Assembly: GCA_017483195.1 (NCBI GenBank) | Contig: JAFULR010000005.1 | Coordinates: forward strand, 1 to 64,000 | Length of the DNA: 64,000 nt | DNA from: Clostridia bacterium | Lineage (GTDB): Bacteria; Bacillota; Clostridia; Oscillospirales; CAG-272 | Direction of reading: 5' to 3' | Part shown: positions 1-64,000 of the stretch, piece by piece | Position numbering within the stretch: the stretch's first letter is position 1 | Layout of the letters: each line of letters opens with the position of its first letter | Translations under genes and position numbers: made by a program | Notes under the pieces: generated by a model | Seen by the model: only the letters and a program-made list of their open reading frames with translations | What the model was told of the DNA's origin: nothing | The model's database searches: none

Positions 1-248
1 ATCCCAAACTTGGATATTTCAAGTATTTCACCGTTATTTTCGATATTATATGTGCCACCATAGTATAATCTTAAGTTAACTCTGTCAATGTCAAATTCTC
101 TTAAATTGCTTTCATATGCACACATAAAGTAATTTCCCGGACCATCATAATACCCATACAATCCGGTATTTTTCTCTCCACACCCCGAAAGGGTGAGGGC
201 GGTGAAAAGCATTATGAGCGCGAGTAATAAACTTGTCAATTTTTTCAT
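1..248 (-). CDS. Lipoprotein of unknown function, 3' end cut by window edge
   Basis: The minus-strand frame opens with MKKLTSLLLALIMLF and a lipobox ending LSGC at about residues 20-23, so it is an exported, lipid-anchored protein. A ribosome binding site (AAAGGAG) lies just upstream of the ATG at 248. The mature part begins GEKNTGLYGYYDG and stays open to base 1, so only 82 residues are visible. No family is recognised. Downstream of spoVT on the same strand, but separated from it by two terminators, so probably transcribed on its own. Confidence 0.75.
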   Translation of the reverse strand, partial: MKKLTSLLLALIMLFTALTLSGCGEKNTGLYGYYDGPGNYFMCAYESNLREFDIDRVNLRLYYGGTYNIENNGEILEISKFG

Positions 249-387
249 AAGTTTTCTCCTTTCGCATTGAAAACAATGTGATATTTTTTCTTCTATTATA
301 AAGGTGTACGTTTTTTCGAAAAAGTGTAATGATTTTTGAAAAAATTTCTGAAATTCGCAAATTATTTACAAATTTCCTATAAAAAGT

Positions 388-432
388 CAAAAACGCGCAG
401 ATTTACACCGCTTTTTTGGTGTCCTCTGCGCG
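388..432 (-). terminator. Large hairpin with U-run
   Basis: CGCGCAGA (394-401) pairs with TCTGCGCG (425-432), with an inner ACACC/GGTGT pair. On the minus strand the stem is followed by TTTTTGACTTTTT. It probably backs up the spoVT terminator. The rest of 249-547 holds only the lipoprotein leader region. Confidence 0.55.
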
Positions 433-514
433 ATAAATTTTCTTGCTTCGGGCACGCGAGATCGGTTGCCCTTTTCTTTTATGTTATCATAAATATTTCA
501 ACTTGTCAACAAGA

Positions 515-545
515 AAAGCGAAGCCACGCTTCGCTTTTTTTGCAC
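515..545 (-). terminator. spoVT Rho-independent terminator
   Basis: A perfect 10-bp stem, AAAGCGAAGC/GCTTCGCTTT with a 3-nt loop, sits a few bases after the spoVT stop. T-runs on both sides make it potentially bidirectional. Confidence 0.8.
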
Positions 546-547
546 TT

Positions 548-1102
548 TTATTCCTCAAGCTGCCTTCCGAGAAAGCCCGCCGCTGTCGAGATAAGGCGCG
601 TCTCCACCTCGGACGAAAGATTGTTCTTGCCGTATCCGTCAAGGCTCTTTAAAGACACCACAATACCAATTATATCGCCGCTGCTCACGATTGGCATCGC
701 GCAGCTCACGTAATGCGCAAGCGCATCGTTAAGGGGCATCATCTGCTCCCCACCCTCGGTGTGCATGTAGAGTGCCCTGCCCTCCATTAAAGCCTCAAGC
801 TCCGCAGAGAGCGATTTTTCAAGATACTCGCGCTTTGGTACACCCGCGCAAGCAATGACCGCATCGCGATCACAAATCAGAACATCCATCATACAGACCT
901 TGTGAAGCGTGTCCGCATACTGCGCGGCAAAATTCGTCAGCTCCCCAATGGGCGAATACTTCTTAAAAATGACCTCACCTTCCCTGTCCGTGTATATTTC
1001 AAGCGGATCACCCTCTCTTATTCTCATCGTCCTTCTGATCTCCTTGGGTATCACCACCCTGCCAAGATCGTCAATTCTTCTTACAATTCCTGTGGCTTTC
1101 AT
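548..1102 (-). CDS. spoVT: Stage V sporulation protein T (SpoVT), AbrB-family regulator
   Basis: Transcription factor that tunes late forespore gene expression in endospore formers. The first 50 residues are a swapped-hairpin AbrB domain (MKATGIVRRIDDLGRVVIPK, then EIRRTMRIREGDPLEIYTD). The remainder is the GAF-like sensor domain typical of SpoVT. The 184-aa length fits the family (about 178). The start is set by AAGGAGAT a few bases upstream. It is monocistronic with its own terminator. Its presence indicates a spore-forming lineage, or one descended from spore formers. Confidence 0.95.
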   Translation of the reverse strand: MKATGIVRRIDDLGRVVIPKEIRRTMRIREGDPLEIYTDREGEVIFKKYSPIGELTNFAAQYADTLHKVCMMDVLICDRDAVIACAGVPKREYLEKSLSAELEALMEGRALYMHTEGGEQMMPLNDALAHYVSCAMPIVSSGDIIGIVVSLKSLDGYGKNNLSSEVETRLISTAAGFLGRQLEE

Positions 1103-1196
1103 ATATAAAATCTCCTTATTTTACAAATTTGTACATTTAGTATCTGCAAAACAAATAGATTTATGCTTCGTTTATACTTTTAAATTTTCAAATCAT

Positions 1197-2426
1197 TTAA
1201 TTATACATCCACCCCGGCATTATAAGTTCGTCACAAACTCCGTGTGGCATTTTGGATTCATCGAGAATTCGCGCCGGAACTAAAGCGGATTTGCCGAAAA
1301 GCTCGTGGATTTCGTCGATCGTGCGGTTGAGCACTTCCCTTTTTTCATCAACGGGACAACCCATAAAGGAGAGCTGAATTTCTTCCTCAGCGCTCTCAAG
1401 ATTGATTGCGGTAACAGTCAGTGATCGCACGTTCCTTTGCCAATGATAGTTGGCATTTAAGATTTTGCAAGCTTCTGTCGCTATCCTAAGCTCATCTTGG
1501 GTTGACGTAGCAAGTGCCACTTGCCACCCCACCGTTTGAAGCGTATTATCACGCACCGAAAGATGCACCCCCTTGGCACGAAGTCCCATTGACCTAAGCT
1601 TGTAGCCAATGTCCTGCGAAAGCGAAAATATAACCTTCTCTGCTTCGTCAACCGTCCTCAGATCGTCTGTGCAGGTTATACCGTGCCCTACGCTCTTCGC
1701 AGGCGCAGAATAGCTCTCGTGAGCCACACGCGAGGTGTCAAGTCCGTTGGCATATTTCCAAAGCATAACCCCGTTTTTCCCAAGCTTGTGCTTAAGTATA
1801 TCCGCACCGAGGCAGGCGAGTTGACCCACTGTCTGCACACCAATGCTCTCAAGCTTTTTGGTGGTAGCGCGTCCGCAATAAAGAAGCTCGGAGCAAGATA
1901 GGGGCCACACCTTTTCCTTGAAATTCTCGCGCGTTATTTCCGTTATCGCATCCGGCTTTTTCATATCCGATCCCAGCTTTGCAAACACCTTGTTAAAGGA
2001 AACTCCAATACTCACCGTAAGCGCAAGCTCGTCCTTAACCTCCCGTCTTATGCGCTCAGCGATCTCCATCGGCTTCATCGGTGAGTGTGTAACGTCAAGC
2101 CAACACTCGTCCATTCCAAAAGGCTCAATCATATCCGTATAGCGCGCGTAGATCCCTCGTATCAGTCGCGAATATTTGACATAATAATCGTAATGCGGGG
2201 GTACTATGATAAGCTCAGGACAAAGCCGGCAAGCCTGCCAAGCTACCATTCCCGTCTTAACCCCCGCCCTTTTTGCCTTTTCGCTCTTGGCAAGAACAAT
2301 ACCGTGCCTATCCTCAATGCTACCGCAAACGGCAATCGCTTTTCCTCGCAGCTCGGGATTAAGAGCCATCTCGACCGAGGCATAAAAGCAGTTAGCGTCG
2401 CTGTGCAAAATAGCTCTGTCCCTCAT
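1197..2426 (-). CDS. dinB: Y-family DNA polymerase (DinB/UvrX type)
   Basis: Error-prone translesion polymerase. The palm motif HSDANCFYASVE and the acidic pair in FGMDECWLDVT are the metal-binding residues. Helix-hairpin-helix and little-finger regions follow (LGADILKHKLGKNG region and onward). I place the start at 2426 (MRDRAILHSD), giving 409 aa: its ATG overlaps the upstream stop as ATGA and is preceded by AAAGAGGTGG. A longer in-frame reading to 2453 would lie inside the upstream gene. It is co-transcribed with the 87-aa gene behind two LexA boxes, so SOS-induced. The sequence resembles the UvrX/YqjW subgroup more than classical DinB (inference). Confidence 0.93.
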   Translation of the reverse strand: MRDRAILHSDANCFYASVEMALNPELRGKAIAVCGSIEDRHGIVLAKSEKAKRAGVKTGMVAWQACRLCPELIIVPPHYDYYVKYSRLIRGIYARYTDMIEPFGMDECWLDVTHSPMKPMEIAERIRREVKDELALTVSIGVSFNKVFAKLGSDMKKPDAITEITRENFKEKVWPLSCSELLYCGRATTKKLESIGVQTVGQLACLGADILKHKLGKNGVMLWKYANGLDTSRVAHESYSAPAKSVGHGITCTDDLRTVDEAEKVIFSLSQDIGYKLRSMGLRAKGVHLSVRDNTLQTVGWQVALATSTQDELRIATEACKILNANYHWQRNVRSLTVTAINLESAEEEIQLSFMGCPVDEKREVLNRTIDEIHELFGKSALVPARILDESKMPHGVCDELIMPGWMYN

Positions 2427-2686
2427 CGCTCCACCTCTTTTATCGAGAACCACCGGTTACTTTCAGGCTCATAATATATTTGACGTTCAGCATCATCGAT
2501 TAACACGGTGTATTCAGTTGTAGCAATCGCGCGCACCTGCCACGGCGAATATTTGCGCTCCCGCACCACACGAATTATTTCAAAGCTTTTACCATTGTAC
2601 CACAGCTTTTTCGGTACAAAGCTCCCGTCCATCAGAAATAACGCCTCCACCCCAATAGGTGTCCGCACAAATTTTGTTGCCATCAT
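2423..2686 (-). CDS. Small protein co-transcribed with the Y-family polymerase
   Basis: 87 aa starting MMATKFVRTPIGVEAL, preceded by AAGGGGTGAG. It overlaps the polymerase start by four bases, which implies translational coupling. The sequence suggests a small beta-rich fold with several aromatic residues (PWQVRAIATTEYTVLIDD, WFSIKEVER). Firmicutes Y-family polymerases are often paired with a small YolD-like partner. This protein occupies the same position, but I cannot assign it to that family from sequence alone. Confidence 0.8.
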   Translation of the reverse strand: MMATKFVRTPIGVEALFLMDGSFVPKKLWYNGKSFEIIRVVRERKYSPWQVRAIATTEYTVLIDDAERQIYYEPESNRWFSIKEVER

Positions 2687-2726
2687 CTCACCCCTTCTCT
2701 GTCTGAATGCCCATTTTCCTCATCAA

Positions 2727-2738
2727 GAACATTTGTTC
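2727..2738. promoter_or_regulatory. LexA (SOS) box
   Basis: GAACATTTGTTC is a perfect match to the Gram-positive LexA consensus core GAAC-N4-GTTC. It lies about 40 bp upstream of the polymerase operon. Confidence 0.85.
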
Positions 2739-2755
2739 TTATATATCATATCACA

Positions 2756-2769
2756 CGAACATTCGTTTG
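2756..2769. promoter_or_regulatory. Second LexA-like box
   Basis: CGAACATTCGTTTG differs from the consensus in one half-site base. It sits 29 bp from the first box, so LexA could bind both cooperatively. Confidence 0.7.
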
Positions 2770-2888
2770 TCAAGAGGTAAATTATAGAAAAAATGCTCTT
2801 CGTTTTCCTCAAAATTATCGGATACCGTTGATTCTTCACAATCATTGTCATTCAATTAACTATTTTTGAAAAATTATACCTTTTCGGA

Positions 2889-2917
2889 TTGACAATTACA
2901 TAAAAAAGTGCTATAAT
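2889..2917 (+). promoter_or_regulatory. Sigma-A promoter of fucO
   Basis: TTGACA (2889-2894) and TATAAT (2912-2917) are perfect consensus hexamers separated by 17 bp. They lie 58 bp upstream of the start codon. Confidence 0.85.
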
Positions 2918-2974
2918 ATCCCCGAAGTTTGACAAAAAAATAACAAACTATATATTTAAAGGAGATTTATAATT

Positions 2975-4120
2975 ATGGCAAGGTTTGTTCTTAACGAAAC
3001 ATCCTACCACGGCAAGGGTGTTATTGCAGAAATTGCAACAGAAATCAAGGCTCGCGGCTTTAAAAAGGCATTCGTATGCTCCGACCCCGACCTTATTAAA
3101 TTCGGCGTTACCAAAAAGGTTACCGATGTTCTTGACGGTGCAGAGATCGCATACAATATCTACTCCAACATCAAGCCCAATCCTACAATTGAAAACGTTC
3201 AGACAGGTGTTGAAGCCTTCAAGGCAAGCGGTGCTGACTGCATCGTAGCTATCGGCGGCGGCTCCTCTATGGATACGGCAAAGGCTATCGGTATCATCAT
3301 TGAAAACCCTGAATTTGCAGACGTTCGCTCTCTTGAGGGCGTTGCTCCCACAAAGAACAAATGCACACCCATTATCGCAGTTCCAACAACTGCAGGTACT
3401 GCTGCTGAGGTTACAATCAACTACGTAATCACAGACGCAGAAAAGAACAGAAAGATGGTTTGCGTTGACGTTCACGATATCCCCGTTGTTGCAGTAGTTG
3501 ACCCCGATATGATGGCTTCTATGCCCCGTGGACTTACAGCCGCTACAGGTATGGATGCGCTCACTCACGCAATTGAAGGTTACATCACAGCAGGCGCTTG
3601 GGAAATGAGCGATATGTTCCACATCAAGGCTATCGAGCTTATCGCAAAGCATCTTCGCGGCGCGGTTGATAACACTCCCGAGGGACGTGAGGGTATGGCT
3701 CTCGGTCAGTATATCGCAGGTATGGGCTTCTCCAACGTAGGTCTTGGTATCGTTCACTCAATGGCTCACCCCCTCGGCGCGCTCTACGATACTCCCCACG
3801 GCGTTGCTAATGCTATCATCCTTCCCACAGTTATGGAATACAATGCTCCCGCAACAGGCGAAAAATACAGAGATATCGCAAAGGCAATGGGAGTTGAAGG
3901 TGTTGACGCAATGACTCTTGAAGAAGCAAGAGCAGCGGCTATCAATGCAGTTAAGCAGCTCTCCACAGACGTTGGTATTCCTGCAGATCTTAAGGAAATC
4001 GTTAAGGTATCAGACCTTGACTTCCTTGCTCAGTCCGCTTTCGACGATGCTTGCCGCCCCGGCAACCCCAGAGCAACAAGCGTTGAAGAAATCAAAGAGC
4101 TTTATCTTAAGCTTATGTAA
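2975..4120 (+). CDS. fucO: Lactaldehyde reductase / iron-dependent alcohol dehydrogenase
   Basis: NAD(P)H-dependent group III alcohol dehydrogenase. FucO converts L-lactaldehyde to 1,2-propanediol during anaerobic fucose or rhamnose use, and relatives act on other small aldehydes. The nucleotide-binding GGGS motif (AIGGGSSMDTAKA) is near residue 96. Metal ligands lie in GMDALTHAIEGY, VHSMAHPLGA and DTPHGVANA. The 381-aa length and near-continuous similarity to E. coli FucO over remembered blocks make the family secure, but the physiological substrate here is inference. AAAGGAG lies just upstream of the ATG. It is monocistronic with consensus promoter and terminator. Confidence 0.92.
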   Translation: MARFVLNETSYHGKGVIAEIATEIKARGFKKAFVCSDPDLIKFGVTKKVTDVLDGAEIAYNIYSNIKPNPTIENVQTGVEAFKASGADCIVAIGGGSSMDTAKAIGIIIENPEFADVRSLEGVAPTKNKCTPIIAVPTTAGTAAEVTINYVITDAEKNRKMVCVDVHDIPVVAVVDPDMMASMPRGLTAATGMDALTHAIEGYITAGAWEMSDMFHIKAIELIAKHLRGAVDNTPEGREGMALGQYIAGMGFSNVGLGIVHSMAHPLGALYDTPHGVANAIILPTVMEYNAPATGEKYRDIAKAMGVEGVDAMTLEEARAAAINAVKQLSTDVGIPADLKEIVKVSDLDFLAQSAFDDACRPGNPRATSVEEIKELYLKLM

Positions 4121-4128
4121 TAAAAAAT

Positions 4129-4158
4129 AAAGCACCGAGCTTATTGCCAGGTGCTTTT
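4129..4158 (+). terminator. fucO terminator
   Basis: AAAGCACC (4129-4136) pairs with GGTGCTTT (4150-4157). Confidence 0.75.
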
Positions 4159-4167
4159 AACCAAGAA

Positions 4168-4200
4168 ATGACGGGTGAAGCACCCGTCATTTATTATTTT
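4168..4200. terminator. Convergent fucO/mgtE hairpin
   Basis: ATGACGGGTG (4168-4177) and CACCCGTCAT (4181-4190) form a perfect 10-bp stem with a 3-nt loop, T-rich on the right. It lies between convergent fucO and mgtE. Confidence 0.75.
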
Positions 4201-4203
4201 CAA

Positions 4204-5571
4204 TTATAAAAGTATAATACTTGCAATTGCAAAATAGATAAGAAGCGAAACAGCATCAACTACCGTGGTAATAAAGGGGCTTGCCATAACCGCAGGGTCA
4301 AGTCCAAGCTTTTTAGCAGCAACGGGCAACGCGCATCCAACGATCTTAGCCACAATAACAGTGGCAATAAGAGTGAGAGAAACCACAAGATTTGCCTCAA
4401 GCGAAACACCGTTTCCAAATAACAGATTATCCACAAGGATTATCTTAATGAAGTTGCAAACCGAAAGAACCGCACCGCAAAGCAGAGCCACGCGAGTTTC
4501 CTTCCAGATAACCTTCCACACGTCCCTGTTCTCTATCTCACCCACCGCAAGACCGCGTATAACGGTAACAGATGACTGACCGCCGCTGTTACCGCCGGTG
4601 CCCATCAGCATTGGGATAAAAGCGATCAGAACGGGGATCGCGGCGAGCTTGCTTTCAAAGCTTGCAATTATCTGACCGGTAAAGGTTGCGGATAGCATAA
4701 GCAGCAGAAGCCACGGAATTCTGGTTTTCCAAATTTCGAAAACTCCCGCGCGCATATATGACTTGTCACTCGGCACGATAGCCGCCATTTTTTCGATATC
4801 CTCGGTTGCCTCTTCCTCAATAACGTCGATCGCGTCGTCAACCGTAACGATACCAACGAGCCTGTTTTCCTTATCAACAATGGGAAGCGCAAGCATATCG
4901 TATTTGCGGATCATCGCAACAACGTCCTCTTGGTGATCAAGGGTGTTCGCGCATAGAATATCCGTATCCATAATATCGGCAATAATCGCGTCGGGTGAAG
5001 CAAAAATAAGGTCCTTCAATGAAACAATGCCTTCAAGCACGCGTGAAGCATTGGTAACGTAAGCGACGTAAACTGTCTCCTTGTCAACGCCCTTTCGCCT
5101 GATATTTTCAATAGCCTCGGAAACGGTCATCGACTTGTGGAGATCAAGGAACTCTGCAGTCATAACGCTACCGGCGCTGTCCTCGGGATAGGAGAGGAAT
5201 TTGTTAATAATATTTCTCGTTTCGGGGCGTGAGAGCTTCAGGATTCGCTTAACCATGATGGCGGGAAGCTCCTCAAGAATGTCAACTGCGTCATCAACGA
5301 AAAGGTCTTCAATGATCATAGTGATTTCAGAGTCACTCATTCTGTTAACAAGGCTCTCCTGCATTTCAATATCCATAAACGAAAAAATACCTGCGGCGGC
5401 ATCCTTTTTAAGCATACGGAAGGCACTCAGCATCAACTCATCGGGGAGTGTAGCAAGATACTCGGCAGCATCAATATCGTTAAGCTCGTCGATCTCGTGC
5501 ATAAAGTCGGCATATTTTTTCTCAAGCAATAAAGAATTCAGCCTTTCAAAAATTTCATCCCTGTTTTCCAT
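4204..5571 (-). CDS. mgtE: Magnesium transporter MgtE
   Basis: Mg2+-gated channel of the inner membrane. The N-terminal MgtE_N superhelical domain (about residues 15-130, repeated L-L-D/E motifs) is followed by two CBS domains (about 135-255, including VDDAIDVIEEEATEDIEK). Five transmembrane segments follow in the last 180 residues. The pore-lining motif region MGTGGNSGGQSS is present. At 455 aa it is full length. RBS CGGAGGTG precedes the ATG. The roughly 130-bp AT-rich leader is too short and unstructured for an M-box riboswitch. Confidence 0.96.
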   Translation of the reverse strand: MENRDEIFERLNSLLLEKKYADFMHEIDELNDIDAAEYLATLPDELMLSAFRMLKKDAAAGIFSFMDIEMQESLVNRMSDSEITMIIEDLFVDDAVDILEELPAIMVKRILKLSRPETRNIINKFLSYPEDSAGSVMTAEFLDLHKSMTVSEAIENIRRKGVDKETVYVAYVTNASRVLEGIVSLKDLIFASPDAIIADIMDTDILCANTLDHQEDVVAMIRKYDMLALPIVDKENRLVGIVTVDDAIDVIEEEATEDIEKMAAIVPSDKSYMRAGVFEIWKTRIPWLLLLMLSATFTGQIIASFESKLAAIPVLIAFIPMLMGTGGNSGGQSSVTVIRGLAVGEIENRDVWKVIWKETRVALLCGAVLSVCNFIKIILVDNLLFGNGVSLEANLVVSLTLIATVIVAKIVGCALPVAAKKLGLDPAVMASPFITTVVDAVSLLIYFAIASIILL

Positions 5572-5713
5572 AGCACACCTCCGATCAAAAATTATATATA
5601 TATTTTACCTCTTTTGCGGCGATATGTCAATATTTTATCTTTTAAAAATAGAAAAAATATTCAAAAAAGACTTGATTTTTCTATAAAATTGTGATACAAT
5701 ACATCTGTTATAT

Positions 5714-5800
5714 GCCGGTGTGATGGAATTGGCAGACGTGCTGGACTCAAAATCCAGTGGTAGCGATACCGTATCGGTTCGACCCCGATCACCGGCACCA
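5714..5800 (+). tRNA. tRNA-Leu (anticodon CAA)
   Basis: 87-nt class II tRNA with acceptor GCCGGTG/CACCGGC, anticodon stem CTGGA/TCCAG around CTCAAAA (CAA at 5748-5750), a variable arm, a TTCGACC T-loop and encoded CCA. Confidence 0.97.
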
Positions 5801-5803
5801 TAA

Positions 5804-5837
5804 AATAACCCTATCCTTGCGATAGGGTTATTTTTTT
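5804..5837 (+). terminator. tRNA-Leu terminator
   Basis: AATAACCCTATC/GATAGGGTTATT, a perfect 12-bp stem with a 5-nt loop, followed by a T-run. Confidence 0.9.
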
Positions 5838-6130
5838 ATGCTCATCCCATCGCTTCCCTGCTATTGCCAACACCAAGGCTATAATTCAATAAAATCATCA
5901 TATCAACCTTGTATGGGGGCACTCCGTGCACCCGTTCGCGCCGAATGCTTGCATTCACGGCACTTGTGCCTTCATCCTCGAGGGAGCAGCCATTCAGAGT
6001 GGAGTCGAGATTTCGCACCGATCAAGCCTTCCCCGTCGGGTAGTGCAACAACGTGAGGGCCTAAAAAAACAACACAGTGTGTTGTTTTTCCCCGAGCGTG
6101 ACCGAGCTCACGCGAACGCTCCCTCAACAC

Positions 6131-7010
6131 GTCATCCTGAGCGAGCGCCAGCGAGACTAAGTTTTGGGAGTGAAGCATCGCGGAACGGACAAAACCTGCA
6201 CAACGTGCATGGATCTACGAAGAAATCTGCGCTATCCCTTCAATTCAAAGATATATTTTCGTATTACTTGGGATTTTGTGAGAAGGAAAATTAACTTTCC
6301 CTTTGAAAAGGTAACTCCCTCACCGCCTGCGGCGGAGCTCCCTCCTCGGAAGGAGCCTTCTGCAAGATGACCTTTTGTACATAGCCGCTTTGATTGGTTT
6401 ATGGCTACTGCACTGCTATAAAACACCGCCAACCCTCGTAGGGGGGGCACTCCGTGCACCCGCTAAATGCAAAATGCAAAGTGCAAACACCACGTCCATA
6501 CGTCATCCTGAGCGAGCGCCAGCGAGACGAAGTTTTGGGAGTGCAGCAAAGCGTAACGGACAAAACCAAGCGCCTTGGCGCGCCGGGATCTAAGAAGAAA
6601 TCTGCACTAACTCTTCAACTCAAAGAAATATTTTCGTATTACTTGGGATTTCGTGAGAAGGAAAAGTAACTTTGCCTTTGGAAAGGGAACTCCCTCACCG
6701 CCTGCGGCGGAGCTCCCTCCTCGGAAGGAGCCTTCTGCAAGATGACCTTTTGTACATAGCCGCTTTGATTGATTTATAGCTACTGCACTGCTATAAAACA
6801 CCGCCAACCCTCGTAGGGGGGCACTCCGTGCACCCGCTAAATGCAAAATGCAAAGTGCAAACACCACGTCCATACGTCATCCTGAGCGAGGGCAACGCCC
6901 GAGACGAAGTTTTGGAAGTGCAGCAAATCGGAACGGACAAAACCAAGCGCTTCAGCGCGCAGGGATCTACCAAGGAGTCTTTGTGACTTTCCATAGGTGA
7001 AGTTACTTTC
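6131..7010 (+). repeat. Degenerate tandem array, unit about 370 bp
   Basis: Successive units start at 6131, 6502 and 6876 (periods 371 and 374) with the same GTCATCCTGAGCGAG opening. The first two units share nearly their whole length; the third is truncated near 7010. Short A-to-C or G-to-A changes and single-base indels show the copies have diverged. Confidence 0.8.
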
Positions 7011-7283
7011 CCACGAACGCGAGTGCACGGAGTGCCCCCCTACGAGTTTGCGCGAACACACAAAAAGCCTTCTCCAGTAGGAGAAGGTGGCAGGCGCAAG
7101 CCTGACGGATGAGGTGTTTCAAAGGTAAAGTAACTTTCCCCTCAAACCGGCGGGAGTAAACCCCCGCCCTACGTTAAGGTCAACGGCGGGTGCACGGAGT
7201 ACCCCCCTACGAGTTTGTGCAGAAGCGCACTAACCCAAGCCTTCCCCAGCGGGGAAGGGGGCGAACATATAACTAAATTCAGG

Positions 7284-7336
7284 TCAAAACACGGTTTTGC
7301 TCGCAAAACTTTGTCGTAAGACAAAGAGTGTTTTGA
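7284..7336. repeat. Potential three-way-junction structure
   Basis: TCAAAACAC (7284-7292) pairs with GTGTTTTGA (7328-7336). The enclosed bases form two perfect hairpins, GTTTTG-CTCG-CAAAAC and TTTGTC-GTAA-GACAAA. Confidence 0.5.
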
Positions 7337-7783
7337 TAGGCGCGCAAACCATACTCTCGATAGCCGTTAAATTTCACGCGCGGCGTATGAGGGGAACACG
7401 GTTTGTACAAGCAATCGGCTGTCTCCTCAAACCCGTAGGGGGGCACTCCGTGCACCCGAGCAAACACCCGCCCACCGCAACTCCCACGGCTACCCACAAA
7501 ACATCACCTTACAGCATCCCTCTTCCGCAGAAGAGGGTGGCATTGAACTCACGAGCTTGCTCGTTAGTTCCGCTGACGGGTGTAGTTCCCCTTTCAAAAT
7601 AAATGTTGCTTTTTTCTGAAATACGGACGCACAAGGCTATATTTCATCCTGAGCGATCGCTATAAAGACAAAGTTTTCAAAACCAAGCACCTCGGCGCGC
7701 ATTTTGTAGTCTTTCATATAGCTCGGCACCATCACACGTCCCGAGGCACCCACCCGCCCAAAAATCACCAAATAAACCAAATT

Positions 7784-7810
7784 CGTGCCACACCGTGCCA
7801 CGACGTGCCA
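7784..7810. repeat. Three CGTGCCA motifs at 10-bp spacing
   Basis: CGTGCCA at 7784, 7794 and 7804, exactly one helical turn apart. No associated gene. Confidence 0.5.
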
Positions 7811-7859
7811 AAAAAATCAAAAATCCTTCAATTTTAGTCAATTTTCCCAAAATTTTTGC

Positions 7860-7953
7860 AATAAAAAAGCATAACATGAAATTACTTGTGCGTGATTCAT
7901 GCCATGAGATTGACATTTCGCTTCCAAATAAGTGACTGTTATGCTTCTTTATT
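7860..7953. repeat. 94-bp element bounded by 17-bp inverted repeats
   Basis: AATAAAAAAGCATAACA (7860-7876) matches the reverse complement of 7937-7953 with one mismatch. This could be a MITE-like remnant or a long hairpin. Confidence 0.45.
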
Positions 7954-8351
7954 TTCGTGGATACGCGTATTGGCCCATGCGTTCCACAGCAGATGTATTA
8001 TAGCACATTTTTCCGCGTTTGTAAATTATGAATATTGCCAAATATTTGATTAAAATTTCGTGAAAATTCATAGCAAGTAGAAAATTCGACCAAATTCCCC
8101 CTCGCTTTTTGTTTATTTCGACAATGTCCCCTATTTTGTACCTTTTTTCTCTTCTCCTCACCACCTTGATTTCGACATTTTTTACCGCAACTACACCTTC
8201 CACACCACCTCCTTCAAATATTTTAACACTTTTCATGGCTCCCCAGCTCACTTTTCAACAAATACAACAAATATTTACGATTTTTCAAAAAAAGTTTTTA
8301 AAACCTATTGACTTTTTCTTCATTTTGTGTTAATATATACAAGTCGAAAAT

Positions 8352-8427
8352 CTGGGTGTGGCGCAGCTGGTAGCGCGCTACCTTGGGGTGGTAGAGGCCG
8401 CAAGTTCAAGTCTTGTCACTCAGACCA
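8352..8427 (+). tRNA. tRNA-Pro (anticodon GGG), integration target
   Basis: 76 nt, acceptor CTGGGTG/CACTCAG (one G-T pair), anticodon stem CTACC/GGTAG around TTGGGGT (GGG at 8385-8387), encoded CCA. Its last 45 bases recur exactly at 35928-35972, so this gene was used as an attachment site and was rebuilt by the incoming element. Confidence 0.95.
8383..8427 (+). repeat. Left attachment site (tRNA-Pro 3' end)
   Basis: 45 bp identical to 35928-35972, covering the anticodon loop through CCA. Confidence 0.85.
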
Positions 8428-8465
8428 AAATCGGAGGTTCAATCGAACCTCCGATTTTCTTTTGT
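8428..8465 (+). terminator. Terminator after tRNA-Pro, supplied by the island
   Basis: A 13-bp perfect stem AAATCGGAGGTTC/GAACCTCCGATTT with a 4-nt loop and a T-rich tail. Confidence 0.85.
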
Positions 8466-8562
8466 TTTCTCGCATAATCTCTTGAAATCTCGCGTTTTCG
8501 TGATATAAAGAATGGGCTTGTTCTTCCCTGCTTTGAGGGTTGAACAAGCCCATTTTTCGCAC

Positions 8563-8584
8563 TTGACCACATGTTTGACCACTT
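8563..8584. repeat. Left 22-bp end repeat (possible integrase arm site)
   Basis: TTGACCACATGTTTGACC plus ACTT, itself two TTGACCAC half-sites. An identical copy lies at 35793-35814, inside the right end. Each copy is a short distance inside its attachment site. Confidence 0.65.
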
Positions 8585-8597
8585 GCGGCATTTTTTA

Positions 8598-8626
8598 TTG
8601 ATTTTTGGCTTAAAATGTGGTATAAT
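8598..8626 (+). promoter_or_regulatory. Promoter of the 545-aa nuclease-like gene
   Basis: TTGATT (8598-8603), 17 bp, TATAAT (8621-8626), 40 bp before the start codon. Confidence 0.7.
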
Positions 8627-8666
8627 TTACATGCTGATTTTACAATTATTTAGAGAGTGATTTTCA

Positions 8667-10304
8667 ATGAACAACGACATCTCAATTGCTAAAGAAAATA
8701 TATATTCTTATCCAAGTCAACTCGATTTCTTCAAAACAAACGACTTGCAAAGCGCATGCTATAGGTTAACCTGTGATATTGAAGAACTCTTCCTTGGCTT
8801 GCTTTCCACACAAATGGTTATGACTGATTTTGATAGAATAGCTATTCTTCAAGATCGTTTCAGAGGTGGATACCGAGCTACAATAAAATGGGCGTTTCAA
8901 TACTGTGCTCAATCTGATAAACCTTTCCTTCCCCATACCTGCCAATACGATTTGGGGTGTTGCGGAGATACTATCAGCATAGGAGCTGAGTTTGCTAATA
9001 TAAGAAACGCATTTGATCAAGCCGCCTTAGGCAAATTAACAATATCCATAACCGACCATAACATTAAATTTTCACCTTCCAGATCCAAACGAGATATCAA
9101 CGCAGATCTCTATGCACGGTTTATTGATCATGAAAAGTATACCGAAACAGAAAACAAAAAAACTATTTCATATGATCAGAAAACCTTCGCACACATGATC
9201 AATCCTGATCAATCAAGTCGTTGGAACGATTTTTCTAAACGTCCTCACGATAAACAGCTATTCTCCAAAATATATAAGGACTGTTTGAAAAAAGTTAAGA
9301 TTGATACCGAGGATTACTCCAACTTTGATTTCGGAGAATTCACACTCGAAGATTATGAAAAGGTTTATGCCGTTTTGATGGCTCTCGGAGTAATGAATTT
9401 CAATTACCAGAGAACCATGCGCGAACGAAATCAATATAGCAAATCGAGCTCGCCTATATTTTTCAGCGAGATTACTTCTCTCATTCAATTTATAACAGAG
9501 AATTCAAAAGTAAAGCGTAAAGCCGTTAAAAGCATCCTCGAATTACTTACATACGATTATGAATTCCATAAAAATAAAGTTACTGTTGTACAGCCGATTT
9601 TCTTATTCGGGAAATTCGTGTTCTTCTCTCCCTCGCTGCTATACTACAGCGATGCCGTAGACAAACTTCTCTACCTTGTTAAAGAACGCAAAGACACTCC
9701 CGAAGTTATTAGTAAGATAGCTAAAGAACGCGAACAAGTTATGACAGAAAGAATCGTGAATTTCATTTCACAAAATTCGAACTTGAAATGCGTTCCGAAC
9801 TATAAATTAATCCTCAACGGCCATACTGTTGCAGAGTTCGATATAATGATTTATGATGATAACAGCAATTCTCTTTTACTGACAGAACTGAAATACTTTT
9901 TCAAAGCGGACGGAGAAGACGGTCATCAAAAAGTCGATTTCAAGATTCAAGATGCTATCAAATCGAGATTGTCTAAGCAACAACTAGCTGAGAAGCACAT
10001 TGACGTATTACTCAGCGATGCCTTTGGTATGTCCTCGACTCCTAAAGCGCCCAAAATCAAATCGTGTATTGTATCTCAAAATTACTCGGGAAGCAGTTTT
10101 ATTGAAGACAAGATTGCCGTTTTCGATGAATTTTTATTTAAGCACACACTATCTCGATATGAGTTTAATCTTGAAGTGTTATTTACTAACATTGATAATA
10201 ACTCATATATTCCTGATATGCGTGACGCTATTTGCTACCACAATTATACCCAAGAGTACGCAGGCTATGAAATCACGTATCCGGGACTTGTTCAAAAGAA
10301 CTAA
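8667..10304 (+). CDS. Putative single-gene defence protein with PD-(D/E)XK-like domain
   Basis: 545 aa, not assigned to a named family. The first 370 residues are mainly helical with no recognisable motif. From about residue 375 a nuclease-like core appears: helix with FISQNSN, strand-turn AEFDIMIYDD, then LLLTELKYF. That is the D-x(n)-E-x-K pattern of PD-(D/E)XK enzymes. It stands alone with its own promoter and terminator at the island's left edge, a position typical of cargo defence genes. Start chosen at ATG 8667 after AGAGAGTGA. Function is inference: a DNA-degrading or abortive defence protein. Confidence 0.75.
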   Translation: MNNDISIAKENIYSYPSQLDFFKTNDLQSACYRLTCDIEELFLGLLSTQMVMTDFDRIAILQDRFRGGYRATIKWAFQYCAQSDKPFLPHTCQYDLGCCGDTISIGAEFANIRNAFDQAALGKLTISITDHNIKFSPSRSKRDINADLYARFIDHEKYTETENKKTISYDQKTFAHMINPDQSSRWNDFSKRPHDKQLFSKIYKDCLKKVKIDTEDYSNFDFGEFTLEDYEKVYAVLMALGVMNFNYQRTMRERNQYSKSSSPIFFSEITSLIQFITENSKVKRKAVKSILELLTYDYEFHKNKVTVVQPIFLFGKFVFFSPSLLYYSDAVDKLLYLVKERKDTPEVISKIAKEREQVMTERIVNFISQNSNLKCVPNYKLILNGHTVAEFDIMIYDDNSNSLLLTELKYFFKADGEDGHQKVDFKIQDAIKSRLSKQQLAEKHIDVLLSDAFGMSSTPKAPKIKSCIVSQNYSGSSFIEDKIAVFDEFLFKHTLSRYEFNLEVLFTNIDNNSYIPDMRDAICYHNYTQEYAGYEITYPGLVQKN

Positions 10305-10310
10305 CTAAAA

Positions 10311-10334
10311 AGGCGATTCAATCTTGAATCGCCT
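10311..10334 (+). terminator. Hairpin after the 545-aa gene
   Basis: AGGCGATTCA/TGAATCGCCT, a perfect 10-bp stem and 4-nt loop. It forms hairpin 1 of the repeated two-hairpin module. Confidence 0.75.
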
Positions 10335-10335
10335 T

Positions 10336-10372
10336 ATTCTTTGTTTATTGCTCCCAATTTCTTTGTGAGCGG
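10336..10372. repeat. Two-hairpin boundary module, copy 1
   Basis: Conserved ATTCTTTGTTTATTG then CTCCCAATTTCTTTGTGAG, an inverted repeat. Shared with 24595-24630 and 33615-33650. Confidence 0.65.
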
Positions 10373-10437
10373 CATTCCGATAAACACACGGCAGAAAGAG
10401 AAAAATCGCATGTTTCCACACGATTCTCCCCTGCTAA

Positions 10438-10701
10438 TTACTGCAGCGTTTCGAGCATCATTTTTGCTCCGAGCTTGAATGCGTACACGAATATCGCTTT
10501 CTCCGCAAGGCTCATGTACTCGCTCCAGCAGTCGTGGAATTTCTCGAAGATTTCTTTCTGCTCGTCCGTGAAGCTTTTCTCCAAGTCCTCATGATGCCTT
10601 GCCATGTAGCTTAGTAGCTCCTTCATTTCCGGCGAGTTAGTTCGGCTATCCTCGTGCGGTATGATGTTGCCGTGCCAAAGTTCTTCAATCGTTCCCTTCA
10701 T
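10438..10701 (-). CDS. Small helical protein (DUF6809-like)
   Basis: 87 aa from MKGTIEELWHGNIIP. An earlier in-frame start to 10737 would lie inside the upstream gene. It is helical with a central EKFHDCWSEYMSLAEKAIF segment. It resembles the small DUF6809 proteins common in clostridial accessory DNA, from memory of the IEELWxGNIxP opening. It overlaps the upstream small gene by 17 bp. Function unknown. Confidence 0.65.
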   Translation of the reverse strand: MKGTIEELWHGNIIPHEDSRTNSPEMKELLSYMARHHEDLEKSFTDEQKEIFEKFHDCWSEYMSLAEKAIFVYAFKLGAKMMLETLQ

Positions 10702-10939
10702 CGCTGTCCTCCGTAATAGCAAAGGACGACTCATCACCGACTTGACTCGGCTTTGAATCGTCCTCTGTTATTCTTAATGCTTCTTCGATGGTATGCGCTG
10801 TCACGAGCTTTTCTATCCAATCCGCGAGTTCCTCGGTGCTCATGTTTTTGCCACGGCACTTTTCGAGGTCTTTTATGACCGCCTTGAGCACCTTCTCGCT
10901 CGCTTTCGGATACATGTTTTTCAATGCTTGCAGTATCAT
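10685..10939 (-). CDS. Small hypothetical protein
   Basis: 84 aa from MILQALKNMYPKASEK, preceded by a GGAGGTAACAAA-type ribosome binding site. Helical N-terminus with an acidic tail (EDSDEGND). Translationally coupled to the DUF6809-like gene. Not recognised. Confidence 0.65.
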   Translation of the reverse strand: MILQALKNMYPKASEKVLKAVIKDLEKCRGKNMSTEELADWIEKLVTAHTIEEALRITEDDSKPSQVGDESSFAITEDSDEGND

Positions 10940-11013
10940 TTTGTTACCTCCTGTTCTTTGGTAACACCAACAATACCACAAGTTTGAGAGAAAGTCCAGC
11001 GAAATACGAAATA

Positions 11014-13998
11014 TTATTTTATTATTTTAAATCTAGCAGACAGTGGCTTAATATCTGGCTTGCTTTTTGACTTTTCAGGATACGAAGGGGTCTTCTTTTT
11101 GCGCTCTTTTTCGATTATTTTAAGTTTTTTATCGAAATCAGAATAATAGTTTTGTTGGAACTTCTTGTATTTGCCAAAGTCAACAGTTCCAATTACAACG
11201 TGATCATTATCTCCGCCTTTAATTTTGAAAATATCCTTGCTATCCCTGTCATAAGGCCCAGTAACTCTTGAGTCACCGAAGAATGATGTATTTGCTTGCA
11301 CAACAAAAGCATGCAGGTCTCTTACCGCTGAATCTATAATGTTTGAGAAATAGGTTGTATCGGGATTAAATACAGGTGCCGCTACAAAATCACATCTTCC
11401 TTTCAAGATAGCTCTAGCCATAACATCAGTTAACTCATAACATACCATTGGAGCTATCCGAATACCTTTCCACTTAAAGATTTGATATTCGGCTACATTT
11501 CTATTCAAGCAATGGAATCCGTTCTTGGCTAATTCTTCAAACTCTATTGGGGAGTAATCATTTTTATCTCTAATATACAGGAATGTGTTTTTATATCTGC
11601 GTTTGCCTGTCGTAAACGGCAATATTGTAGCAATATAATTATATCTCCTGCCTGAATCGTCACTTAAATACTGTAACCCAGTTATTATACCAATTTGAGA
11701 GCGCTTTGCAAACTTGATGAGATCATTGATCCAATATACAGGGAAACACAACTCAGGCAATACCAAGAACATCGTTTCCTTTTGAGCATCTCGAGGTTTC
11801 TTATCTTTGATAAGACAATTATACGATTCCCTTAGAATTTTAAAGAACACTTCTTTTTCGGCTAACGTTATATTTGCCCACCGATTTTTGCATGCTGCGA
11901 CACATTTTTCAAAACTAATATTTAGGCTTCCGATTGCTATGTAAACATTGGATGGAACATTTTCTGAATACGGAGGAATGGCAATATTCCTAACAAAATA
12001 GTCGTCAATCTTAGTGCCCTTCTCGCTTTCTATTGAAAATGGTGATTGTTTCATGAAATTTATACTTGCAAACTTATCAACCAATCCATCCTGTTCATAT
12101 TTGTAATCCGCACCGTTCTTGTTTAATCTGTGGTAATGATAAAACAAAAGTAATAATAGTTCATCGTAATGGATAAATCTCGGCGACCATATAAATTTGA
12201 ACGATTCTTCTATTTTATCGGGATACTTTCCTAGATCATTCATCGACATCTTGCAGAAGGAAACATCCCTCTCATAATCCAAGTAGTTGGCAAGAGGAAA
12301 GGTAACCAAACTATGTTCAAACATATTTGCATTTCTATATTTGCTTACAAGAGGCACAATACTTGAAAAATGTTTATTTGCCAATGAACTATTCAAACAT
12401 AAAGCTACTTTAATGCATGTATCAAGGTGAGCCAGCAAATAATCTTTGGCATGTCTATTAATTGTCGCCAGTTTGCTATACATACCCTTATCCAATGAAT
12501 TTGCTTTCAGAGCATTTATGTGCTTTTTAACTTTAGCAACAAACGCTTTGAGTGTCGAGTTTCGCTCGGTGATAACCAAAAAGTATATATAATTCAACCA
12601 ATTACTATAAAACTCTACGCTTTGGCTTCCTGTAAAAAATTTTTCGATTTGCTGTATATGCTCATTTACTTCTTTAGAGATACTGTTAATATTAATTTGT
12701 GAGTATTTTCGAGGAAGCGTCGAAAAGAATCGTCCCACCTTAAATGTATCTATTCCTACCAATCCAATATCTCTTATCTTTTTCTCTTTTGTAAAGTTCT
12801 CGATGCTATATGCAATCTCGTCAAAATTTGCCAAGCTAAGATTGCTATCCGGCAAAGGATCCATTTGACTAGGTATAACTCTAATTGTATCATTGTACAA
12901 ATCAATAATTGCTTTTGACTCTGTATGATCAATATAAAGCAGTTTGATTTTATCTGTTTGAACACTTAAACCTTTATAACCGTTAAATAAAAAAGATGAA
13001 CCTTCTCTTTTTAGAATTCCTGTATCAACAAAAACATCATCTAGAATATCGCTTGCTGTTTCATCACTTTTTACGGTTCGATCTACTACCAATAGCAAAT
13101 CATCTACATATCTTCCGTAATGAATTGTTCCGGGCATTTTCAAGAGATTTTGGTCAAACTCTTTCAGATAAACATTTCCTAGCACCATAGAACTAAAAAG
13201 ACCGATAGGCAGCGGATAGTGCTTCTTTTTCATCCAACCAATATCTTTGCGATATGGCGTTATCACTTCAAAATATTTAACGAATACACGCTCTAAAATA
13301 TTGGTCAAATTTTTGATGTCTTTCAACATCTCATGATCGTCAAAATAGTTTTTGAGATCACCGAACGAGAATGAAACAGAATAAAAATATGACTTTATAT
13401 CCAATGAAATAAGAACGGAATCTCTTCTAAATCTATACTGGGTTTCTAAAGCTTCGAACGCATCATTTCGCCATGCGGAATATTTATTAAAATATACATT
13501 GAATAGATTTCTGTTTTCGAAATTAATTTCGTCATCTGGAAACAACGCGGATTTGTTAATGGTGTTTCCATAGACACTATAGGACAGTATCTTTTTATCA
13601 TAATCCATTTTTGCTAAAAATACCGTCCAAAGTGTATCGAGAATGTGTATTTCAATCGGTGCATTAATAAAGAAGTTTACCGATCTCATTTTTTTATCAC
13701 GAGAAATGGTGTTTGAAATAATGCTATTATTCGTAATAGTCTCGGACTCAAACTTTTTAGGAATAGCATAAAAATCAATTTGAGCTATTAACTCATCAAT
13801 ATATTTACGCATCTTAATAGGATGACACAAGGCCTCTGCAAGCTTCTCAAATGTTGCGTACATTGCCTCTCTATCATCCTCAAAAGACGATATTTTTTCG
13901 CGCATAATCATAAAGTTCTTATTGTAATAATAATAACTTTTCAACTTGCGATATGCGCCTTGAACCATTTCATTGTTTTTTCTAGTGTCTTTAAACAT
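11014..13998 (-). CDS. drt1: Defence-associated reverse transcriptase type 1 (RT-nitrilase fusion)
   Basis: About 994 aa. The N-terminal half is an RT of the Unknown Group type: LDIKSYFYSV (about 200-209, motif A), LPIGLFSSMVLGN (about 264), and the YVDD catalytic box at about 298-301. The C-terminal third is a carbon-nitrogen hydrolase: Glu in VLPELCF (about 750), a Lys near 804 and Cys in APMVCYELTD (about 854) form the E-K-C triad. The RT plus nitrilase architecture defines DRT type 1 (UG1), an established anti-phage system. The nitrilase substrate is not known to me. A lysine-rich tail follows. ATG 13998 follows GAGGT; an upstream TTG is less likely. Confidence 0.92.
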   Translation of the reverse strand: MFKDTRKNNEMVQGAYRKLKSYYYYNKNFMIMREKISSFEDDREAMYATFEKLAEALCHPIKMRKYIDELIAQIDFYAIPKKFESETITNNSIISNTISRDKKMRSVNFFINAPIEIHILDTLWTVFLAKMDYDKKILSYSVYGNTINKSALFPDDEINFENRNLFNVYFNKYSAWRNDAFEALETQYRFRRDSVLISLDIKSYFYSVSFSFGDLKNYFDDHEMLKDIKNLTNILERVFVKYFEVITPYRKDIGWMKKKHYPLPIGLFSSMVLGNVYLKEFDQNLLKMPGTIHYGRYVDDLLLVVDRTVKSDETASDILDDVFVDTGILKREGSSFLFNGYKGLSVQTDKIKLLYIDHTESKAIIDLYNDTIRVIPSQMDPLPDSNLSLANFDEIAYSIENFTKEKKIRDIGLVGIDTFKVGRFFSTLPRKYSQININSISKEVNEHIQQIEKFFTGSQSVEFYSNWLNYIYFLVITERNSTLKAFVAKVKKHINALKANSLDKGMYSKLATINRHAKDYLLAHLDTCIKVALCLNSSLANKHFSSIVPLVSKYRNANMFEHSLVTFPLANYLDYERDVSFCKMSMNDLGKYPDKIEESFKFIWSPRFIHYDELLLLLFYHYHRLNKNGADYKYEQDGLVDKFASINFMKQSPFSIESEKGTKIDDYFVRNIAIPPYSENVPSNVYIAIGSLNISFEKCVAACKNRWANITLAEKEVFFKILRESYNCLIKDKKPRDAQKETMFLVLPELCFPVYWINDLIKFAKRSQIGIITGLQYLSDDSGRRYNYIATILPFTTGKRRYKNTFLYIRDKNDYSPIEFEELAKNGFHCLNRNVAEYQIFKWKGIRIAPMVCYELTDVMARAILKGRCDFVAAPVFNPDTTYFSNIIDSAVRDLHAFVVQANTSFFGDSRVTGPYDRDSKDIFKIKGGDNDHVVIGTVDFGKYKKFQQNYYSDFDKKLKIIEKERKKKTPSYPEKSKSKPDIKPLSARFKIIK

Positions 13999-14023
13999 CA
14001 ATAAGTTAACCTCAAATTAGCTT

Positions 14024-14449
14024 CTAAATCAATACTCCATTACAATGATCCACTTCGTGCTGAATGATCTGCGCCGTCCAGCCGGTGAAGTTTTTCACGC
14101 GTGTTTGCATGTCTAAGGTCTGATACTGCACTTTGATAGTCTTATAGCGCTTGCATTTACGTGGGCCGCCGAGAAGCGATAAACAGCCTTCCTCGGTGTC
14201 ATACGCACCATCCTTTTTGACAATTTCGGGATTGAGCATTACCGTATATGTAGGAGCTCGTCCACTCTCATCGAGAAATGCGATGATGCGCTTGCGCACG
14301 CCAATCATATTCGCCGCCATACCAACGCATCCTTCTCGATGCGCTATGAGCGTATCAAGCAAGTCCTGTGCGACCTGCACATCTTCTTTCGTCGCGACAT
14401 CCGACTTCCCTGCAAGGAATATTGGATCGTGCATCAGTTCTTTAACCAT
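14024..14449 (-). CDS. def: Peptide deformylase (variant motif 1)
   Basis: Metalloenzyme removing the N-formyl group from nascent proteins. Motif 2 EGCLS and motif 3 HEVDH (metal ligands Cys, His, His and catalytic Glu) are intact. Motif 1 reads GCVGMAANMIG, where the usual active-site Gln is Met; this occurs in a subset of clostridial paralogues. At 141 aa it is slightly short, with a small lid. RBS GAGGTGA. It lies in a same-strand run with the rhodanese and TipAS genes. It is probably an accessory copy, not the housekeeping enzyme. Confidence 0.9.
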   Translation of the reverse strand: MVKELMHDPIFLAGKSDVATKEDVQVAQDLLDTLIAHREGCVGMAANMIGVRKRIIAFLDESGRAPTYTVMLNPEIVKKDGAYDTEEGCLSLLGGPRKCKRYKTIKVQYQTLDMQTRVKNFTGWTAQIIQHEVDHCNGVLI

Positions 14450-14462
14450 AGGTCACCTCAAA

Positions 14463-14861
14463 TTATTTAACGGTTTCATATTCCCAATCGATGATGCCGC
14501 CGAATTCTTTTACGTTAGTATACCCGAGCTTAACGAGCTCCTCTGCTGCAATTTTGCTTCTTCTACCGCTTCGGCAATAAACGAGAATCAACTGATCTTT
14601 GTCGGGCAACTCTCTTTCTGCGCGGTCAGCAATTTCATATTCGGGAATCAGTATCGCTCCGGGGATGTGCCCCTCGTCGTATTCATACTGTTCTCTCGCA
14701 TCAAGGATAATATAGCCACTCTCGCTATCCATCAACGCCTTGGCTTCCGCTCCGCTGATCTGCTCATAGGTTGCAGAACCGCCGTCCGAGCATCCAACGC
14801 ATCCGAGCGGTAACGCGAGAGTGAGGAGCGTGAGCAAAAATCGTTTATTTCTTTTCAACAT
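14463..14861 (-). CDS. Rhodanese-domain lipoprotein
   Basis: 132 aa from MLKRNKRFLLTLLTLAL. The longer in-frame reading to 15053 overlaps the TipAS gene and is rejected. A hydrophobic signal ends in a lipobox-like LGCVGC, so it is exported and anchored. The rhodanese fold follows: YIILDAREQYEYDEGHIPGA and the catalytic loop VYCRSGRRS with the persulfide-forming Cys. Probably sulfur transfer or redox handling outside the membrane. It overlaps the TipAS gene by 17 bp. Confidence 0.88.
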   Translation of the reverse strand: MLKRNKRFLLTLLTLALPLGCVGCSDGGSATYEQISGAEAKALMDSESGYIILDAREQYEYDEGHIPGAILIPEYEIADRAERELPDKDQLILVYCRSGRRSKIAAEELVKLGYTNVKEFGGIIDWEYETVK

Positions 14862-15225
14862 ATATCCTGATCCCTTCTGCCGCAAATGCCGCGGTGCCCT
14901 CTCCGTACTTGTCGATGTTCTTCTTGAACCGCTCGTCGGCAACGTACATCTTGCCAAGCCCTGCGAGGATCTCGTCTGTGCAGGTGTAGTAGTTGGCGGT
15001 GATATGCGCCTGAAGCTTGGCAACAAGTGCCTGCGCTTCGTCAGAATCGGCACTCACACCGCTCGCCTTGCACGCGGCAAACTCAGCAAAGATCGCCATT
15101 AAGCCATAATTTGCCTCTGCCCACTTCTCTTTTGTGTAGTTCTTTGTTTTCTGCTCGTGTTCGCGATACGCCGAGGTATCTCCCCAGCGCTCGCGAATTT
15201 CGGTAGAATAGTTTTTGTTAGTCAT
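14845..15225 (-). CDS. TipAS-type antibiotic/ligand-binding domain protein
   Basis: 126 aa from MTNKNYSTEIRERWGD. The pattern of RERWGDTxAYxE, then WAEAN near the middle and YxCTDEIxxGLGxMYVxDxRF near the end, matches the C-terminal TipAS domain of TipAL. That domain binds thiopeptide-like compounds covalently. The MerR DNA-binding domain is absent, so it likely sequesters ligand. GGAAGGAATG precedes the start. First gene of the run with the rhodanese and deformylase. Confidence 0.85.
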   Translation of the reverse strand: MTNKNYSTEIRERWGDTSAYREHEQKTKNYTKEKWAEANYGLMAIFAEFAACKASGVSADSDEAQALVAKLQAHITANYYTCTDEILAGLGKMYVADERFKKNIDKYGEGTAAFAAEGIRIYVEKK

Positions 15226-15279
15226 TCGTTCATTCCTTCCAATCAGTTCCCCACGATTCTCGTGCAACGAAGAAACACA

Positions 15280-17673
15280 TTATACGTGCTCATCTAAATA
15301 TTTTTTCAAAAGATGCTTTTCATAGTCGTCCAAATCGAAAAGGAATTTGGATATATTCTCTTTGATATACCCTTTTTGCAAGCTCAAAGTTTCACCAACT
15401 ATACGCTTTTTCTCGATTTTTCGTACGGTTATAATTGGTACTCCTCGCTCTATCATATCAATACCTAACTCTGTTTGTGCTCCGATTTCAAAATATCGAA
15501 TGATTTTACTTAAATCAAGAGGAGCCGCCAATGGACGGCTTTTTAATTCATAAGCTCGATTAATCAATGTTTCAAACAAACTCAGAATGTGAGGAAGCTG
15601 ATATTCTATAGTATCCTTAACATTGCGGAATACTTCTTTGTAGGTGTCGTTAACAAAATCTGAATCGGTTTGAGCTGCAACTTTAAACTTTGCGTAGTTA
15701 TCAAATTTGTACTTTAAGACGCCGGGATATCCATTTTGCGCATAGTTTTTAGCGAAATACTTAATTGCTTCAATCTGTGTCTCCTGTATTTCTCCCACTG
15801 ATGCCCATACTCCCAAAATAATCTCAAAATACTGCGACATAAATTGAGAAATCGAAGCTCTTTCTATGCCACACAACCTATAAAAGATTTTTGGTTCACA
15901 AAGTTTACGCAATATTTTTTCTTGCTTTTTTCGTTCAATGAGGCGATTTTGCTCAAAGACAGCATCCGGTAACAACCACTTATCCAATACGATAGCGGCC
16001 TTTCGTGCTTTGTTAGCAGGACTCAGATCACTTTCGTCTACACTTTCCAAATCCAAAGGTTCCAATAAAACATCTTCACTGTAAAGTTTGAAGTCCAGCG
16101 ATATACTATCTACGGTTTCAATCTTTTTGCTTCCTACATCTAAATAAACAATATTTCCAACAAAGTGTCTCAAATAACGACCTGCGCGGCCATTGATATT
16201 CAACAATAGAAATTTCTTGCCTGAATCATTGTCGCCAGATGGATTATTGTATAGTATAACAGTTTTAGCGTTGGTGTTTACCCCCTCAACAATAGTTGAG
16301 GTACAAAACAGCACTGGCAACTGTTTTAAATTATATAGGTTCATCACCTCTCGTTGAAAATATTTTGGAAACTTACCATTATGTATGCCTATATTATGCT
16401 CCAACGCATACAAAAAGCTCCAATCATCAAGAGAGTTTTTCTTGCTTCCACCATAGAAGAATCCATAATTTGCTTTTAAGTGTTCTATAAATAGAAGTGT
16501 TTCTTGCTTAGGAAATATTGGCTCTTGCAAAGTGGCACAATAATTTTTAGCGTAGGTTTCGGTATATCCTGGGTACAAACAATATATGATTGCCTGATTA
16601 TGTTCGCTAACACCCAAATATCCTATAATATAGTTCAATCTTTCTTCTTTGGTGTTAGATTGAGTTATAACTTTATCGTTTTCAAATGGAGACACGAGCG
16701 TTAATGTTTTCCCTGTATAATAATATTTGTTTTTTAGTGTGGGTTCAAAATGTATCTCCAACGGTGCAATATTATGCTTTTCTAGCATATTTACGAAACC
16801 TGATTTCAAGGTCTGTAAATTAATAAAGGGACCTGCAATATAACAAAAGTTTGCTTTTTTCAGCAAAAAATATAGCGCAAGCCTAAAAGCCACAGCACGA
16901 TGCTTATCATTCTTGCTGTGAGAACTAATTGATGTATTCCCGATATCGATAGCTTCATTAATGTCATCATCGCCCTGTGCTGCAATATCTTCGTCAATTT
17001 TGTATATTTCATCGTAGAAAAAGAACTGTATTTCTAGATCTGGATATAGCGCTAACAGACGTAATACGCGTTCGGGCGTAAGTATGAATATATTCTTTTC
17101 GCCTATTTCCAAATCTCTGTATACAGAGTTCACAAAGGTGTACTCCAAAGAATTCTTCTTGCAAAAAGAAGAAAGATCATCTGTAACCTCCATAAGGAGT
17201 GCCACCGTCGGCAAAACAATTACAATGTTGTCAAAACTATCGTAATTACGATATATGATTTCCTGAAGCAAAAAGGTTTTTCCAAATGAAGTAGGTGCAC
17301 TCAAAAACAAGCGTCCCTGATGTTGTTCAAAATAATCCAAAACAGCCTTTTGCTGCTTGTCCAAAACATATCCTGTTTCGGTTTTATAGTAATCAGCAAC
17401 GCAATCATCCTTAATTTGAGATATCACATCCGTATTAATTTTCTCGGCAGAAAAAGAATTTAGTCTGTTATATCCGAAAGTGCGCATGCGAACACTGGCG
17501 GAATATAAAATATATTCCAACCGTTTCTTTTCTTCTTCTGTTGCCATACACACTTTTTTCTTTTCAGAAAGAAAACATACCAAATCCTTCATGCGACCGA
17601 TTTGTTCAACAGACAATTCAGTCGTATTAACAAGTGAAAGCAGTTCCTTTATGTACCCTTTAAGTTCCTTCAC
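15280..17673 (-). CDS. hamB: Hachiman helicase HamB
   Basis: 797-aa superfamily 2 helicase. Walker A SAPTSFGKT at about 125-133, motif II DEIY at about 221-224 (a DExH variant), and motif VI NINGRAGRY in the C-terminal RecA lobe. Translation starts at GTG 17673, overlapping the hamA end by 14 bp. In Hachiman, HamB holds the HamA nuclease inactive until it senses damaged or unusual DNA, after which HamA degrades DNA indiscriminately. The pairing with a DUF1837 gene immediately upstream makes this assignment strong. Confidence 0.9.
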   Translation of the reverse strand: MKELKGYIKELLSLVNTTELSVEQIGRMKDLVCFLSEKKKVCMATEEEKKRLEYILYSASVRMRTFGYNRLNSFSAEKINTDVISQIKDDCVADYYKTETGYVLDKQQKAVLDYFEQHQGRLFLSAPTSFGKTFLLQEIIYRNYDSFDNIVIVLPTVALLMEVTDDLSSFCKKNSLEYTFVNSVYRDLEIGEKNIFILTPERVLRLLALYPDLEIQFFFYDEIYKIDEDIAAQGDDDINEAIDIGNTSISSHSKNDKHRAVAFRLALYFLLKKANFCYIAGPFINLQTLKSGFVNMLEKHNIAPLEIHFEPTLKNKYYYTGKTLTLVSPFENDKVITQSNTKEERLNYIIGYLGVSEHNQAIIYCLYPGYTETYAKNYCATLQEPIFPKQETLLFIEHLKANYGFFYGGSKKNSLDDWSFLYALEHNIGIHNGKFPKYFQREVMNLYNLKQLPVLFCTSTIVEGVNTNAKTVILYNNPSGDNDSGKKFLLLNINGRAGRYLRHFVGNIVYLDVGSKKIETVDSISLDFKLYSEDVLLEPLDLESVDESDLSPANKARKAAIVLDKWLLPDAVFEQNRLIERKKQEKILRKLCEPKIFYRLCGIERASISQFMSQYFEIILGVWASVGEIQETQIEAIKYFAKNYAQNGYPGVLKYKFDNYAKFKVAAQTDSDFVNDTYKEVFRNVKDTIEYQLPHILSLFETLINRAYELKSRPLAAPLDLSKIIRYFEIGAQTELGIDMIERGVPIITVRKIEKKRIVGETLSLQKGYIKENISKFLFDLDDYEKHLLKKYLDEHV

Positions 17674-18625
17674 TCTTTTTACTAATCCTTTCGTCTAAAA
17701 ATGCCTGTCTAAGCTTTTTTAAGTCTCTAACTGGGAAAACCATAAGCATTATTTCTATATTTAGACCGCAATTATTATTCTCGCAATATCCTTCAAAGGC
17801 CTTTTCGCATCGACATTTTACGGAAGCTAATATTTTTTCTGTGTATGTGTATTCTTCTTCCTCTGCAATAATCATACACGGTACACGTATAACTATCCCA
17901 TTCTTCTTAAAGTACTCAATGATTTTAGAATGTCGTGCTTCTGTTTCTGTTGGATAGTCAAACAATATATCATTAAGATCATCGATAATTGACTTAAGAT
18001 TGTTAGACAAATCTGATGTCGCCATCATTATATCCGACATAATTGCCATTGCACTGGCAAAATAATGTTTCAGTATGCTCTTGTCTATATCCTCTTTGAT
18101 CCCCTTAAAACAGTAGTCCCACGTTCCTGTTTTTACCTGCCCAACCCACATATGCTTTTTCCCTTTTTCGGAAGAAAACAACAATCCGTCATATCCCTTG
18201 ATTTCATGTCCCTTTCTATTTGGTTCGGCATCTTTCCGAGGATATTTTTCATAATACTTTACACGTGAGTAAAGCAACTCGATGTTTTCAAAAAAACATT
18301 TGATAAAACTGTCAAGCGCCAATTCTCCCATCAATCCGTCATTGAGTTTTTCTGTTTTTGGGACGCGATTTTCGTAGGCGGCTCGAGCCGCTTTATGAAG
18401 ATTAGCAAATTTCCCTCGCTCATAGGCATATTCAATTTCATTTTTCTCGTATGCGTAAAAAATGATTGCATCAAAAAGCAACGCCGAAAATGCCGCTTCA
18501 AAATCATCTGTATTGGTGTGAATATAAGGGAAAGTCTCATATTTCCCTTTGTACGGTTCGTATTTCATTACCAATGGCGGCAATCTTTTGCCGATACATT
18601 CCTGAAATATTTCAATCGCAGTCAT
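17660..18625 (-). CDS. hamA: Hachiman nuclease HamA (DUF1837)
   Basis: 321 aa. The conserved block GELALDSFIKCFF (Glu), KGYDGLLF (Asp) and VGQVKTGTW (Q-x-K) forms the PD-(D/E)XK-type centre of the HamA/DUF1837 family. HamA is the DNA-degrading effector of Hachiman; HamB is its regulator. The start is ATG 18625 after GGGAAGG. The gene order hamA-hamB is the standard one. It follows the NUDIX gene by about 20 bp on the same strand, so the defence genes may be read from upstream. Confidence 0.9.
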   Translation of the reverse strand: MTAIEIFQECIGKRLPPLVMKYEPYKGKYETFPYIHTNTDDFEAAFSALLFDAIIFYAYEKNEIEYAYERGKFANLHKAARAAYENRVPKTEKLNDGLMGELALDSFIKCFFENIELLYSRVKYYEKYPRKDAEPNRKGHEIKGYDGLLFSSEKGKKHMWVGQVKTGTWDYCFKGIKEDIDKSILKHYFASAMAIMSDIMMATSDLSNNLKSIIDDLNDILFDYPTETEARHSKIIEYFKKNGIVIRVPCMIIAEEEEYTYTEKILASVKCRCEKAFEGYCENNNCGLNIEIMLMVFPVRDLKKLRQAFLDERISKKSEGT

Positions 18626-18644
18626 ATGTACCTTCCCTCTCTTA

Positions 18645-19028
18645 TTATTTTTGTTCTTTCAAAGTTTTCAATATTTCTTCATCCGCCGGGCAGAACTCGT
18701 AATTGGAGATCTCGCTGGGTGTTATCCATTTGATATCGTTGTGCTCCAGCTTTTGCGGTTTTCCCTCAGCAATGGTTGCATTGAACAGTGTCAGATGCAC
18801 CGTCAGGTCGGGATACTCATGGATAACATCCATAAATACATCACCAACTGAAAGAAGAATATCTAATTCTTCCTTGCACTCTCTGATGAGTGCCTGTTCT
18901 TTTGTTTCTCCTGGCTCGACCTTACCACCAACAAACTCCCAAAGAAGTCCTCTCGCTTTATGTGCCGGGCGTTGGCATATCATAAATTTATCGCCCTGCC
19001 AAATGAGAGCTGCTACCACTTCCGTCAT
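18645..19028 (-). CDS. mutT: NUDIX hydrolase, MutT-like
   Basis: 127 aa. The Nudix box GKVEPGETKEQALIREC followed by KEELDI matches GX5EX7REUXEEXGU. MutT relatives sanitise 8-oxo-dGTP. The LWEFVGGKVEPGE context fits the MutT/8-oxo-dGTPase group. Within a defence operon it could equally hydrolyse a nucleotide signal (inference). Its start overlaps the preceding stop as ATGA. Confidence 0.88.
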   Translation of the reverse strand: MTEVVAALIWQGDKFMICQRPAHKARGLLWEFVGGKVEPGETKEQALIRECKEELDILLSVGDVFMDVIHEYPDLTVHLTLFNATIAEGKPQKLEHNDIKWITPSEISNYEFCPADEEILKTLKEQK

Positions 19029-19324
19029 CGCTGTTGAACAAAATCAAACAAATGATTCAAACCAGCCCGGATCCATCCCTTGCTCAAGTACGATTTCTGT
19101 CCTCTGCCAGCCAAAAAGAATAGTAAATCGTTATAAAATGCGCTATTCTTATCTTTAACATTATTCTCTATACTTCGAAAACAAGAAATCGCATTAGCAT
19201 CAATCACCGTGATATTTAGATAATCGCACAAATACTCTATTGCCTTTGCATACGAACGAGCTTTTCCCGATTCAATTCCAGGTGTTATGCAATACTCTTC
19301 AAATTCAGCTAAAAACTTTTGCAT
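19025..19324 (-). CDS. Small helical protein in the R-M operon
   Basis: 99 aa, preceded by AGAGGGAATG. Helical, with GIESGKARSYAKAIEYL and GRGQKSYLSKGWIRAG. It resembles the short helical domain found at the N-terminus of some restriction endonucleases. Stop overlaps the NUDIX start. Function unknown. Confidence 0.6.
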   Translation of the reverse strand: MQKFLAEFEEYCITPGIESGKARSYAKAIEYLCDYLNITVIDANAISCFRSIENNVKDKNSAFYNDLLFFLAGRGQKSYLSKGWIRAGLNHLFDFVQQR

Positions 19325-19345
19325 TTTTCATTCCCTCTATATATT

Positions 19346-20272
19346 TCAGTTACCGTATTTCAAAGCTATATCTCTAAGTTTAATTCCCATTTTACAGAAC
19401 CATTCAAAATAACCGTTCCATGCATCTACGCCTTTTTTGATGTCGCCATTGGTAGAAATGAGGATACGGCAATCCTTGGTTGCTTCAATCCACTCAGCAG
19501 AGCCCCCCAGCTCTTTCTCAATATCATTTTTGTGTTCCAAAAAACGTGCGTATGTGTCTTTATCGTTTGATATATATATTGATGCACCTAAACACTTTTT
19601 CTGGCTGTTAACAGTAAACGCAACATGGTGTGTTGATCGACCTATGCTAACATCATACCAGTGTTGAGGAGAAGGTTTTCTTTGTGAAAACACCTTCTTG
19701 AATTCTGGCTTTACAAAAGCATATTCATTAAAGGCTTGCCAAAAATCAATTTGAAGTTTCTGTAAGGGTGACAATCCTTCAGCCACCTTCATCGCCTTAG
19801 CCCAATCGTTGGGTTTCTCTACTATGTTAAATTTAGGAGCCGGCACGGAATCGTTAATCTTCCATAACTCTATTTCTAAAAGAAAGAAGCCAATATTTTC
19901 GTCAGTATGTTGATTTAACCATTCAATCGCGCGTTTATGTTCGTCACGTGCGTGCTTTACAATCCAAACAATTACCTCCGCGCCTTTGCCCGAAGCATAT
20001 GTAATGATCTTGCCCAAATGATCATGGTCAGAGAACTCCAACTGATTCTCAATGGTTATTTTTCTACCGGTACCGACCTCAGTTGCATACAAGTCAACAT
20101 TAAAATCTCCGACCGAAGATTCTCTTTCTTCAAGCGCTATATCAATTCCAAGTGTGTCACTCAACAAAGCCAAATTTTCCTCTTGAGCGAGCCACTTTGT
20201 AAAATCTCGTGCCTCATGGGGCCATATTGTTCTAAGATCTGATATTCTCTCTATTTTTCCTAATGTAGCCAT
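19346..20272 (-). CDS. DUF4268 protein with nuclease-like N-terminus
   Basis: 308 aa. The first half has a restriction-endonuclease-like core: DFNVDLYATEVGTG followed by KITIENQLEFSDHDHLGK, then VIVWIVKHARDEH. The second half, with YDVSIGRSTHHVAF and a terminal GWNGYFEW-like region, fits DUF4268. Proteins of this kind recur beside R-M and other defence genes. RBS GAGGTGAAG. Role here is inference: accessory nuclease of the operon. Confidence 0.75.
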   Translation of the reverse strand: MATLGKIERISDLRTIWPHEARDFTKWLAQEENLALLSDTLGIDIALEERESSVGDFNVDLYATEVGTGRKITIENQLEFSDHDHLGKIITYASGKGAEVIVWIVKHARDEHKRAIEWLNQHTDENIGFFLLEIELWKINDSVPAPKFNIVEKPNDWAKAMKVAEGLSPLQKLQIDFWQAFNEYAFVKPEFKKVFSQRKPSPQHWYDVSIGRSTHHVAFTVNSQKKCLGASIYISNDKDTYARFLEHKNDIEKELGGSAEWIEATKDCRILISTNGDIKKGVDAWNGYFEWFCKMGIKLRDIALKYGN

Positions 20273-20300
20273 ACTTCACCTCAATACGGTTTCATTTAAA

Positions 20301-20777
20301 TTATACCTTGGGAACAAGAGAGTTATAAACAGGACTATTTTTAACAACATCCCATTTACCTACTCTCATCTTTTTAATTTTCTTACCTTCACCAAAATCA
20401 AGAAGATCCTCTCTGCCAAAGCTATTCAACAACTTATTTAAGCTGCCTAAATCAGATGAAGTTAACAAAAATGCTTCTTCTGGATCTACAAGTTTGCAAT
20501 AAGCCCATAGCTGTCCCAAATCTCGCAATGTCAATCTCGTCTTTTTCGCTTCAATGAAAAAGAGCTTAACAGTATTTCGCTGCTTCACAATACCAAGTAC
20601 ATCAATCTGAATATCAATGTCGTTAGCCATTTCATTTACTACATCATATCTAGCTAGCACTCGATCCAATCGCTCGCTATGCGAATCAACAGTTATGATC
20701 TCTGCACTTTTATATTTATCGTGAAGATACTGTTCGAGCCAAGCTCTCATCGGTTCATATAATGCTTCTTCTAACAT
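20301..20777 (-). CDS. Putative restriction endonuclease subunit, PD-(D/E)XK fold
   Basis: 158 aa. The catalytic signature is clear: DIQIDVLGIVKQ, then LFFIEAKKTRLT (Asp, Glu-x-Lys), followed by DLGQLWAYCKLV, a helix often seen after the core. It starts at ATG 20777, overlapping the previous stop as TAATG, so it is made together with the LAGLIDADG-like protein. It lacks an obvious DNA-recognition domain, which the neighbour may provide. Confidence 0.75.
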   Translation of the reverse strand: MLEEALYEPMRAWLEQYLHDKYKSAEIITVDSHSERLDRVLARYDVVNEMANDIDIQIDVLGIVKQRNTVKLFFIEAKKTRLTLRDLGQLWAYCKLVDPEEAFLLTSSDLGSLNKLLNSFGREDLLDFGEGKKIKKMRVGKWDVVKNSPVYNSLVPKV

Positions 20778-21670
20778 TACGACTCCTTGTTATATCCAAG
20801 TTTTTCTGCAATATCTTTCCAAGAATCAAAGTGCATGCCTCTGATTTCGATAGGCAAGAATACATCTGTTTCGCCAGGATGACGAGGTTTAGCTTTGCCT
20901 TTACCATTTGAATCCCAATAGTATCTATGCGTTACTTCTTCGGGACTCTTTCCTTGTTTCTGAAGCCATACCCGATGTTCATTTGCAAAAGCAGACAAAG
21001 CCTCCTGTTTATGTATAACGGCAAAACCAATAGGCTCATATTCGGTAGCCCAAACCTTAACCTGATGCTCTTTCTTCCAAAAATCGTGGTTCCCCTGATT
21101 GTATTTTACAAGCTTGCCATCTCTCATGTTAGGGTGTGCCCAGTCGATATTTTGCACAGGAATATCAACGCTTTTCAGCATGTTACAAAAATCTACTACC
21201 AAGCCCCAGTTGTGAGGAATTTCGAAATACACACGATGAGCTTCCTTATCAAAGAAATAATTGCTCCTTCTGATGTATCCAGTTACATCCGCAAAACCAC
21301 GAATAAACTGTTTTCTTTCATCAAGTGTAAACGAAAAGACCTCGGGAGAGATTCTCACATTATCAGCTGAAGTAGCTCCGCCAATATAGCGGATAATCTC
21401 CCTCATTAAATAATCTTCATTTCTCTTTCTGAACGACAGAAAAGACACATTAGGATTCTGGTTAAACACCAAGCTAGTACCTAATACAGGCTCTAAAATC
21501 TGCCTCATGTCGGTGATACTTGCCTTCACATAAAGAGCAACATCTCTATTAAACTCTGTTTCTAACTTCTTATGAGGAATTTCAATAACAATAGTGGTTT
21601 CAGAAGGGCCTCTTTGAACTGCACCATTTCCTGTTATCATTCCTAACAAATATGCCATTTCGTTATTCAT
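20777..21670 (-). CDS. LAGLIDADG-fold protein, catalytic acids replaced
   Basis: 297 aa from ATG 21670 after TTGAGGTTGC; an in-frame TTG at 21682 is less likely. Two LAGLIDADG-type helices are visible: MAYLLGMITGNGAV near the N-terminus and FIRGFADVTGYIRR near residue 135. The final acid of each motif, which binds the metal in homing endonucleases, is Asn in the first and Thr in the second. The fold is therefore likely kept for DNA recognition only, as in WhiA. It sits between the methyltransferase and the PD-(D/E)XK gene. Confidence 0.7.
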   Translation of the reverse strand: MNNEMAYLLGMITGNGAVQRGPSETTIVIEIPHKKLETEFNRDVALYVKASITDMRQILEPVLGTSLVFNQNPNVSFLSFRKRNEDYLMREIIRYIGGATSADNVRISPEVFSFTLDERKQFIRGFADVTGYIRRSNYFFDKEAHRVYFEIPHNWGLVVDFCNMLKSVDIPVQNIDWAHPNMRDGKLVKYNQGNHDFWKKEHQVKVWATEYEPIGFAVIHKQEALSAFANEHRVWLQKQGKSPEEVTHRYYWDSNGKGKAKPRHPGETDVFLPIEIRGMHFDSWKDIAEKLGYNKES

Positions 21671-21678
21671 ATGCAACC

Positions 21679-22014
21679 TCAATTAAAACCAATTCTATAT
21701 CCATGATCGAATAGATATTCAAGAATATCGTTATCGTTCAACCTATATGAAAAATCATTTCTATAAGCATCATTGTGCGTGAATCCAAGTCTTTTTATAT
21801 TTGCCGGGGGGCAAGCTCTGACATACAATCTTAATTCCAACCCCCACTTATTAGCATCCTCTTGCAACAATATCATGCCATCATCATGTATACTCAAAGA
21901 TTCTCCATATTTGCGATTATACTCGCTGATAAAATTTCTCATTCGCGACGGTCTTGCCTCAGCCTCGATAAAACACTCTTGACCTCTCAAATAATCAAGC
22001 AATTCTGTATACAT
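21679..22014 (-). CDS. Hypothetical protein of the R-M operon
   Basis: 111 aa, RBS AGGAGAATAAAG, three bases after the methyltransferase stop. Mixed alpha/beta composition with RPSRMRNFISEYNRKYGESL and a C-terminal YLFDHGYRIGFN. Not recognised. Its position argues for a part in the restriction complex. Confidence 0.65.
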   Translation of the reverse strand: MYTELLDYLRGQECFIEAEARPSRMRNFISEYNRKYGESLSIHDDGMILLQEDANKWGLELRLYVRACPPANIKRLGFTHNDAYRNDFSYRLNDNDILEYLFDHGYRIGFN

Positions 22015-22017
22015 ACT

Positions 22018-24123
22018 TTATTCTCCTAACACATAATAAATTTGGTCTGCAATAGCTTGGGCCATCAGCGGCGGCACTGCATTTCCGATTTGCTGACGAA
22101 TATACAATTTTGCTCCGATAAATACAAACTTATCGTCAAACGATTGTATTCTTGCTGCTTCGCGAGGTGTAATAGCTCTATGCAAGAACGGGTGATTATT
22201 TGTACCATTCGAGGAAGCATCGAACCTTGTATCTATCGTTGGCGAAACTGCATCCCATTTCAATCTTCCCCATGTTCCGCTAAATTGCTGATTGCCTGTC
22301 ATCTCTTGCGGCAAGTGTTCTTTTCCGCATTCGGGCGGAATCATTTGCAATTTTCTGATTGCTATTTCTGCGTGGTTTGATGCCTTGTGGTTATACAGTT
22401 TTTTGCTTCCCTGCCGCATTGCTCTTTGGTAAGCACTTGTAGGCTCCGTGATGTAGTCTTGCTCGAATTCGCCCTCGCTAGAGTTCAAGTATGCCAAATC
22501 ATAGATAGCATCTCTTACCGTTACTACCTTGTCGCAAGTAGGTTTAGGAAGTGCTACGGGTTTGCTTTTTGAACATATGAATATTGCTCTTTGTCTTGCT
22601 TGAGGAACACCAAAGTCTGATGCCGTGAGTACACCGTATTCCACATGATAGCCCATTCGTCTAACTTTCTCTATTATCTGATTTTTGAACCATCCAGCAG
22701 AAGTGGACAGAAGAGCTTTCACATTCTCGATTACGAACACTTCAGGCTTTAATATGCTCACAATATTAAGGTATTCATTGAAGAGGAAGTTTCGAGGATC
22801 ATCTAGTCCTAGTTTTTTTCCTTTGAGCGAGAATCCTTGACAAGGTGGTCCGCCAATAATCATATTCACATTGCGTTTTCTACTCAATTCAATGATTTGT
22901 TTTTTAACCTTATTATCCGTAATATCGCCCGTAACTACTTCGGTATTGGGCATATTATACTTAAATGTTTCAAGTGCTTGCGGATTATAGTCCAATGCTA
23001 CTTCTGTTGTAAAATGTGCATTTTTCTCCATTCCATAGGACATTCCACCTGCACCACTGAACAAGTCCAATATTCTAAATTCTTTAATTGCCATGTTATT
23101 TAATCTCTTATTGCGAATCAAGATTCTCTTGAAAACTTCCTTTCCATTGATGGTAGGTTTGAACAAATCGAACTCGTTATCGGACCCGTGATTTGCTTCG
23201 CCTACAATCTCGAACTGTTCGCTATTGTATCTGTTTACGATAGTAATCGGGACTCCCATAACGCCTGCATAGTCATACGGAATTTCAGTTATTGACCTTA
23301 CATGAATGGCATCATATGTATCATACTTGGGGTATTCTTGCGGATCGTATCTCTTAGTTAAAGGTAGTTCTTCGTGTCGTCTGTCGTTATCTAAGTTAGT
23401 CAACCACATAGCATTTCCCAGGCTACGCCATTTCTGTCCTGTTTCGTCGACCCAATAACGCATAGCGCGAGGCTCTGACGACTGCGGCACTCTGAATTTC
23501 ATTTCACCGAACTGATAACCTGTCCATACCTCATTATTTTGAATCAAAGGAAATATCTCTTTGTAAGTTAACGCATTTTGGTTGCCGATCAGCAGAAAGC
23601 TCTTTTTATATCTCATTATTTCAGCAACTATCTCTTTGAATAATGAGAATGGAGGGTTCGTTACCACTATATCTGCCATCTTTAAGTATTCAATGCATTC
23701 GGGGCTTCTGAAATCTCCATCCCCCTTAAGTCGTTTGATTACCCTGTTGTTTTTTAGATACTTCGCAATGAATTCTTCTGATATATCTTCTTCATCACAG
23801 AACTTACTGATATCGAGAACATAACCATTCTCACCATGTAAATAACAATCATCTTGGTCTACAAATCTCAACTGTGTTCCAATCACCTTGGATGATTTGT
23901 ATGATGTACATATCAATCTTCTTAGTTTAAGTTTGTTGAAATTTTTCAAGAAGAATTTACAGAAATTTGATTCAAATGGGTCATCACAATTACAAAGCAC
24001 AGTTTTTTCTTCAAACTGCTCTATGTAATGGAAAACCTCTTTTTGGATCGTCTCATATGTTGTGTAAAACTCATCATCTTTTGCTCTTTTGGCTACTTGA
24101 AGATTCGTGTTTTTATTTCCCAT
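22018..24123 (-). CDS. Fused adenine-N6 / cytosine-C5 DNA methyltransferase
   Basis: 701 aa from ATG 24123 (GGAGAATAAAA upstream; the longer 723-aa reading lacks a good site). Residues 1-340 are an EcoRI-family adenine methyltransferase with DIVVTNPPFSLF at about 151-162. Residues 349-701 are a complete C5-cytosine enzyme: FSGAGGMSYG (motif I, about 355), GPPCQGFS (motif IV, catalytic Cys, about 428), ENV (about 466), a QARQR motif, and GNAVPP (motif X). The two enzymes meet at LNNMAIKEF, where an internal ATG could also start the C5 half alone. It would protect both strands of an asymmetric site with different marks (inference). Confidence 0.92.
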   Translation of the reverse strand: MGNKNTNLQVAKRAKDDEFYTTYETIQKEVFHYIEQFEEKTVLCNCDDPFESNFCKFFLKNFNKLKLRRLICTSYKSSKVIGTQLRFVDQDDCYLHGENGYVLDISKFCDEEDISEEFIAKYLKNNRVIKRLKGDGDFRSPECIEYLKMADIVVTNPPFSLFKEIVAEIMRYKKSFLLIGNQNALTYKEIFPLIQNNEVWTGYQFGEMKFRVPQSSEPRAMRYWVDETGQKWRSLGNAMWLTNLDNDRRHEELPLTKRYDPQEYPKYDTYDAIHVRSITEIPYDYAGVMGVPITIVNRYNSEQFEIVGEANHGSDNEFDLFKPTINGKEVFKRILIRNKRLNNMAIKEFRILDLFSGAGGMSYGMEKNAHFTTEVALDYNPQALETFKYNMPNTEVVTGDITDNKVKKQIIELSRKRNVNMIIGGPPCQGFSLKGKKLGLDDPRNFLFNEYLNIVSILKPEVFVIENVKALLSTSAGWFKNQIIEKVRRMGYHVEYGVLTASDFGVPQARQRAIFICSKSKPVALPKPTCDKVVTVRDAIYDLAYLNSSEGEFEQDYITEPTSAYQRAMRQGSKKLYNHKASNHAEIAIRKLQMIPPECGKEHLPQEMTGNQQFSGTWGRLKWDAVSPTIDTRFDASSNGTNNHPFLHRAITPREAARIQSFDDKFVFIGAKLYIRQQIGNAVPPLMAQAIADQIYYVLGE

Positions 24124-24157
24124 TTTTATTCTCCGCTTTGCTATTATGTTTCGATTC

Positions 24158-24376
24158 TTATTGAGCAGTTTGATCAGGAACGATCTCAACTATATCATCC
24201 ATTGTGCAATTAAGCGCAGTGCAGATTTTCACAAGCACATCACTCGATACAGTTGCACCGTCTTTTTTCATCTTTGCGAGTGTTGCCGGGCTGATACCTG
24301 CTTTTGCAGCAAGGTCTTTGCTTTTCATCTCGCGATCAATCAACATTTTGAACAGTTTCTTATAGCTTGCAGCCAT
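24158..24376 (-). CDS. Xre-type regulator of the R-M operon
   Basis: 72 aa from ATG 24376 after GAGGTGGAAA. A single helix-turn-helix domain (KDLAAKAGISPATLAKMKK). It acts like a C protein timing methyltransferase before nuclease expression. It lies directly before the methyltransferase and is clearly paralogous to the regulator at 58134-58352. Confidence 0.88.
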   Translation of the reverse strand: MAASYKKLFKMLIDREMKSKDLAAKAGISPATLAKMKKDGATVSSDVLVKICTALNCTMDDIVEIVPDQTAQ

Positions 24377-24386
24377 TTTCCACCTC

Positions 24387-24406
24387 ATAAAAATAAGTAT
24401 TTTTAT
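24387..24406. promoter_or_regulatory. Palindromic operator candidate
   Basis: ATAAAAAT-AAGT-ATTTTTAT lies between the -10 box and the start codon of the Xre gene, the position expected for autoregulation. Confidence 0.55.
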
Positions 24407-24415
24407 ACATTTACT

Positions 24416-24444
24416 ATTATATCACTATTCTCGACAAAAAGCAA
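24416..24444 (-). promoter_or_regulatory. Promoter of the R-M/Hachiman operon
   Basis: Minus strand: TTGCTT (24439-24444), 17-bp spacer, TATAAT (24416-24421). Confidence 0.65.
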
Positions 24445-24569
24445 GTGATTTCCTAAAACAAATTGCACGAGCGTTGAATTTTTTATATCTCCGCAAATCC
24501 GAGTTCGAGAGGGCTTTATAGCTTATTCGCATATAAAATTGATTTCTTTTCACTAGGTTCAAAAGGGAT

Positions 24570-24594
24570 TCTCGCTTTTTCCGAGAATCCCTTT
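24570..24594. terminator. Hairpin 1 of boundary module copy 2
   Basis: GGGATTCTCG ... CGAGAATCCC followed by CTTTTTC. No plus-strand gene ends here, so it belongs to the module rather than to an operon. Confidence 0.6.
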
Positions 24595-24630
24595 TTCTTT
24601 GTTTATTGCTCCCAATTTGTTTGGGAGCGA
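24595..24630. repeat. Two-hairpin boundary module, copy 2
   Basis: Conserved TTCTTTGTTTATTG, then CTCCCAATTTGTTTGGGAG, a clean 7-bp hairpin. Confidence 0.65.
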
Positions 24631-24653
24631 ACGGTGGTGTTCGCTCCCTTTTG

Positions 24654-26114
24654 TTATGCATTGATCGTTTGTTTCATTTCGGCGATTTCCGCGTTCATTG
24701 TGGCTATCAGTTCGGCGAGCTTCTGCTCGCATTCCTCAATACTTGATGCGTACACGTTTCGGATGATTCTTGTACCATTCACGTTCGGAGAATATCTTCC
24801 TTCCCACACGTTTTTGCTGACCTGATGGATCGAGCCTGTTCCCTGCCGTCTGTACTTGCCCCGACGAGGCTCAAATTTCTCGCGTGGTGGCTTTTGCGGT
24901 CTTGTGTCGGGTGTTTGTTCTACCGCGCCTTGTGTGCCGTTATTTTCGCCTGTAACGCCCGAGATCGCGCCCATCGCTCGGTCGATTCGATTGGCTGCAG
25001 TTCGCATTCCTTCGTCGGTGGTATGCGAGTAGACGTTCAGCGTGGTTTCCACGCTTTCGTGACCGATCGTGCTTGCGAGCGTTTTTGCATCCATTCCATA
25101 CCGCAAAGCCTGCGTTGCGAAGGTATGGCGGAGCGCGTGGAACGGTACGTGCTTACACTCGGCTCTCTCAAGGATCGTCGCGAGCTTCTTTCTGCATGAG
25201 CAAGGATCGCGTGGGACATCCTCGTGTTTATATGGCGACGGGAACAGCCATTTAGATCTCACTCTCGTCTTATATTCCTTTAGCACCGCTATGAGTTGTG
25301 GCGGCAGGATGATCGTTCTCTCGGCTGCTTTGGTTTTCGGTGGTTTGATTTGCAGTTTTCCTTCCACGAACTTGACTTGCTTGGTTACCTTCAACTCGCC
25401 TGTTTCGAAGTTGATGTCCTCCCATAGAAGTCCGAGCAATTCTCCTCGTCTGAGTCCTGTGGACAGGTCGAGCAGGAACATCTCGTAGAAGCCGTCGGCT
25501 TCGTATTTGGCTTGTATCAAGAGCCTTTGCATCTCCGCAGGTGTCAGCACCTCGATCTCAACGCTTTTCTTCGGCGGCAGAGCGCAATGTGCGGCAGGAT
25601 TTTGCCGTATGAGGTTCTCCTTTTTCGCCTTTTCTAGTGCGGCTCGGCAATGAGCGTGTATGCTTCTAATAACCGAGTTCGCAAGCCCTGCTCCGAACTG
25701 CTCACGCCTTACCAATCTGCCGTCACTTTTTAGGTGAGCGTAGAACTTTTCAAGCGTGCCGGTCGTGATTTGGTTAAGAGGAATATCTCCGATCTTGGGG
25801 ATGATCTGATTGTATATTCTCTGCTCATAGGTTGTCTGCGTGTAAGGCTTGAGAGCAGGCTTGCAGTAGGTCTGATACCAGAAGTCCATCCATTCGCCGA
25901 ACGGCATATCCGCCGTGCATCGCGTGATCTCGGTCGCGCCGATTTCTTCCTTGAGTGCTTCAAGCCGTTCCACACATTCGGTTTTTGTTTTGGCAAGGAC
26001 ACTCTTGGTTTTCGGCAAGCCCTTATCGTCATAGCCGACGACGATTCGACCTTCCCATCTTCCGTCCTTGCGTAGTCTTACTGTGCCTTCGCCTGATTTT
26101 CTTCGTCTTGCCAT
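24654..26114 (-). CDS. int: Tyrosine recombinase with duplicated arm-binding domain
   Basis: 486 aa. Arm-binding AP2-like domain (GTVRLRKDGRWEGRIV), SAM-like core-binding domain (about 65-190), and catalytic domain with Arg in TGLRRGELLGL, HALRHTFATQ (H-x-x-R), GHES and the nucleophile Tyr in LNVYSHTT. Unusually, residues after about 425 repeat the arm-binding domain (GTGSIHQVSKNVWEGRY). This copy overlaps the preceding integrase by 37 bp, so the two are co-translated. Confidence 0.92.
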   Translation of the reverse strand: MARRRKSGEGTVRLRKDGRWEGRIVVGYDDKGLPKTKSVLAKTKTECVERLEALKEEIGATEITRCTADMPFGEWMDFWYQTYCKPALKPYTQTTYEQRIYNQIIPKIGDIPLNQITTGTLEKFYAHLKSDGRLVRREQFGAGLANSVIRSIHAHCRAALEKAKKENLIRQNPAAHCALPPKKSVEIEVLTPAEMQRLLIQAKYEADGFYEMFLLDLSTGLRRGELLGLLWEDINFETGELKVTKQVKFVEGKLQIKPPKTKAAERTIILPPQLIAVLKEYKTRVRSKWLFPSPYKHEDVPRDPCSCRKKLATILERAECKHVPFHALRHTFATQALRYGMDAKTLASTIGHESVETTLNVYSHTTDEGMRTAANRIDRAMGAISGVTGENNGTQGAVEQTPDTRPQKPPREKFEPRRGKYRRQGTGSIHQVSKNVWEGRYSPNVNGTRIIRNVYASSIEECEQKLAELIATMNAEIAEMKQTINA

Positions 26115-27277
26115 GGCTTCAACTCCTCTCCAAACATATCCGTTATAAAGTTACCGACGATTCCCGATGCCTGCCTTTGCATGTCCGTGGTCACATGCGT
26201 GTATCGGTCGAGCGTGAAGCTCGCCTTGGTGTGACCAAGGATACCTGCCAAGGTTTTTGGATCAATTCCGTTCGAGGCGGCGTGCGTTGCGAAGGTATGC
26301 CGTAGGTCGTGGAATCTCATATCGGGAAGCCCTGCTTTCTTAAGCAGCTTCTTCAGTTGCATGTAGGCTGCTTCGGGCATCATCGGATGCTCGGGATAGT
26401 ACGGCTTCGGGAAGATCCACTCGGCGAGCGCCTTTTTCCTTCTCTCCTTCAGCATCTCTGCCACACTTGCAGGTAGTACGATTTTTCGGTTTCCTTCGTT
26501 CGTTTTGGTTTCACCGACGATATAAATTCCACGAGCGTATCGCACCGATCTCTGTATATGGAGCATTCCGTGTTCTTCGTCGAAGTCCGTCCATTTGAGT
26601 CCGCAGATTTCTCCTCGCCTCATGCCTGTCATGATCGCCGTGTAGAAGAAGTCGTGCCATATCTCATCGCCCTCAAGTGCCTGCATGAAGGTTTCGATCT
26701 GTGATTCGAGAAGGATCGTTTTCTCGGTTTTCTCGTTTTTCGGAATGGTCGTAGCTTCGGTCGGATTGAACGGTATTAGACCTTCCTTCACCGCGCCGTC
26801 CATCGCTTCGTGCAGTAGCATGTGCACCGAGCGAACCGTTGCGTTGGCAAGTCCTTCGCCGTATTTTTCGCGAGAGGCGATTCGTCCTTCTCTTTTGAGC
26901 TTGTTATAGAGCCTTTGGATGTCGGTTGTGGTTACCGAGGTTAGCGTTTTTCTGCCGATGTACGGCTTGATATGATTGTCCGCATATCCTCGGTATCCTT
27001 CCATCGTGCTTCCTCGGAGCATCGGCTCTTTGATCTCCGTGAGCCATCGGTCAAGCCACTCGCCGAGCGTGATCTTGCTGTGCTCAGTAAGCGACATGCC
27101 TGCATAGTATTCCTTGAGCTGATTGAGCTTTGGCATCAGCTCGCGTTGCGTTTTCGCGAATACCGAACGGTAGATGGGATATCCGTCGGCTCTGTGACCG
27201 ACTACGATTCGTCCTTCCCACCGTCCGTCGCTTCGCTTTCTTATCAATCCGTCGACCGACGGTCTGCGTTTTGACAT
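26078..27277 (-). CDS. int: Tyrosine recombinase, second of the pair
   Basis: 399 aa, same layout: arm domain (GLIRKRSDGRWEGRIV), core-binding domain, catalytic domain with TGMRRGEICGL, FHDLRHTFATH, GHTKAS and Tyr in LDRYTHVTT. Similar to, but well diverged from, the downstream partner. A tandem pair may form a heteromeric integrase or act on different ends. Confidence 0.92.
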   Translation of the reverse strand: MSKRRPSVDGLIRKRSDGRWEGRIVVGHRADGYPIYRSVFAKTQRELMPKLNQLKEYYAGMSLTEHSKITLGEWLDRWLTEIKEPMLRGSTMEGYRGYADNHIKPYIGRKTLTSVTTTDIQRLYNKLKREGRIASREKYGEGLANATVRSVHMLLHEAMDGAVKEGLIPFNPTEATTIPKNEKTEKTILLESQIETFMQALEGDEIWHDFFYTAIMTGMRRGEICGLKWTDFDEEHGMLHIQRSVRYARGIYIVGETKTNEGNRKIVLPASVAEMLKERRKKALAEWIFPKPYYPEHPMMPEAAYMQLKKLLKKAGLPDMRFHDLRHTFATHAASNGIDPKTLAGILGHTKASFTLDRYTHVTTDMQRQASGIVGNFITDMFGEELKPWQDEENQAKAQ

Positions 27278-27376
27278 AGAGTTCTCCTTTGCTTTTTCTT
27301 TTTGTTAGCACATACAATACCACAATCCTTTCGGTATATCCAGATATTTTTTCGAGAGTTATCAAACAAGACATAT

Positions 27377-27793
27377 TTATTCTTCATCACTAATTCCAGT
27401 ATGATGGATCGTAGAGTCAAGCGAAACACGACCGCGCGTTCTTCTTACGTTGTTGTAAGCTCTCTTACGATACTCCTCCAAGTCATATTCATCGATACTC
27501 ATGCGGTCTGCAACTAACTGTATCGCCATGTCAAGATACACGGCATAGCGGAAGAGACCGCTCGCAACCTTTTTCATCGCAACATCATTGGATTGAGTAA
27601 TGATCTCCGCGAGCTTACTCGTCAACACCGGGTTCGCCTCGCTCAAGGTTAGCTCGGCAATATAATTTTCAATCGCCTTGACGATGAACTCATTTCTTGA
27701 TTTACAACCTGAAGCATGCACCGCCTTGTCAGTCGTTTTCAAGAAATCCTCGTCTAGATATACCGTGAATTTTACTTTCTCTTTTGCTTTCAT
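27377..27793 (-). CDS. Ribbon-helix-helix protein
   Basis: 138 aa. The N-terminus KVKFTVYLDEDFLKTTDKAV then CKSRNEFIVKAIENYI is a CopG/MobC-like ribbon-helix-helix DNA-binding domain. The C-terminal helical part is uncharacterised. RBS TAGGAGGTTTT. Likely a relaxosome accessory or element regulator, given the neighbouring integrases and rep-like gene. Confidence 0.75.
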   Translation of the reverse strand: MKAKEKVKFTVYLDEDFLKTTDKAVHASGCKSRNEFIVKAIENYIAELTLSEANPVLTSKLAEIITQSNDVAMKKVASGLFRYAVYLDMAIQLVADRMSIDEYDLEEYRKRAYNNVRRTRGRVSLDSTIHHTGISDEE

Positions 27794-28064
27794 AAAACCT
27801 CCTAAAATAACTGTGACACCATGCTACGACCTCGGAATAAATCCTTATAACACGGCGTTTTTTCATGCTTACCACCTCGCCTCTAGACACCAAAGTGCCA
27901 AACACGCCGTCTGTGGTAATATTGCACAATTGCAAATTTGCAATCGCCCAAAAGCCTTGAAACATCTGGCTTTTTCGCATCTTCGGTCGGCGTTGCCGTC
28001 CGATGTGAACCGCAAAGCACCGCTATGGGTGCTTTGCTTTCTCCTGCTTCAAAATCGATCGCGG

Positions 28065-28502
28065 TTAAATCACTCGCTTTCGGCATTTTGCATCAAATCG
28101 TTCCAACGCTTTTTCTGCGTTTCTTCTAGCCATCTCGGCTTGCAGTTTTCGCATCTGCTGCTCGTCATAGTAATCGATCGCATCTTGAATCGGACGGATA
28201 GTATATCGCAAGCTGCCGTTACAAAAACGACCGTTCTTTGCTCTCACCATCGTGAGTTCCGTTGTGATCAATCTCTTTTTCTCAAGCTCCTTGACATATT
28301 TTTGAACCGTGTTTGCCGTTCGACCAATACATGAACCAATCGTTGCGTGGCTCGGATAACAGGTATAGGTTTTCTTATCCTCGCACCTCACAAGATATAA
28401 ATAGATCGCCAACTCCTCCGCAGACAATCCAAGATCAAAGATTCGATTGTGCACGGGAAAATAATTTTCACGCGGTTCTCTTTTCTGACCGTAGTAAAAC
28501 AT
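28065..28502 (-). CDS. Helix-turn-helix replication-initiator-like protein
   Basis: 145 aa from ATG 28502; a TTG at 28538 lies inside the upstream gene. Winged-HTH pattern LSAEELAIYLYLVRCED, CYPSHATIGSCIGRTANTV and QKYVKELEKKRLITTE, as in N-terminal domains of mobile-element replication initiators. The basic tail KALERFDAKCRKRV fits DNA binding. The downstream interval 27794-28064 holds a perfect hairpin around 28012-28035 (GCAAAGCACC/GGTGCTTTGC). Confidence 0.75.
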   Translation of the reverse strand: MFYYGQKREPRENYFPVHNRIFDLGLSAEELAIYLYLVRCEDKKTYTCYPSHATIGSCIGRTANTVQKYVKELEKKRLITTELTMVRAKNGRFCNGSLRYTIRPIQDAIDYYDEQQMRKLQAEMARRNAEKALERFDAKCRKRVI

Positions 28503-28518
28503 ATCGACCACGCCCCCG

Positions 28519-28893
28519 TTAGGCAGAGTATCTGCCAAGCGATTGTTCGATTTGAATTTCTACGAGTCGTTTGCCAAAGAGAATATGCCATAGGATCAGA
28601 ACGAGAAAGTCAACGAATTTCATATTCCAATTTCTCGCACTCGCTTCGGCGATGGCTCGATCAAGATCTTCACAAGTCATCTCATTGAGCATCCGATAGC
28701 GAATATCTGATTTTGAAAAATAAATACCTTGTACGCTGATTCCGTCCATATCCCAAAGCAACAGCATTGCGTTGCGAGCAATGAATTTTATTTCCTCGCT
28801 CGCGTATTTTCTTGACGGATGAAAGTAACATTCGTCAAGCTCATCCTTGAATCTTTTGTCATCAAGAAGGCCGTATCGACTATTCTCCGTCAT
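28519..28893 (-). CDS. Hypothetical protein of the mobility cluster
   Basis: 124 aa from MTENSRYGLLDDK. Its ATG overlaps the excisionase stop as ATGA and follows GGGAGGCAATCG. Contains FHPSRKYASEEIKFIARNAMLL and a hydrophobic stretch FVDFLVLILWHILFG that could be a membrane segment. Not recognised; always expected with the rep-like gene by coupling. Confidence 0.65.
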   Translation of the reverse strand: MTENSRYGLLDDKRFKDELDECYFHPSRKYASEEIKFIARNAMLLLWDMDGISVQGIYFSKSDIRYRMLNEMTCEDLDRAIAEASARNWNMKFVDFLVLILWHILFGKRLVEIQIEQSLGRYSA

Positions 28894-29105
28894 CGATTGC
28901 CTCCCTTCTTCGAGTGACCTTCGATCCACTCTACAAGCTTTTCCTTCGTCACAAGAATTCGTTTGCCAATTCTGAACGACGGAAAATTTTTTTCACTCAT
29001 CAGCTCGTAAGCCGATGCGCGTGACACACCGAACAGTTGCGCGAGAGTTGCTGCGTTGATGAACATTGGTAGCTCATCGTAGTTTCTGATAGTTGGTTGC
29101 TTCAT
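28890..29105 (-). CDS. xis: Excisionase-like HTH protein
   Basis: 71 aa. NAATLAQLFGVSRASAYELM, then FPSFRIGKRILVTKEKLVEWI, is the MerR/Xis-type winged helix of Tn916-family excisionases. First gene of the mobility operon (xis, hypothetical, rep-like, RHH, two integrases). It probably sets the direction of recombination. Confidence 0.85.
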   Translation of the reverse strand: MKQPTIRNYDELPMFINAATLAQLFGVSRASAYELMSEKNFPSFRIGKRILVTKEKLVEWIEGHSKKGGNR

Positions 29106-29300
29106 CGTTTTAATTCCTTTCGTTTTAGATTTGGTTCATGTATGTACGTAAGCAACCGCGGCGTGTCAAAAATATTCAGTTATTAAAGAACAGTCGGTTT
29201 TATGTTTTCGGTGTTAGCACCACCTTTCAAAAATCAAATTCAATCTTGCTAGATAAACAACCCCTCTACTTTTACAAAGGAATTTTTCGGGTGGTCTACC

Positions 29301-29421
29301 ACCTCAAAATTCCATCTTTTACAATTTGTTTACAGTTGAAGAAAAACATCCTCTCACTTTTACTGCCGATTCAGAAGCCACTTGAACACCTTAAAATCTC
29401 ACCTTTTACAATTTATTTACA
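29301..29421. repeat. Iteron-like direct repeats
   Basis: 29301-29334 and 29388-29421 share ACCT-AAAAT-n-C-CTTTTACAATTT-TTTACA with few differences. Located upstream of the excisionase operon. Confidence 0.55.
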
Positions 29422-29499
29422 TTCGAACTCCATAAGAATTTCAAGCGAGGCAGTCTTGAAATCCGATTGTCAAAACCGCCTTGGGGGTTCGAATAACAA

Positions 29500-29545
29500 A
29501 AAATCCGATTAGGTTTCTTGCGATTCCTAATCGGATTTTTATTAA
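29500..29545. terminator. Rho-independent-type hairpin
   Basis: AAAATCCGATTAGG pairs with CCTAATCGGATTTT, followed by TATT. Separates the mobility region from the IetAS module. Confidence 0.65.
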
Positions 29546-29627
29546 TTTAACTTGTAAACACTACCCCCTTTTCGAACAAATAACTTTAATTTCTAAATAA
29601 AAGCATTAAAATGTTAACTCATACTTA

Positions 29628-29671
29628 TTGCAATTTTATAAAATTTATGATATAATGATAACAACGTTGTT
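29628..29671 (+). promoter_or_regulatory. IetAS module promoter with palindromic operator
   Basis: TTGCAA (29628-29633), 17 bp, TATAAT (29651-29656), then a perfect 12-bp palindrome AACAACGTTGTT (29660-29671) over the expected start site. Confidence 0.65.
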
Positions 29672-29704
29672 TAAATCGTTATTTATAACAAGGAGAACAA
29701 AGAT

Positions 29705-29944
29705 ATGACCGCTAACGAACTTTTAAACCTTGCGATTGCCGAAACTCAAAACATTCAAGAAAACGAGGTTTTTTTAGTTAAGGACTTGTTTAAAGGTTAT
29801 GAATGGAATCGAATATCCAAATCAAATCGATTATTACTAGGAACATTGTTTTTGAACTATATAAACACATCGATAACAAAAATTACTCCTTTGGATAAAA
29901 CATCATCTGGGCAACAAAAATACACCATCAAATCGAAGTACTAA
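29705..29944 (+). CDS. DUF1413-like small protein
   Basis: 79 aa. The core VFLVKDLFKGYEWNRISKSN, then RLLLGTLFLNYI, matches my memory of DUF1413 proteins. RBS AAGGAGAAC. First gene of the ietAS operon; it may be a regulator or a third component. Function unknown. Confidence 0.7.
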   Translation: MTANELLNLAIAETQNIQENEVFLVKDLFKGYEWNRISKSNRLLLGTLFLNYINTSITKITPLDKTSSGQQKYTIKSKY

Positions 29945-29988
29945 GTAGTGTGTAATTTTCAAAAAATATAAGGAGATGAGTAATTATT

Positions 29989-30972
29989 ATGAAAGCTGAT
30001 TTATATAAAAGACTTTTTAAAGCTATATTTACCGAAGACAATATTGCATTGAAAAAAATTGCCACTACAATAATTCAAGATGAAAGAGATTTAGGTCACC
30101 ATAATCTTGCAAATGCATTGGAAAAAATATCAATAACAGAGAAACCTAAGCATTCAATTTTTGATCCTCGCCACTCTGAAACAGGATTATCAGCATTACC
30201 TAAAAGCAAACGCACCAACACTCAATTGCTATCATATATACCTAGAGAACAATTAAAGCACCATATGATATTGCCTGATAGCATTGAAAATCGTTTGCTT
30301 TCAATTGAACAAGAATATGCTGCTCGTGAACGTTTGAAAAAATACAATCTTACACCCAAACAAAAGATTTTATTACATGGCCCTCCCGGCTGCGGCAAAA
30401 CATTAAGTGCTGAACGAATTGCATGGAATTTAGGCTTGCCCTTACTGAAAGTTAGATTTGATTCACTTCTCTCTTCTTATTTTGGAGAATCCGCTTCAAA
30501 TCTTAGAATGGTATTTGATTATTGCAAAACAGAACCAGTTGTGCTATTGTTAGACGAATGTGATTTTATTGCAAAATCTAGAATATCATCACAGGATGTT
30601 GGCGAAGTACCTAGAATTGTAAACATGCTCCTTACGTTGTTAGACGAATATACCGCCCCCGGCTTGGTATTAGCTACGACGAACCTCAAAGTTTCTTTGG
30701 ATGAAGCTCTGTTTCGAAGATTTGATGATGTAATTGAAATACCAATGCCCGGCAAAGATGAAAGAACTCGATTATTAACAATGACTTTGTCAGCAATCAC
30801 TCTTTCGCCCGAAGTCGACTTGAATACGATCGCTAGTCAAATGGATGGCTATTCCGCTGCCAATGTTGTTTTGTTGGCTCAGCGAGCTGCCAAAATTGGA
30901 GTTTTATCAGGTTCGAAAATCATAAACAACGAACACTTTACCAAGGCATTAGATGAAAGTTCAAAGTTTTAA
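29989..30972 (+). CDS. ietA: IetA AAA+ ATPase
   Basis: 327 aa. Walker A LLHGPPGCGKT at about 123-133, Walker B VVLLLDECDFI, sensor VLATTNL, arginine finger region ALFRRFDDVIEIPMP. Helical N-terminal 100 residues. Paired with a subtilisin-like protease 25 bp downstream. The ATPase-protease pair matches IetA/IetS, first described as a plasmid toxin-antitoxin and later as an anti-phage system. IetA is the ATPase that restrains or licenses the protease. Confidence 0.88.
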   Translation: MKADLYKRLFKAIFTEDNIALKKIATTIIQDERDLGHHNLANALEKISITEKPKHSIFDPRHSETGLSALPKSKRTNTQLLSYIPREQLKHHMILPDSIENRLLSIEQEYAARERLKKYNLTPKQKILLHGPPGCGKTLSAERIAWNLGLPLLKVRFDSLLSSYFGESASNLRMVFDYCKTEPVVLLLDECDFIAKSRISSQDVGEVPRIVNMLLTLLDEYTAPGLVLATTNLKVSLDEALFRRFDDVIEIPMPGKDERTRLLTMTLSAITLSPEVDLNTIASQMDGYSAANVVLLAQRAAKIGVLSGSKIINNEHFTKALDESSKF

Positions 30973-30997
30973 AAACTAAGGAATAGGAGGTATACTG

Positions 30998-33571
30998 ATG
31001 GCAGACAATCAATTTACTCACTTGCCACTTCCTTTTCAGTATCAAGGAAGACCCAAATTGCGTGGGTTTCCCAACCCTAACGAAAGAACCCAAGCCAATG
31101 TTTCTAACAGAACGGAACACGGTGGATATGTAAAAAGACGTTCGGCTGAACTGTCACGATTTTGGAGAGAGCGGCAAGCTTCTCGTCAACGAGAGAAGCT
31201 TCCTGAAATCAAATCGGGTATTCCTCTTCTATTAGAAATAGATCCAACCACCGATGTTGGCTTTTTGAAAGGGCTTGGATTTGAGGTCGTGTGCGAAATC
31301 GAAGAAGGCTTCATTATTGTAGCTACCGATGATATAGACATGAACACCTTGAATAACAAAGCCGATGGATTTATTCAAAATATTAATAATAGATGTAATA
31401 CGCCAGCAAGAATCTATGCTCTATGCGAAGACAATGATCGTTTAGCAAAAGTATTATCCTCTGAATTGCGTGGCAAATGGTCTAATATCGTTCCTGAACA
31501 AACGTATATCATCGATATTGGTGTTAGTTGCTGTGGTGGAATAGAACTGCCCAAGTGTCCTGCGCAAAACGAAGGCGAATCAGAAGAACATTACTCACAG
31601 AGGCTAAGCAATTGGGAGAGAAAGTCTACAGAAGCATATATGCGTTGGGACGAATTAAAATTAGAGCGAGAATCCACTATCGAAACCTTTGTTTCAGAAT
31701 ATGATGGAGAAATTCTAAATTACACGGAAGAAAATCTTGGCATTTCCCGTTTGCCTGATAGTTTTTCAGCTAGACTCAAGATTTCTGGAAAATGTCTTGT
31801 TGATCTTGTGCTAAATTTCGCTTATATTTTCGAAGTTTCTGAAGCCGAGGACATTACTTTAGATTCGCAAAGTGCTACAAATGAGTTGGTTGATGAACGA
31901 CTTAATATCATAGCACCCGAAGAATCAGACCCCGTAGTTTGTGTTATAGATAGTGGTGTTCAAGAAGAACACAAGTATCTTGCCCCTGCAATTGTTTCGG
32001 CCGATTCTGTAAGCCTGCTACCCAATAACGCAATCGTTGCGGACGAAGTAGCAAATGGTGGACATGGCACTCGTGTGGCAGGTGCCATACTGTATCCCCA
32101 AACAGTTCCTAACTCCGGCGACTATAAACTTCCATGTTGGATACGTAACTTTAGAGTTCTTGACGAAAGTAATAGTATGCCGCAAACGCTTTATCCTCCA
32201 ATAGTTATTTCTTCGGCTGTCAACGCTTATTGGGGAGCCGAGGAAAAAAATTCAAAAATCTATAATCACTCTATTGGAACAAGACGATCTTGTGAATTAA
32301 AGCATATGTCCGCTTGGGCAGCAGAAATCGATTCACAGTCATATAACAATGACATTTTATTTATTCAGGCCGCAGGTAATATTCCCGAAGAAATCATTGC
32401 GGCGTATTGGCAGCACGGATCGCCTTATCCCGACTATTTTGATAAAGAGCTTTGCAGAATATCCGATCCGGCGCAAAGCCTACAAGCTTTAACCGTCGGC
32501 TCTGTATCCTCCTGTGATTACGAAACAGAGGATAAGATAGCATTAGGATCTAAGGATGAAATTTCTTCGTTCTCAAGATCCGGCCCAGGAATTTGGGATG
32601 TAATTAAACCTGATGTTGTAGAATATGGTGGCACACATGTTTGGAACAAAGGGAGCACCCCACCACAGTTAACTACTCCATCAGATGTATGCCCAGAATT
32701 AATTAGAAAGTCTCCTGAAGGGCCTGCGTATGCAAGAGATACTGTTGGAACATCATTTTCTGCCCCAAAGATATCGTATATCGCTTCTCAAATTCAAAAA
32801 ATATTGCCTGATTCGCCAGCCCTCTTATACAGAGCATTGATTGCACAATCTGCTAGATGGCCAGCACTCCATAATACCATGACAAAAAGCCAATGCGTTT
32901 CCACATTGCGCCATATTGGTTATGGAATTCCGGATATTGATCGCGCAACCCATAATGATGAGTATAGAATAACTTTGATTACGCCGAACTTAATGGAAAT
33001 TGGCGCCAATGAAGCACATATCTTTAAAATTCCAATTCCCGAAGAGTTATCCTCTGTTGGTGAAGATTTTGATGTCCTAGTTGAAATTACTTTATCCTAT
33101 GCGGCTAACCCTCGAAGAACTAGACGCTATGTCAAAAGTTATCTATCTACATGGTTGGAATGGTGTTGTAGTAAAATTGGAGAAACTTCCGAATCCTTTG
33201 CTCGTCGTATCTTTGAAACGGGCTCCGCAGTAGACGATGATGGAAATTTTGACTGGGCAATCGGTGATGCAACAAATCATGGTAGAACCGATGGCTATTC
33301 ACGCAAAAACGGAACTCTTCAAAAAGATTGGTGCATTATTAAGTCCAACCAATTGAGCGATGCGTTCTGTATTGCAGTTAGAGGTCACGGCGGATGGGGA
33401 GATGTGTTCAAGGCAAAATATTCATTATCCGTAAGTTTTGAGGCTATCAATCAAGATATAGCAATTTATGAACCTATACGGACCGAAATAGAGTCTGTTA
33501 TTGAAAGCCGCGAAATTGAAGTGGAACTTTCTAACCCAAGCGAACAAGTTGCTTTATCACCCTCAAACTAA
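30998..33571 (+). CDS. ietS: IetS subtilisin-like serine protease
   Basis: 857 aa, no signal peptide, so cytoplasmic. S8 catalytic triad: Asp in VVCVIDSGVQEEH (about 310), His in GGHGTRVAGAIL (about 352) and Ser in VGTSFSAPKIS (about 587). An N-terminal 300-residue region and a C-terminal beta-rich region flank the protease. RBS AGGAGGT. With IetA it forms a two-gene defence/toxic module; the protein it cleaves is not known to me. Confidence 0.9.
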   Translation: MADNQFTHLPLPFQYQGRPKLRGFPNPNERTQANVSNRTEHGGYVKRRSAELSRFWRERQASRQREKLPEIKSGIPLLLEIDPTTDVGFLKGLGFEVVCEIEEGFIIVATDDIDMNTLNNKADGFIQNINNRCNTPARIYALCEDNDRLAKVLSSELRGKWSNIVPEQTYIIDIGVSCCGGIELPKCPAQNEGESEEHYSQRLSNWERKSTEAYMRWDELKLERESTIETFVSEYDGEILNYTEENLGISRLPDSFSARLKISGKCLVDLVLNFAYIFEVSEAEDITLDSQSATNELVDERLNIIAPEESDPVVCVIDSGVQEEHKYLAPAIVSADSVSLLPNNAIVADEVANGGHGTRVAGAILYPQTVPNSGDYKLPCWIRNFRVLDESNSMPQTLYPPIVISSAVNAYWGAEEKNSKIYNHSIGTRRSCELKHMSAWAAEIDSQSYNNDILFIQAAGNIPEEIIAAYWQHGSPYPDYFDKELCRISDPAQSLQALTVGSVSSCDYETEDKIALGSKDEISSFSRSGPGIWDVIKPDVVEYGGTHVWNKGSTPPQLTTPSDVCPELIRKSPEGPAYARDTVGTSFSAPKISYIASQIQKILPDSPALLYRALIAQSARWPALHNTMTKSQCVSTLRHIGYGIPDIDRATHNDEYRITLITPNLMEIGANEAHIFKIPIPEELSSVGEDFDVLVEITLSYAANPRRTRRYVKSYLSTWLEWCCSKIGETSESFARRIFETGSAVDDDGNFDWAIGDATNHGRTDGYSRKNGTLQKDWCIIKSNQLSDAFCIAVRGHGGWGDVFKAKYSLSVSFEAINQDIAIYEPIRTEIESVIESREIEVELSNPSEQVALSPSN

Positions 33572-33589
33572 CAATATCTATGTAACTTT

Positions 33590-33614
33590 AAGGCTTCGAG
33601 AAATCGGAGCCTTA
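33590..33614 (+). terminator. ietS terminator, hairpin 1 of module copy 3
   Basis: AAGGCT ... AGCCTT around TCGAGAAATCGG, directly before the conserved module sequence. Confidence 0.6.
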
Positions 33615-33650
33615 TTCTTTGTTTATTGCTCCCAAATATTTGGGGTGCGG
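33615..33650. repeat. Two-hairpin boundary module, copy 3
   Basis: Conserved TTCTTTGTTTATTG then GCTCCCAAATATTTGGGGTGC. Confidence 0.65.
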
Positions 33651-34421
33651 AAATGTGATTTTAAGGCCTTGCATACCGCTTGCGGTATATTGCGTTAAGC
33701 TCGTCGTGTGCGACCGACGAGTAGCAAACAAAGTGAATTTTGTACTTGACAATCTGCCGGGCAAGAGTTACAATACGACACCGGCGGAAGAAGAAAAGCC
33801 CTTGAGGTGGGAGTTTGCTTCCCTGCTCTCAAAGGCTTTCCGACCACATGTTTTGACCACGCGGTTTCGGTTCTGTATGACCACATATTTTAGCCAACCG
33901 CTTTCGGGCTGACCACATTGTGTTTCTTCTCTGTTGGTTTTCTTCTTGCGGCTGCTACCGCCGTCTTGATACTTTGACCGATTTTCAGGTGACCACTTGT
34001 GCTTTTTAAAGGTGCGAGTTTTGACCACATTCTTGACCATAGTGCGGAGTGGACTACATGGAAACAGTAGTACACGAGAGCACGAAAATATACGGTTTAG
34101 TTGACAGAATAGCACTAAAAAGCACTAAATGACATTAGAAAAACATAAAAATCGGTCTTGGGGTAAAGTCGAATTATGTCGTTTTTCCGGAGCAAAGGAG
34201 ACATAATGGACTAGAAACGACTAGAAAAAAATATTAGTGCTAAAAAGGGCTAGATACCACCATCCTTTCGCTCTCAAAAAACACAGTTTTCATATTTTAT
34301 GCTCTAATTTCGTCATATTTTATAACAAAAACACTTGAACTACCAAGAATTTTATACTTGAACTTCACAAGCGCAAAGGAGTCTTCTTTCTCTTTTGTAG
34401 GATGATAGAGGTTTTTGAATT
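33651..34421. other. Non-coding interval rich in TGACCAC repeats
   Basis: About 770 bp. TGACCAC occurs near 33853, 33879, 33911, 33990 and 34022 (plus GACCACATG at 33843). A block beginning GACTACATGGAAACA near 34051 resembles the right end at about 35829 (CACATGGAAACAAG). It looks like an older or duplicated element end. Open frames here lack ribosome binding sites. Confidence 0.55.
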
Positions 34422-35603
34422 TTAAAAAATCCCTTTGTTAATCAATTCGATTTCGAGTTCTTTATATATTTTTTCCGTATCAACGTAACCTCTATTTTCA
34501 TTTCTTTTACGAAGAGCCTCTGCTCCTAAATGAACCTTTTGTTCTTCAAACGATAAAAATTCGTCCAATCTATTAAATTCAAATTTAGGATAGGTAACAT
34601 TCGTATTCTTATCAACAGCAACAGCTTTTAATTTGATTATCTTACTTAATTCCAAAAAACGCGAATCAACGGAATAAAACATTGGGATATTTATGCATGC
34701 CGATTTTTGAGGATCTACTTTGAAATTTAATGCTGTTTGCATCCAATGGAATATGTCCCACGCCATATTTCGCAAGATGTTCAAAATGTTCTTTTTTCCT
34801 TTTTGAACCTTACCGAAAAACCTAAGCTTTGTTCCTTGCTCCCAATACGCCAAACCTATATTAACAAAGCCCATATCACTAGTGCAAGTCACTTCATTTT
34901 GAAACTTTAAAAGTTCAATGAGTTTTTCTCTTATCTTAGATTTTTCAAAATTAAGCAACACAATCTTTAGCAGCATGCAATAGGTATAATCATACCGTTC
35001 TTTATAAACATTTGCCATCCGGGCATACTTAACAAATTGTATTATTTGATTCGTTGAATCATCGGCATTTATCTTTGCTTCTTCTTCAGACATTATAGGA
35101 ATGTTTAAGAAATAGAATACGCTCCATATACTAATTCGATTTTTAAAATCAAATTCTTTAGAGATGATGCAGTTTTCACTTACATATGCATCAATATTAA
35201 TCTCTGAAGCAATTGTTCTGTTTATCCGCAAAGGTAAAACAACGGGAATATTAACATCATCCAAGCATCCATTAATATATCTTTCGATGTAACTTACTAT
35301 TTGCGTATCCAATCCAATGTCATAATTCAAAAAAACACCTTCTGCTTTTTTGGAAAACAAATCTGTGTTCAATATCATTAGTTTGTTTGAATAGAATACA
35401 GAAGAAACCTCTCCTTTTTTGATATCAAACATATTTATTACTGATGAAATTATATCGCTTCCTCTTTGCAAATCAACATATATAAAATCAACGTTGTTTA
35501 GATATGAAAAGTATTGATTAAAAACTTCCAAGCAATCTTCATTATTTACACTGCAAACCTTGTCAATTGCCATTTCCCTGATTTCTGCATTTGTATACTC
35601 CAT
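34422..35603 (-). CDS. Unknown cargo protein next to right attachment site
   Basis: 393 aa, RBS GGAGGGTG. No family recognised. Acidic-aromatic N-terminus with FIYVDLQRGSDII, then LNYDIGLDTQIVSYIERYI, which has a PIN-like look but no confirmed catalytic set. A striking motif RNMAWDIFHWMQTALNF lies near residue 285. The C-terminus is charged. Lone gene in the last 1.5 kb of the island, a usual place for defence or toxin cargo. Function not assigned. Confidence 0.75.
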   Translation of the reverse strand: MEYTNAEIREMAIDKVCSVNNEDCLEVFNQYFSYLNNVDFIYVDLQRGSDIISSVINMFDIKKGEVSSVFYSNKLMILNTDLFSKKAEGVFLNYDIGLDTQIVSYIERYINGCLDDVNIPVVLPLRINRTIASEINIDAYVSENCIISKEFDFKNRISIWSVFYFLNIPIMSEEEAKINADDSTNQIIQFVKYARMANVYKERYDYTYCMLLKIVLLNFEKSKIREKLIELLKFQNEVTCTSDMGFVNIGLAYWEQGTKLRFFGKVQKGKKNILNILRNMAWDIFHWMQTALNFKVDPQKSACINIPMFYSVDSRFLELSKIIKLKAVAVDKNTNVTYPKFEFNRLDEFLSFEEQKVHLGAEALRKRNENRGYVDTEKIYKELEIELINKGIF

Positions 35604-35792
35604 GACACCCTCCTACATAATTAATCGAAAACAATTTCATAAATATTATACCACCTTTATACAAAAATGTCCACATATTAGTTAGCATGCGAATCGCCTT
35701 TTCTTTGATTACTGTGTATCAAATTTTGAACATCACTGATACATAAAGATAGTCCCTGAACATCAAGAAACGATGTTCAGAGGCTTGTTTTT

Positions 35793-35814
35793 TTGACCAC
35801 ATGTTTGACCACTT
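35793..35814. repeat. Right 22-bp end repeat
   Basis: Exact copy of 8563-8584 in the same orientation. Confidence 0.65.
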
Positions 35815-35927
35815 ACAGAACCGGAGCACATGGAAACAAGAGCGCCAGAGAGCGCGTTTTGACAACTTTTGTGTACCAGAAAGGTCTAAACGGAGCAGAA
35901 ACGCCTAGAAAATAGTAATTTTTACCA

Positions 35928-35972
35928 TTGGGGTGGTAGAGGCCGCAAGTTCAAGTCTTGTCACTCAGACCA
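35928..35972 (+). repeat. Right attachment site (45-bp tRNA-Pro fragment)
   Basis: Identical to the 3' 45 bases of tRNA-Pro at 8383-8427, including CCA. It lacks the 5' half, so it is not a tRNA gene. Confidence 0.88.
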
Positions 35973-35973
35973 G

Positions 35974-36008
35974 TTAAACCGAGCACGAAAGTGTTCGGTT
36001 TTTCTTTA
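35974..36008 (+). terminator. Probable original tRNA-Pro terminator
   Basis: AACCGAGCAC-GAAA-GTGTTCGGTT followed by TTTCTTT, two bases after the tRNA fragment. Confidence 0.75.
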
Positions 36009-36199
36009 TTTATCAAGGGTTTTCGGACTTTTTGCGTTTTTCTGATCGCTACCACAAAGCATTGGATTTTAGGCAAAATGGTACAAATATCAACTCGCGT
36101 ATCAACTCGTTCACTTGAAAATAGTTTACTTAGAGTGGAGGCCACCCTCAAAAAACCTATATTTTATCTCACATTTTCACTATCTAAAGGAGGTAAAAT

Positions 36200-37390
36200 A
36201 TGGCCAGTGTAACCGAAAAAAGCAACGGAAAATGTGTAGTTCGCGTGTTTTGTGGAAATGATGACTACGGACGCAAGGTTGTCAAGAGCAAGACCTTCAC
36301 TCCCAGCTCACCCAATCTTTCCTATTCAAAATATCACAAGGAGCTGACACATTTCACAAAGCTCTTTGAGGAAGAATGCCAAGAGCTGATCGAAAAAGGA
36401 CTTTTGAACTGCATAAGTCAAAGCAAGATGCCCTTCTCTGCTTTTTGCGAGAAATATCTTGAGATTCAAGAAAAGAATCTTGCGCCCGAGACCTTACATT
36501 TTTATCGAACCGTCATCAACACACATTTAATTCCTATGTACGGAAAACTGATGATATCGGATATTAAGGTAAGGCACATCCAGGATTACATCGTTTTCCT
36601 TTCCAAGAAGAAAAAACCCCATAGCAGACTTGAGATATCCCCCGCAACAGTCAAGCGATATACAACAGTCTTGCGCTCCATTATGACGCTTGCATACAAG
36701 ATGGAGTACATCGAGGATGATATTAGTTCCTCTAAAAGATTAGTATTTCCAAAGGAGGAAACACCTGAGATCGAAGTCTTTTCCGAGGACGAGCTTAACA
36801 CCATATTTGAAGCGCTTGAGAGCGAGCCAATAAACATTCGTGTATTAATTGAGCTTGCGTTAATGACCGGATGCAGACGTGGTGAAATAGTTGGGCTTAA
36901 ATGGAGTGACATTGATTTGGAAAAGCAGACTATCTCAATTAAAAGAAGTGCTTATCAGGTAGCTAATCAAGAAATCAAAACTAAAATGCCCAAAAGCAAG
37001 AACAGTATCAGAAGGTTCTCAATTCCCTCTCGCCTGTGTTTGACCTTGAATGAGTATAAGAATGACTATGATACTTGCAAGGCAATGTGGGGCGAAAGCT
37101 GTAACCCCGAGGGCTATCTTTTTACACAGTTTGATGGAACATTGATGCATCCCGACACGCCGACGAGGCAGTACGCAAAATTCTTAAAACGACACGGCAT
37201 ACGGCACATAAAGTTTCATGCCTTACGCCATACTGCTGCCACAATTCTTCTTGCTAACGGTTGTGATATTAAAACAGTTTCAGCACATCTCGGACACGGT
37301 GACATTGAAACAACAAATATCTATCTGCACGCTATGCAAGAGGCGGATAGGAAAGCCGCCAACACTCTTGATAAGCTATTTGCTAAGTAA
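36200..37390 (+). CDS. int: Tyrosine recombinase adjacent to the attachment site
   Basis: 396 aa, RBS AAAGGAGGT. Arm domain, core-binding domain (AFCEKYLEIQEKNLAPET) and catalytic residues in TGCRRGEIVGL, KFHALRHTAAT, GHGDIET and Tyr in NIYLHAMQ. It begins 228 bp right of the 45-bp repeat, so it most likely belongs to a second element in the same tRNA. Confidence 0.92.
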   Translation: MASVTEKSNGKCVVRVFCGNDDYGRKVVKSKTFTPSSPNLSYSKYHKELTHFTKLFEEECQELIEKGLLNCISQSKMPFSAFCEKYLEIQEKNLAPETLHFYRTVINTHLIPMYGKLMISDIKVRHIQDYIVFLSKKKKPHSRLEISPATVKRYTTVLRSIMTLAYKMEYIEDDISSSKRLVFPKEETPEIEVFSEDELNTIFEALESEPINIRVLIELALMTGCRRGEIVGLKWSDIDLEKQTISIKRSAYQVANQEIKTKMPKSKNSIRRFSIPSRLCLTLNEYKNDYDTCKAMWGESCNPEGYLFTQFDGTLMHPDTPTRQYAKFLKRHGIRHIKFHALRHTAATILLANGCDIKTVSAHLGHGDIETTNIYLHAMQEADRKAANTLDKLFAK

Positions 37391-37394
37391 AATG

Positions 37395-37421
37395 AGCTCC
37401 GCACAAATGCGGAGCTTTTTT
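37395..37421 (+). terminator. Integrase terminator
   Basis: GCTCCGCA-CAAA-TGCGGAGC followed by seven T. Confidence 0.85.
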
Positions 37422-37882
37422 TACCTATAACGTCTGGCTGTAACAATTGAACATTGCAATTCTTCGGAGGGCTTTGAATATTTATGTTCAAAAATGATAT
37501 TAGTAAGTCTTTCTTCATTTTCCTTGTCAAAGGATTCAAGGGCAACGTAAGTTCGATTACCAATGTGAATGTTTGGAATATAGTCATATTTACCCAGCTC
37601 ACAGACAAGTTGGCGGCTTAATCCCATTTCCAGGCTTGCTGTATATGAGTAAGCTCCGTGGACTGTTCTTATTCGAGGCAGCTCCTTTCTATCTCTCATT
37701 CCTAAAAGATAGTTGATGTCCCTGATTAAGTATTCCAGATCATAATAAACACGATTGCCCCTCGCAAATGAACGTATGGATCCATCCCTCGACAAGTATT
37801 CAAGGAAAGCAACTGTAATATCGGTTTCAGGATCAATCTCTTTGATATCAGCTATTATCTTGTGTTTTGTTTTGAGTCTCAT
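37421..37882 (-). CDS. Putative DNA-binding protein coupled to integrase
   Basis: 153 aa starting MRLKTKHKIIADIKEID, overlapping the integrase end by 35 bp. Two similar segments, RGNRVYYDLEYLIRDINYLLG and IGNRTYVALESFD, resemble the wing of excisionase-type helix-turn-helix domains. It may be the directionality factor of this integrase (inference). Confidence 0.6.
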   Translation of the reverse strand: MRLKTKHKIIADIKEIDPETDITVAFLEYLSRDGSIRSFARGNRVYYDLEYLIRDINYLLGMRDRKELPRIRTVHGAYSYTASLEMGLSRQLVCELGKYDYIPNIHIGNRTYVALESFDKENEERLTNIIFEHKYSKPSEELQCSIVTARRYR

Positions 37883-39068
37883 TAGTCCCCCTGTCTTTAT
37901 TAGTATTTAACAGTGCAGATAAAGTTTCTGAAGAAGCTTTTTTGGCTTCATCATAGGTATGCACATACCTCATAGTTGTACTGATGTTTTTATGCCCAAG
38001 ATTGTCACGAATAGTATCAATAGACACGTTATTCGAGTTGAGAACAGATGCATAAGTATGCCTCAATCCATGAGTGTGTATCGGATCCCCGACCATAAGC
38101 CCGGTGATCTTCTTGATTCGTTTGCCCGCCATATCAGCGCTTAGGTAATCCTTAGTCCTCTCACCGCGAAGGATCTTGTTTGAGGGCTTGTAATCTTTAT
38201 TTGCCACAAGTGTTTCCCTATACTCCTTCAAGAGATCCTGGAGCTGCACAGGTATGTAGACCACTCTTTGTAAATAGGTCTTAGTGCTCTTCTCTATCTG
38301 TCCACTTCCCTTTGGTCTGACAGCAGCTTTCCTTATCATAAGCTTCTCCCCTTCCCAATCTTCCCAAGCCAGAGCAACGATCTCGCCCCTTCGTAGGCCT
38401 GCAAGCCCATCGAGGCAAACCAATATTTTGTCTTGAAGTGAGATCAGATCACTTGATAAAAGCTCGTTGAAGAGCTTCCAATAATCATCCGGTGAATAGT
38501 ATTTTACTACCTTCTCTTCAATCTTTGGCTTGGATACTTCCTTTCGATCGAAGGGATAACGTGGGGCATACTTGTTTTTTACACACCAATGCATTAATTC
38601 ACAAAAGCAAGTTTCGTAACGCCTTATAGTAGCAGCTGAAAGTGACTTTTGTACAGTTAAATGTGGACGTTCTGCAGGGTCATTTTTAATAAGACGATTA
38701 ACAAAGTTTTCAAGGTCGCACTGGTCAATATTTGAAATAGCCTTCTTCTTTACCACTGGTATGATGTCTTTTTTAATAATGCCCAAATATAAGTCAGCAG
38801 TTTCGGGGGAGTTGATGATCTTGTACTCCTCGATGAAATAAATATATACATCTTCAACTGTTTTGCTGAATTTGGGCGGGTTTATTTTATTGTCGTGATA
38901 AAGCTTATCAAGCTTTTCGCGCTCTTCCTGAGCCTTGCAGATAGCTATCTCGGGTGGATACACTTCTGGGAGTTCGAATGTGATTACAAACTGTTCCTTA
39001 TAGCCATTGGTATGTCTGCAAAGACGTGTTTTGAATGTTGTTTCATTAATCTGATTTATCTTACTCAT
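37848..39068 (-). CDS. int: Tyrosine recombinase (fourth in window)
   Basis: 406 aa from MSKINQINETTF, preceded by GGAGGTCAAGA; an ATG at 39083 overlaps that site. Catalytic set: LAGLRRGEIVAL, HTHGLRHTYAS, GHKNIST and Tyr in MRYVHTYDEA. The N-terminus (LCRHTNGYKEQFVITFEL) lacks the classical AP2-like arm domain. It faces the 36200 integrase convergently. Confidence 0.9.
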   Translation of the reverse strand: MSKINQINETTFKTRLCRHTNGYKEQFVITFELPEVYPPEIAICKAQEEREKLDKLYHDNKINPPKFSKTVEDVYIYFIEEYKIINSPETADLYLGIIKKDIIPVVKKKAISNIDQCDLENFVNRLIKNDPAERPHLTVQKSLSAATIRRYETCFCELMHWCVKNKYAPRYPFDRKEVSKPKIEEKVVKYYSPDDYWKLFNELLSSDLISLQDKILVCLDGLAGLRRGEIVALAWEDWEGEKLMIRKAAVRPKGSGQIEKSTKTYLQRVVYIPVQLQDLLKEYRETLVANKDYKPSNKILRGERTKDYLSADMAGKRIKKITGLMVGDPIHTHGLRHTYASVLNSNNVSIDTIRDNLGHKNISTTMRYVHTYDEAKKASSETLSALLNTNKDRGTNETQNKTQDNS

Positions 39069-39634
39069 ATTCTTGACCTCCATTATGATAAATTTCTAAA
39101 TGTTTTTGCACACAAATTATTAAAGTGGAAAAACACATATGTACTTGAATTATGATAGATTAAGGAGGAAAAATCTTCTGCCCTATTTTACTGGTCAAAC
39201 TCATCCATGTTTGAGACATATATTTGGACAAATGCTATCATGCGCTTTTTTCAAGCGGAAAGACACATGAGCTATAAAAAATAGTTTTCAAGAGGTGGCG
39301 TTTAGCAAACATGTCTTTCCACTCTTTTTTATTATGATAGAGTGAAATCAAGAAATCTTTTTGTATGGATTTGCACTACAAATGTCCACATTTCTCGCTG
39401 ACATTTATATTATGATAGAGTGAAGGCCAATAATAATTTCTCTTTTACTTTTTCCTTTAACATTTCTTATAACCTCTTTCATTTTCTCTATTATGTTCTC
39501 CAAAACAAAAAACCGCCCTGCTTTCACAGGACGGGTAAACGTCAGATAATTGAGGGAGATATGACGGAGGGCAAATTCCTCTCTCTCCTTCTCTTTATTT
39601 CTTTCTGATTCGTGTATTCAAATGGATCAGTTCT

Positions 39635-39980
39635 TCTATACAGTTAGGACGGTTTAAAATAAAGAGATTTGAGAGAGAGCTTGCTGAGAGGATCTTTGCC
39701 CCTCTTCTTTATTCTCTTTAAAGATGTGATGAAGCGTTCTATGTAAACACGATAGGAACGCAAAAACGAAGGAGAATTTGAGAGAGAAAGCACTCTCATT
39801 TTCTCCTTCACATTCTCATTTTTCTCTCCATAAAAGATGTAATCAACTGTTCTATGCAAACAGTATAGGCACACAAAAACTGAAGGAAAGTTTGAGAGAG
39901 ATTCTTAATTCAATAGATTAGCCGTCCTATCTGCTTAGGACAATTTTAAAAAGAAGCGTTGACGGAGAAAACATCTCTCA
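39635..39980. repeat. Four degenerate direct repeats
   Basis: Units begin with CTAT-n-TAGG at 39635, 39739, 39852 and 39927 and run into A-rich then TTTGAGAGAGA. Best-conserved pair: 39739 and 39852. Confidence 0.6.
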
Positions 39981-40140
39981 TATTCTCCTTCATATTCTCT
40001 TTGATTTAATTCGATGAGACTCAACGGAATGTATGAAGGAGATATCACTAAGACTCAAATCCGGAGTTTAAGAATTGTCCGCGAAGGAGAAAAGCCATCC
40101 TTCACATCCTCCATCAATCTCAATGGATTATCTCTTTCAA

Positions 40141-40295
40141 GCTATAGCATTTTTGAATACTTCTCCAAAAATGTTATAGCCTATTAGCATTCTTGAAAAA
40201 GGCTGACAAAAAATACTACGAGATAACGATGCATTTTTGAGATACATTTGCAAAAATGTTATAGCATACTAACATTCTTGAAAAAGGCTGACCGA
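40141..40295. repeat. Pair of 60-bp repeats each forming a stem
   Basis: Both copies share CATTTTTGA, CAAAAATGTTATAGC and CATTCTTGAAAAAGGCTGAC. Copy 1 forms a 15-bp stem GCTATAGCATTTTTG/CAAAAATGTTATAGC with one wobble pair. Confidence 0.65.
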
Positions 40296-40352
40296 CAAAC
40301 AGAACAAAAATCATACATTTAGGATTGATAAATATTGGTGCAAAAACAAGAA

Positions 40353-40380
40353 AACGAGCTTCAAAATGAAGCTCGCTTTT
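40353..40380. terminator. Terminator hairpin after ADP-ribosylglycohydrolase
   Basis: CGAGCTTC-AAAAT-GAAGCTCG followed on the plus strand by CTTTTTA; for the minus-strand gene the tail is weaker. Confidence 0.6.
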
Positions 40381-40441
40381 TATATTATAAAGTGTAGTAT
40401 GTCTCAATTATTCAATTCATTTCTATTCTGTAGTGGAATAA

Positions 40442-41383
40442 TTAGTTATCCCAAACTTTGGCAGCCCTCTCGCACATTTCCTCAATACATTCCCTTTTAG
40501 CGAGAGTATTAAGCCACTCTTTGGGAATCGCGTCATATCCGTAGAGTGCGCCGGCGAGGCCGCCTGCTATTGCGGCGACGGTGTCGGTATCTTCACCGAG
40601 GTTGACGGCTTTTAGCACACAATCGCGATAATTCTCGGTTGTGAGAATGCACCAGAGAGCCGCCTCAAGCGTGTCAACGACGTAGCCGCCACTCTTTATC
40701 TCATAACGGCTCAAATGCTCAAAATCGGGCTTAAACAGGCGCTCATAGTGTTCGATTTCGGGTAGGAATGCAAGATCATCGGCGGCAAATTTGAGTCCTT
40801 CACAAATCTTATCTTTTGTTTGCTCCATCATTATGAAGTTAAACACAGTTGAGTAAATAAGGCAAGCAACTTTCGAACGATCGTGCGAGTGCGTGAGTGC
40901 AGAAACATTGTCGATGAGCGCAAACCAATCCCATTCCCTGATCTTGTTAACATATGCATACAGGACCGCAACGTGAATTCGCATCAAGGAGCCGTTTCCG
41001 TTGTCATACTCCTCTGCTCCGCCACATTCGTGTGGATTTGCGCCTTGCATATATCTCAAAATGGATTCACGGCTGGTATTGCCTACGTCAAAGCAGACTC
41101 CCTTCGGCGTGAATTCTCCCTGATCAAGCCACTTGACGAAATTGTCCATTATCCTTGAGAGATTCCAATCCTTGTGGCTCAGTGCTTCAAGCGTACACAA
41201 GCTCATGGAAGTATCGTCGCTCCACGTTCCCGCAGGATAAGGATACGTACCAAATCCACGCATATCGGTCACGGGATTTGCATCGAGTTCTTCTCTTGTG
41301 CAGAATTCCACAGGTACACCGAGGGCATCGCCCACCGCGTGGCCGAGTATTACTGATTTGATTAAGTAGTTATAGTTTTTCAT
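40442..41383 (-). CDS. ADP-ribosylglycohydrolase (DraG/ARH family)
   Basis: 313 aa. Removes ADP-ribose from proteins or small molecules. Mg-binding motifs: GHAVGDALGVPVEF at about 14-27, TWSDDTSMSL at about 53, GNGSLMRI at about 129, and NLGEDTDTVAAIAGGLAG at about 270. All are intact, so an active enzyme is expected. It overlaps the phosphatase gene by 14 bp. A macro-domain gene lies 4 kb away. Confidence 0.93.
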   Translation of the reverse strand: MKNYNYLIKSVILGHAVGDALGVPVEFCTREELDANPVTDMRGFGTYPYPAGTWSDDTSMSLCTLEALSHKDWNLSRIMDNFVKWLDQGEFTPKGVCFDVGNTSRESILRYMQGANPHECGGAEEYDNGNGSLMRIHVAVLYAYVNKIREWDWFALIDNVSALTHSHDRSKVACLIYSTVFNFIMMEQTKDKICEGLKFAADDLAFLPEIEHYERLFKPDFEHLSRYEIKSGGYVVDTLEAALWCILTTENYRDCVLKAVNLGEDTDTVAAIAGGLAGALYGYDAIPKEWLNTLAKRECIEEMCERAAKVWDN

Positions 41384-41852
41384 TTTTATGCTCCTTCAGT
41401 GCATTATACACTTTTCTAAACACAAGCTTATTGGGATAATACCTATCGTCAGCAAAGACGCGTATTCCCTTTCCGGTGGTAAATTCGATAATAGCTGCAG
41501 CAACGCCTGCGCTACGGGATTGACCGTACTCGCATTGGCAAATCAGAGTATCAACATTCCCTTTTACACGGTTATAAAACTCAGCGATCTGACGCGCTTG
41601 CTCATCACTGAACATATGGTGTTTTTCTTCAATTCTCTTGCGATGCTCGGGTGTCGGGCAAGGTCCAAGCTGATCTGCAACGGCGTCATTGTCGAGGTCG
41701 TCAAAGCTCAGTCGCAATATCTCCCGGGGCATATTTTCAAGCTCCACTATAGGATTATGAACACTCGTTATACTTATCACCGCTACACGTTCCTCAAACG
41801 GTTCGAGAGCTAAATCCTGCAAAGCAGTTCGTCTCATTATTTTGATTTTCAT
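41370..41852 (-). CDS. Dual-specificity-phosphatase-like protein
   Basis: 160 aa from MKIKIMRRTALQD. The Cys-x5-Arg loop CEYGQSRSAGVAAA is the catalytic signature of tyrosine/dual-specificity phosphatases. An acidic loop (LSFDDLDNDAV) precedes it, as usual. Proteins of this type often sit beside ADP-ribosylglycohydrolases in Firmicutes. Co-transcribed with that gene; substrate unknown. Confidence 0.82.
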   Translation of the reverse strand: MKIKIMRRTALQDLALEPFEERVAVISITSVHNPIVELENMPREILRLSFDDLDNDAVADQLGPCPTPEHRKRIEEKHHMFSDEQARQIAEFYNRVKGNVDTLICQCEYGQSRSAGVAAAIIEFTTGKGIRVFADDRYYPNKLVFRKVYNALKEHKNEKL

Positions 41853-41959
41853 TGTTTCACCACCTATAAACATATTATATCACAAAATTCGACAAATTTT
41901 AGTGCTACTTTTTATTGTTTCCGAAGTGTAGTCAAATCGCTACACCTCAAAAATTGATG

Positions 41960-41988
41960 TTGACAAATACCGTTATATTTGGTATAAT
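41960..41988 (+). promoter_or_regulatory. Consensus promoter of structured RNA
   Basis: TTGACA (41960-41965), 17 bp, TATAAT (41983-41988). The first base of the RNA structure, G 41996, lies 8 nt after the -10 box, the expected start site. Confidence 0.85.
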
Positions 41989-41995
41989 TTCAAAT

Positions 41996-42229
41996 GTAGA
42001 TGGTTTCGCTGCCGTGTGCAAGCACGGAAGAGCTACACTCGTTTGTAGCCGTGACGACCGGGCAAGAGCTTGCCAACCATCTACAACAAGAAACGGCAGG
42101 TCTGCCTCAAAAAGGATATGTACCAACACACGAGTTTGTGTACTGTTTCTTGCCCCTCAAGAACTCGACTTGGTTCCTTGCTTTGCAAGTAATTTGCGAC
42201 ATTATTGTCGAGTCGGGTTCTTTATTTTT
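41996..42229 (+). ncRNA. Candidate novel structured RNA, three branched domains
   Basis: Domain I: a perfect 10-bp stem GTAGATGGTT/AACCATCTAC (41996-42005, 42075-42084) encloses three hairpins (CCGTG/CACGG, GCTACA/TGTAGC, GGCAA/TTGCC). Domain II: an 8-bp stem CAAGAAAC/GTTTCTTG (42087-42094, 42145-42152) encloses two hairpins. Domain III: a 10-bp stem GAACTCGACT/AGTCGGGTTC (42161-42170, 42211-42220, one wobble) encloses CTTGC/GCAAG and CGAC/GTCG and ends in TTTATTTTT. It matches no RNA family I know. It could be an independent small RNA or a leader controlling the 489-aa gene 30 bp downstream. Confidence 0.7.
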
Positions 42230-42258
42230 ATGCCATATTTTGAAAGAAGGTGATATCC

Positions 42259-43728
42259 ATGTATAACAAGGAATTGATCGAGCGCATTTGCGCAGTTGAG
42301 TGCTATGACAAAGAGCTTAAAATGTTTTGCTCTTGCCTTGAGGAGAACGAGTATGATGTTGACAACTCATTCGACAAATACTATAGACTTGACAACATAC
42401 TCAAAGCAATAGGACTCTATCAACAGGGCAAAATAACAGATACTTATCTTGCACATTGGGCTTGTGCATATTTGTGGATACTGCACGCAGAATCTTACGT
42501 TGATGGTTACTACGATACATTTTCTACACTACCAATGAAAGAAGTCATAAAATCGGTGATTACCGACATACTCGATTCACTTACATTCTTCGATGAAGAT
42601 TATGACTATGAGGAACACTCCATCGAAAAGTATGCTAAAACATTTATAGATCTTGACAAGTTATACCGTTCCTTCCCCGAATGGGAAATCTATTTTGCGC
42701 CCGATGACGAGTTTTATGACGATGATAACATCGGACATCCCGATAATAATGACTATCCCGATATATGCGAAAGTTGGATATTGTTCATCAATCACGGTAA
42801 AAAACAATTTATCCGGATATATGATGATGGTTTTAACTGCAAAAAAGACAAATTTGAAGCAAAAGAGATTACCAAGGATGAGATGAGAAATTTGGAAACC
42901 AGCTTGAAGGCTCAAGATTATACAGAGCTTGGCAATCATTCTGGATATGATTCTTTGTATCCTGACGAGGATGATGAAAACACACCCCCAAAAGCAAGAA
43001 TTTTTGATGAAGAAATGCGTCAATTATACGATCGGATTTGCAATCTCACTTGCTCTATCGATGATCTCGAAGAATTCAATGCCTTAGAATCCAATTGGGA
43101 AGAAGGAAAAAGCGGAGAAATAAAGAACTTCACCACTCCTTATGATCTTAACGAACCATTCAGAAAATATTATAATCTCGAAACGGTACTTAAAGCATTG
43201 GATATGTTCAAAAACAAGCAAATCAATCGTTATTATTTGAGCGAATGGTTAGAAGCATATTCAGAAATTCTGCACGCACAAACAGAAAACACAATATTCT
43301 TCATTGATAAGAGTCGCAAGAAGAAAAGGCACCTTGTTCTAAAGGATGAAGCAATTGCTTATACAATCGCTATTTTGATATTAAATATGATTTATATGTT
43401 AAGCTCCAAAAAAGAAAACGAATTAAATAATGCAATTGAAGCTCTGCATATTTACACAGCAGTATATAGAAATATCCACGATTGGCAAATAGTATATTCT
43501 CCTGCCAGCGAGAGAAAGTACTATAAGGACGAATGCTTCCATAAAGTATTGTTTTTCAACGATAGAATTCAGCAATTTTTTATTGTCGATCCCGAAATAG
43601 GCAGTCAACGTGAATGTTACTACGAAGGTGTTTGTTGTGATAGATATGATTTTATGAAGATCTGCGATGATTTAAGAAGCAGAAAGTATAAAGAAATTGC
43701 TATTATCAACGACGAGCAAGACGACTAA
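42259..43728 (+). CDS. Internally duplicated acidic protein of unknown function
   Basis: 489 aa from MYNKELIERICAVE, after GAAGGTGAT. Two tandem copies of one domain: KYYRLDNILKAIGLYQQG with HWACAYLWILHAES (about 40-80) corresponds to KYYNLETVLKALDMFKNK with EWLEAYSEILHAQT (about 295-335). LYRSFPEWEIYFAP corresponds to VYRNIHDWQIVYSP, and WILFINHGKKQF to VLFFNDRIQQF. Strongly acidic linker. No signal or membrane segment. Immunity-protein-like composition, but no family recognised. No promoter of its own is seen after the RNA terminator. Confidence 0.85.
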   Translation: MYNKELIERICAVECYDKELKMFCSCLEENEYDVDNSFDKYYRLDNILKAIGLYQQGKITDTYLAHWACAYLWILHAESYVDGYYDTFSTLPMKEVIKSVITDILDSLTFFDEDYDYEEHSIEKYAKTFIDLDKLYRSFPEWEIYFAPDDEFYDDDNIGHPDNNDYPDICESWILFINHGKKQFIRIYDDGFNCKKDKFEAKEITKDEMRNLETSLKAQDYTELGNHSGYDSLYPDEDDENTPPKARIFDEEMRQLYDRICNLTCSIDDLEEFNALESNWEEGKSGEIKNFTTPYDLNEPFRKYYNLETVLKALDMFKNKQINRYYLSEWLEAYSEILHAQTENTIFFIDKSRKKKRHLVLKDEAIAYTIAILILNMIYMLSSKKENELNNAIEALHIYTAVYRNIHDWQIVYSPASERKYYKDECFHKVLFFNDRIQQFFIVDPEIGSQRECYYEGVCCDRYDFMKICDDLRSRKYKEIAIINDEQDD

Positions 43729-43733
43729 ATCCC

Positions 43734-43768
43734 ACCGTGTCCGGTTAATCCAGACACGGTTATTTTTT
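43734..43768. terminator. Convergent terminator
   Basis: ACCGTGTC/GACACGGT with an 11-nt loop, then TATTTTTT. Confidence 0.75.
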
Positions 43769-43915
43769 ATCCTCTTTTGTCTCTGCAAACTCACCCAATT
43801 TATGTTTTCTCCTTATTTCTATCGGGAAGTAGTCGAGTGGTTCTATATAAACCGCCTTTATCGTCTTCCCTTTCTTTTCTGATTCTTTAGCTTTTTGTTC
43901 TAATTCTTTTTTCAT
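43760..43915 (-). CDS. Small 51-aa protein
   Basis: Starts MKKELEQKAKESEKKGKT after GAGGAAAG and contains KAVYIEPLDYFPIEIRRK, then HKLGEFAE. Lysine/glutamate-rich, no membrane segment. It directly follows the VWA gene on the same strand and is probably co-transcribed. Similar short proteins with a YIEPxDYFPxEIRKK core occur in Clostridia (memory, not checked). Confidence 0.65.
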   Translation of the reverse strand: MKKELEQKAKESEKKGKTIKAVYIEPLDYFPIEIRRKHKLGEFAETKEDKK

Positions 43916-43925
43916 AAATCTTTCC

Positions 43926-44624
43926 TCATTTCTTGTCTTCCTCGTCCATTATCTCGGAGAGGTCGAAGTCAGCATTGCAATCACGGACGTTGCGAATGGC
44001 ACGGCTCACAGTTTTATAAGAAGCATCTACGCCCGAGGGGTCATATCTGTAATTGCTCGCACGGTCGCGGCGGATTCCGAGATCGTCGGCAGTCTGCGCC
44101 ACGTCAATGTTCGCTCCAAGGAATATGAAATCCCAACCGAGCTCTTTTTGTGTGCGTGTGATTCTATCCTTGATCATCTTTTGAGAATAGCGGCAGCTCG
44201 CGTTCTCCATACCGTCGGTGGTGATAACAAAAATCGTGTGCTCGGGCACGTCCTCTGCTCTTGAGTACTTGTGCACGTTTCTGATATGGTGCATCGCATC
44301 GCCCACAGCATCAAGCAAAGCGGTGCTTCCGCGCACCTGATAGCCGCGACGAGTCATTGGCTCGATCTTTTCAATGTCCACGCGATCGTGAAGCACGTAG
44401 CTTTCGTGATCGAAAAGCACGGTTGAAACGTAAACCTTGCCTTCCTTCTCTTTCTGCGCTTGAATCGTAGAATTGAAACCACCGATCGTGTCCGCCTCAA
44501 GCCCCGACATACTTCCGCTTCGGTCAAGAATGAACACAAGCTCGGTGATACCGTTGGGGCACTTTTTAGGAGCAGGCATTTTGATACCGCCACAATCTTT
44601 GATCATCTTTTCATTTTTCTTCAT
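43926..44624 (-). CDS. VWA-domain protein
   Basis: 232 aa from MKKNEKMIKDCGGIK, RBS GGAGGAC. MIDAS motif DRSGSMSG at about 34-41, with the matching TALLDAVGDAM and TTDGMENAS positions. Cytoplasmic. This subgroup resembles tellurite-resistance-associated VWA proteins such as TerY in layout, but no Ter genes are present. Likely a metal-dependent protein-binding module. Confidence 0.85.
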   Translation of the reverse strand: MKKNEKMIKDCGGIKMPAPKKCPNGITELVFILDRSGSMSGLEADTIGGFNSTIQAQKEKEGKVYVSTVLFDHESYVLHDRVDIEKIEPMTRRGYQVRGSTALLDAVGDAMHHIRNVHKYSRAEDVPEHTIFVITTDGMENASCRYSQKMIKDRITRTQKELGWDFIFLGANIDVAQTADDLGIRRDRASNYRYDPSGVDASYKTVSRAIRNVRDCNADFDLSEIMDEEDKK

Positions 44625-44644
44625 TATTTTGTCCTCCAAAATAA

Positions 44645-44682
44645 AATATAGTCGCAAGACACAACTGCCTTACGACTATATC
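44645..44682. repeat. Imperfect hairpin upstream of the VWA gene
   Basis: ATATAGTCG and CGACTATAT are inverted around about 20 nt. Position just before the VWA gene suggests an operator or leader. Confidence 0.4.
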
Positions 44683-44724
44683 TTACACTATTCGGTTTAA
44701 CAAAAGGTCGCTCGTTGGGGGACA

Positions 44725-45195
44725 TTATAAGCCGAGCAAATGCCAAGCCTCATGATATTTAAGTCTTTCGCTTTCGTCGACAAAAATAAAAATTCTCATA
44801 GTAGTTTCGTTATGCTTTTTTCCTTGATATTCTGGGCTATTCAACCAATTTTCATATTCATTCTTGATTTTTTCAGCTAAAAATGTACTTGGAACAACAT
44901 AATAACTTGGCATTTTTCCTTCATTCATATTTACAAGCACATAAAAAAGATTATCGTTGAAAATTTCTTCAAGCTTTTTAGTCATCATCCATCTGTTAAC
45001 CATTTCATTATTACTTGTTTTAACTTGAATAGCAACTGATTTACTACCGTCTTTATTTGAAGCTAAAATATCAATTGCTTTGGTATTTTTTCCGGTAAGC
45101 GAAGCAATATATCCCCTTCTGGTTAATTCTGCGGCTACAAAGAATTCGCCCGCAATTCCTATACTACTATTGCTATTTATTATCTTTTCCTTCAT
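44725..45195 (-). CDS. PD-(D/E)XK nuclease-like protein (DUF4365-like)
   Basis: 156 aa, RBS AAAGGAGAT. GIAGEFFVAAELTRRGYIAS, then TKAIDILASNKDGSK and VAIQVKTSN, give Glu, Asp and Q-x-K of a Holliday-resolvase-like nuclease core. Such short proteins are common in accessory regions. Function uncertain. Confidence 0.75.
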   Translation of the reverse strand: MKEKIINSNSSIGIAGEFFVAAELTRRGYIASLTGKNTKAIDILASNKDGSKSVAIQVKTSNNEMVNRWMMTKKLEEIFNDNLFYVLVNMNEGKMPSYYVVPSTFLAEKIKNEYENWLNSPEYQGKKHNETTMRIFIFVDESERLKYHEAWHLLGL

Positions 45196-45213
45196 AATTT
45201 TAATCTCCTTTTA

Positions 45214-46197
45214 TCAACACCCCAGCAACACCTGATCGTACTGATAGAGCACCTCGTTGACCTCGTGAATGTCTTTATACTTCCCTGTTTTAACGAAATA
45301 TTCGATAATTACATCGAACTTGCTTGAACGCGAGAGGCACATCCCTGCGGTTGAAAGCAAATGCTCGGTCTCTTCAAGACTGAGATGGAGTCCGATCGCA
45401 AAGCTCACCGCCGTGATCTTTGATGGAGTGTAATTCTTCGTGCATTTGATTTTTGAAAACACCTTTCGACTCACGTTCGAGCGCTTGTATGCCTCAACGT
45501 CGGTCATTCCCTTTTTGTCTATGTAATCAAAAAGCGTGTCGCTGAAACCCTTGTCGAGATTATCAAAGTAATCATCTAAAGAACTACTCTCCATTGAGCA
45601 ACACTTAGAAAAAGCTATTGAACAATCAGCGCCCTTAGGATCAAGCCAACCTTCGTCCTCATCTTCTTGATTGTAAACTCTCTCAATATAACTATCGAGC
45701 TCACTTTTCAATGATTGACTGATCTCATAGGAATCAACATCGTACACAACGAGATAAACGTTCATCTCGTGCTTCATCAAAAAGTCGCTGATCGTCGCGG
45801 TTGCAATCTTCAACACTTTGTCCTTCGGATAGCCGTAAGTGCCCGACGCAATAAGCGGAAATGCTACACTACGGCACTTGTTATCCCATGCAAGCTCAAG
45901 CGCTTCAAGATAGCAGGAGCGAAGCAAAACGCGTTCCCCGCCAAGTCCGCCACGCCACACGGGACCTGCCACGTGGATGACGAACTTGCAGTTCTCCATC
46001 GCATACGCGGGTGTTAACACCGCCTCGCCAACTGAGAGCGAGCCAATCTCCGCACAACGAGCATCCATCTGCTCCTCCGCCGCCTCGCGTATCAGCGCAT
46101 CCACGCCACCGCCACCGGACAACCATCTGTCCGTCGGATTCACTATCGCATCGCACTTTATTTTGGTTATGTCTTGTCTGATTATTTGAAGTGGCAT
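45214..46197 (-). CDS. Macro-domain protein with C-terminal helical domain
   Basis: 327 aa. The macro domain covers about 1-165: ADP-ribose loops CDAIVNPTDRWLSGGGGVD and PLIASGTYGYPKDKVL. The C-terminal 110 residues form a helical region with KKGMTDVEAYKRSNVSRKV and IGLHLSLEETEHLLS, an Xre-like arrangement seen in a long Firmicutes subgroup. It binds or hydrolyses ADP-ribose derivatives. Fits with the nearby ADP-ribosylglycohydrolase. Confidence 0.9.
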   Translation of the reverse strand: MPLQIIRQDITKIKCDAIVNPTDRWLSGGGGVDALIREAAEEQMDARCAEIGSLSVGEAVLTPAYAMENCKFVIHVAGPVWRGGLGGERVLLRSCYLEALELAWDNKCRSVAFPLIASGTYGYPKDKVLKIATATISDFLMKHEMNVYLVVYDVDSYEISQSLKSELDSYIERVYNQEDEDEGWLDPKGADCSIAFSKCCSMESSSLDDYFDNLDKGFSDTLFDYIDKKGMTDVEAYKRSNVSRKVFSKIKCTKNYTPSKITAVSFAIGLHLSLEETEHLLSTAGMCLSRSSKFDVIIEYFVKTGKYKDIHEVNEVLYQYDQVLLGC

Positions 46198-46207
46198 AAT
46201 TACTCCT

Positions 46208-46915
46208 TTATTTAATAGTCAATATGTTGTTTTCTATGCAATAATCAATGCCCATTTTAATCTCATTTCCATTTTCTTTTTTCAATGTTACGCACATCAA
46301 ATCGGCAGCTATCACTACTCCGATCTCACCAGACGAAAACCTTACAATGTTCCCTGGCGTTCTAAGTGCATTATCAAGCTTATTACCTGCACCATCATCT
46401 ATTTTGGCAGCTATGGATTTCAAACCCAATTTACGTGCTGTATAATAACGCAAATACTTGCCTTTCAAATAGTATTGTTTGTTGTCACAAGATACATAAA
46501 TAGGTCTATCCAATTCTCCGTGATCTTCATAGTACTTCACCATATCTTCCACTTTTTTTGTATTCGGTGCTTTGAAGGAAGCGTTATCAACGTAAATATC
46601 CTCAAAATTAATATATCTCGTGCCTTTAAAATCAAGTTTAGGTTTTATAGGGCAACACTTAACCACTCTACTTGCTTCTGTTACAACGGTACTTGATTTA
46701 GAGGATACAACTTTTCTCCTCTCATTGGGAAATCTAACTGTATCCACATCATATATATCGCAATAAGTAGACTCGCTACACCGTCTTGTCTTTGCCACAC
46801 AGTAACTGTCTTCTTTGCGATAGTATCTGCATTTTCGTTTATCTCTTTTAGGAAGATCATCGTTCTTTTTCAAAACTTGAATAACTTTATTTCCCCAGTT
46901 TCCTGTCTTCGGCAT
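46208..46915 (-). CDS. ParB/Srx-like protein with cysteine-rich N-terminus
   Basis: 235 aa, RBS TAGGAGTATG. The N-terminus holds a Cys-rich, probably zinc-binding segment (CRYYRKEDSYC, then CSESTYC). The middle, FEDIYVDNASFKAPNTKK to YYLKGKYLRYYTARKLG, resembles the ParB N-terminal nuclease/CTPase fold with its substrate-like loop. The C-terminal 60 residues look like a small beta domain. Function unknown. Confidence 0.65.
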   Translation of the reverse strand: MPKTGNWGNKVIQVLKKNDDLPKRDKRKCRYYRKEDSYCVAKTRRCSESTYCDIYDVDTVRFPNERRKVVSSKSSTVVTEASRVVKCCPIKPKLDFKGTRYINFEDIYVDNASFKAPNTKKVEDMVKYYEDHGELDRPIYVSCDNKQYYLKGKYLRYYTARKLGLKSIAAKIDDGAGNKLDNALRTPGNIVRFSSGEIGVVIAADLMCVTLKKENGNEIKMGIDYCIENNILTIK

Positions 46916-47022
46916 ATCATACTCCTATAGTCTTTTTTTAATTATATCACCATATATCAAAAATTGCAACCTGTTGGATAAATTTGATGAAAGGTGTAGC
47001 TGAATGACGACAGAAAAAGATA

Positions 47023-47043
47023 CGCACCCTAATTCAGGGTGCG
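47023..47043 (-). terminator. Terminator of the 47-kb small gene and R-M operon
   Basis: CGCACCCT-AATTC-AGGGTGCG; on the minus strand followed by TATCTTTTT. Confidence 0.75.
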
Positions 47044-47064
47044 CAATTAAATATATTCTTACTA

Positions 47065-47391
47065 TTAGATTCTTGATATGCCCAAATAGCCAATTTCCTT
47101 TATAGCTTTTTTGATTCCTATAGATATAGTTGTATACATAGCTGATCCAATCAGGGCCTTATGTTGCTTAGGTTTGTATATTAATCCTGTTAAAAAATAT
47201 GAAATAATATGTATAATCTTTTCAAGTATTGTATTTATTATTTTACCTAATACCTTACCGAACACACCAAATATTTCTAAAAATTCAGTAGGATTAGGAG
47301 AAAAATGGCTTCTAAGGAATCTGCCAGCTTTTTTCGTGCTTTTATAGCCTAAGAACCTATTATTAGTCCTTGTTTTTTTGTTCTTTCTAAT
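47065..47391 (-). CDS. Small hydrophobic protein, possible ATT start
   Basis: The frame runs open from a strong site AGAAAGGAGGGAAC and an in-frame ATT at 47391 (108 aa, beginning IRKNKKTRTNNRF). The next usual start is GTG 47265 (66 aa), which has no ribosome binding site. The C-terminal part is hydrophobic (IIHIISYFLTGLIY). It is the last gene of the R-M operon strand. ATT starts are rare, so the true start is uncertain. Function unknown. Confidence 0.5.
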   Translation of the reverse strand: MRKNKKTRTNNRFLGYKSTKKAGRFLRSHFSPNPTEFLEIFGVFGKVLGKIINTILEKIIHIISYFLTGLIYKPKQHKALIGSAMYTTISIGIKKAIKEIGYLGISRI

Positions 47392-47411
47392 TTTTGTTCC
47401 CTCCTTTCTAA

Positions 47412-50400
47412 TTACTTAATATTACTCATAATACTTAGCAAGCTCTGATAACTATCAACGTCGTGATACCTAACCTTGCTTGAAGAAATCTCATTAAAGA
47501 GCTTCTTAGCACAAGAAATCTTTGCTTGCTCAATGGGTTTAAGTTGCAGTGACTCCATTGTTCCTTTCGTCTCTGCAATAAAGTAGATGTGTTTTACTGT
47601 GCCTTCATTGAAAGCTATTGCCCAGTCGGGCGAATAGTTTCCTACCGGTGTCGGGATATGGAATCCTTTTGGAAGCTTCGCGTAAACACAAACCTCCTCT
47701 GCAGCATCCAAATCCTCGACAAACCTACGCTCGCCACTCATACCATCAGTAGCGTAACCGTCGGTAAACACATAGTCCTGAATGGACTTCTTTGCCAGGA
47801 AAGCCTTTTCGAAGCTGTGACCTGTCTTTTCAGCAGTGAAAATGTCACTATCGTATGTGCCGCCTGTCTCATCATAAGAAATGTGCTCAACAATCATTGT
47901 CGCCTTCTGCTCATTGATAAGCTTAATCACCTTCGATATGAACTCTTCGGGATTAAACTTAAACTTGTAGAACTGCTTGGGCTCAATTCCTTCAAGAATC
48001 TTCGCTACCGTTCTACGCGTCAGCTTCGTACCTTCTGCAACCTTACCAATAAGGTCATAGGACACTTTGCTGTGTTGAGCATTTCTTAACGTTTGGGTAC
48101 GTGTCTTGGCGGTTTTAAAACCGTCACCACGTTCAATTTCATGCTCGGTAAGCTCACTTTTCTGAGAACCTACCGAAGTAGTGTATTGCAACTCAGTAAC
48201 AAATAGCTTAGTATTGATATGATTTATTGACTTTCTGATAAGCTCGTCGCTATCAAAGTCAACCCTATACGCATACTGACGGTTGATAAGTTTCCAAAGA
48301 GTCTGGAACTCTTTCTTATAGAAGTTCTCGTTCAAAGGATTCTCCTTGATCTTTGTTTCATGACCGTTGGTAAACATATCGTCAAGAACGCTTTCATCAA
48401 ATACGGCTTGTACAAGCTTATGAATTCCTTCACTCATAGGTGCAAGTTGTGGCGGCAACGGTACCAAAGTTCCATTTGCAAGATCGTTACGATACTTATC
48501 TGTAATCTTTCTGTCCATATAGTCAGCATAACCATTTGCGATAAGGTAGCCCTCAATAATATTTGCGGCTTTATCATCAATCTGCGTGGGAATGCCATCA
48601 ACCTTAACATACTTGCCTTTGAAGTAATCACTGGTAGCTGCAAGAGGTCTGTCATAGAGCATTTCTTTGATGTCCTTCTGCAAGTCGGATACAAAGTTCT
48701 TGTAGCTCTCATTTGCGATAACTGTAAGCACGTTGATGTCATGCACAACTTCGCCTACCGTTTCGTTATCCATTCTGTTACCGGTACTATCAACGCAAAG
48801 ACGAAGACCGCGTCCTACTTCTTGACGTTTAGCGGTCGTACTGTCAGTATGACGGAGCGTACAGATTTGGAATACATTGGGGTTATCCCAACCCTCTCTT
48901 AAAGCCGAGTGCGAGAAAATAAATCTCGTTGGTTCATCAAACGAAAGCAAACGTTCTTTGTTTTTCAAAATAAGATCGTAAGCGGAAATATCGTCAGAAA
49001 CTGCACCCTCTTTAACGCGTGCTGCTTCTTTACCGTCTTTGGCGTTGTTTACGCTTCTTCCGGTCTTCTTATCAATACTGAAATATCCTCTGTGTACTGC
49101 ATGCGGATCATCGCAAACAGAACGCAAATATCTTTGATAAGGTGTGTCTATGAGAGTGAGATTATCGTTCAGAATACTAAGATACTCTTCTTCAAATATC
49201 TTACCGTATTCACCAAGAACCTCGTCACCGTTTTCATCGTACTGACGGTATTTTGCAACCTCATCAATGAAGAACAAAGACAGAGTCTTGATACCCTTAT
49301 TATAGTTCTTTTCCTCTTTCTCAAAGTGCGAAAGAATAGTTTCACGAATCTGAATACGACGCATATCCTGCTCGGATACGTCACCCACAACGTTGTTTGC
49401 GTAGATTACTTCACCATTAGTAAACGTTACGCAGTTGTGTAAAGGATCGATCTCGGAAATAACGTATCCCTTGTATTGTTCCATATTCTTGGATTCAACG
49501 TAAAGATTATCACCAACATCAAAAATTCTGGTTTCACGGTTAATACTCTTGTTGTATCCGATTTCAAGTTCAATCTTAGCTCTCGGAGGATGCTTGGGCG
49601 AAACGATTATACGCTCAAGGTAGAGGTACTTATCGGTTCCACGGAAGTTCTTAACCTCAAAGCCCTTGACCTCAATTTTCTTTACAAGACGCTTGTTAAA
49701 AGCATCAAGTGCATCAAGCACGTACACAAGATTATGCTGTGTTCTGTGCGTTGCAGAATAATTGATTGTAAAAAGCGGATTAAAGTTTTGAAGTGCCTTT
49801 TGAGTAACTTCACCACCCATTTTTTGAGGCTCGTCCAAGATGATAATAGGTCTATTTGCCTTAATTACATCAATAGGACGACGCGATGCGAACTCATCGC
49901 GCTTGGAGTAAATAATCAGCTGTTCTTTAGTCTTCTTCTTTCCATCCTCTGAGAAAGAACGTGCAAATGCCTGCGTGTTAATAATCATAACGTTAATGCT
50001 TGAACTTGATGAAAAGCTATCAAGCTCTTTCAAGTCGGCACTATTATATACGAAGAACCTTGCCTTTTTGCCATAGTGCTCCATAAAGTGATCCGTTGTA
50101 ATCTCAAATGACTTTTTTACACCCTCACGGATAGCAATGGACGGAACAACCACGATAAACTTACTCCAACCGTAACGCTTATTCAGCTCGAACATTGTCT
50201 TTATGTACACATAAGTTTTGCCTGTGCCGGTTTCCATCTCTACGTCAAGAGAACATTTGCCAAGATGACCCTCGAGCTGCTTTGATTGTTTTATATTATT
50301 TTCATTTTGAAGCTGCTGAATATTGGCAAGAAGCTGAGCGTCGGTGAGGTTAATTTCCTCATTTTTATATCCGCTATCGCCAATAATATCATCTTCTATA

Positions 50401-50549
50401 TCCGCAACCGATACCTGTGCTTTTGTTGACTTTTTACCAATGTCACGAATGTAGCTTACGCTATCATGCATTCCTTGACCGTTAAAAACTCTGACTACAG
50501 CATCTACAGCATCTGTTTGATATTGTTGTATTTTAAATTTGAATTTCAC
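47412..50549 (-). CDS. res: Type III restriction endonuclease subunit (Res)
   Basis: 1045 aa from GTG 50549 (GTGA overlap with the membrane gene). Superfamily 2 helicase: METGTGKT at about 105-112, DEPQKMGG (motif II) near 245, and VGRGLRLC near 600. The C-terminal nuclease shows PDWAIAF and IAETKG, the PD-(D/E)XK signature of Res. It translocates or switches along DNA and cleaves when complexed with Mod. Confidence 0.93.
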   Translation of the reverse strand: MKFKFKIQQYQTDAVDAVVRVFNGQGMHDSVSYIRDIGKKSTKAQVSVADIEDDIIGDSGYKNEEINLTDAQLLANIQQLQNENNIKQSKQLEGHLGKCSLDVEMETGTGKTYVYIKTMFELNKRYGWSKFIVVVPSIAIREGVKKSFEITTDHFMEHYGKKARFFVYNSADLKELDSFSSSSSINVMIINTQAFARSFSEDGKKKTKEQLIIYSKRDEFASRRPIDVIKANRPIIILDEPQKMGGEVTQKALQNFNPLFTINYSATHRTQHNLVYVLDALDAFNKRLVKKIEVKGFEVKNFRGTDKYLYLERIIVSPKHPPRAKIELEIGYNKSINRETRIFDVGDNLYVESKNMEQYKGYVISEIDPLHNCVTFTNGEVIYANNVVGDVSEQDMRRIQIRETILSHFEKEEKNYNKGIKTLSLFFIDEVAKYRQYDENGDEVLGEYGKIFEEEYLSILNDNLTLIDTPYQRYLRSVCDDPHAVHRGYFSIDKKTGRSVNNAKDGKEAARVKEGAVSDDISAYDLILKNKERLLSFDEPTRFIFSHSALREGWDNPNVFQICTLRHTDSTTAKRQEVGRGLRLCVDSTGNRMDNETVGEVVHDINVLTVIANESYKNFVSDLQKDIKEMLYDRPLAATSDYFKGKYVKVDGIPTQIDDKAANIIEGYLIANGYADYMDRKITDKYRNDLANGTLVPLPPQLAPMSEGIHKLVQAVFDESVLDDMFTNGHETKIKENPLNENFYKKEFQTLWKLINRQYAYRVDFDSDELIRKSINHINTKLFVTELQYTTSVGSQKSELTEHEIERGDGFKTAKTRTQTLRNAQHSKVSYDLIGKVAEGTKLTRRTVAKILEGIEPKQFYKFKFNPEEFISKVIKLINEQKATMIVEHISYDETGGTYDSDIFTAEKTGHSFEKAFLAKKSIQDYVFTDGYATDGMSGERRFVEDLDAAEEVCVYAKLPKGFHIPTPVGNYSPDWAIAFNEGTVKHIYFIAETKGTMESLQLKPIEQAKISCAKKLFNEISSSKVRYHDVDSYQSLLSIMSNIK

Positions 50550-50944
50550 TTATTATCATCCCCCTTTTCTTGAGAAATGTAATAATCCATTATGTTTTTG
50601 TTGGATTTGTCAATGCTTTTTTGAGATATCTCCATTTGACGCACTATCAAAAAAACAATAGTAATAACAGTAACATTTACAAATAAAATCCAAAATAGTG
50701 AAGACAAATACTTTACCATAGTAAACGCATCTTCTCCAGACCATTTCAAAAACAAATCTTGTATATTGTTACTTAGCAAAAATGTTAATAGAATTCCAAA
50801 AACAAAGGTTGAAAAACTAATATATATTGAATAAATAGATGTTAATACATCTGCTTTTTTTCCGAAAACCTTTTTGGAAAATAATCCACAAATGATGCTT
50901 GCAACTATCGAAGCAGCAACGCCTATTAAAAAGTCCAAAATCAT
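50546..50944 (-). CDS. Small membrane protein inserted between mod and res
   Basis: 132 aa with three hydrophobic segments (FLIGVAASIVASIICGLF, then FSTFVFGILLTFLLS, then LFWILFVNVTVITIVFLIV) and a charged tail. It overlaps both neighbours (TAATG with mod, GTGA with res), so it is fully coupled. Type III systems do not normally contain such a gene. Could be a membrane effector or anchor. Confidence 0.8.
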   Translation of the reverse strand: MILDFLIGVAASIVASIICGLFSKKVFGKKADVLTSIYSIYISFSTFVFGILLTFLLSNNIQDLFLKWSGEDAFTMVKYLSSLFWILFVNVTVITIVFLIVRQMEISQKSIDKSNKNIMDYYISQEKGDDNK

Positions 50945-52896
50945 TACAGCACCTTTCTTTCTGTATCAGGGCTGTACGTAGCGAAGATCTGCTCAAAGTT
51001 GGTTGCTACGCTATCGTTTGCCATGGAGCTGTCACGCATAACGAAATAGTACGGCTTCTTCTTTGCAATAGCGGTGATGGTTTCCTCGCTGACGTTGCTA
51101 TCGAAGCAAGCGTACAGGAAGCCATCGGCAACGTTGAATACCTTTTTGCCGGCGATAATCTCTTTCTCAATCTTGCTGGAGAGCAGCACGCCGAGGTCGA
51201 GCATGACCTGGAAAAGAAGATCTTCTGGCGTTCTGTCCTCTTTGATGTTGTCGGAGAGCATATCAAACATGTTTATTTCGTACTCGTCGGGAGTATAATA
51301 AACGTCCTTCATGTTAGAAGAATCCAGCTTGAGCACACGGAAGCCGGTATCAAGGTTCTGAGCCATCATGCCGTTTTCTTCTTTGATCTTTGCACCGGCA
51401 CGACGAATACGCTCCTTGCCAATTTCGCAAATAGTCCTATATCCTTGCTTATATGCAGGGGTCTTTTCTGCAATTGTTTCCGGAAGCTGTACCATAATAA
51501 ATTTTCTATATAAGCTATCCTCAACATTCAATTGCATTACTGCATGAGCCGTTGTTGCAGAACCAGAGAAAAAGTCAAGAATAATATCATCATCGTTTTT
51601 GCAAAGCGTGCTGATAATTCTTTTTGCAACATAAACGGGTTTTGGATTATCAAACGGCATCCCCATAGCATCATCGCTACCGCCAAAATACAACAAAGAC
51701 GCAACTGCTTCTTCCATGTTGTCTTTTAAGAAGTATTTTTGTCTCGGTTGAGTGTTTTCATCAGCACCAAACTCGATTTTGTCTAAGGCTAACAGCTCAT
51801 CCATCTTCTTATCCGTAAATCTCCAGCCTTTCTCGGGGACAGGACAAGGTTTATTTGTAATAGGATGAATCAACGGTCTATGAGAACGGGTTTCGGGCTT
51901 ATCAGGAGCCGCCATGGAAACCGGCTGATATATTTTTCCTTGAGAATCAATCAAAGAATATGCACTTTCTCCACCAGAAAGCGACGACTTATTGTTTTTG
52001 ATCCACTCTTTATATTCCATTCGAACTTTTTCGTTGACCGTTCCATATTTTTTAATCAAAGATTCAACCTTTGAAATCATTTCGTCGGCATGCTCCTTTT
52101 TCTTCAAAAAAGGAACCGTGGCAAAAACGGAAATGTTTTTACAAAATACAAGTATAGACTCATGTTGATATGCGACACCAGCAACTACACCTTTGGGGTT
52201 TCTCTTGTCCCAAACAATTGTGCCAAGTTCATTTTGAGCACCAAAAATTTCTTTGCATACTGCCTGCATAGTATAGACTTCATTTTCATCTATATGAATG
52301 AATATCGCACCATCATCAGCAAGCAAGTCCTTCGCCAGTTTCAATCTCGGATAAATCATATTCAGCCAATCGGTATGGAAGCGACCATTACTTTCAGTGT
52401 TGGTGAAAAGTCTGTTACCGTCTTCATCGAGCTGACCACTATGTACAAGATATTCTTCAAGACTTTCAGAAAAATTATCTTTGTAAATAAAATCAACAGA
52501 TGTATTATAGGGCGGGTCGATGTAGATCATCTTGATCTTGCCAAGATAGGTCTCCTGCAAGAGCTTGAGCACGGCAAGGTTGTCACCCTCAATATAGAGG
52601 TTCTGCGTGGTATCAAAGTCAACGCTCTCCTCTCTGCAAGGACGGAGCGTATCGCTAATAGGAGCGTTGGCCGCCAGGATGGACTTCTTCTTATCGGGCC
52701 AAGTGAACTGATAGCGTTCCTCTTTGCCTTCCACCACAACAGAGGAAAGCTCCTGCTTCAGCATATCAAAATCAATGGCGTACTCCAGCTCACCCGCGTC
52801 GTTCTTCCTTTCGGTCACGCAGTTCGGGAACAGAGCTCCAATCTTCTTTATATTGTCGTCCACTTTATTAAGACTGTGCATTTTCAGTTTGTCCAT
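50944..52896 (-). CDS. mod: Type III DNA methyltransferase (Mod)
   Basis: 650 aa, RBS GGAGGACG. N6-adenine beta-class methyltransferase: catalytic DPPYNT at about 127-132 and the AdoMet motif DFFSGSATTAHAV near 455. The long central region between them is the target recognition domain. It provides DNA specificity for both methylation and Res cleavage. Overlaps the RES-domain gene by 29 bp. Confidence 0.94.
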   Translation of the reverse strand: MDKLKMHSLNKVDDNIKKIGALFPNCVTERKNDAGELEYAIDFDMLKQELSSVVVEGKEERYQFTWPDKKKSILAANAPISDTLRPCREESVDFDTTQNLYIEGDNLAVLKLLQETYLGKIKMIYIDPPYNTSVDFIYKDNFSESLEEYLVHSGQLDEDGNRLFTNTESNGRFHTDWLNMIYPRLKLAKDLLADDGAIFIHIDENEVYTMQAVCKEIFGAQNELGTIVWDKRNPKGVVAGVAYQHESILVFCKNISVFATVPFLKKKEHADEMISKVESLIKKYGTVNEKVRMEYKEWIKNNKSSLSGGESAYSLIDSQGKIYQPVSMAAPDKPETRSHRPLIHPITNKPCPVPEKGWRFTDKKMDELLALDKIEFGADENTQPRQKYFLKDNMEEAVASLLYFGGSDDAMGMPFDNPKPVYVAKRIISTLCKNDDDIILDFFSGSATTAHAVMQLNVEDSLYRKFIMVQLPETIAEKTPAYKQGYRTICEIGKERIRRAGAKIKEENGMMAQNLDTGFRVLKLDSSNMKDVYYTPDEYEINMFDMLSDNIKEDRTPEDLLFQVMLDLGVLLSSKIEKEIIAGKKVFNVADGFLYACFDSNVSEETITAIAKKKPYYFVMRDSSMANDSVATNFEQIFATYSPDTERKVL

Positions 52897-53881
52897 TTTT
52901 ATCGTCCTCCGTCATTTTTGAGTTATCATTTGATGGGATCTCGTTTTTTTGTGCCTGAATTATTCCATAAATGTGAGCTTTTTTTGTTTGTATAGCATCT
53001 GCACTCAAATCAGGAATAGGTTTTGTTGATATTATTTTCTCTGCAGAAAAATCTATAAAATTAAGCTGTTGAGAATGTAACTGTAATATTTTGCTGCTAA
53101 AAAACACGATAGTATCCATAGAGCAATTAAAAATAACGTAATTATTATTATTTGTAAAATGACTTTTATAACAAATACCATCGACACCATGCTTGCGAAT
53201 TTCATCACTAATGAATTGAGTTATGTGATATTGTTTCGGGTCACTAACTGGTGTAGTAAAACATTTTGCAATATAGTATTGATACCAATCGGGCAAAGAT
53301 GATATCTCTAAGATTTCTTTTTCTTCAAATTGTATCATCTTTAGGTCTCGATTAATTGTAAATAAAGCTAATGAAATGTAATCTCCTATATTAGCTTTTA
53401 TTTCACTTGCGGCAGTCGGTCCATTATCTGAACAATAAAAATATGATGAATATTGTCTATTGGCCCTCCCGTCAGAAGCAATACCCAAAGGTGGCTCCTT
53501 GGAATTGATCCAATCATATCCTTTCAAAAACTCACCTTCAAAATGAATGCCCTTTTTGCAATCATAAATATCATTTATATCATTTATAATTCTTGCTCGA
53601 TAAACCTTGGTGCCTTTCTTTATTTCAACAATATTTTTGTCGCTACATAGGTTGTCGATTGATTTAAAGACAACCGAATTATATGCTTTTTCATAGTTTC
53701 TGTTTTCAAAGTCGGAAACAAACTCAGAAAAGTATATATTAGCTATAACTTGTCCCCATATTTTTGCAATTTGCTCCGCACTTTTAACAAGGTTATCAGA
53801 AATATCATCTAAGCCTATGAGTTTTAAATCCGAAGGATCAATGCCATATTTTTCAAGAATTTCTTTAGTTGTCTGATTCAT
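52868..53881 (-). CDS. RES-domain protein (NAD-targeting toxin fold)
   Basis: 337 aa. The RES core: Arg in KVYRARIIND (about 123), ASEIKANIGDY (Glu, about 189) and downstream Ser residues. RES toxins are ADP-ribosyltransferase-like and deplete NAD+. The 110-residue N-terminal extension resembles that of larger RES proteins. No MbcA/Xre-type antitoxin with DUF2384 is adjacent. It overlaps DUF4391 (ATGA) and mod, so it is embedded in the R-M operon. The C-terminal tail is acidic and disordered. Confidence 0.82.
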   Translation of the reverse strand: MNQTTKEILEKYGIDPSDLKLIGLDDISDNLVKSAEQIAKIWGQVIANIYFSEFVSDFENRNYEKAYNSVVFKSIDNLCSDKNIVEIKKGTKVYRARIINDINDIYDCKKGIHFEGEFLKGYDWINSKEPPLGIASDGRANRQYSSYFYCSDNGPTAASEIKANIGDYISLALFTINRDLKMIQFEEKEILEISSLPDWYQYYIAKCFTTPVSDPKQYHITQFISDEIRKHGVDGICYKSHFTNNNNYVIFNCSMDTIVFFSSKILQLHSQQLNFIDFSAEKIISTKPIPDLSADAIQTKKAHIYGIIQAQKNEIPSNDNSKMTEDDKNGQTENAQS

Positions 53882-54483
53882 ATTACACCTTCTAAGCTTT
53901 TGAGTTTGTTAATTTTTTCTACCAGCTCAAACTTTTTCTTCGGCTGCTTTTCCTTACGTGCAAGAGCATCAAGACGTTCAATTTCCTTTAGGATTTGACT
54001 TTTCTTTTCATCGTGAGCGATTTGCTCTTCCAAAGAATGTTCTCCCTCAACCTCAATATTGCCAATTTGGATAACCAAGTTATCCCAAACGTCATCCATA
54101 TTCAGTCCTTTAAGGAAAAGCTTACAATCATCCGCGGGCATCCACTCACTTTGGATGAGTTTAGTATGATATACTGCAAGGCGGCGTTCCGAGGCGCATT
54201 CCAATAATAAAACCATACTTTGATTTATAAGTTTATTTATTTGTGCTATCGTAGCTTCCTTGTAATCCTTGTGCTTCAAGGAAACAAGTAAAACGTAAAT
54301 AGCAGGAACGTTGTCCCCTGCCGCAATAGTTGTTGTCGCAGGAGAAATTTCAGAGACGATAGTGATCCTCGATATATCTGCGTCAAACTTGTCCTTGGCA
54401 GCAGTATTCATATTAAATTTTAAATATATTGCCTTTTTGGGCAACTGCTTTGACAACTCTGTGGATTTTGGTAAACCGAGCAT
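53878..54483 (-). CDS. DUF4391 protein
   Basis: 201 aa from ATG 54483 after AAAGGAGGAATA. MLGLPKSTELSKQLPKKAIY opening, a long AINQLI-like helical centre and a C-terminal coiled coil (EEQIAHDEKKSQILKEIERL). This family accompanies helicase plus methyltransferase defence operons. Probably a structural partner of the helicase. Confidence 0.82.
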   Translation of the reverse strand: MLGLPKSTELSKQLPKKAIYLKFNMNTAAKDKFDADISRITIVSEISPATTTIAAGDNVPAIYVLLVSLKHKDYKEATIAQINKLINQSMVLLLECASERRLAVYHTKLIQSEWMPADDCKLFLKGLNMDDVWDNLVIQIGNIEVEGEHSLEEQIAHDEKKSQILKEIERLDALARKEKQPKKKFELVEKINKLKSLEGVI

Positions 54484-54502
54484 CACTATTCCTCCTTTTT
54501 GA

Positions 54503-57500
54503 TCAAATTTTTATAATTTCACAAGGGATACTTGCCTCCTTAGCACGCTGAATCATATCGGCAGTACCGGGTGATCTGCCGTCCCAGAACACAATTACAG
54601 CATCGGCCCTTTCAGCCATCTTCTTATTGCGTATGGGACCCGCAGCAGAATCGTATTTATTCCAATTTGCCGGATAATGTTCAACCTTTAATCCGTGCTT
54701 CGATGCATATGCAAGTCCCATAGCATCTGCTCCGCGAGCATCTCCACACAATATGGTTACGTTGTACTTATCAATCTTATCTGCAAGATACTTTTCCAAA
54801 GTATCGGATACAAAATTATAGTTATTAAAGTATCTTGTGCCTGCAACAACAAGTCTAAAGTCCTTCTTAATGCTTTGTGCGTTTTTATTATCCTGTACTA
54901 CTAAGAAACAGACAAGCTCAAAATCATCAAGCCCTTGGATTTGATTTGATAAGAAGCTTACCTGTGAACCACCGAGAAAGCTGTCAATATCGCTTTCCTC
55001 TTTTACTTCAATAATAGAAGAAATGGCTTCACCAAGCAATTTGGAATACTTAGTCATCTCTTTTCCGTCTTTAGTTTCCCTATTGAATGGTTTGTATGCT
55101 TTTGCAATTGGTTCATTACTTCCCTTGCAAAGATATCTCATTTTATCAAGCATATCCTTTGGCGCAAGGTGGTTACAAACAACTTGTCCATCATTTTGGA
55201 TGTACACCATATAAAACGGATGGAGTCTGTTTTGATTATCAATATTTACAGAGTTAGAACGGTTTTTTAGAACATATATCACACCCGCGGGTGTTTCATC
55301 ATTCGCAGGAACTACGGAATGCAAACCAAATGGAGCTTTGTCCACATTTGAATGATTCTTAACGTATTCCAACAAGTCAAGACGAAACTCGTTAAGTCCA
55401 AGATCCATGATGGATATTCCACTTGACATTTCTTCGATGTCCACAACCTCTTCCTGCAAGCGTTTCAACTGTGCCTTGCGGTATTCAAGGTCTGTCTTTT
55501 CGTCCTCACTGATAAGGTTTTCATCGCCCGTAGCGGCCATATTAACTATCTTCATACGAGTTTCGACCTTAGCTTTAAGGTCAATATACTCATCCAAGGA
55601 AACGTCAGGCCAAAAGTTTACAAGCTGAATAACCGTATTCTTGGAACCAATACGGTCAATACGTCCAAATCGCTGAATAATACGCACCGGATTCCAATGT
55701 ATATCGTAGTTAATAAGATAGTCGCAGTCCTGCAAGTTTTGACCTTCTGAAATACAGTCGGTAGCAATCAAAACATCAATCTCCGTCTTATCGCCTGGCA
55801 TAAGGAGTTCTTTATCCTTAGATATGGGTGAAAAGCACGTAAGCACAGTGTTCAAGTCATTACGTATATTAGCCGTTGTTCTGCCATCAACTGAGCCCGT
55901 AATCATAGCGGTATGAAGCCCAAACTTTGTTTTCACAAATAGACTTATATTTTCAAATAGATATTTAGCTGTATCCGCAAAAGCAGTGAAAATAATCACT
56001 TTCTTATTTCCTGCGTTAATAGGATTACTAATTTTATTTGCAAGCGTTTTTATCAACTCTTGAAGCTTGCTGTCATGTTCAGGCGTGATATCAGAAACCA
56101 TAAGAGTAATAAGATCTAAAACTTCCTTATCCTTTACGAGTGTTCTTTTCCATGACACGTAATCCATATCGGCAAGTTCAATTTTAACCTTTTTACCAAA
56201 CGAGAACAGATCGTCATTCATATCCTCGCTATCGAATTCATCGATATTACTTATGTCTGTTAAAGTTAACTCTGCGGGTGCGATGGCATCATATTTATTG
56301 ATTGTATCAATAGTAGTAGCAATTAATTGACTAATTCTTTGAAGCGTCAAACTGAAAGCATATACAGAGCTTTCCATACGTTTCATAAGGTTTATAGCCA
56401 TAAGTCTTCTGATACCTTGCTCACGGTTTTTCTGCGTAAAACCAACACTGACCTTGCTATCATCGTATAGCTCAGCATATTTATCGACTTTGCTTGGCAA
56501 AATAAAGTGAGAAGGTGTATATATAGAAAGCGTCAGAAGCATTAACTGCTCAAATATTTCGTTATAGTTAATTGCTTTTTTGAGGTCTGTAAGAGGTGGT
56601 CTCACAGAAACCGGGGGCAACCTCGTTGGGAACGTTCCGATATCAGCAGTATCATAATACTTTTGAATATGCTTTCTGGAACGTGCGATGGTTACCGAGT
56701 CAAGAACTTCAAAAAAGTCAAAATCGAGCATTTTAAGAAGGTTTTCCGTTATTCTATCTTCAGGCTCAAATTTACTCCAGTTTGTAAACGCTCTTTGAGC
56801 ATTGCGGAAAATATCATCAATAGAACGGCTCGTATTAAGCTTACTATCAATAAGAGAGGAATCTCCTTCATAAGCAAGGGCAAGCTGATTTTTAAGATCG
56901 TTAAATCTATTATTTACAGGCGTTGCTGAAAGCATAAGAACCTTTGTCTTTACACCCTTACGTATAACTTTATTAAGAAGTCTAAGGTATCTATTCTCCT
57001 TTTCGTCCTCGCCACCCGTTAACTTACCGCCATTGCGGAAATTGTGCGATTCATCTATGACTATAAGGTCATAGTTGCCCCAATTCAAACGGTCAAGATC
57101 AAGACCGTTTGAAAGGCCGTGTGTTCTTGACAAGTCAGTATGATAAAGTACGTCATAACGAAGCCTATCGCAAGCAATAGGGTTATTTACGTAATTGTCT
57201 TTATATGTATTCCAGTTATTAGTAAGTTTCTTTGGACAAAGAACGAGCACAGACTTGTTCTTATTTTCATAATACTTTATAACAGCCAAAGCTGTAAAGG
57301 TTTTACCAAGACCAACAGAGTCAGCCAAGATACATCCATTGTATTTTTCGAGTTTATTAATAATTGCAAGAGCAGCATCTTTTTGGAAAATATAGAGCAT
57401 GTTCCAAATCTTACTTTCTTTGAAACCCGTAGCTTCGTTAGGAAGAACGTCTTCGGAAATATCCTCTAAAAACTCATTGAAGATATTATATAGAGTTACG

Positions 57501-58123
57501 AAATATATGAATTCAGGAGAGTTTTCATTATATGCGGCCGATATACTTTCAATAAGCTCGTCTGTCACATCTTGCAATATTTTCTTATTATTCCAAATTT
57601 CATCAAATTTATCAATATAAAAACGACTGTTTTCTGATGATGTTGTCTTTACAATGGCAGAGAACATATTATTGCCGCGTTCACATCCCAAATCTACGGT
57701 TGTAAATCCATTAATAGGCGAATAACTCGTTTCATCAACATTAATAAAGCCCATAAGATTATCTGCTGTGATATTGGACTTGAATGTAACCTTTTCTCTT
57801 ATCCACTCAGCGCATTCTTTAGCAATCGCTTTTTGTGTCATCTCATTTCTAAGCTTGACCTCAAACTCTGTGCCATATATACTTTTTTCTCTATTGAGCC
57901 TTGGAATATAGAATTCTCTGCTTTCTCTTTTTGTAGAGTCGGTAATAAATGTAGGAGACGTGAAAATAAAACGAAGTTCTTCAATATCTTCAAGCTCATT
58001 TTTTAATTCTTGAAAAGCATACATTGAAAAACACGCAGCAGCTATTGATATCTTACTTCCCTTTTCAATAGTATAACTCAAATCATCTTTGAGGGTCTGA
58101 TTAACATTATCTAAAAGCTTCAC
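54503..58123 (-). CDS. SNF2-type helicase with PLD-like N-terminus and C-terminal SLOG domain
   Basis: 1206 aa from GTG 58123. A phospholipase-D-like region comes first (about 1-180). The helicase core follows: ADSVGLGKTFTAL (Walker A, about 268), VIDESHNFRN (about 352), LSATPVNNR, and RIIQRFGRIDRIGS (motif VI). The last 130 residues are a separate YspA/DUF2493-type SLOG domain: VVAGTRYF, CGDARGADAMGLAYA, AAGPIRNKKMAERAD. SLOG domains bind nucleotide-derived signals, so this fusion may sense a second messenger. Such a fusion is unusual in R-M operons. Confidence 0.9.
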   Translation of the reverse strand: MKLLDNVNQTLKDDLSYTIEKGSKISIAAACFSMYAFQELKNELEDIEELRFIFTSPTFITDSTKRESREFYIPRLNREKSIYGTEFEVKLRNEMTQKAIAKECAEWIREKVTFKSNITADNLMGFINVDETSYSPINGFTTVDLGCERGNNMFSAIVKTTSSENSRFYIDKFDEIWNNKKILQDVTDELIESISAAYNENSPEFIYFVTLYNIFNEFLEDISEDVLPNEATGFKESKIWNMLYIFQKDAALAIINKLEKYNGCILADSVGLGKTFTALAVIKYYENKNKSVLVLCPKKLTNNWNTYKDNYVNNPIACDRLRYDVLYHTDLSRTHGLSNGLDLDRLNWGNYDLIVIDESHNFRNGGKLTGGEDEKENRYLRLLNKVIRKGVKTKVLMLSATPVNNRFNDLKNQLALAYEGDSSLIDSKLNTSRSIDDIFRNAQRAFTNWSKFEPEDRITENLLKMLDFDFFEVLDSVTIARSRKHIQKYYDTADIGTFPTRLPPVSVRPPLTDLKKAINYNEIFEQLMLLTLSIYTPSHFILPSKVDKYAELYDDSKVSVGFTQKNREQGIRRLMAINLMKRMESSVYAFSLTLQRISQLIATTIDTINKYDAIAPAELTLTDISNIDEFDSEDMNDDLFSFGKKVKIELADMDYVSWKRTLVKDKEVLDLITLMVSDITPEHDSKLQELIKTLANKISNPINAGNKKVIIFTAFADTAKYLFENISLFVKTKFGLHTAMITGSVDGRTTANIRNDLNTVLTCFSPISKDKELLMPGDKTEIDVLIATDCISEGQNLQDCDYLINYDIHWNPVRIIQRFGRIDRIGSKNTVIQLVNFWPDVSLDEYIDLKAKVETRMKIVNMAATGDENLISEDEKTDLEYRKAQLKRLQEEVVDIEEMSSGISIMDLGLNEFRLDLLEYVKNHSNVDKAPFGLHSVVPANDETPAGVIYVLKNRSNSVNIDNQNRLHPFYMVYIQNDGQVVCNHLAPKDMLDKMRYLCKGSNEPIAKAYKPFNRETKDGKEMTKYSKLLGEAISSIIEVKEESDIDSFLGGSQVSFLSNQIQGLDDFELVCFLVVQDNKNAQSIKKDFRLVVAGTRYFNNYNFVSDTLEKYLADKIDKYNVTILCGDARGADAMGLAYASKHGLKVEHYPANWNKYDSAAGPIRNKKMAERADAVIVFWDGRSPGTADMIQRAKEASIPCEIIKI

Positions 58124-58133
58124 AATATATCCC

Positions 58134-58352
58134 TCACTCTGCTACGTTAGTGCCCGGTACCATTTCCATAATGTCACCCACATCGACCTGCAACGCATTG
58201 CATATTCTTGCAAGTACTTCAGTTGACACATTAACATCATTACCCATTTTTGCAATAGTTGCCTTGCTAACACCAGAAAGCTCTGCAAGATCCTTCTTTT
58301 TCATCTTGCGATCTATAAGTAATTTCCACAACTTGTTATAACAAACAGCCAT
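58134..58352 (-). CDS. Xre-type regulator of the type III-like operon
   Basis: 72 aa from ATG 58352 after GAGAGGTG. KDLAELSGVSKATIAKM is the helix-turn-helix. It is collinear and highly similar to the regulator at 24158-24376. Ten bases before the helicase, it probably autoregulates the operon. Confidence 0.88.
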   Translation of the reverse strand: MAVCYNKLWKLLIDRKMKKKDLAELSGVSKATIAKMGNDVNVSTEVLARICNALQVDVGDIMEMVPGTNVAE

Positions 58353-58391
58353 AATACACCTCTCAACTAAAAATAGCATTAAGATAATAAT

Positions 58392-58470
58392 AGCACAAAT
58401 ATATAAATTAATCAACATATTTCGAAGCAAAAAAGTGTAGAAATGTATAAAAAAGTCTACATTTATAGAT
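58392..58470 (-). promoter_or_regulatory. Promoter/operator region of the type III-like operon
   Basis: On the minus strand TTGATT and TATTAT are spaced 17-18 bp. Upstream, AAAAAAGTSTA occurs twice (near 58431 and 58451) as a direct repeat. Confidence 0.45.
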
Positions 58471-58475
58471 TTTTA

Positions 58476-59333
58476 TTATATCTGCCACCCCTCGAACTCT
58501 ATCTCATTCTCTTTTATCTCGGTGACGATTGCATAGAGCTTTCTGCCGAGCTTGAGGGCGGTAGTGAGGGGGATGGTGTCTGATTTGCAGACGGTTGCGA
58601 CGTGAGAGTCTTTACGGATGAGAGCAACGGAATTGTTCTCTACAAGGGCGAGGTCGAAGGTGTCGCCGACATCTATTTTTTCTGCCATCTCTTTCCTCTT
58701 TATTTCCGCAATCATTCGTTTGCGGATCCAAGTATCACCTGGATTTTTTGGAGTGGATTTGGGAGAGTTTTCTTTTGATTTTTCGTCCTTTTTCAACGCT
58801 TCAACGCGCACGTTTTCTTGCAAGATCTCTTTTGCTTTCTCTCCTTTTTCTTCCGCTTTGTCGGTGATTGCGGATTGAGTTGAGGGAGATTTGGCAGAGA
58901 GATTCTCAGTCTTTTTCTCTATCTTTTTCTCTATCTTTTTCTCTGCCTTTGCTTCATTTTTTGCTTCTTTTTGAGAAGAAATTACGGAAGATTTTGCAGA
59001 GGTTGAAGATGCTCGTTTAGCCGCAGCTTGTGCTACGGCTGTTTTTATTCTCTTGCTTCTTTTCGCCCTTTTGAAAAGTCCCCAAGGCGCTAAAAGGAAA
59101 GTCAAGCTCGCCACGAAAAATTTAGCCATTTTATCAAGCAAAATAGCGTTGCTGCTTCTTGCTTTTTGGCGCTTTTTGACCATGTATAACGGGTGATGTT
59201 TGCGGCGCTCATATTCACGTCGTTTCTGTCTTTCTATTTTTCGTTGACGGTCGCTTTTGCGTTTGCTTGAACCGAATAGAATCATAGCACTAAACGAACG
59301 CAGCCACCATTTGAACCATCTTTTGAATGACAT
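58476..59333 (-). CDS. Lysine-rich low-complexity protein
   Basis: 285 aa. The basic N-terminus (SSKRKSDRQRKIERQKRREY) has a possible membrane helix (FFVASLTFLLAPWGLF). A disordered Ala/Lys/Glu middle with KKIEKKIEKK follows, then a compact C-terminal domain from about residue 215 (VGDTFDLALVENNSVALIRK) resembling a small beta barrel. HIRAN-like shape is possible but not established. It is 6 bp from the upstream gene. Confidence 0.7.
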   Translation of the reverse strand: MSFKRWFKWWLRSFSAMILFGSSKRKSDRQRKIERQKRREYERRKHHPLYMVKKRQKARSSNAILLDKMAKFFVASLTFLLAPWGLFKRAKRSKRIKTAVAQAAAKRASSTSAKSSVISSQKEAKNEAKAEKKIEKKIEKKTENLSAKSPSTQSAITDKAEEKGEKAKEILQENVRVEALKKDEKSKENSPKSTPKNPGDTWIRKRMIAEIKRKEMAEKIDVGDTFDLALVENNSVALIRKDSHVATVCKSDTIPLTTALKLGRKLYAIVTEIKENEIEFEGWQI

Positions 59334-59339
59334 ATTTTC

Positions 59340-59738
59340 TCACTCTTCTTCCTTAAAAGGATTATGCTCGGGGCAAATAATACCTATGATAAATTGCTTT
59401 ACTAACGTTGACATTTTGTCAGGACAACTATAAAAATGGAACCTGCTCGGATGGATATATGTGTTTCTAACATACAATCCGTAATTCAAGTGATATTCTT
59501 CTATATCCTTGTGCTCTGCTATATATACAAGATCCTCAACTGTCATCTCTCTAATACAGTCCAATGCAATTTCCAAAGCCCATTGTTCCGTTCCGGTAAA
59601 TGCGCAATTTTGAATAATTCTACTATACAGTTCTATCGCCTGCTCTTCGTTTTCTGCAGGTATAAAATGAAGATGCTCACATCTTTTACTATATCGATAG
59701 CAATTCCTGTACTGTAAAAGTTCGTGTAATCCTTTCAT
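59340..59738 (-). CDS. Hypothetical protein
   Basis: 132 aa, starting four bases after the WYL gene. Histidine- and cysteine-containing segments CEHLHFIPAENEEQAIELYS and the terminal CPEHNPF. Helical centre. Not recognised. Coupled position suggests it belongs to the WYL operon. Confidence 0.65.
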   Translation of the reverse strand: MKGLHELLQYRNCYRYSKRCEHLHFIPAENEEQAIELYSRIIQNCAFTGTEQWALEIALDCIREMTVEDLVYIAEHKDIEEYHLNYGLYVRNTYIHPSRFHFYSCPDKMSTLVKQFIIGIICPEHNPFKEEE

Positions 59739-59742
59739 AATC

Positions 59743-60723
59743 TCAAATCAACTTTCTTATGTAATTTTTATACTCCTCAACCGTCTCCTGCGGCGCAAGA
59801 AGTTTGACTTTATCGCCAAATGACGAGCACCAGCCGAAAAAGAGGTCGCTGACTTGCACGTTGACCGTGAAACGAACTGTGTTCTCTCCGCTTGTGACCA
59901 TTTTTGTTTGCTCACCAAAGAGATCGAACACAGCATCAACGAGGGTTTTGTCGATATCAATAGTAACCGCGGTCGTTTCGCCGTTAAACATTCCGAAAAG
60001 CTGTTTTTTGTAGTTCGCAACGTCAAAATGCATCTCCTCGGGCGGCAGCTCAACATCCTTTGTCCACTCGATCTCAACCTTTTCCATACGATCGATACGA
60101 TAGTTTGATATCTTGCCATACCGAGAGTCAAAAGTTACAAGATAGTAATGACCGTCAGCAAAAACGGTCGCGATGGGATTTACAACATAGTGATGGTGCT
60201 CCCTTCTGTAAACCTTGCTGTGATTGACGTCATAATCAAAGTAATAGAAAATAATCTTTTTGCCCACGTTGATGGCGTTGATTATCGTGTCAACGTTGTA
60301 ATAGATGCTCTCATTCGTATTCTTTTGATTATTGAACTTAACTATATTATTCTGCAAAACAATTCCCTTTTGGCTGCCCGCAAGGTCAGCTATCTTTTTT
60401 ATAAGCTCTGCACTCTTCTTCTCAGTGATAAAGGAAGCCGCCTGAACCGCGTCCATCAGAATATGTAATTCCGGCGCATCAAAGCTGCGATCTTCCACAT
60501 AGTAGAGATTGCTTCTGCCCCTGCGCCACATGATCTCATAGCCGCACTCATTGAGCAGTTCAATGTCGGCATAAATGGTTGTTCTGTGAGAGTCAATACC
60601 AAATTCCAAGAGCTTTGCGCGAAGCTCCTCAGTACCCATTGGGTGATCCTCGTCGGTCTCCTTTTTGAGTATCTCGTATATCTTCAAGGGTCTTATTCTG
60701 TTGTATTTTTCGGTTGATTTCAT
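59743..60723 (-). CDS. WYL-domain transcriptional regulator
   Basis: 326 aa. The winged HTH covers about 10-75 (MGTEELRAKLLEFGIDSHRT). The WYL domain lies at about 150-230 (IIFYYFDYDVN, NPIATVFADGHYYLVTFD, NYRIDRMEKVEI), followed by a WCX extension. WYL proteins bind nucleic-acid ligands and control defence genes. Starts at TAATG overlapping the nuclease stop. Confidence 0.93.
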   Translation of the reverse strand: MKSTEKYNRIRPLKIYEILKKETDEDHPMGTEELRAKLLEFGIDSHRTTIYADIELLNECGYEIMWRRGRSNLYYVEDRSFDAPELHILMDAVQAASFITEKKSAELIKKIADLAGSQKGIVLQNNIVKFNNQKNTNESIYYNVDTIINAINVGKKIIFYYFDYDVNHSKVYRREHHHYVVNPIATVFADGHYYLVTFDSRYGKISNYRIDRMEKVEIEWTKDVELPPEEMHFDVANYKKQLFGMFNGETTAVTIDIDKTLVDAVFDLFGEQTKMVTSGENTVRFTVNVQVSDLFFGWCSSFGDKVKLLAPQETVEEYKNYIRKLI

Positions 60724-61352
60724 TATTTCACCTCAACTACGTTGTACATAAACATACCGTTCTTTACATCTTCAATATCACTAAAGTTAGACCAATGCAT
60801 TACATATGAATTATTCAAAACAATTGTATTGTGTCCTTTAGTGGTTCCAGCAGCGGCCTGTTCACTCCATTTTAGTGTGCCAAAAACCGTCTTTCCTTCG
60901 TGAATTTTGAATGCTTCATCTATGCTTGCGTTTTTAAGCGGTTTGCGCCAATATAGCGGATCATTTGTAAGCATCACAGCATAACCCATAGAAAAACTCT
61001 TATCCAATGCTTTCATTTTTTCCAAGCGCTCGACGTCATAAAGAAAAGCATGACGATTTATATCTTGAGCACCGTGGTTTTTAAGTGAAAAAAAGTCATT
61101 GTTATCAATTGTCTGGATTTTCTTACTCTTATATTTCAGTTCAATAGGGTATGTAGCACCGCTTTCAATAACAAAAATATCAATGTGCATATCCTTTGCA
61201 AATGCTGGGCAATACTCCAATCTTATTTCCGCTTGGGGCAATTCTTTTTGAAGCTCCCAGGCAAAAGCAAATTGAAAATCCGCTTCCGAGTGAAAAATCT
61301 TTCTCTTTGCACTCAAATTCTTAATTGCTGTGTTAATATTCTCAATATTCAT
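60723..61352 (-). CDS. PD-(D/E)XK nuclease-like protein
   Basis: 209 aa, RBS GAGGAGAATG. FHSEADFQFAFAWELQKELP, then MHIDIFVIESG and YPIELKYKSKK, give Asp and Glu-x-Lys of the fold. GHNTIVLNNSYVMHW near the C-terminus. Co-transcribed with the WYL regulator, so a regulated nuclease is plausible. Confidence 0.78.
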   Translation of the reverse strand: MNIENINTAIKNLSAKRKIFHSEADFQFAFAWELQKELPQAEIRLEYCPAFAKDMHIDIFVIESGATYPIELKYKSKKIQTIDNNDFFSLKNHGAQDINRHAFLYDVERLEKMKALDKSFSMGYAVMLTNDPLYWRKPLKNASIDEAFKIHEGKTVFGTLKWSEQAAAGTTKGHNTIVLNNSYVMHWSNFSDIEDVKNGMFMYNVVEVK

Positions 61353-61364
61353 ATTTCATTCTCC

Positions 61365-61550
61365 TCAAAACTCACTCACAAGATCAAGCACCATAATGGG
61401 CGTTGTCACGGTATCGATCATATTGTGGTCGTTATCAAAAAACTCCACCTCAAACAAGCTCGGTTGGTATTCTTGAATAATAGTTCCCTGCGTACCTTCA
61501 GGAACTCCTTCATAGCTTTCTTTTAAAATAACTGTATCAAATTCTTTCAT
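61365..61550 (-). CDS. DUF4926-like small protein
   Basis: 61 aa: MKEFDTVILKESYEGVPEGT, then GTIIQEYQPSLFEVEFFD. The VPxGTxGTI pattern is typical of DUF4926 beta-barrel proteins. RBS TTGGGGGAT. Confidence 0.78.
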   Translation of the reverse strand: MKEFDTVILKESYEGVPEGTQGTIIQEYQPSLFEVEFFDNDHNMIDTVTTPIMVLDLVSEF

Positions 61551-61562
61551 AAATCCCCCAAC

Positions 61563-61784
61563 TTAACTAAACGTAAATTTTGCGAACAAAAAAGCTAAAA
61601 ATCCAAGACCCAGCAAGCAATCTATCGCGTCCCAATCTGCTCCGTCGGCAATCAAGGATATTAACAATATAATGACTATTCCTATGACGAACCAAGCGAC
61701 GCAGCCAATACCGCCACCACCACCTTTACCGCCCGAGCCGTCACTCGTGCTCTTGAACGCGTGAAAATCATTCAAATCAGGCAT
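61563..61784 (-). CDS. Small glycine-rich membrane protein
   Basis: 73 aa. A GSGGKGGGGGIG linker is followed by two hydrophobic segments (VAWFVIGIVIILLISLI and LLGLGFLAFLFAKF). RBS AGGAGTATG. Function unknown. Confidence 0.7.
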   Translation of the reverse strand: MPDLNDFHAFKSTSDGSGGKGGGGGIGCVAWFVIGIVIILLISLIADGADWDAIDCLLGLGFLAFLFAKFTFS

Positions 61785-61793
61785 AGCATACTC

Positions 61794-61985
61794 CTATTCG
61801 ACATGAACGGTGACCTTGCCCGTGAGGATATGACTATGCAGGGTATAAAACTTGCCCTCGCGCTTGAACACGCACACGTTCACCGCGGGCGGATCAAACC
61901 ATTCGTCGCTATCTCGCTCACCAAAATGCTCCAAGTAATACTCACGCAAATGATTATTCAGCTCCTCTTTTGTCAAAATCGCCAT
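61794..61985 (-). CDS. Small hypothetical protein
   Basis: 63 aa, RBS GGAGGACTTG. Acidic, with FGERDSDEWFDPPAVNVCVF and HSHILTGKVTVHV. Not recognised. Confidence 0.65.
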   Translation of the reverse strand: MAILTKEELNNHLREYYLEHFGERDSDEWFDPPAVNVCVFKREGKFYTLHSHILTGKVTVHVE

Positions 61986-62129
61986 TTCAAGTCCTCCGTG
62001 CTTTTGTTTACAACCTCATTTTACCACTTTTTTCATCTATTGTAAAGCGTAAGTTGTCATATTTTCACTACACCTTAACAAAAGCTGTCGGTTTTTGGGG
62101 ACTTTATCAATTCTTTTTAAAATACCTCT

Positions 62130-62372
62130 CTATATATAATACCCATTTTCTCGACAAAATTCTTCAAATTTAGCAAAAAAAGCGAGCCCCTTTCGAGGCT
62201 CGCTCAATTGATGGATATTAATTACTATCTTTCTGCCAATATCATCACAGTTTTCGTTGATCTTTTGAAGCTCAATGATTATCTCAATCATCAGTTCTTT
62301 TTCGGATAGATTTCGCAATCTTTCTCTTTCAGCGTCAATTCTCTTGTTGGCATTTCTATTCCAATCAAACAT
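62130..62372 (-). CDS. Small hypothetical protein crossing a terminator hairpin
   Basis: 80 aa, RBS GGAGGGAG. Basic-acidic helical N-terminus (RIDAERERLRNLSEKELMIE). The last 25 codons are encoded by a terminator-type hairpin (62176-62207), so full-length product may be rare. Confidence 0.6.
   Translation of the reverse strand: MFDWNRNANKRIDAERERLRNLSEKELMIEIIIELQKINENCDDIGRKIVINIHQLSEPRKGLAFFAKFEEFCRENGYYI
62176..62207 (-). terminator. Terminator-like hairpin inside the reading frame
   Basis: Minus strand GAGCGAGCC-TCGAAAGG-GGCTCGC then seven T. Confidence 0.7.
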
Positions 62373-62384
62373 AAACTCCCTCCA

Positions 62385-62696
62385 TTATAGCTTAATGATC
62401 GCATATTTTGTCCTGCTGCCTCTTATACGCTCGGCACGAAATCGTTTTCCGTTCGCCTTCCAGTGAGGAAAGCTATCAGCTTTTTCCTCATTGGTATCAC
62501 AATGGCAAATTTCGATATTTCCGAGAACATCGCATCCGCCAGCAGACAAAGGTCTTATGTGGTCGATTGTTGGGTGATAGGCGCTGTTAGGATTACCGCA
62601 CGCCGACTTTTTCATCAATCGCCCCGCGTAATCGTACACGTTTTCTTTGTTACCGTAAAACTCATTCCATACGTCAATGGTCCGATACTTTGACAT
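62385..62696 (-). CDS. HNH endonuclease
   Basis: 103 aa from MSKYRTIDVWNEFYGN, after GAAAGGAGGTAAT. HNH core: PTIDHIRPLSAGG, VLGNIEICHCDTNEEKAD (His, Asn, His) with a preceding Cys. Small stand-alone HNH nucleases of this length are common in mobile DNA. Confidence 0.85.
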   Translation of the reverse strand: MSKYRTIDVWNEFYGNKENVYDYAGRLMKKSACGNPNSAYHPTIDHIRPLSAGGCDVLGNIEICHCDTNEEKADSFPHWKANGKRFRAERIRGSRTKYAIIKL

Positions 62697-62772
62697 TTTG
62701 ATTACCTCCTTTCGTTTGAGTACCATCATTATACATCGAACGAAATAAAAAATCGAGTGGACAGCTGTCCAC

Positions 62773-64000
62773 TCAATTTAGTAGGTCTTTGATTTTGATA
62801 TTTGCATAATTACAAACGGCAATTATGTTCTCAAGCTTTGGACAGCGAAAATGATCACCGTTTCTGTTCCACGATTTAATCGTATCAACAGACACAAACA
62901 ATTTAGATGCTGCCTCATCTAAATCCTTGGTTTGATTTCGAACAGCATTATAGCATTTTCTGCCTATCTTAATAGGATCGCCTTGTGCATACATATCAAA
63001 AACTGTCTGAACATCAAAAATATCTTCTCCAACGATATTGGTCATTTGAGAAACAAGTTCTTGATTTGATGAAACGCAATTCACTTCCGTACCTTCTTCG
63101 GTCATTGTAACAAAATGCACACACTGCCATTCATCGGGAATCAAGTACGGACTATGTGTGGAATACACCACTTTCACACCTCGTTTTGTCAACTCCATCA
63201 AATCGCAAAGCACCTCACGCTGTGCGCTTGGATGTAACATTGCAGCAGGCTCGTCGATAATAAAAATATCACCTTCACTCAGTATGTTTTTCATAAAGTA
63301 GTAAGTAAAATACCACCGTCTGCCTGCGCTTGTTTCGTTAAGATTGATTCGCTCCCCGGTCTTTTCTTTTACGAAAATAGAGATGTGCCCTTTCTCGCCA
63401 GCCTGCACAGAAATACTATCGTACATTTCTCTATCGAACGAAGGAATATTCTCGTTCAAAAACGCCTCAAAATCTGCAACCGCTTGATCTGAAAGAGTCA
63501 ACTCATTTTTCGAAGATCTTAGCAGTTCTTCCCGATCACTTCCGTCATACACCTGTCGTAAATAGGTTTCCATTATGGAATTGGAATGATCATTATAATG
63601 GTAATTTCTGTCCTCTTTCCTGAAGATTACATCATTACTCTCGTTTTTCAAGAACAAGCATCTTTTTCCGATAATATGCTGAACATGGAACAAGAACGAG
63701 TAATAGTGCTCCTCCTGTTCTTGTCTTAGCATATGATCGGTATCCAAACCTTCTTGGATGCGTTTTGTCCTATTCTCTATTTCTTTAATTAAGTAATCAA
63801 TTCGATCACAGGCGTCTTTCGTTGCCTTGTTTATCTTTGTGATTTCTCTCTTAATCGCAGTTTTGTTGATTGATACGAATTTTTGCTCAAATTTAGCGAG
63901 AGAAGGTTCTACATATTCGAGTCTAAACGCTTCTCTTTCATTCCAGCCAAAATACAGGTGTGTTTCTGCAACAAATGTTAGAGCTGCCTCATCGTCCTCA
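62773..64000 (-). CDS. AAA ATPase, N-terminus beyond window
   Basis: The frame is open past 64000; at least 409 residues are visible. Coiled-coil region (EPSLAKFEQKFVSINKTAIK), Walker B with signature DIFIIDEPAAMLHP, and STHSPYL as the H-loop, as in SMC/RecF/OLD-type ATPases. The last 65 residues (LDEAASKLFVSVDTIKSWNR) look like a helix-turn-helix domain. The Walker A lies outside the window. Possibly a defence ATPase with a missing partner. Confidence 0.85.
   Translation of the reverse strand, partial: EDDEAALTFVAETHLYFGWNEREAFRLEYVEPSLAKFEQKFVSINKTAIKREITKINKATKDACDRIDYLIKEIENRTKRIQEGLDTDHMLRQEQEEHYYSFLFHVQHIIGKRCLFLKNESNDVIFRKEDRNYHYNDHSNSIMETYLRQVYDGSDREELLRSSKNELTLSDQAVADFEAFLNENIPSFDREMYDSISVQAGEKGHISIFVKEKTGERINLNETSAGRRWYFTYYFMKNILSEGDIFIIDEPAAMLHPSAQREVLCDLMELTKRGVKVVYSTHSPYLIPDEWQCVHFVTMTEEGTEVNCVSSNQELVSQMTNIVGEDIFDVQTVFDMYAQGDPIKIGRKCYNAVRNQTKDLDEAASKLFVSVDTIKSWNRNGDHFRCPKLENIIAVCNYANIKIKDLLN

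Follow-up and report, generated by a model that had tools for sequence, protein, structure and literature searches.

A tyrosine recombinase with a second arm-binding-type domain at its C-terminus, encoded with a partner integrase in an element at tRNA-Pro

The integrase pair and its element

Two tyrosine recombinase genes, Int2 and Int1, lie in tandem in the window, the whole 64,000-nt stretch of DNA that was analysed and whose numbering is used throughout (Table 1). An earlier note on this DNA had described Int2 as an integrase with a tandem partner; the partner is real, and the two genes overlap by 37 bp. The span given in that note was correct for Int2 but did not take in the other parts of the system, namely Int1, the att sites and the arms. 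The Pfam family PF00589 is found in both proteins (E 2.4e-25 in Int2, 8e-30 in Int1). Across 45 aligned rows of Int2, residues R223, K260, H326, R329, H352 and Y362 are invariant and are assigned as the RKHRH-Y catalytic set, by which Int2 is a tyrosine recombinase. In the alignments, the catalytic residues are retained in Int1 as well.

Table 1. Features of the integrase pair and its element, with positions in the window.
Feature	Position	Strand	Basis or size
tRNA-Pro(ggg), target gene; repeated 3' half 8383-8427 = attL	8352..8427	+	tRNA + repeat
P' arm, GACCAC pair, 182 bp from core	8563..8582	+	motif search
Int2, tyrosine recombinase, two AB domains	24654..26114	-	486 aa
AB2, C-terminal second arm-binding-type domain, residues 421-486	24657..24854	-	profile, conservation, model
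Int2 variable linker, residues 386-420	24855..24959	-	largely low model confidence
Int2 catalytic domain, residues 186-385	24960..25559	-	PF00589 + model
AB1, N-terminal arm-binding domain, residues 1-62	25929..26114	-	profile comparison, AlphaFold2 model
Int1, partner tyrosine recombinase, one AB domain	26078..27277	-	399 aa
RHH protein, conserved neighbour	27377..27793	-	shared neighbour
HTH_36 protein, conserved neighbour	28065..28538	-	shared neighbour
Excisionase-like ORF, 71 aa	28890..29105	-	TIGR01764 E 1.6e-5, 25.2 bits, under cut-off 28.8
Variant P arm module, before further junction	34023..34066	+	motif search
Further junction, core TTGGGGT	34158..34164	+	junction comparison
P arm module, GACCAC pair + block B, 133 bp from core	35795..35838	+	motif search
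attR, 45-bp copy of tRNA 3' half, core TTGGGGT	35928..35972	+	direct repeat

The integrase genes are flanked by 45-bp direct repeats, attL within the tRNA gene and attR as a copy of the 3' half of the tRNA, and the position of this copy gives an element of about 8.4-36 kb, its right end being provisional in view of the variant junction at 34158. Homology to locus L031 stops at 24174 and 29191; these positions had been considered as the ends of the element and were dropped on finding the tRNA repeat. Six att junctions with interchanged halves, at 8383, 34158, 35928, 71492, 78746 and 83787, are spread over about 75 kb of the window's contig (C1). They share only the 7-bp TTGGGGT, which is the anticodon loop of the tRNA, and this common core with interchanged flanks makes it likely that crossover occurs within the anticodon loop. 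The chain of junctions is read as an accretion array of elements at one tRNA-Pro. Two more integrases of 396 and 411 aa, encoded on opposite strands at 36200-39083 just past attR, probably belong to the next element in the array. Contig C28 of genome G000 (positions 1-7196) is 99.99% identical to C1 71493-78688 and begins at an att core; it is either a second copy or an assembly artefact.

Among 29 loci surveyed for neighbours, many of them too short upstream, the RHH protein is present in 12, the HTH_36 protein in 11 and a relaxase-like family (F4) in 10. The relaxase gene, carried by L031 and other relatives, lies between the RHH gene and Int1; both members tested are MobL (PF18555), and one also matches MobP3 (NF041499). 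In the window, no gene occupies this usual place of the relaxase, and MobL has 0 matches in the window's genome, which is 88.57% complete. With att flanks present and no MobL relaxase, the element is called IME-derived.

The element also carries defence cargo at 11014-18625, consisting of a defence reverse transcriptase of the UG5-nitrilase type and the Hachiman pair HamA/HamB. At 29989-33571, an AAA ATPase is paired with a subtilase, and the two match IetA and IetS. A single ORF at 22018-24189 encodes an EcoRI-type adenine methylase with a C5 cytosine methylase behind it; it is here, at about 24174, that L031 homology stops.

In related elements, a tRNA-Pro gene lies antisense and downstream of Int2 at 7 of 23 loci and in 8 of 11 larger regions, with anticodon ggg, cgg, tgg or agg. 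L050 has a tRNA-Val downstream of Int2, and genome G139 has a tRNA-Thr, a copy of whose tail adjoins Int2.

A second arm-binding-type domain in Int2

Pfam recognizes a SAM-like core-binding domain (residues 72-128) and the catalytic domain (189-367) of Int2 and has no name for either the N- or the C-terminal end. It was claimed in the earlier note that an N-terminal arm-binding (AB) motif recurs behind the catalytic domain, and both quoted motifs are in place, GTVRLRKDGRWEGRI at residues 10-24 and GTGSIHQVSKNVWEGRY at 425-441. Profile comparison, conservation, selection and a structural model all give good support to the claim of a second arm-binding-type domain. An hhalign comparison of the profile of residues 1-66, built from 48 family members, with that of residues 411-486 gave a probability of 98.7, E 2.5e-16 and a score of 79; scores reached at most 18.6 for 26 other Int1/Int2 segments and at most 21.7 for 100 column shuffles. 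By this measure, AB2 is a homologue of Int2's own AB domain. The AB domain of Int1 matches the AB2 profile more weakly (E 1.8e-10, score 52). A cysteine at the start of the helix is common to AB1 (C47) and AB2 (C462) and absent from Int1, which suggests a duplication inside the Int2 line. The AB2 consensus retains AB1's basic start and EGR motif, and the strand region kept in AB1 as RKDGRWEGR differs in AB2.

The AlphaFold2 model of Int2, computed from 45 rows, has a mean pLDDT of 81.4 and a pTM of 0.56. It contains AB2 as three strands (428-433, 436-441 and 452-456) and a long helix (459-485), with pLDDT of 67 at 421-430 and 83-89 at 431-480. The C-terminal segment is thus modelled as folded and does not show the disorder that the earlier note named as its refutation; in the linker, pLDDT falls below 50 at 385-409. 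The same elements are obtained when AB2 is modelled alone (pLDDT 80.9). AB1 is modelled with strands 11-14, 20-28 and 34-41 and helix 44-57. In the available text of PMC8138268, the IntTn916 AB domain has a topology of three strands and one helix, and as modelled, the N-terminal AB domain of Int2 has the form that defines the IntTn916 subgroup. The closest structure to the whole Int2 model is Tn1549 integrase, and the model also contains strands at 246-250 and 253-257.

For the 'AP2-like' fold attributed to the C-terminus, the evidence is its topology and its homology to AB1. A Foldseek search with AB2 alone gave nothing among solved folds at E <= 0.001. In VIA-align, AB2 matched 3rmp_C, a P4-like integrase, at Z 4.3 and 6sy0_A, an AP2 pair, at Z 4.7, amid unrelated folds of up to Z 6.1. 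Searched against Pfam and PDB sequences, AB1 and AB2 found no arm-binding match: AB2 had nothing above the Pfam cut-off, no solved integrase matched either sequence profile, and PF14657 (Arm-DNA-bind_4) has no match in the window's genome.

AB2 is conserved like the catalytic domain and unlike the linker: mean pairwise identity is 0.59 in AB2, 0.65 in AB1, 0.60 in the catalytic domain and 0.23 in the linker, and 12 positions of AB2 are invariant over 46 relatives. The dN/dS ratios of AB2 in ten pairs were 0.07, 0.00, 0.10, 0.04, 0.03, 0.40, 0.18, 0.05, 0.05 and 0.02, that is, within 0.00-0.40 and at or below 0.10 in eight. AB2 is therefore under purifying selection.

Distribution of the pair

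Among 295 genomes of the order, 32, the window's own included, have nearly full-length Int2 of the AB2 type, at no fewer than 38 places; this is a lower bound, with at most five candidates scored per genome. Within the phylum, the AB2 profile matches 22 of 398 genomes at E <= 0.001, four of them strongly (below 1e-30). A scan of genome contigs, with titles that include Oscillospiraceae, Flavonifractor and Pseudoflavonifractor, found 31 loci, of which 24 (L031-L052, L054 and L055) have AB2. A tree was built from the core-binding and catalytic parts of 48 distinct Int2 proteins with a length of >= 450 aa, 39 Int1 proteins and 15 AB2-less relatives; each of the three groups forms a clade, with support of 1.0, 0.906 and 0.728, respectively.

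Int1 and Int2 are paired in most loci. An intact Int1 is present at 41 of 52 Int2 loci, a set that includes some genomes counted from two collections. The genes of these intact pairs overlap by 37 bp in 21 cases, 43 bp in six, 17 bp in three, 34 bp in one and 4 bp in two, and small gaps separate the other eight; overlapping pairs have the two genes in the same order. Of the other 11 loci, four (L015, L037, L038 and L039) end at a contig edge, one (L035) is at an edge and has a split Int1, and three (L006, L011 and L044, the last two being one genome) have an interrupted Int1; at L025, L048 and L049 there is no Int1 within the DNA compared.

Variants of AB2 itself were also seen. The Int2 gene of G092 (L013) has a TAG within AB2. 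The proteins of L065 and L087 (the latter being the L025 gene) seem to continue after AB2 into a helix-turn-helix-like tail, possibly a further DNA-binding part. Candidates for standalone AB2 proteins (L062 and L084, both in G013) were rejected, as these short frames look like remnants of the 3' end of Int2; that of L084 starts near the nucleophile tyrosine. A scan of IMG/VR with AB2 gave six loci, in four of which the match is at the end of the frame (one with an HxLRH motif) and in two of which it is the N-terminal domain of another integrase. None of the best 20 of 477 plasmid records covers AB2; among the best 20 of 1640 phage records, three cover the whole of Int2, and these are unannotated faecal scaffolds.

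Arm sites and block B

The att arms of the element differ in layout. On the P side, two GACCAC sites 12 bp apart are followed by a second conserved element, block B (GGAGCA..GGAAACA), in a module of 44 bp; on the P' side there are GACCAC repeats only. The sequence TTGACCACATGTTTGACCAC has exactly two copies in the window, one inside each end, and a third with three mismatches at 34021; it matched in no shuffle of the window. Its 17-bp form is found seven times exactly and once with one mismatch in the genome. All of these copies lie either on the window's contig or on C28, which nearly duplicates a part of it, and the reversed 17-bp pattern has 0 matches in the genome.

A flexible-gap pattern of the P-arm module hit 14 of 295 genomes, against 3 of 295 for the reversed control; its 19 places share a single 44-bp spacing. 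Full-length Int2 is present in 10 of the 14 genomes, on the same contig as the module in six (G000, G217, G055, G194, G108 and G159) and on another contig in four; G255 has an Int2 fragment, and none is listed in G267, G211 and G164. In a set of 20 modules, from which C28 was left out and to which L032 and L033 were added, the core starts at 133 bp in 15 and at 132 bp in one, while four have no core by pattern. The 16 cores lie downstream of the module, and none of the 20 was seen as a P' arm. The blocks are nearly invariant, partly as a result of having formed the search pattern, and the spacer has a mean identity of 0.44 (nine dereplicated sites of 18).

A pattern that omits block B was also compared between genomes that have a full-length Int2 of the AB2 type and genomes that lack one. 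It occurs in 11 of 31 of the former and in 1 of 31 of the latter (Fisher p 0.0026), and its reversed control in 2 of 62; no site was found in the remaining 20 of the 31 Int2 genomes. Fourteen of its 16 sites are P arms, all of which appear to carry block B or a close variant. The other two, the G227 site and one from G108, are P' arms that precede a tRNA; for the P arm itself, the count is therefore 10 of 31 against 1 of 31. In a count that omitted GACCAC pairs with block B behind them, the P'-side repeats stand 114-116 bp from the core at 11 sites and 182 bp at five, with no block B; some P' arms carry three GACCAC units. Some GACCAC pairs, in L036, L047, L050, L055, L101 and L103, have no core at either of the usual distances.

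In L094 (1667-1990, G108), the P' repeats are closely followed by a complete tRNA-Pro gene and preceded by a truncated tRNA 5' half that ends in the anticodon loop, and the same layout is seen in L092, L091, L040, L054, L096, L098, L100 and L108. It looks as if the element brings in an entire replacement tRNA here. Units of about 190 bp are stacked in G108 and L092, as serial insertions would leave them.

The 15 AB2-less relatives have one integrase each, with an open frame of 380-464 aa, and a tRNA-Met, -Leu, -Thr or -Pro in 7 of 15. Apart from one unassigned pair in L126, no GACCAC pairs were found in the few kb around them, so the comparison with these relatives gives no link between block B and AB2.

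A model for the pair and its alternatives

The reading favoured here, with a probability of roughly 0.6, is that Int1 and Int2 act together at tRNA-Pro, that their N-terminal domains read GACCAC and that AB2 adds a DNA contact, possibly with block B. Int2 is a tyrosine recombinase of the Tn916/Tn1549 type with its catalytic set intact, carrying AB2 on a flexible linker behind the catalytic domain. With the co-encoded Int1, it would integrate and excise the element at the tRNA-Pro anticodon loop. Both proteins would most likely use their N-terminal AB domains to bind the GACCAC repeats of the two att arms, and AB2 would give each Int1/Int2 pair a third contact with arm DNA, the simplest candidate being block B, which lies on the P arm only. 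A pair would then set its three AB domains against three P-arm blocks and, on the P' arm, against two or three GACCAC sites. From sequence, we infer the joint complex, the binding of DNA by AB2 and the assignment of AB2 to block B. The unusual synaptic complex with a partner proposed in the earlier note fits the pairing in most loci, the two kinds of arm block and the asymmetric arms.

A more specific form of this model is held only tentatively. In a two-enzyme intasome, AB2 would reach arm DNA from the catalytic side, read block B and so mark which arm is which, the P arm presenting three blocks in fixed phase and the P' arm GACCAC only; direction would in this way be built into the integrase. 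A less likely but serious alternative is that AB2, as a real AB-type domain, instead binds further GACCAC sites, for example as a bridge from one arm to the other or from an arm to another molecule, and that block B is read by the excisionase or a host bending protein. The element does contain an excisionase-like gene, AB2 is homologous to AB1, and with a third GACCAC unit on some P' arms there may be more GACCAC sites in need of a reader than N-terminal domains; the divergence of AB2 from AB1 at the RKDGRWEGR strand region argues weakly for another specificity.

That the pair is not one machine, with one enzyme recombining and the other a redundant or regulatory copy, is unlikely. Solitary relatives exist, and Int1 is absent from the DNA compared at three Int2 loci and interrupted at three more, but both proteins keep their catalytic residues and both are intact at 41 of the 52 loci, mostly with overlapping frames in the same order.

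The C-terminal segment of tyrosine recombinases packs on the neighbouring subunit, and AB2, conserved as a fold behind a flexible linker and kept (a weak point) at the three loci without Int1 in the DNA compared, might now be a mere contact surface that holds Int1 or shapes the tetramer and no longer binds DNA; this is improbable given the basic start and EGR motif that its consensus shares with AB1 and an arm layout with an extra conserved block.

Comparison with known systems

A second AB domain at the C-terminus was not found in the literature searched, for some searches among the best matches only. According to the available text of PMC8138268, tyrosine recombinases became mobile by gaining the AB domain at their N-terminus, and the nearest duplication named there is that of RitA, which has two sequential core-binding domains. 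RitA belongs to the RIT elements, which carry several tyrosine recombinases each. The present element resembles these in its multiple recombinases and in a domain duplication of a sort known in the superfamily. However, as far as that text describes them, RIT recombinases are simple enzymes without AB domains, whereas in Int2 it is an AB domain that is duplicated, and at the other end of the protein.

With regard to mobilization, the element is like those with MobL/MobP3 relaxases (PF18555, NF041499) in that its relatives have a relaxase gene between the RHH gene and Int1, and unlike them in lacking this gene.

XerC and XerD are two related tyrosine recombinases that act together, without arm-binding domains, at the chromosomal dif site. 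Int1 and Int2 are likewise two related tyrosine recombinases and may likewise act jointly, but they have arm-binding domains and lie in an element at a tRNA gene. If the model is true, a conserved second AB domain at the opposite end of the protein, a partner enzyme and a two-block arm layout together represent another way to an asymmetric recombination complex.

Another close parallel is with the Tn916/Tn1549-type integrases. As these are described in the available text of Smyshlyaev et al. 2021 (PMC8138268), Int2 shares with them the core-binding and catalytic domains and, at the N-terminus, an AB domain made up of three strands and one helix, and Tn1549 Int is its best structural match. Int2 differs from the same enzymes in its second, C-terminal AB domain, in its co-encoded partner and in a target that is tRNA-Pro rather than AT-rich sites.
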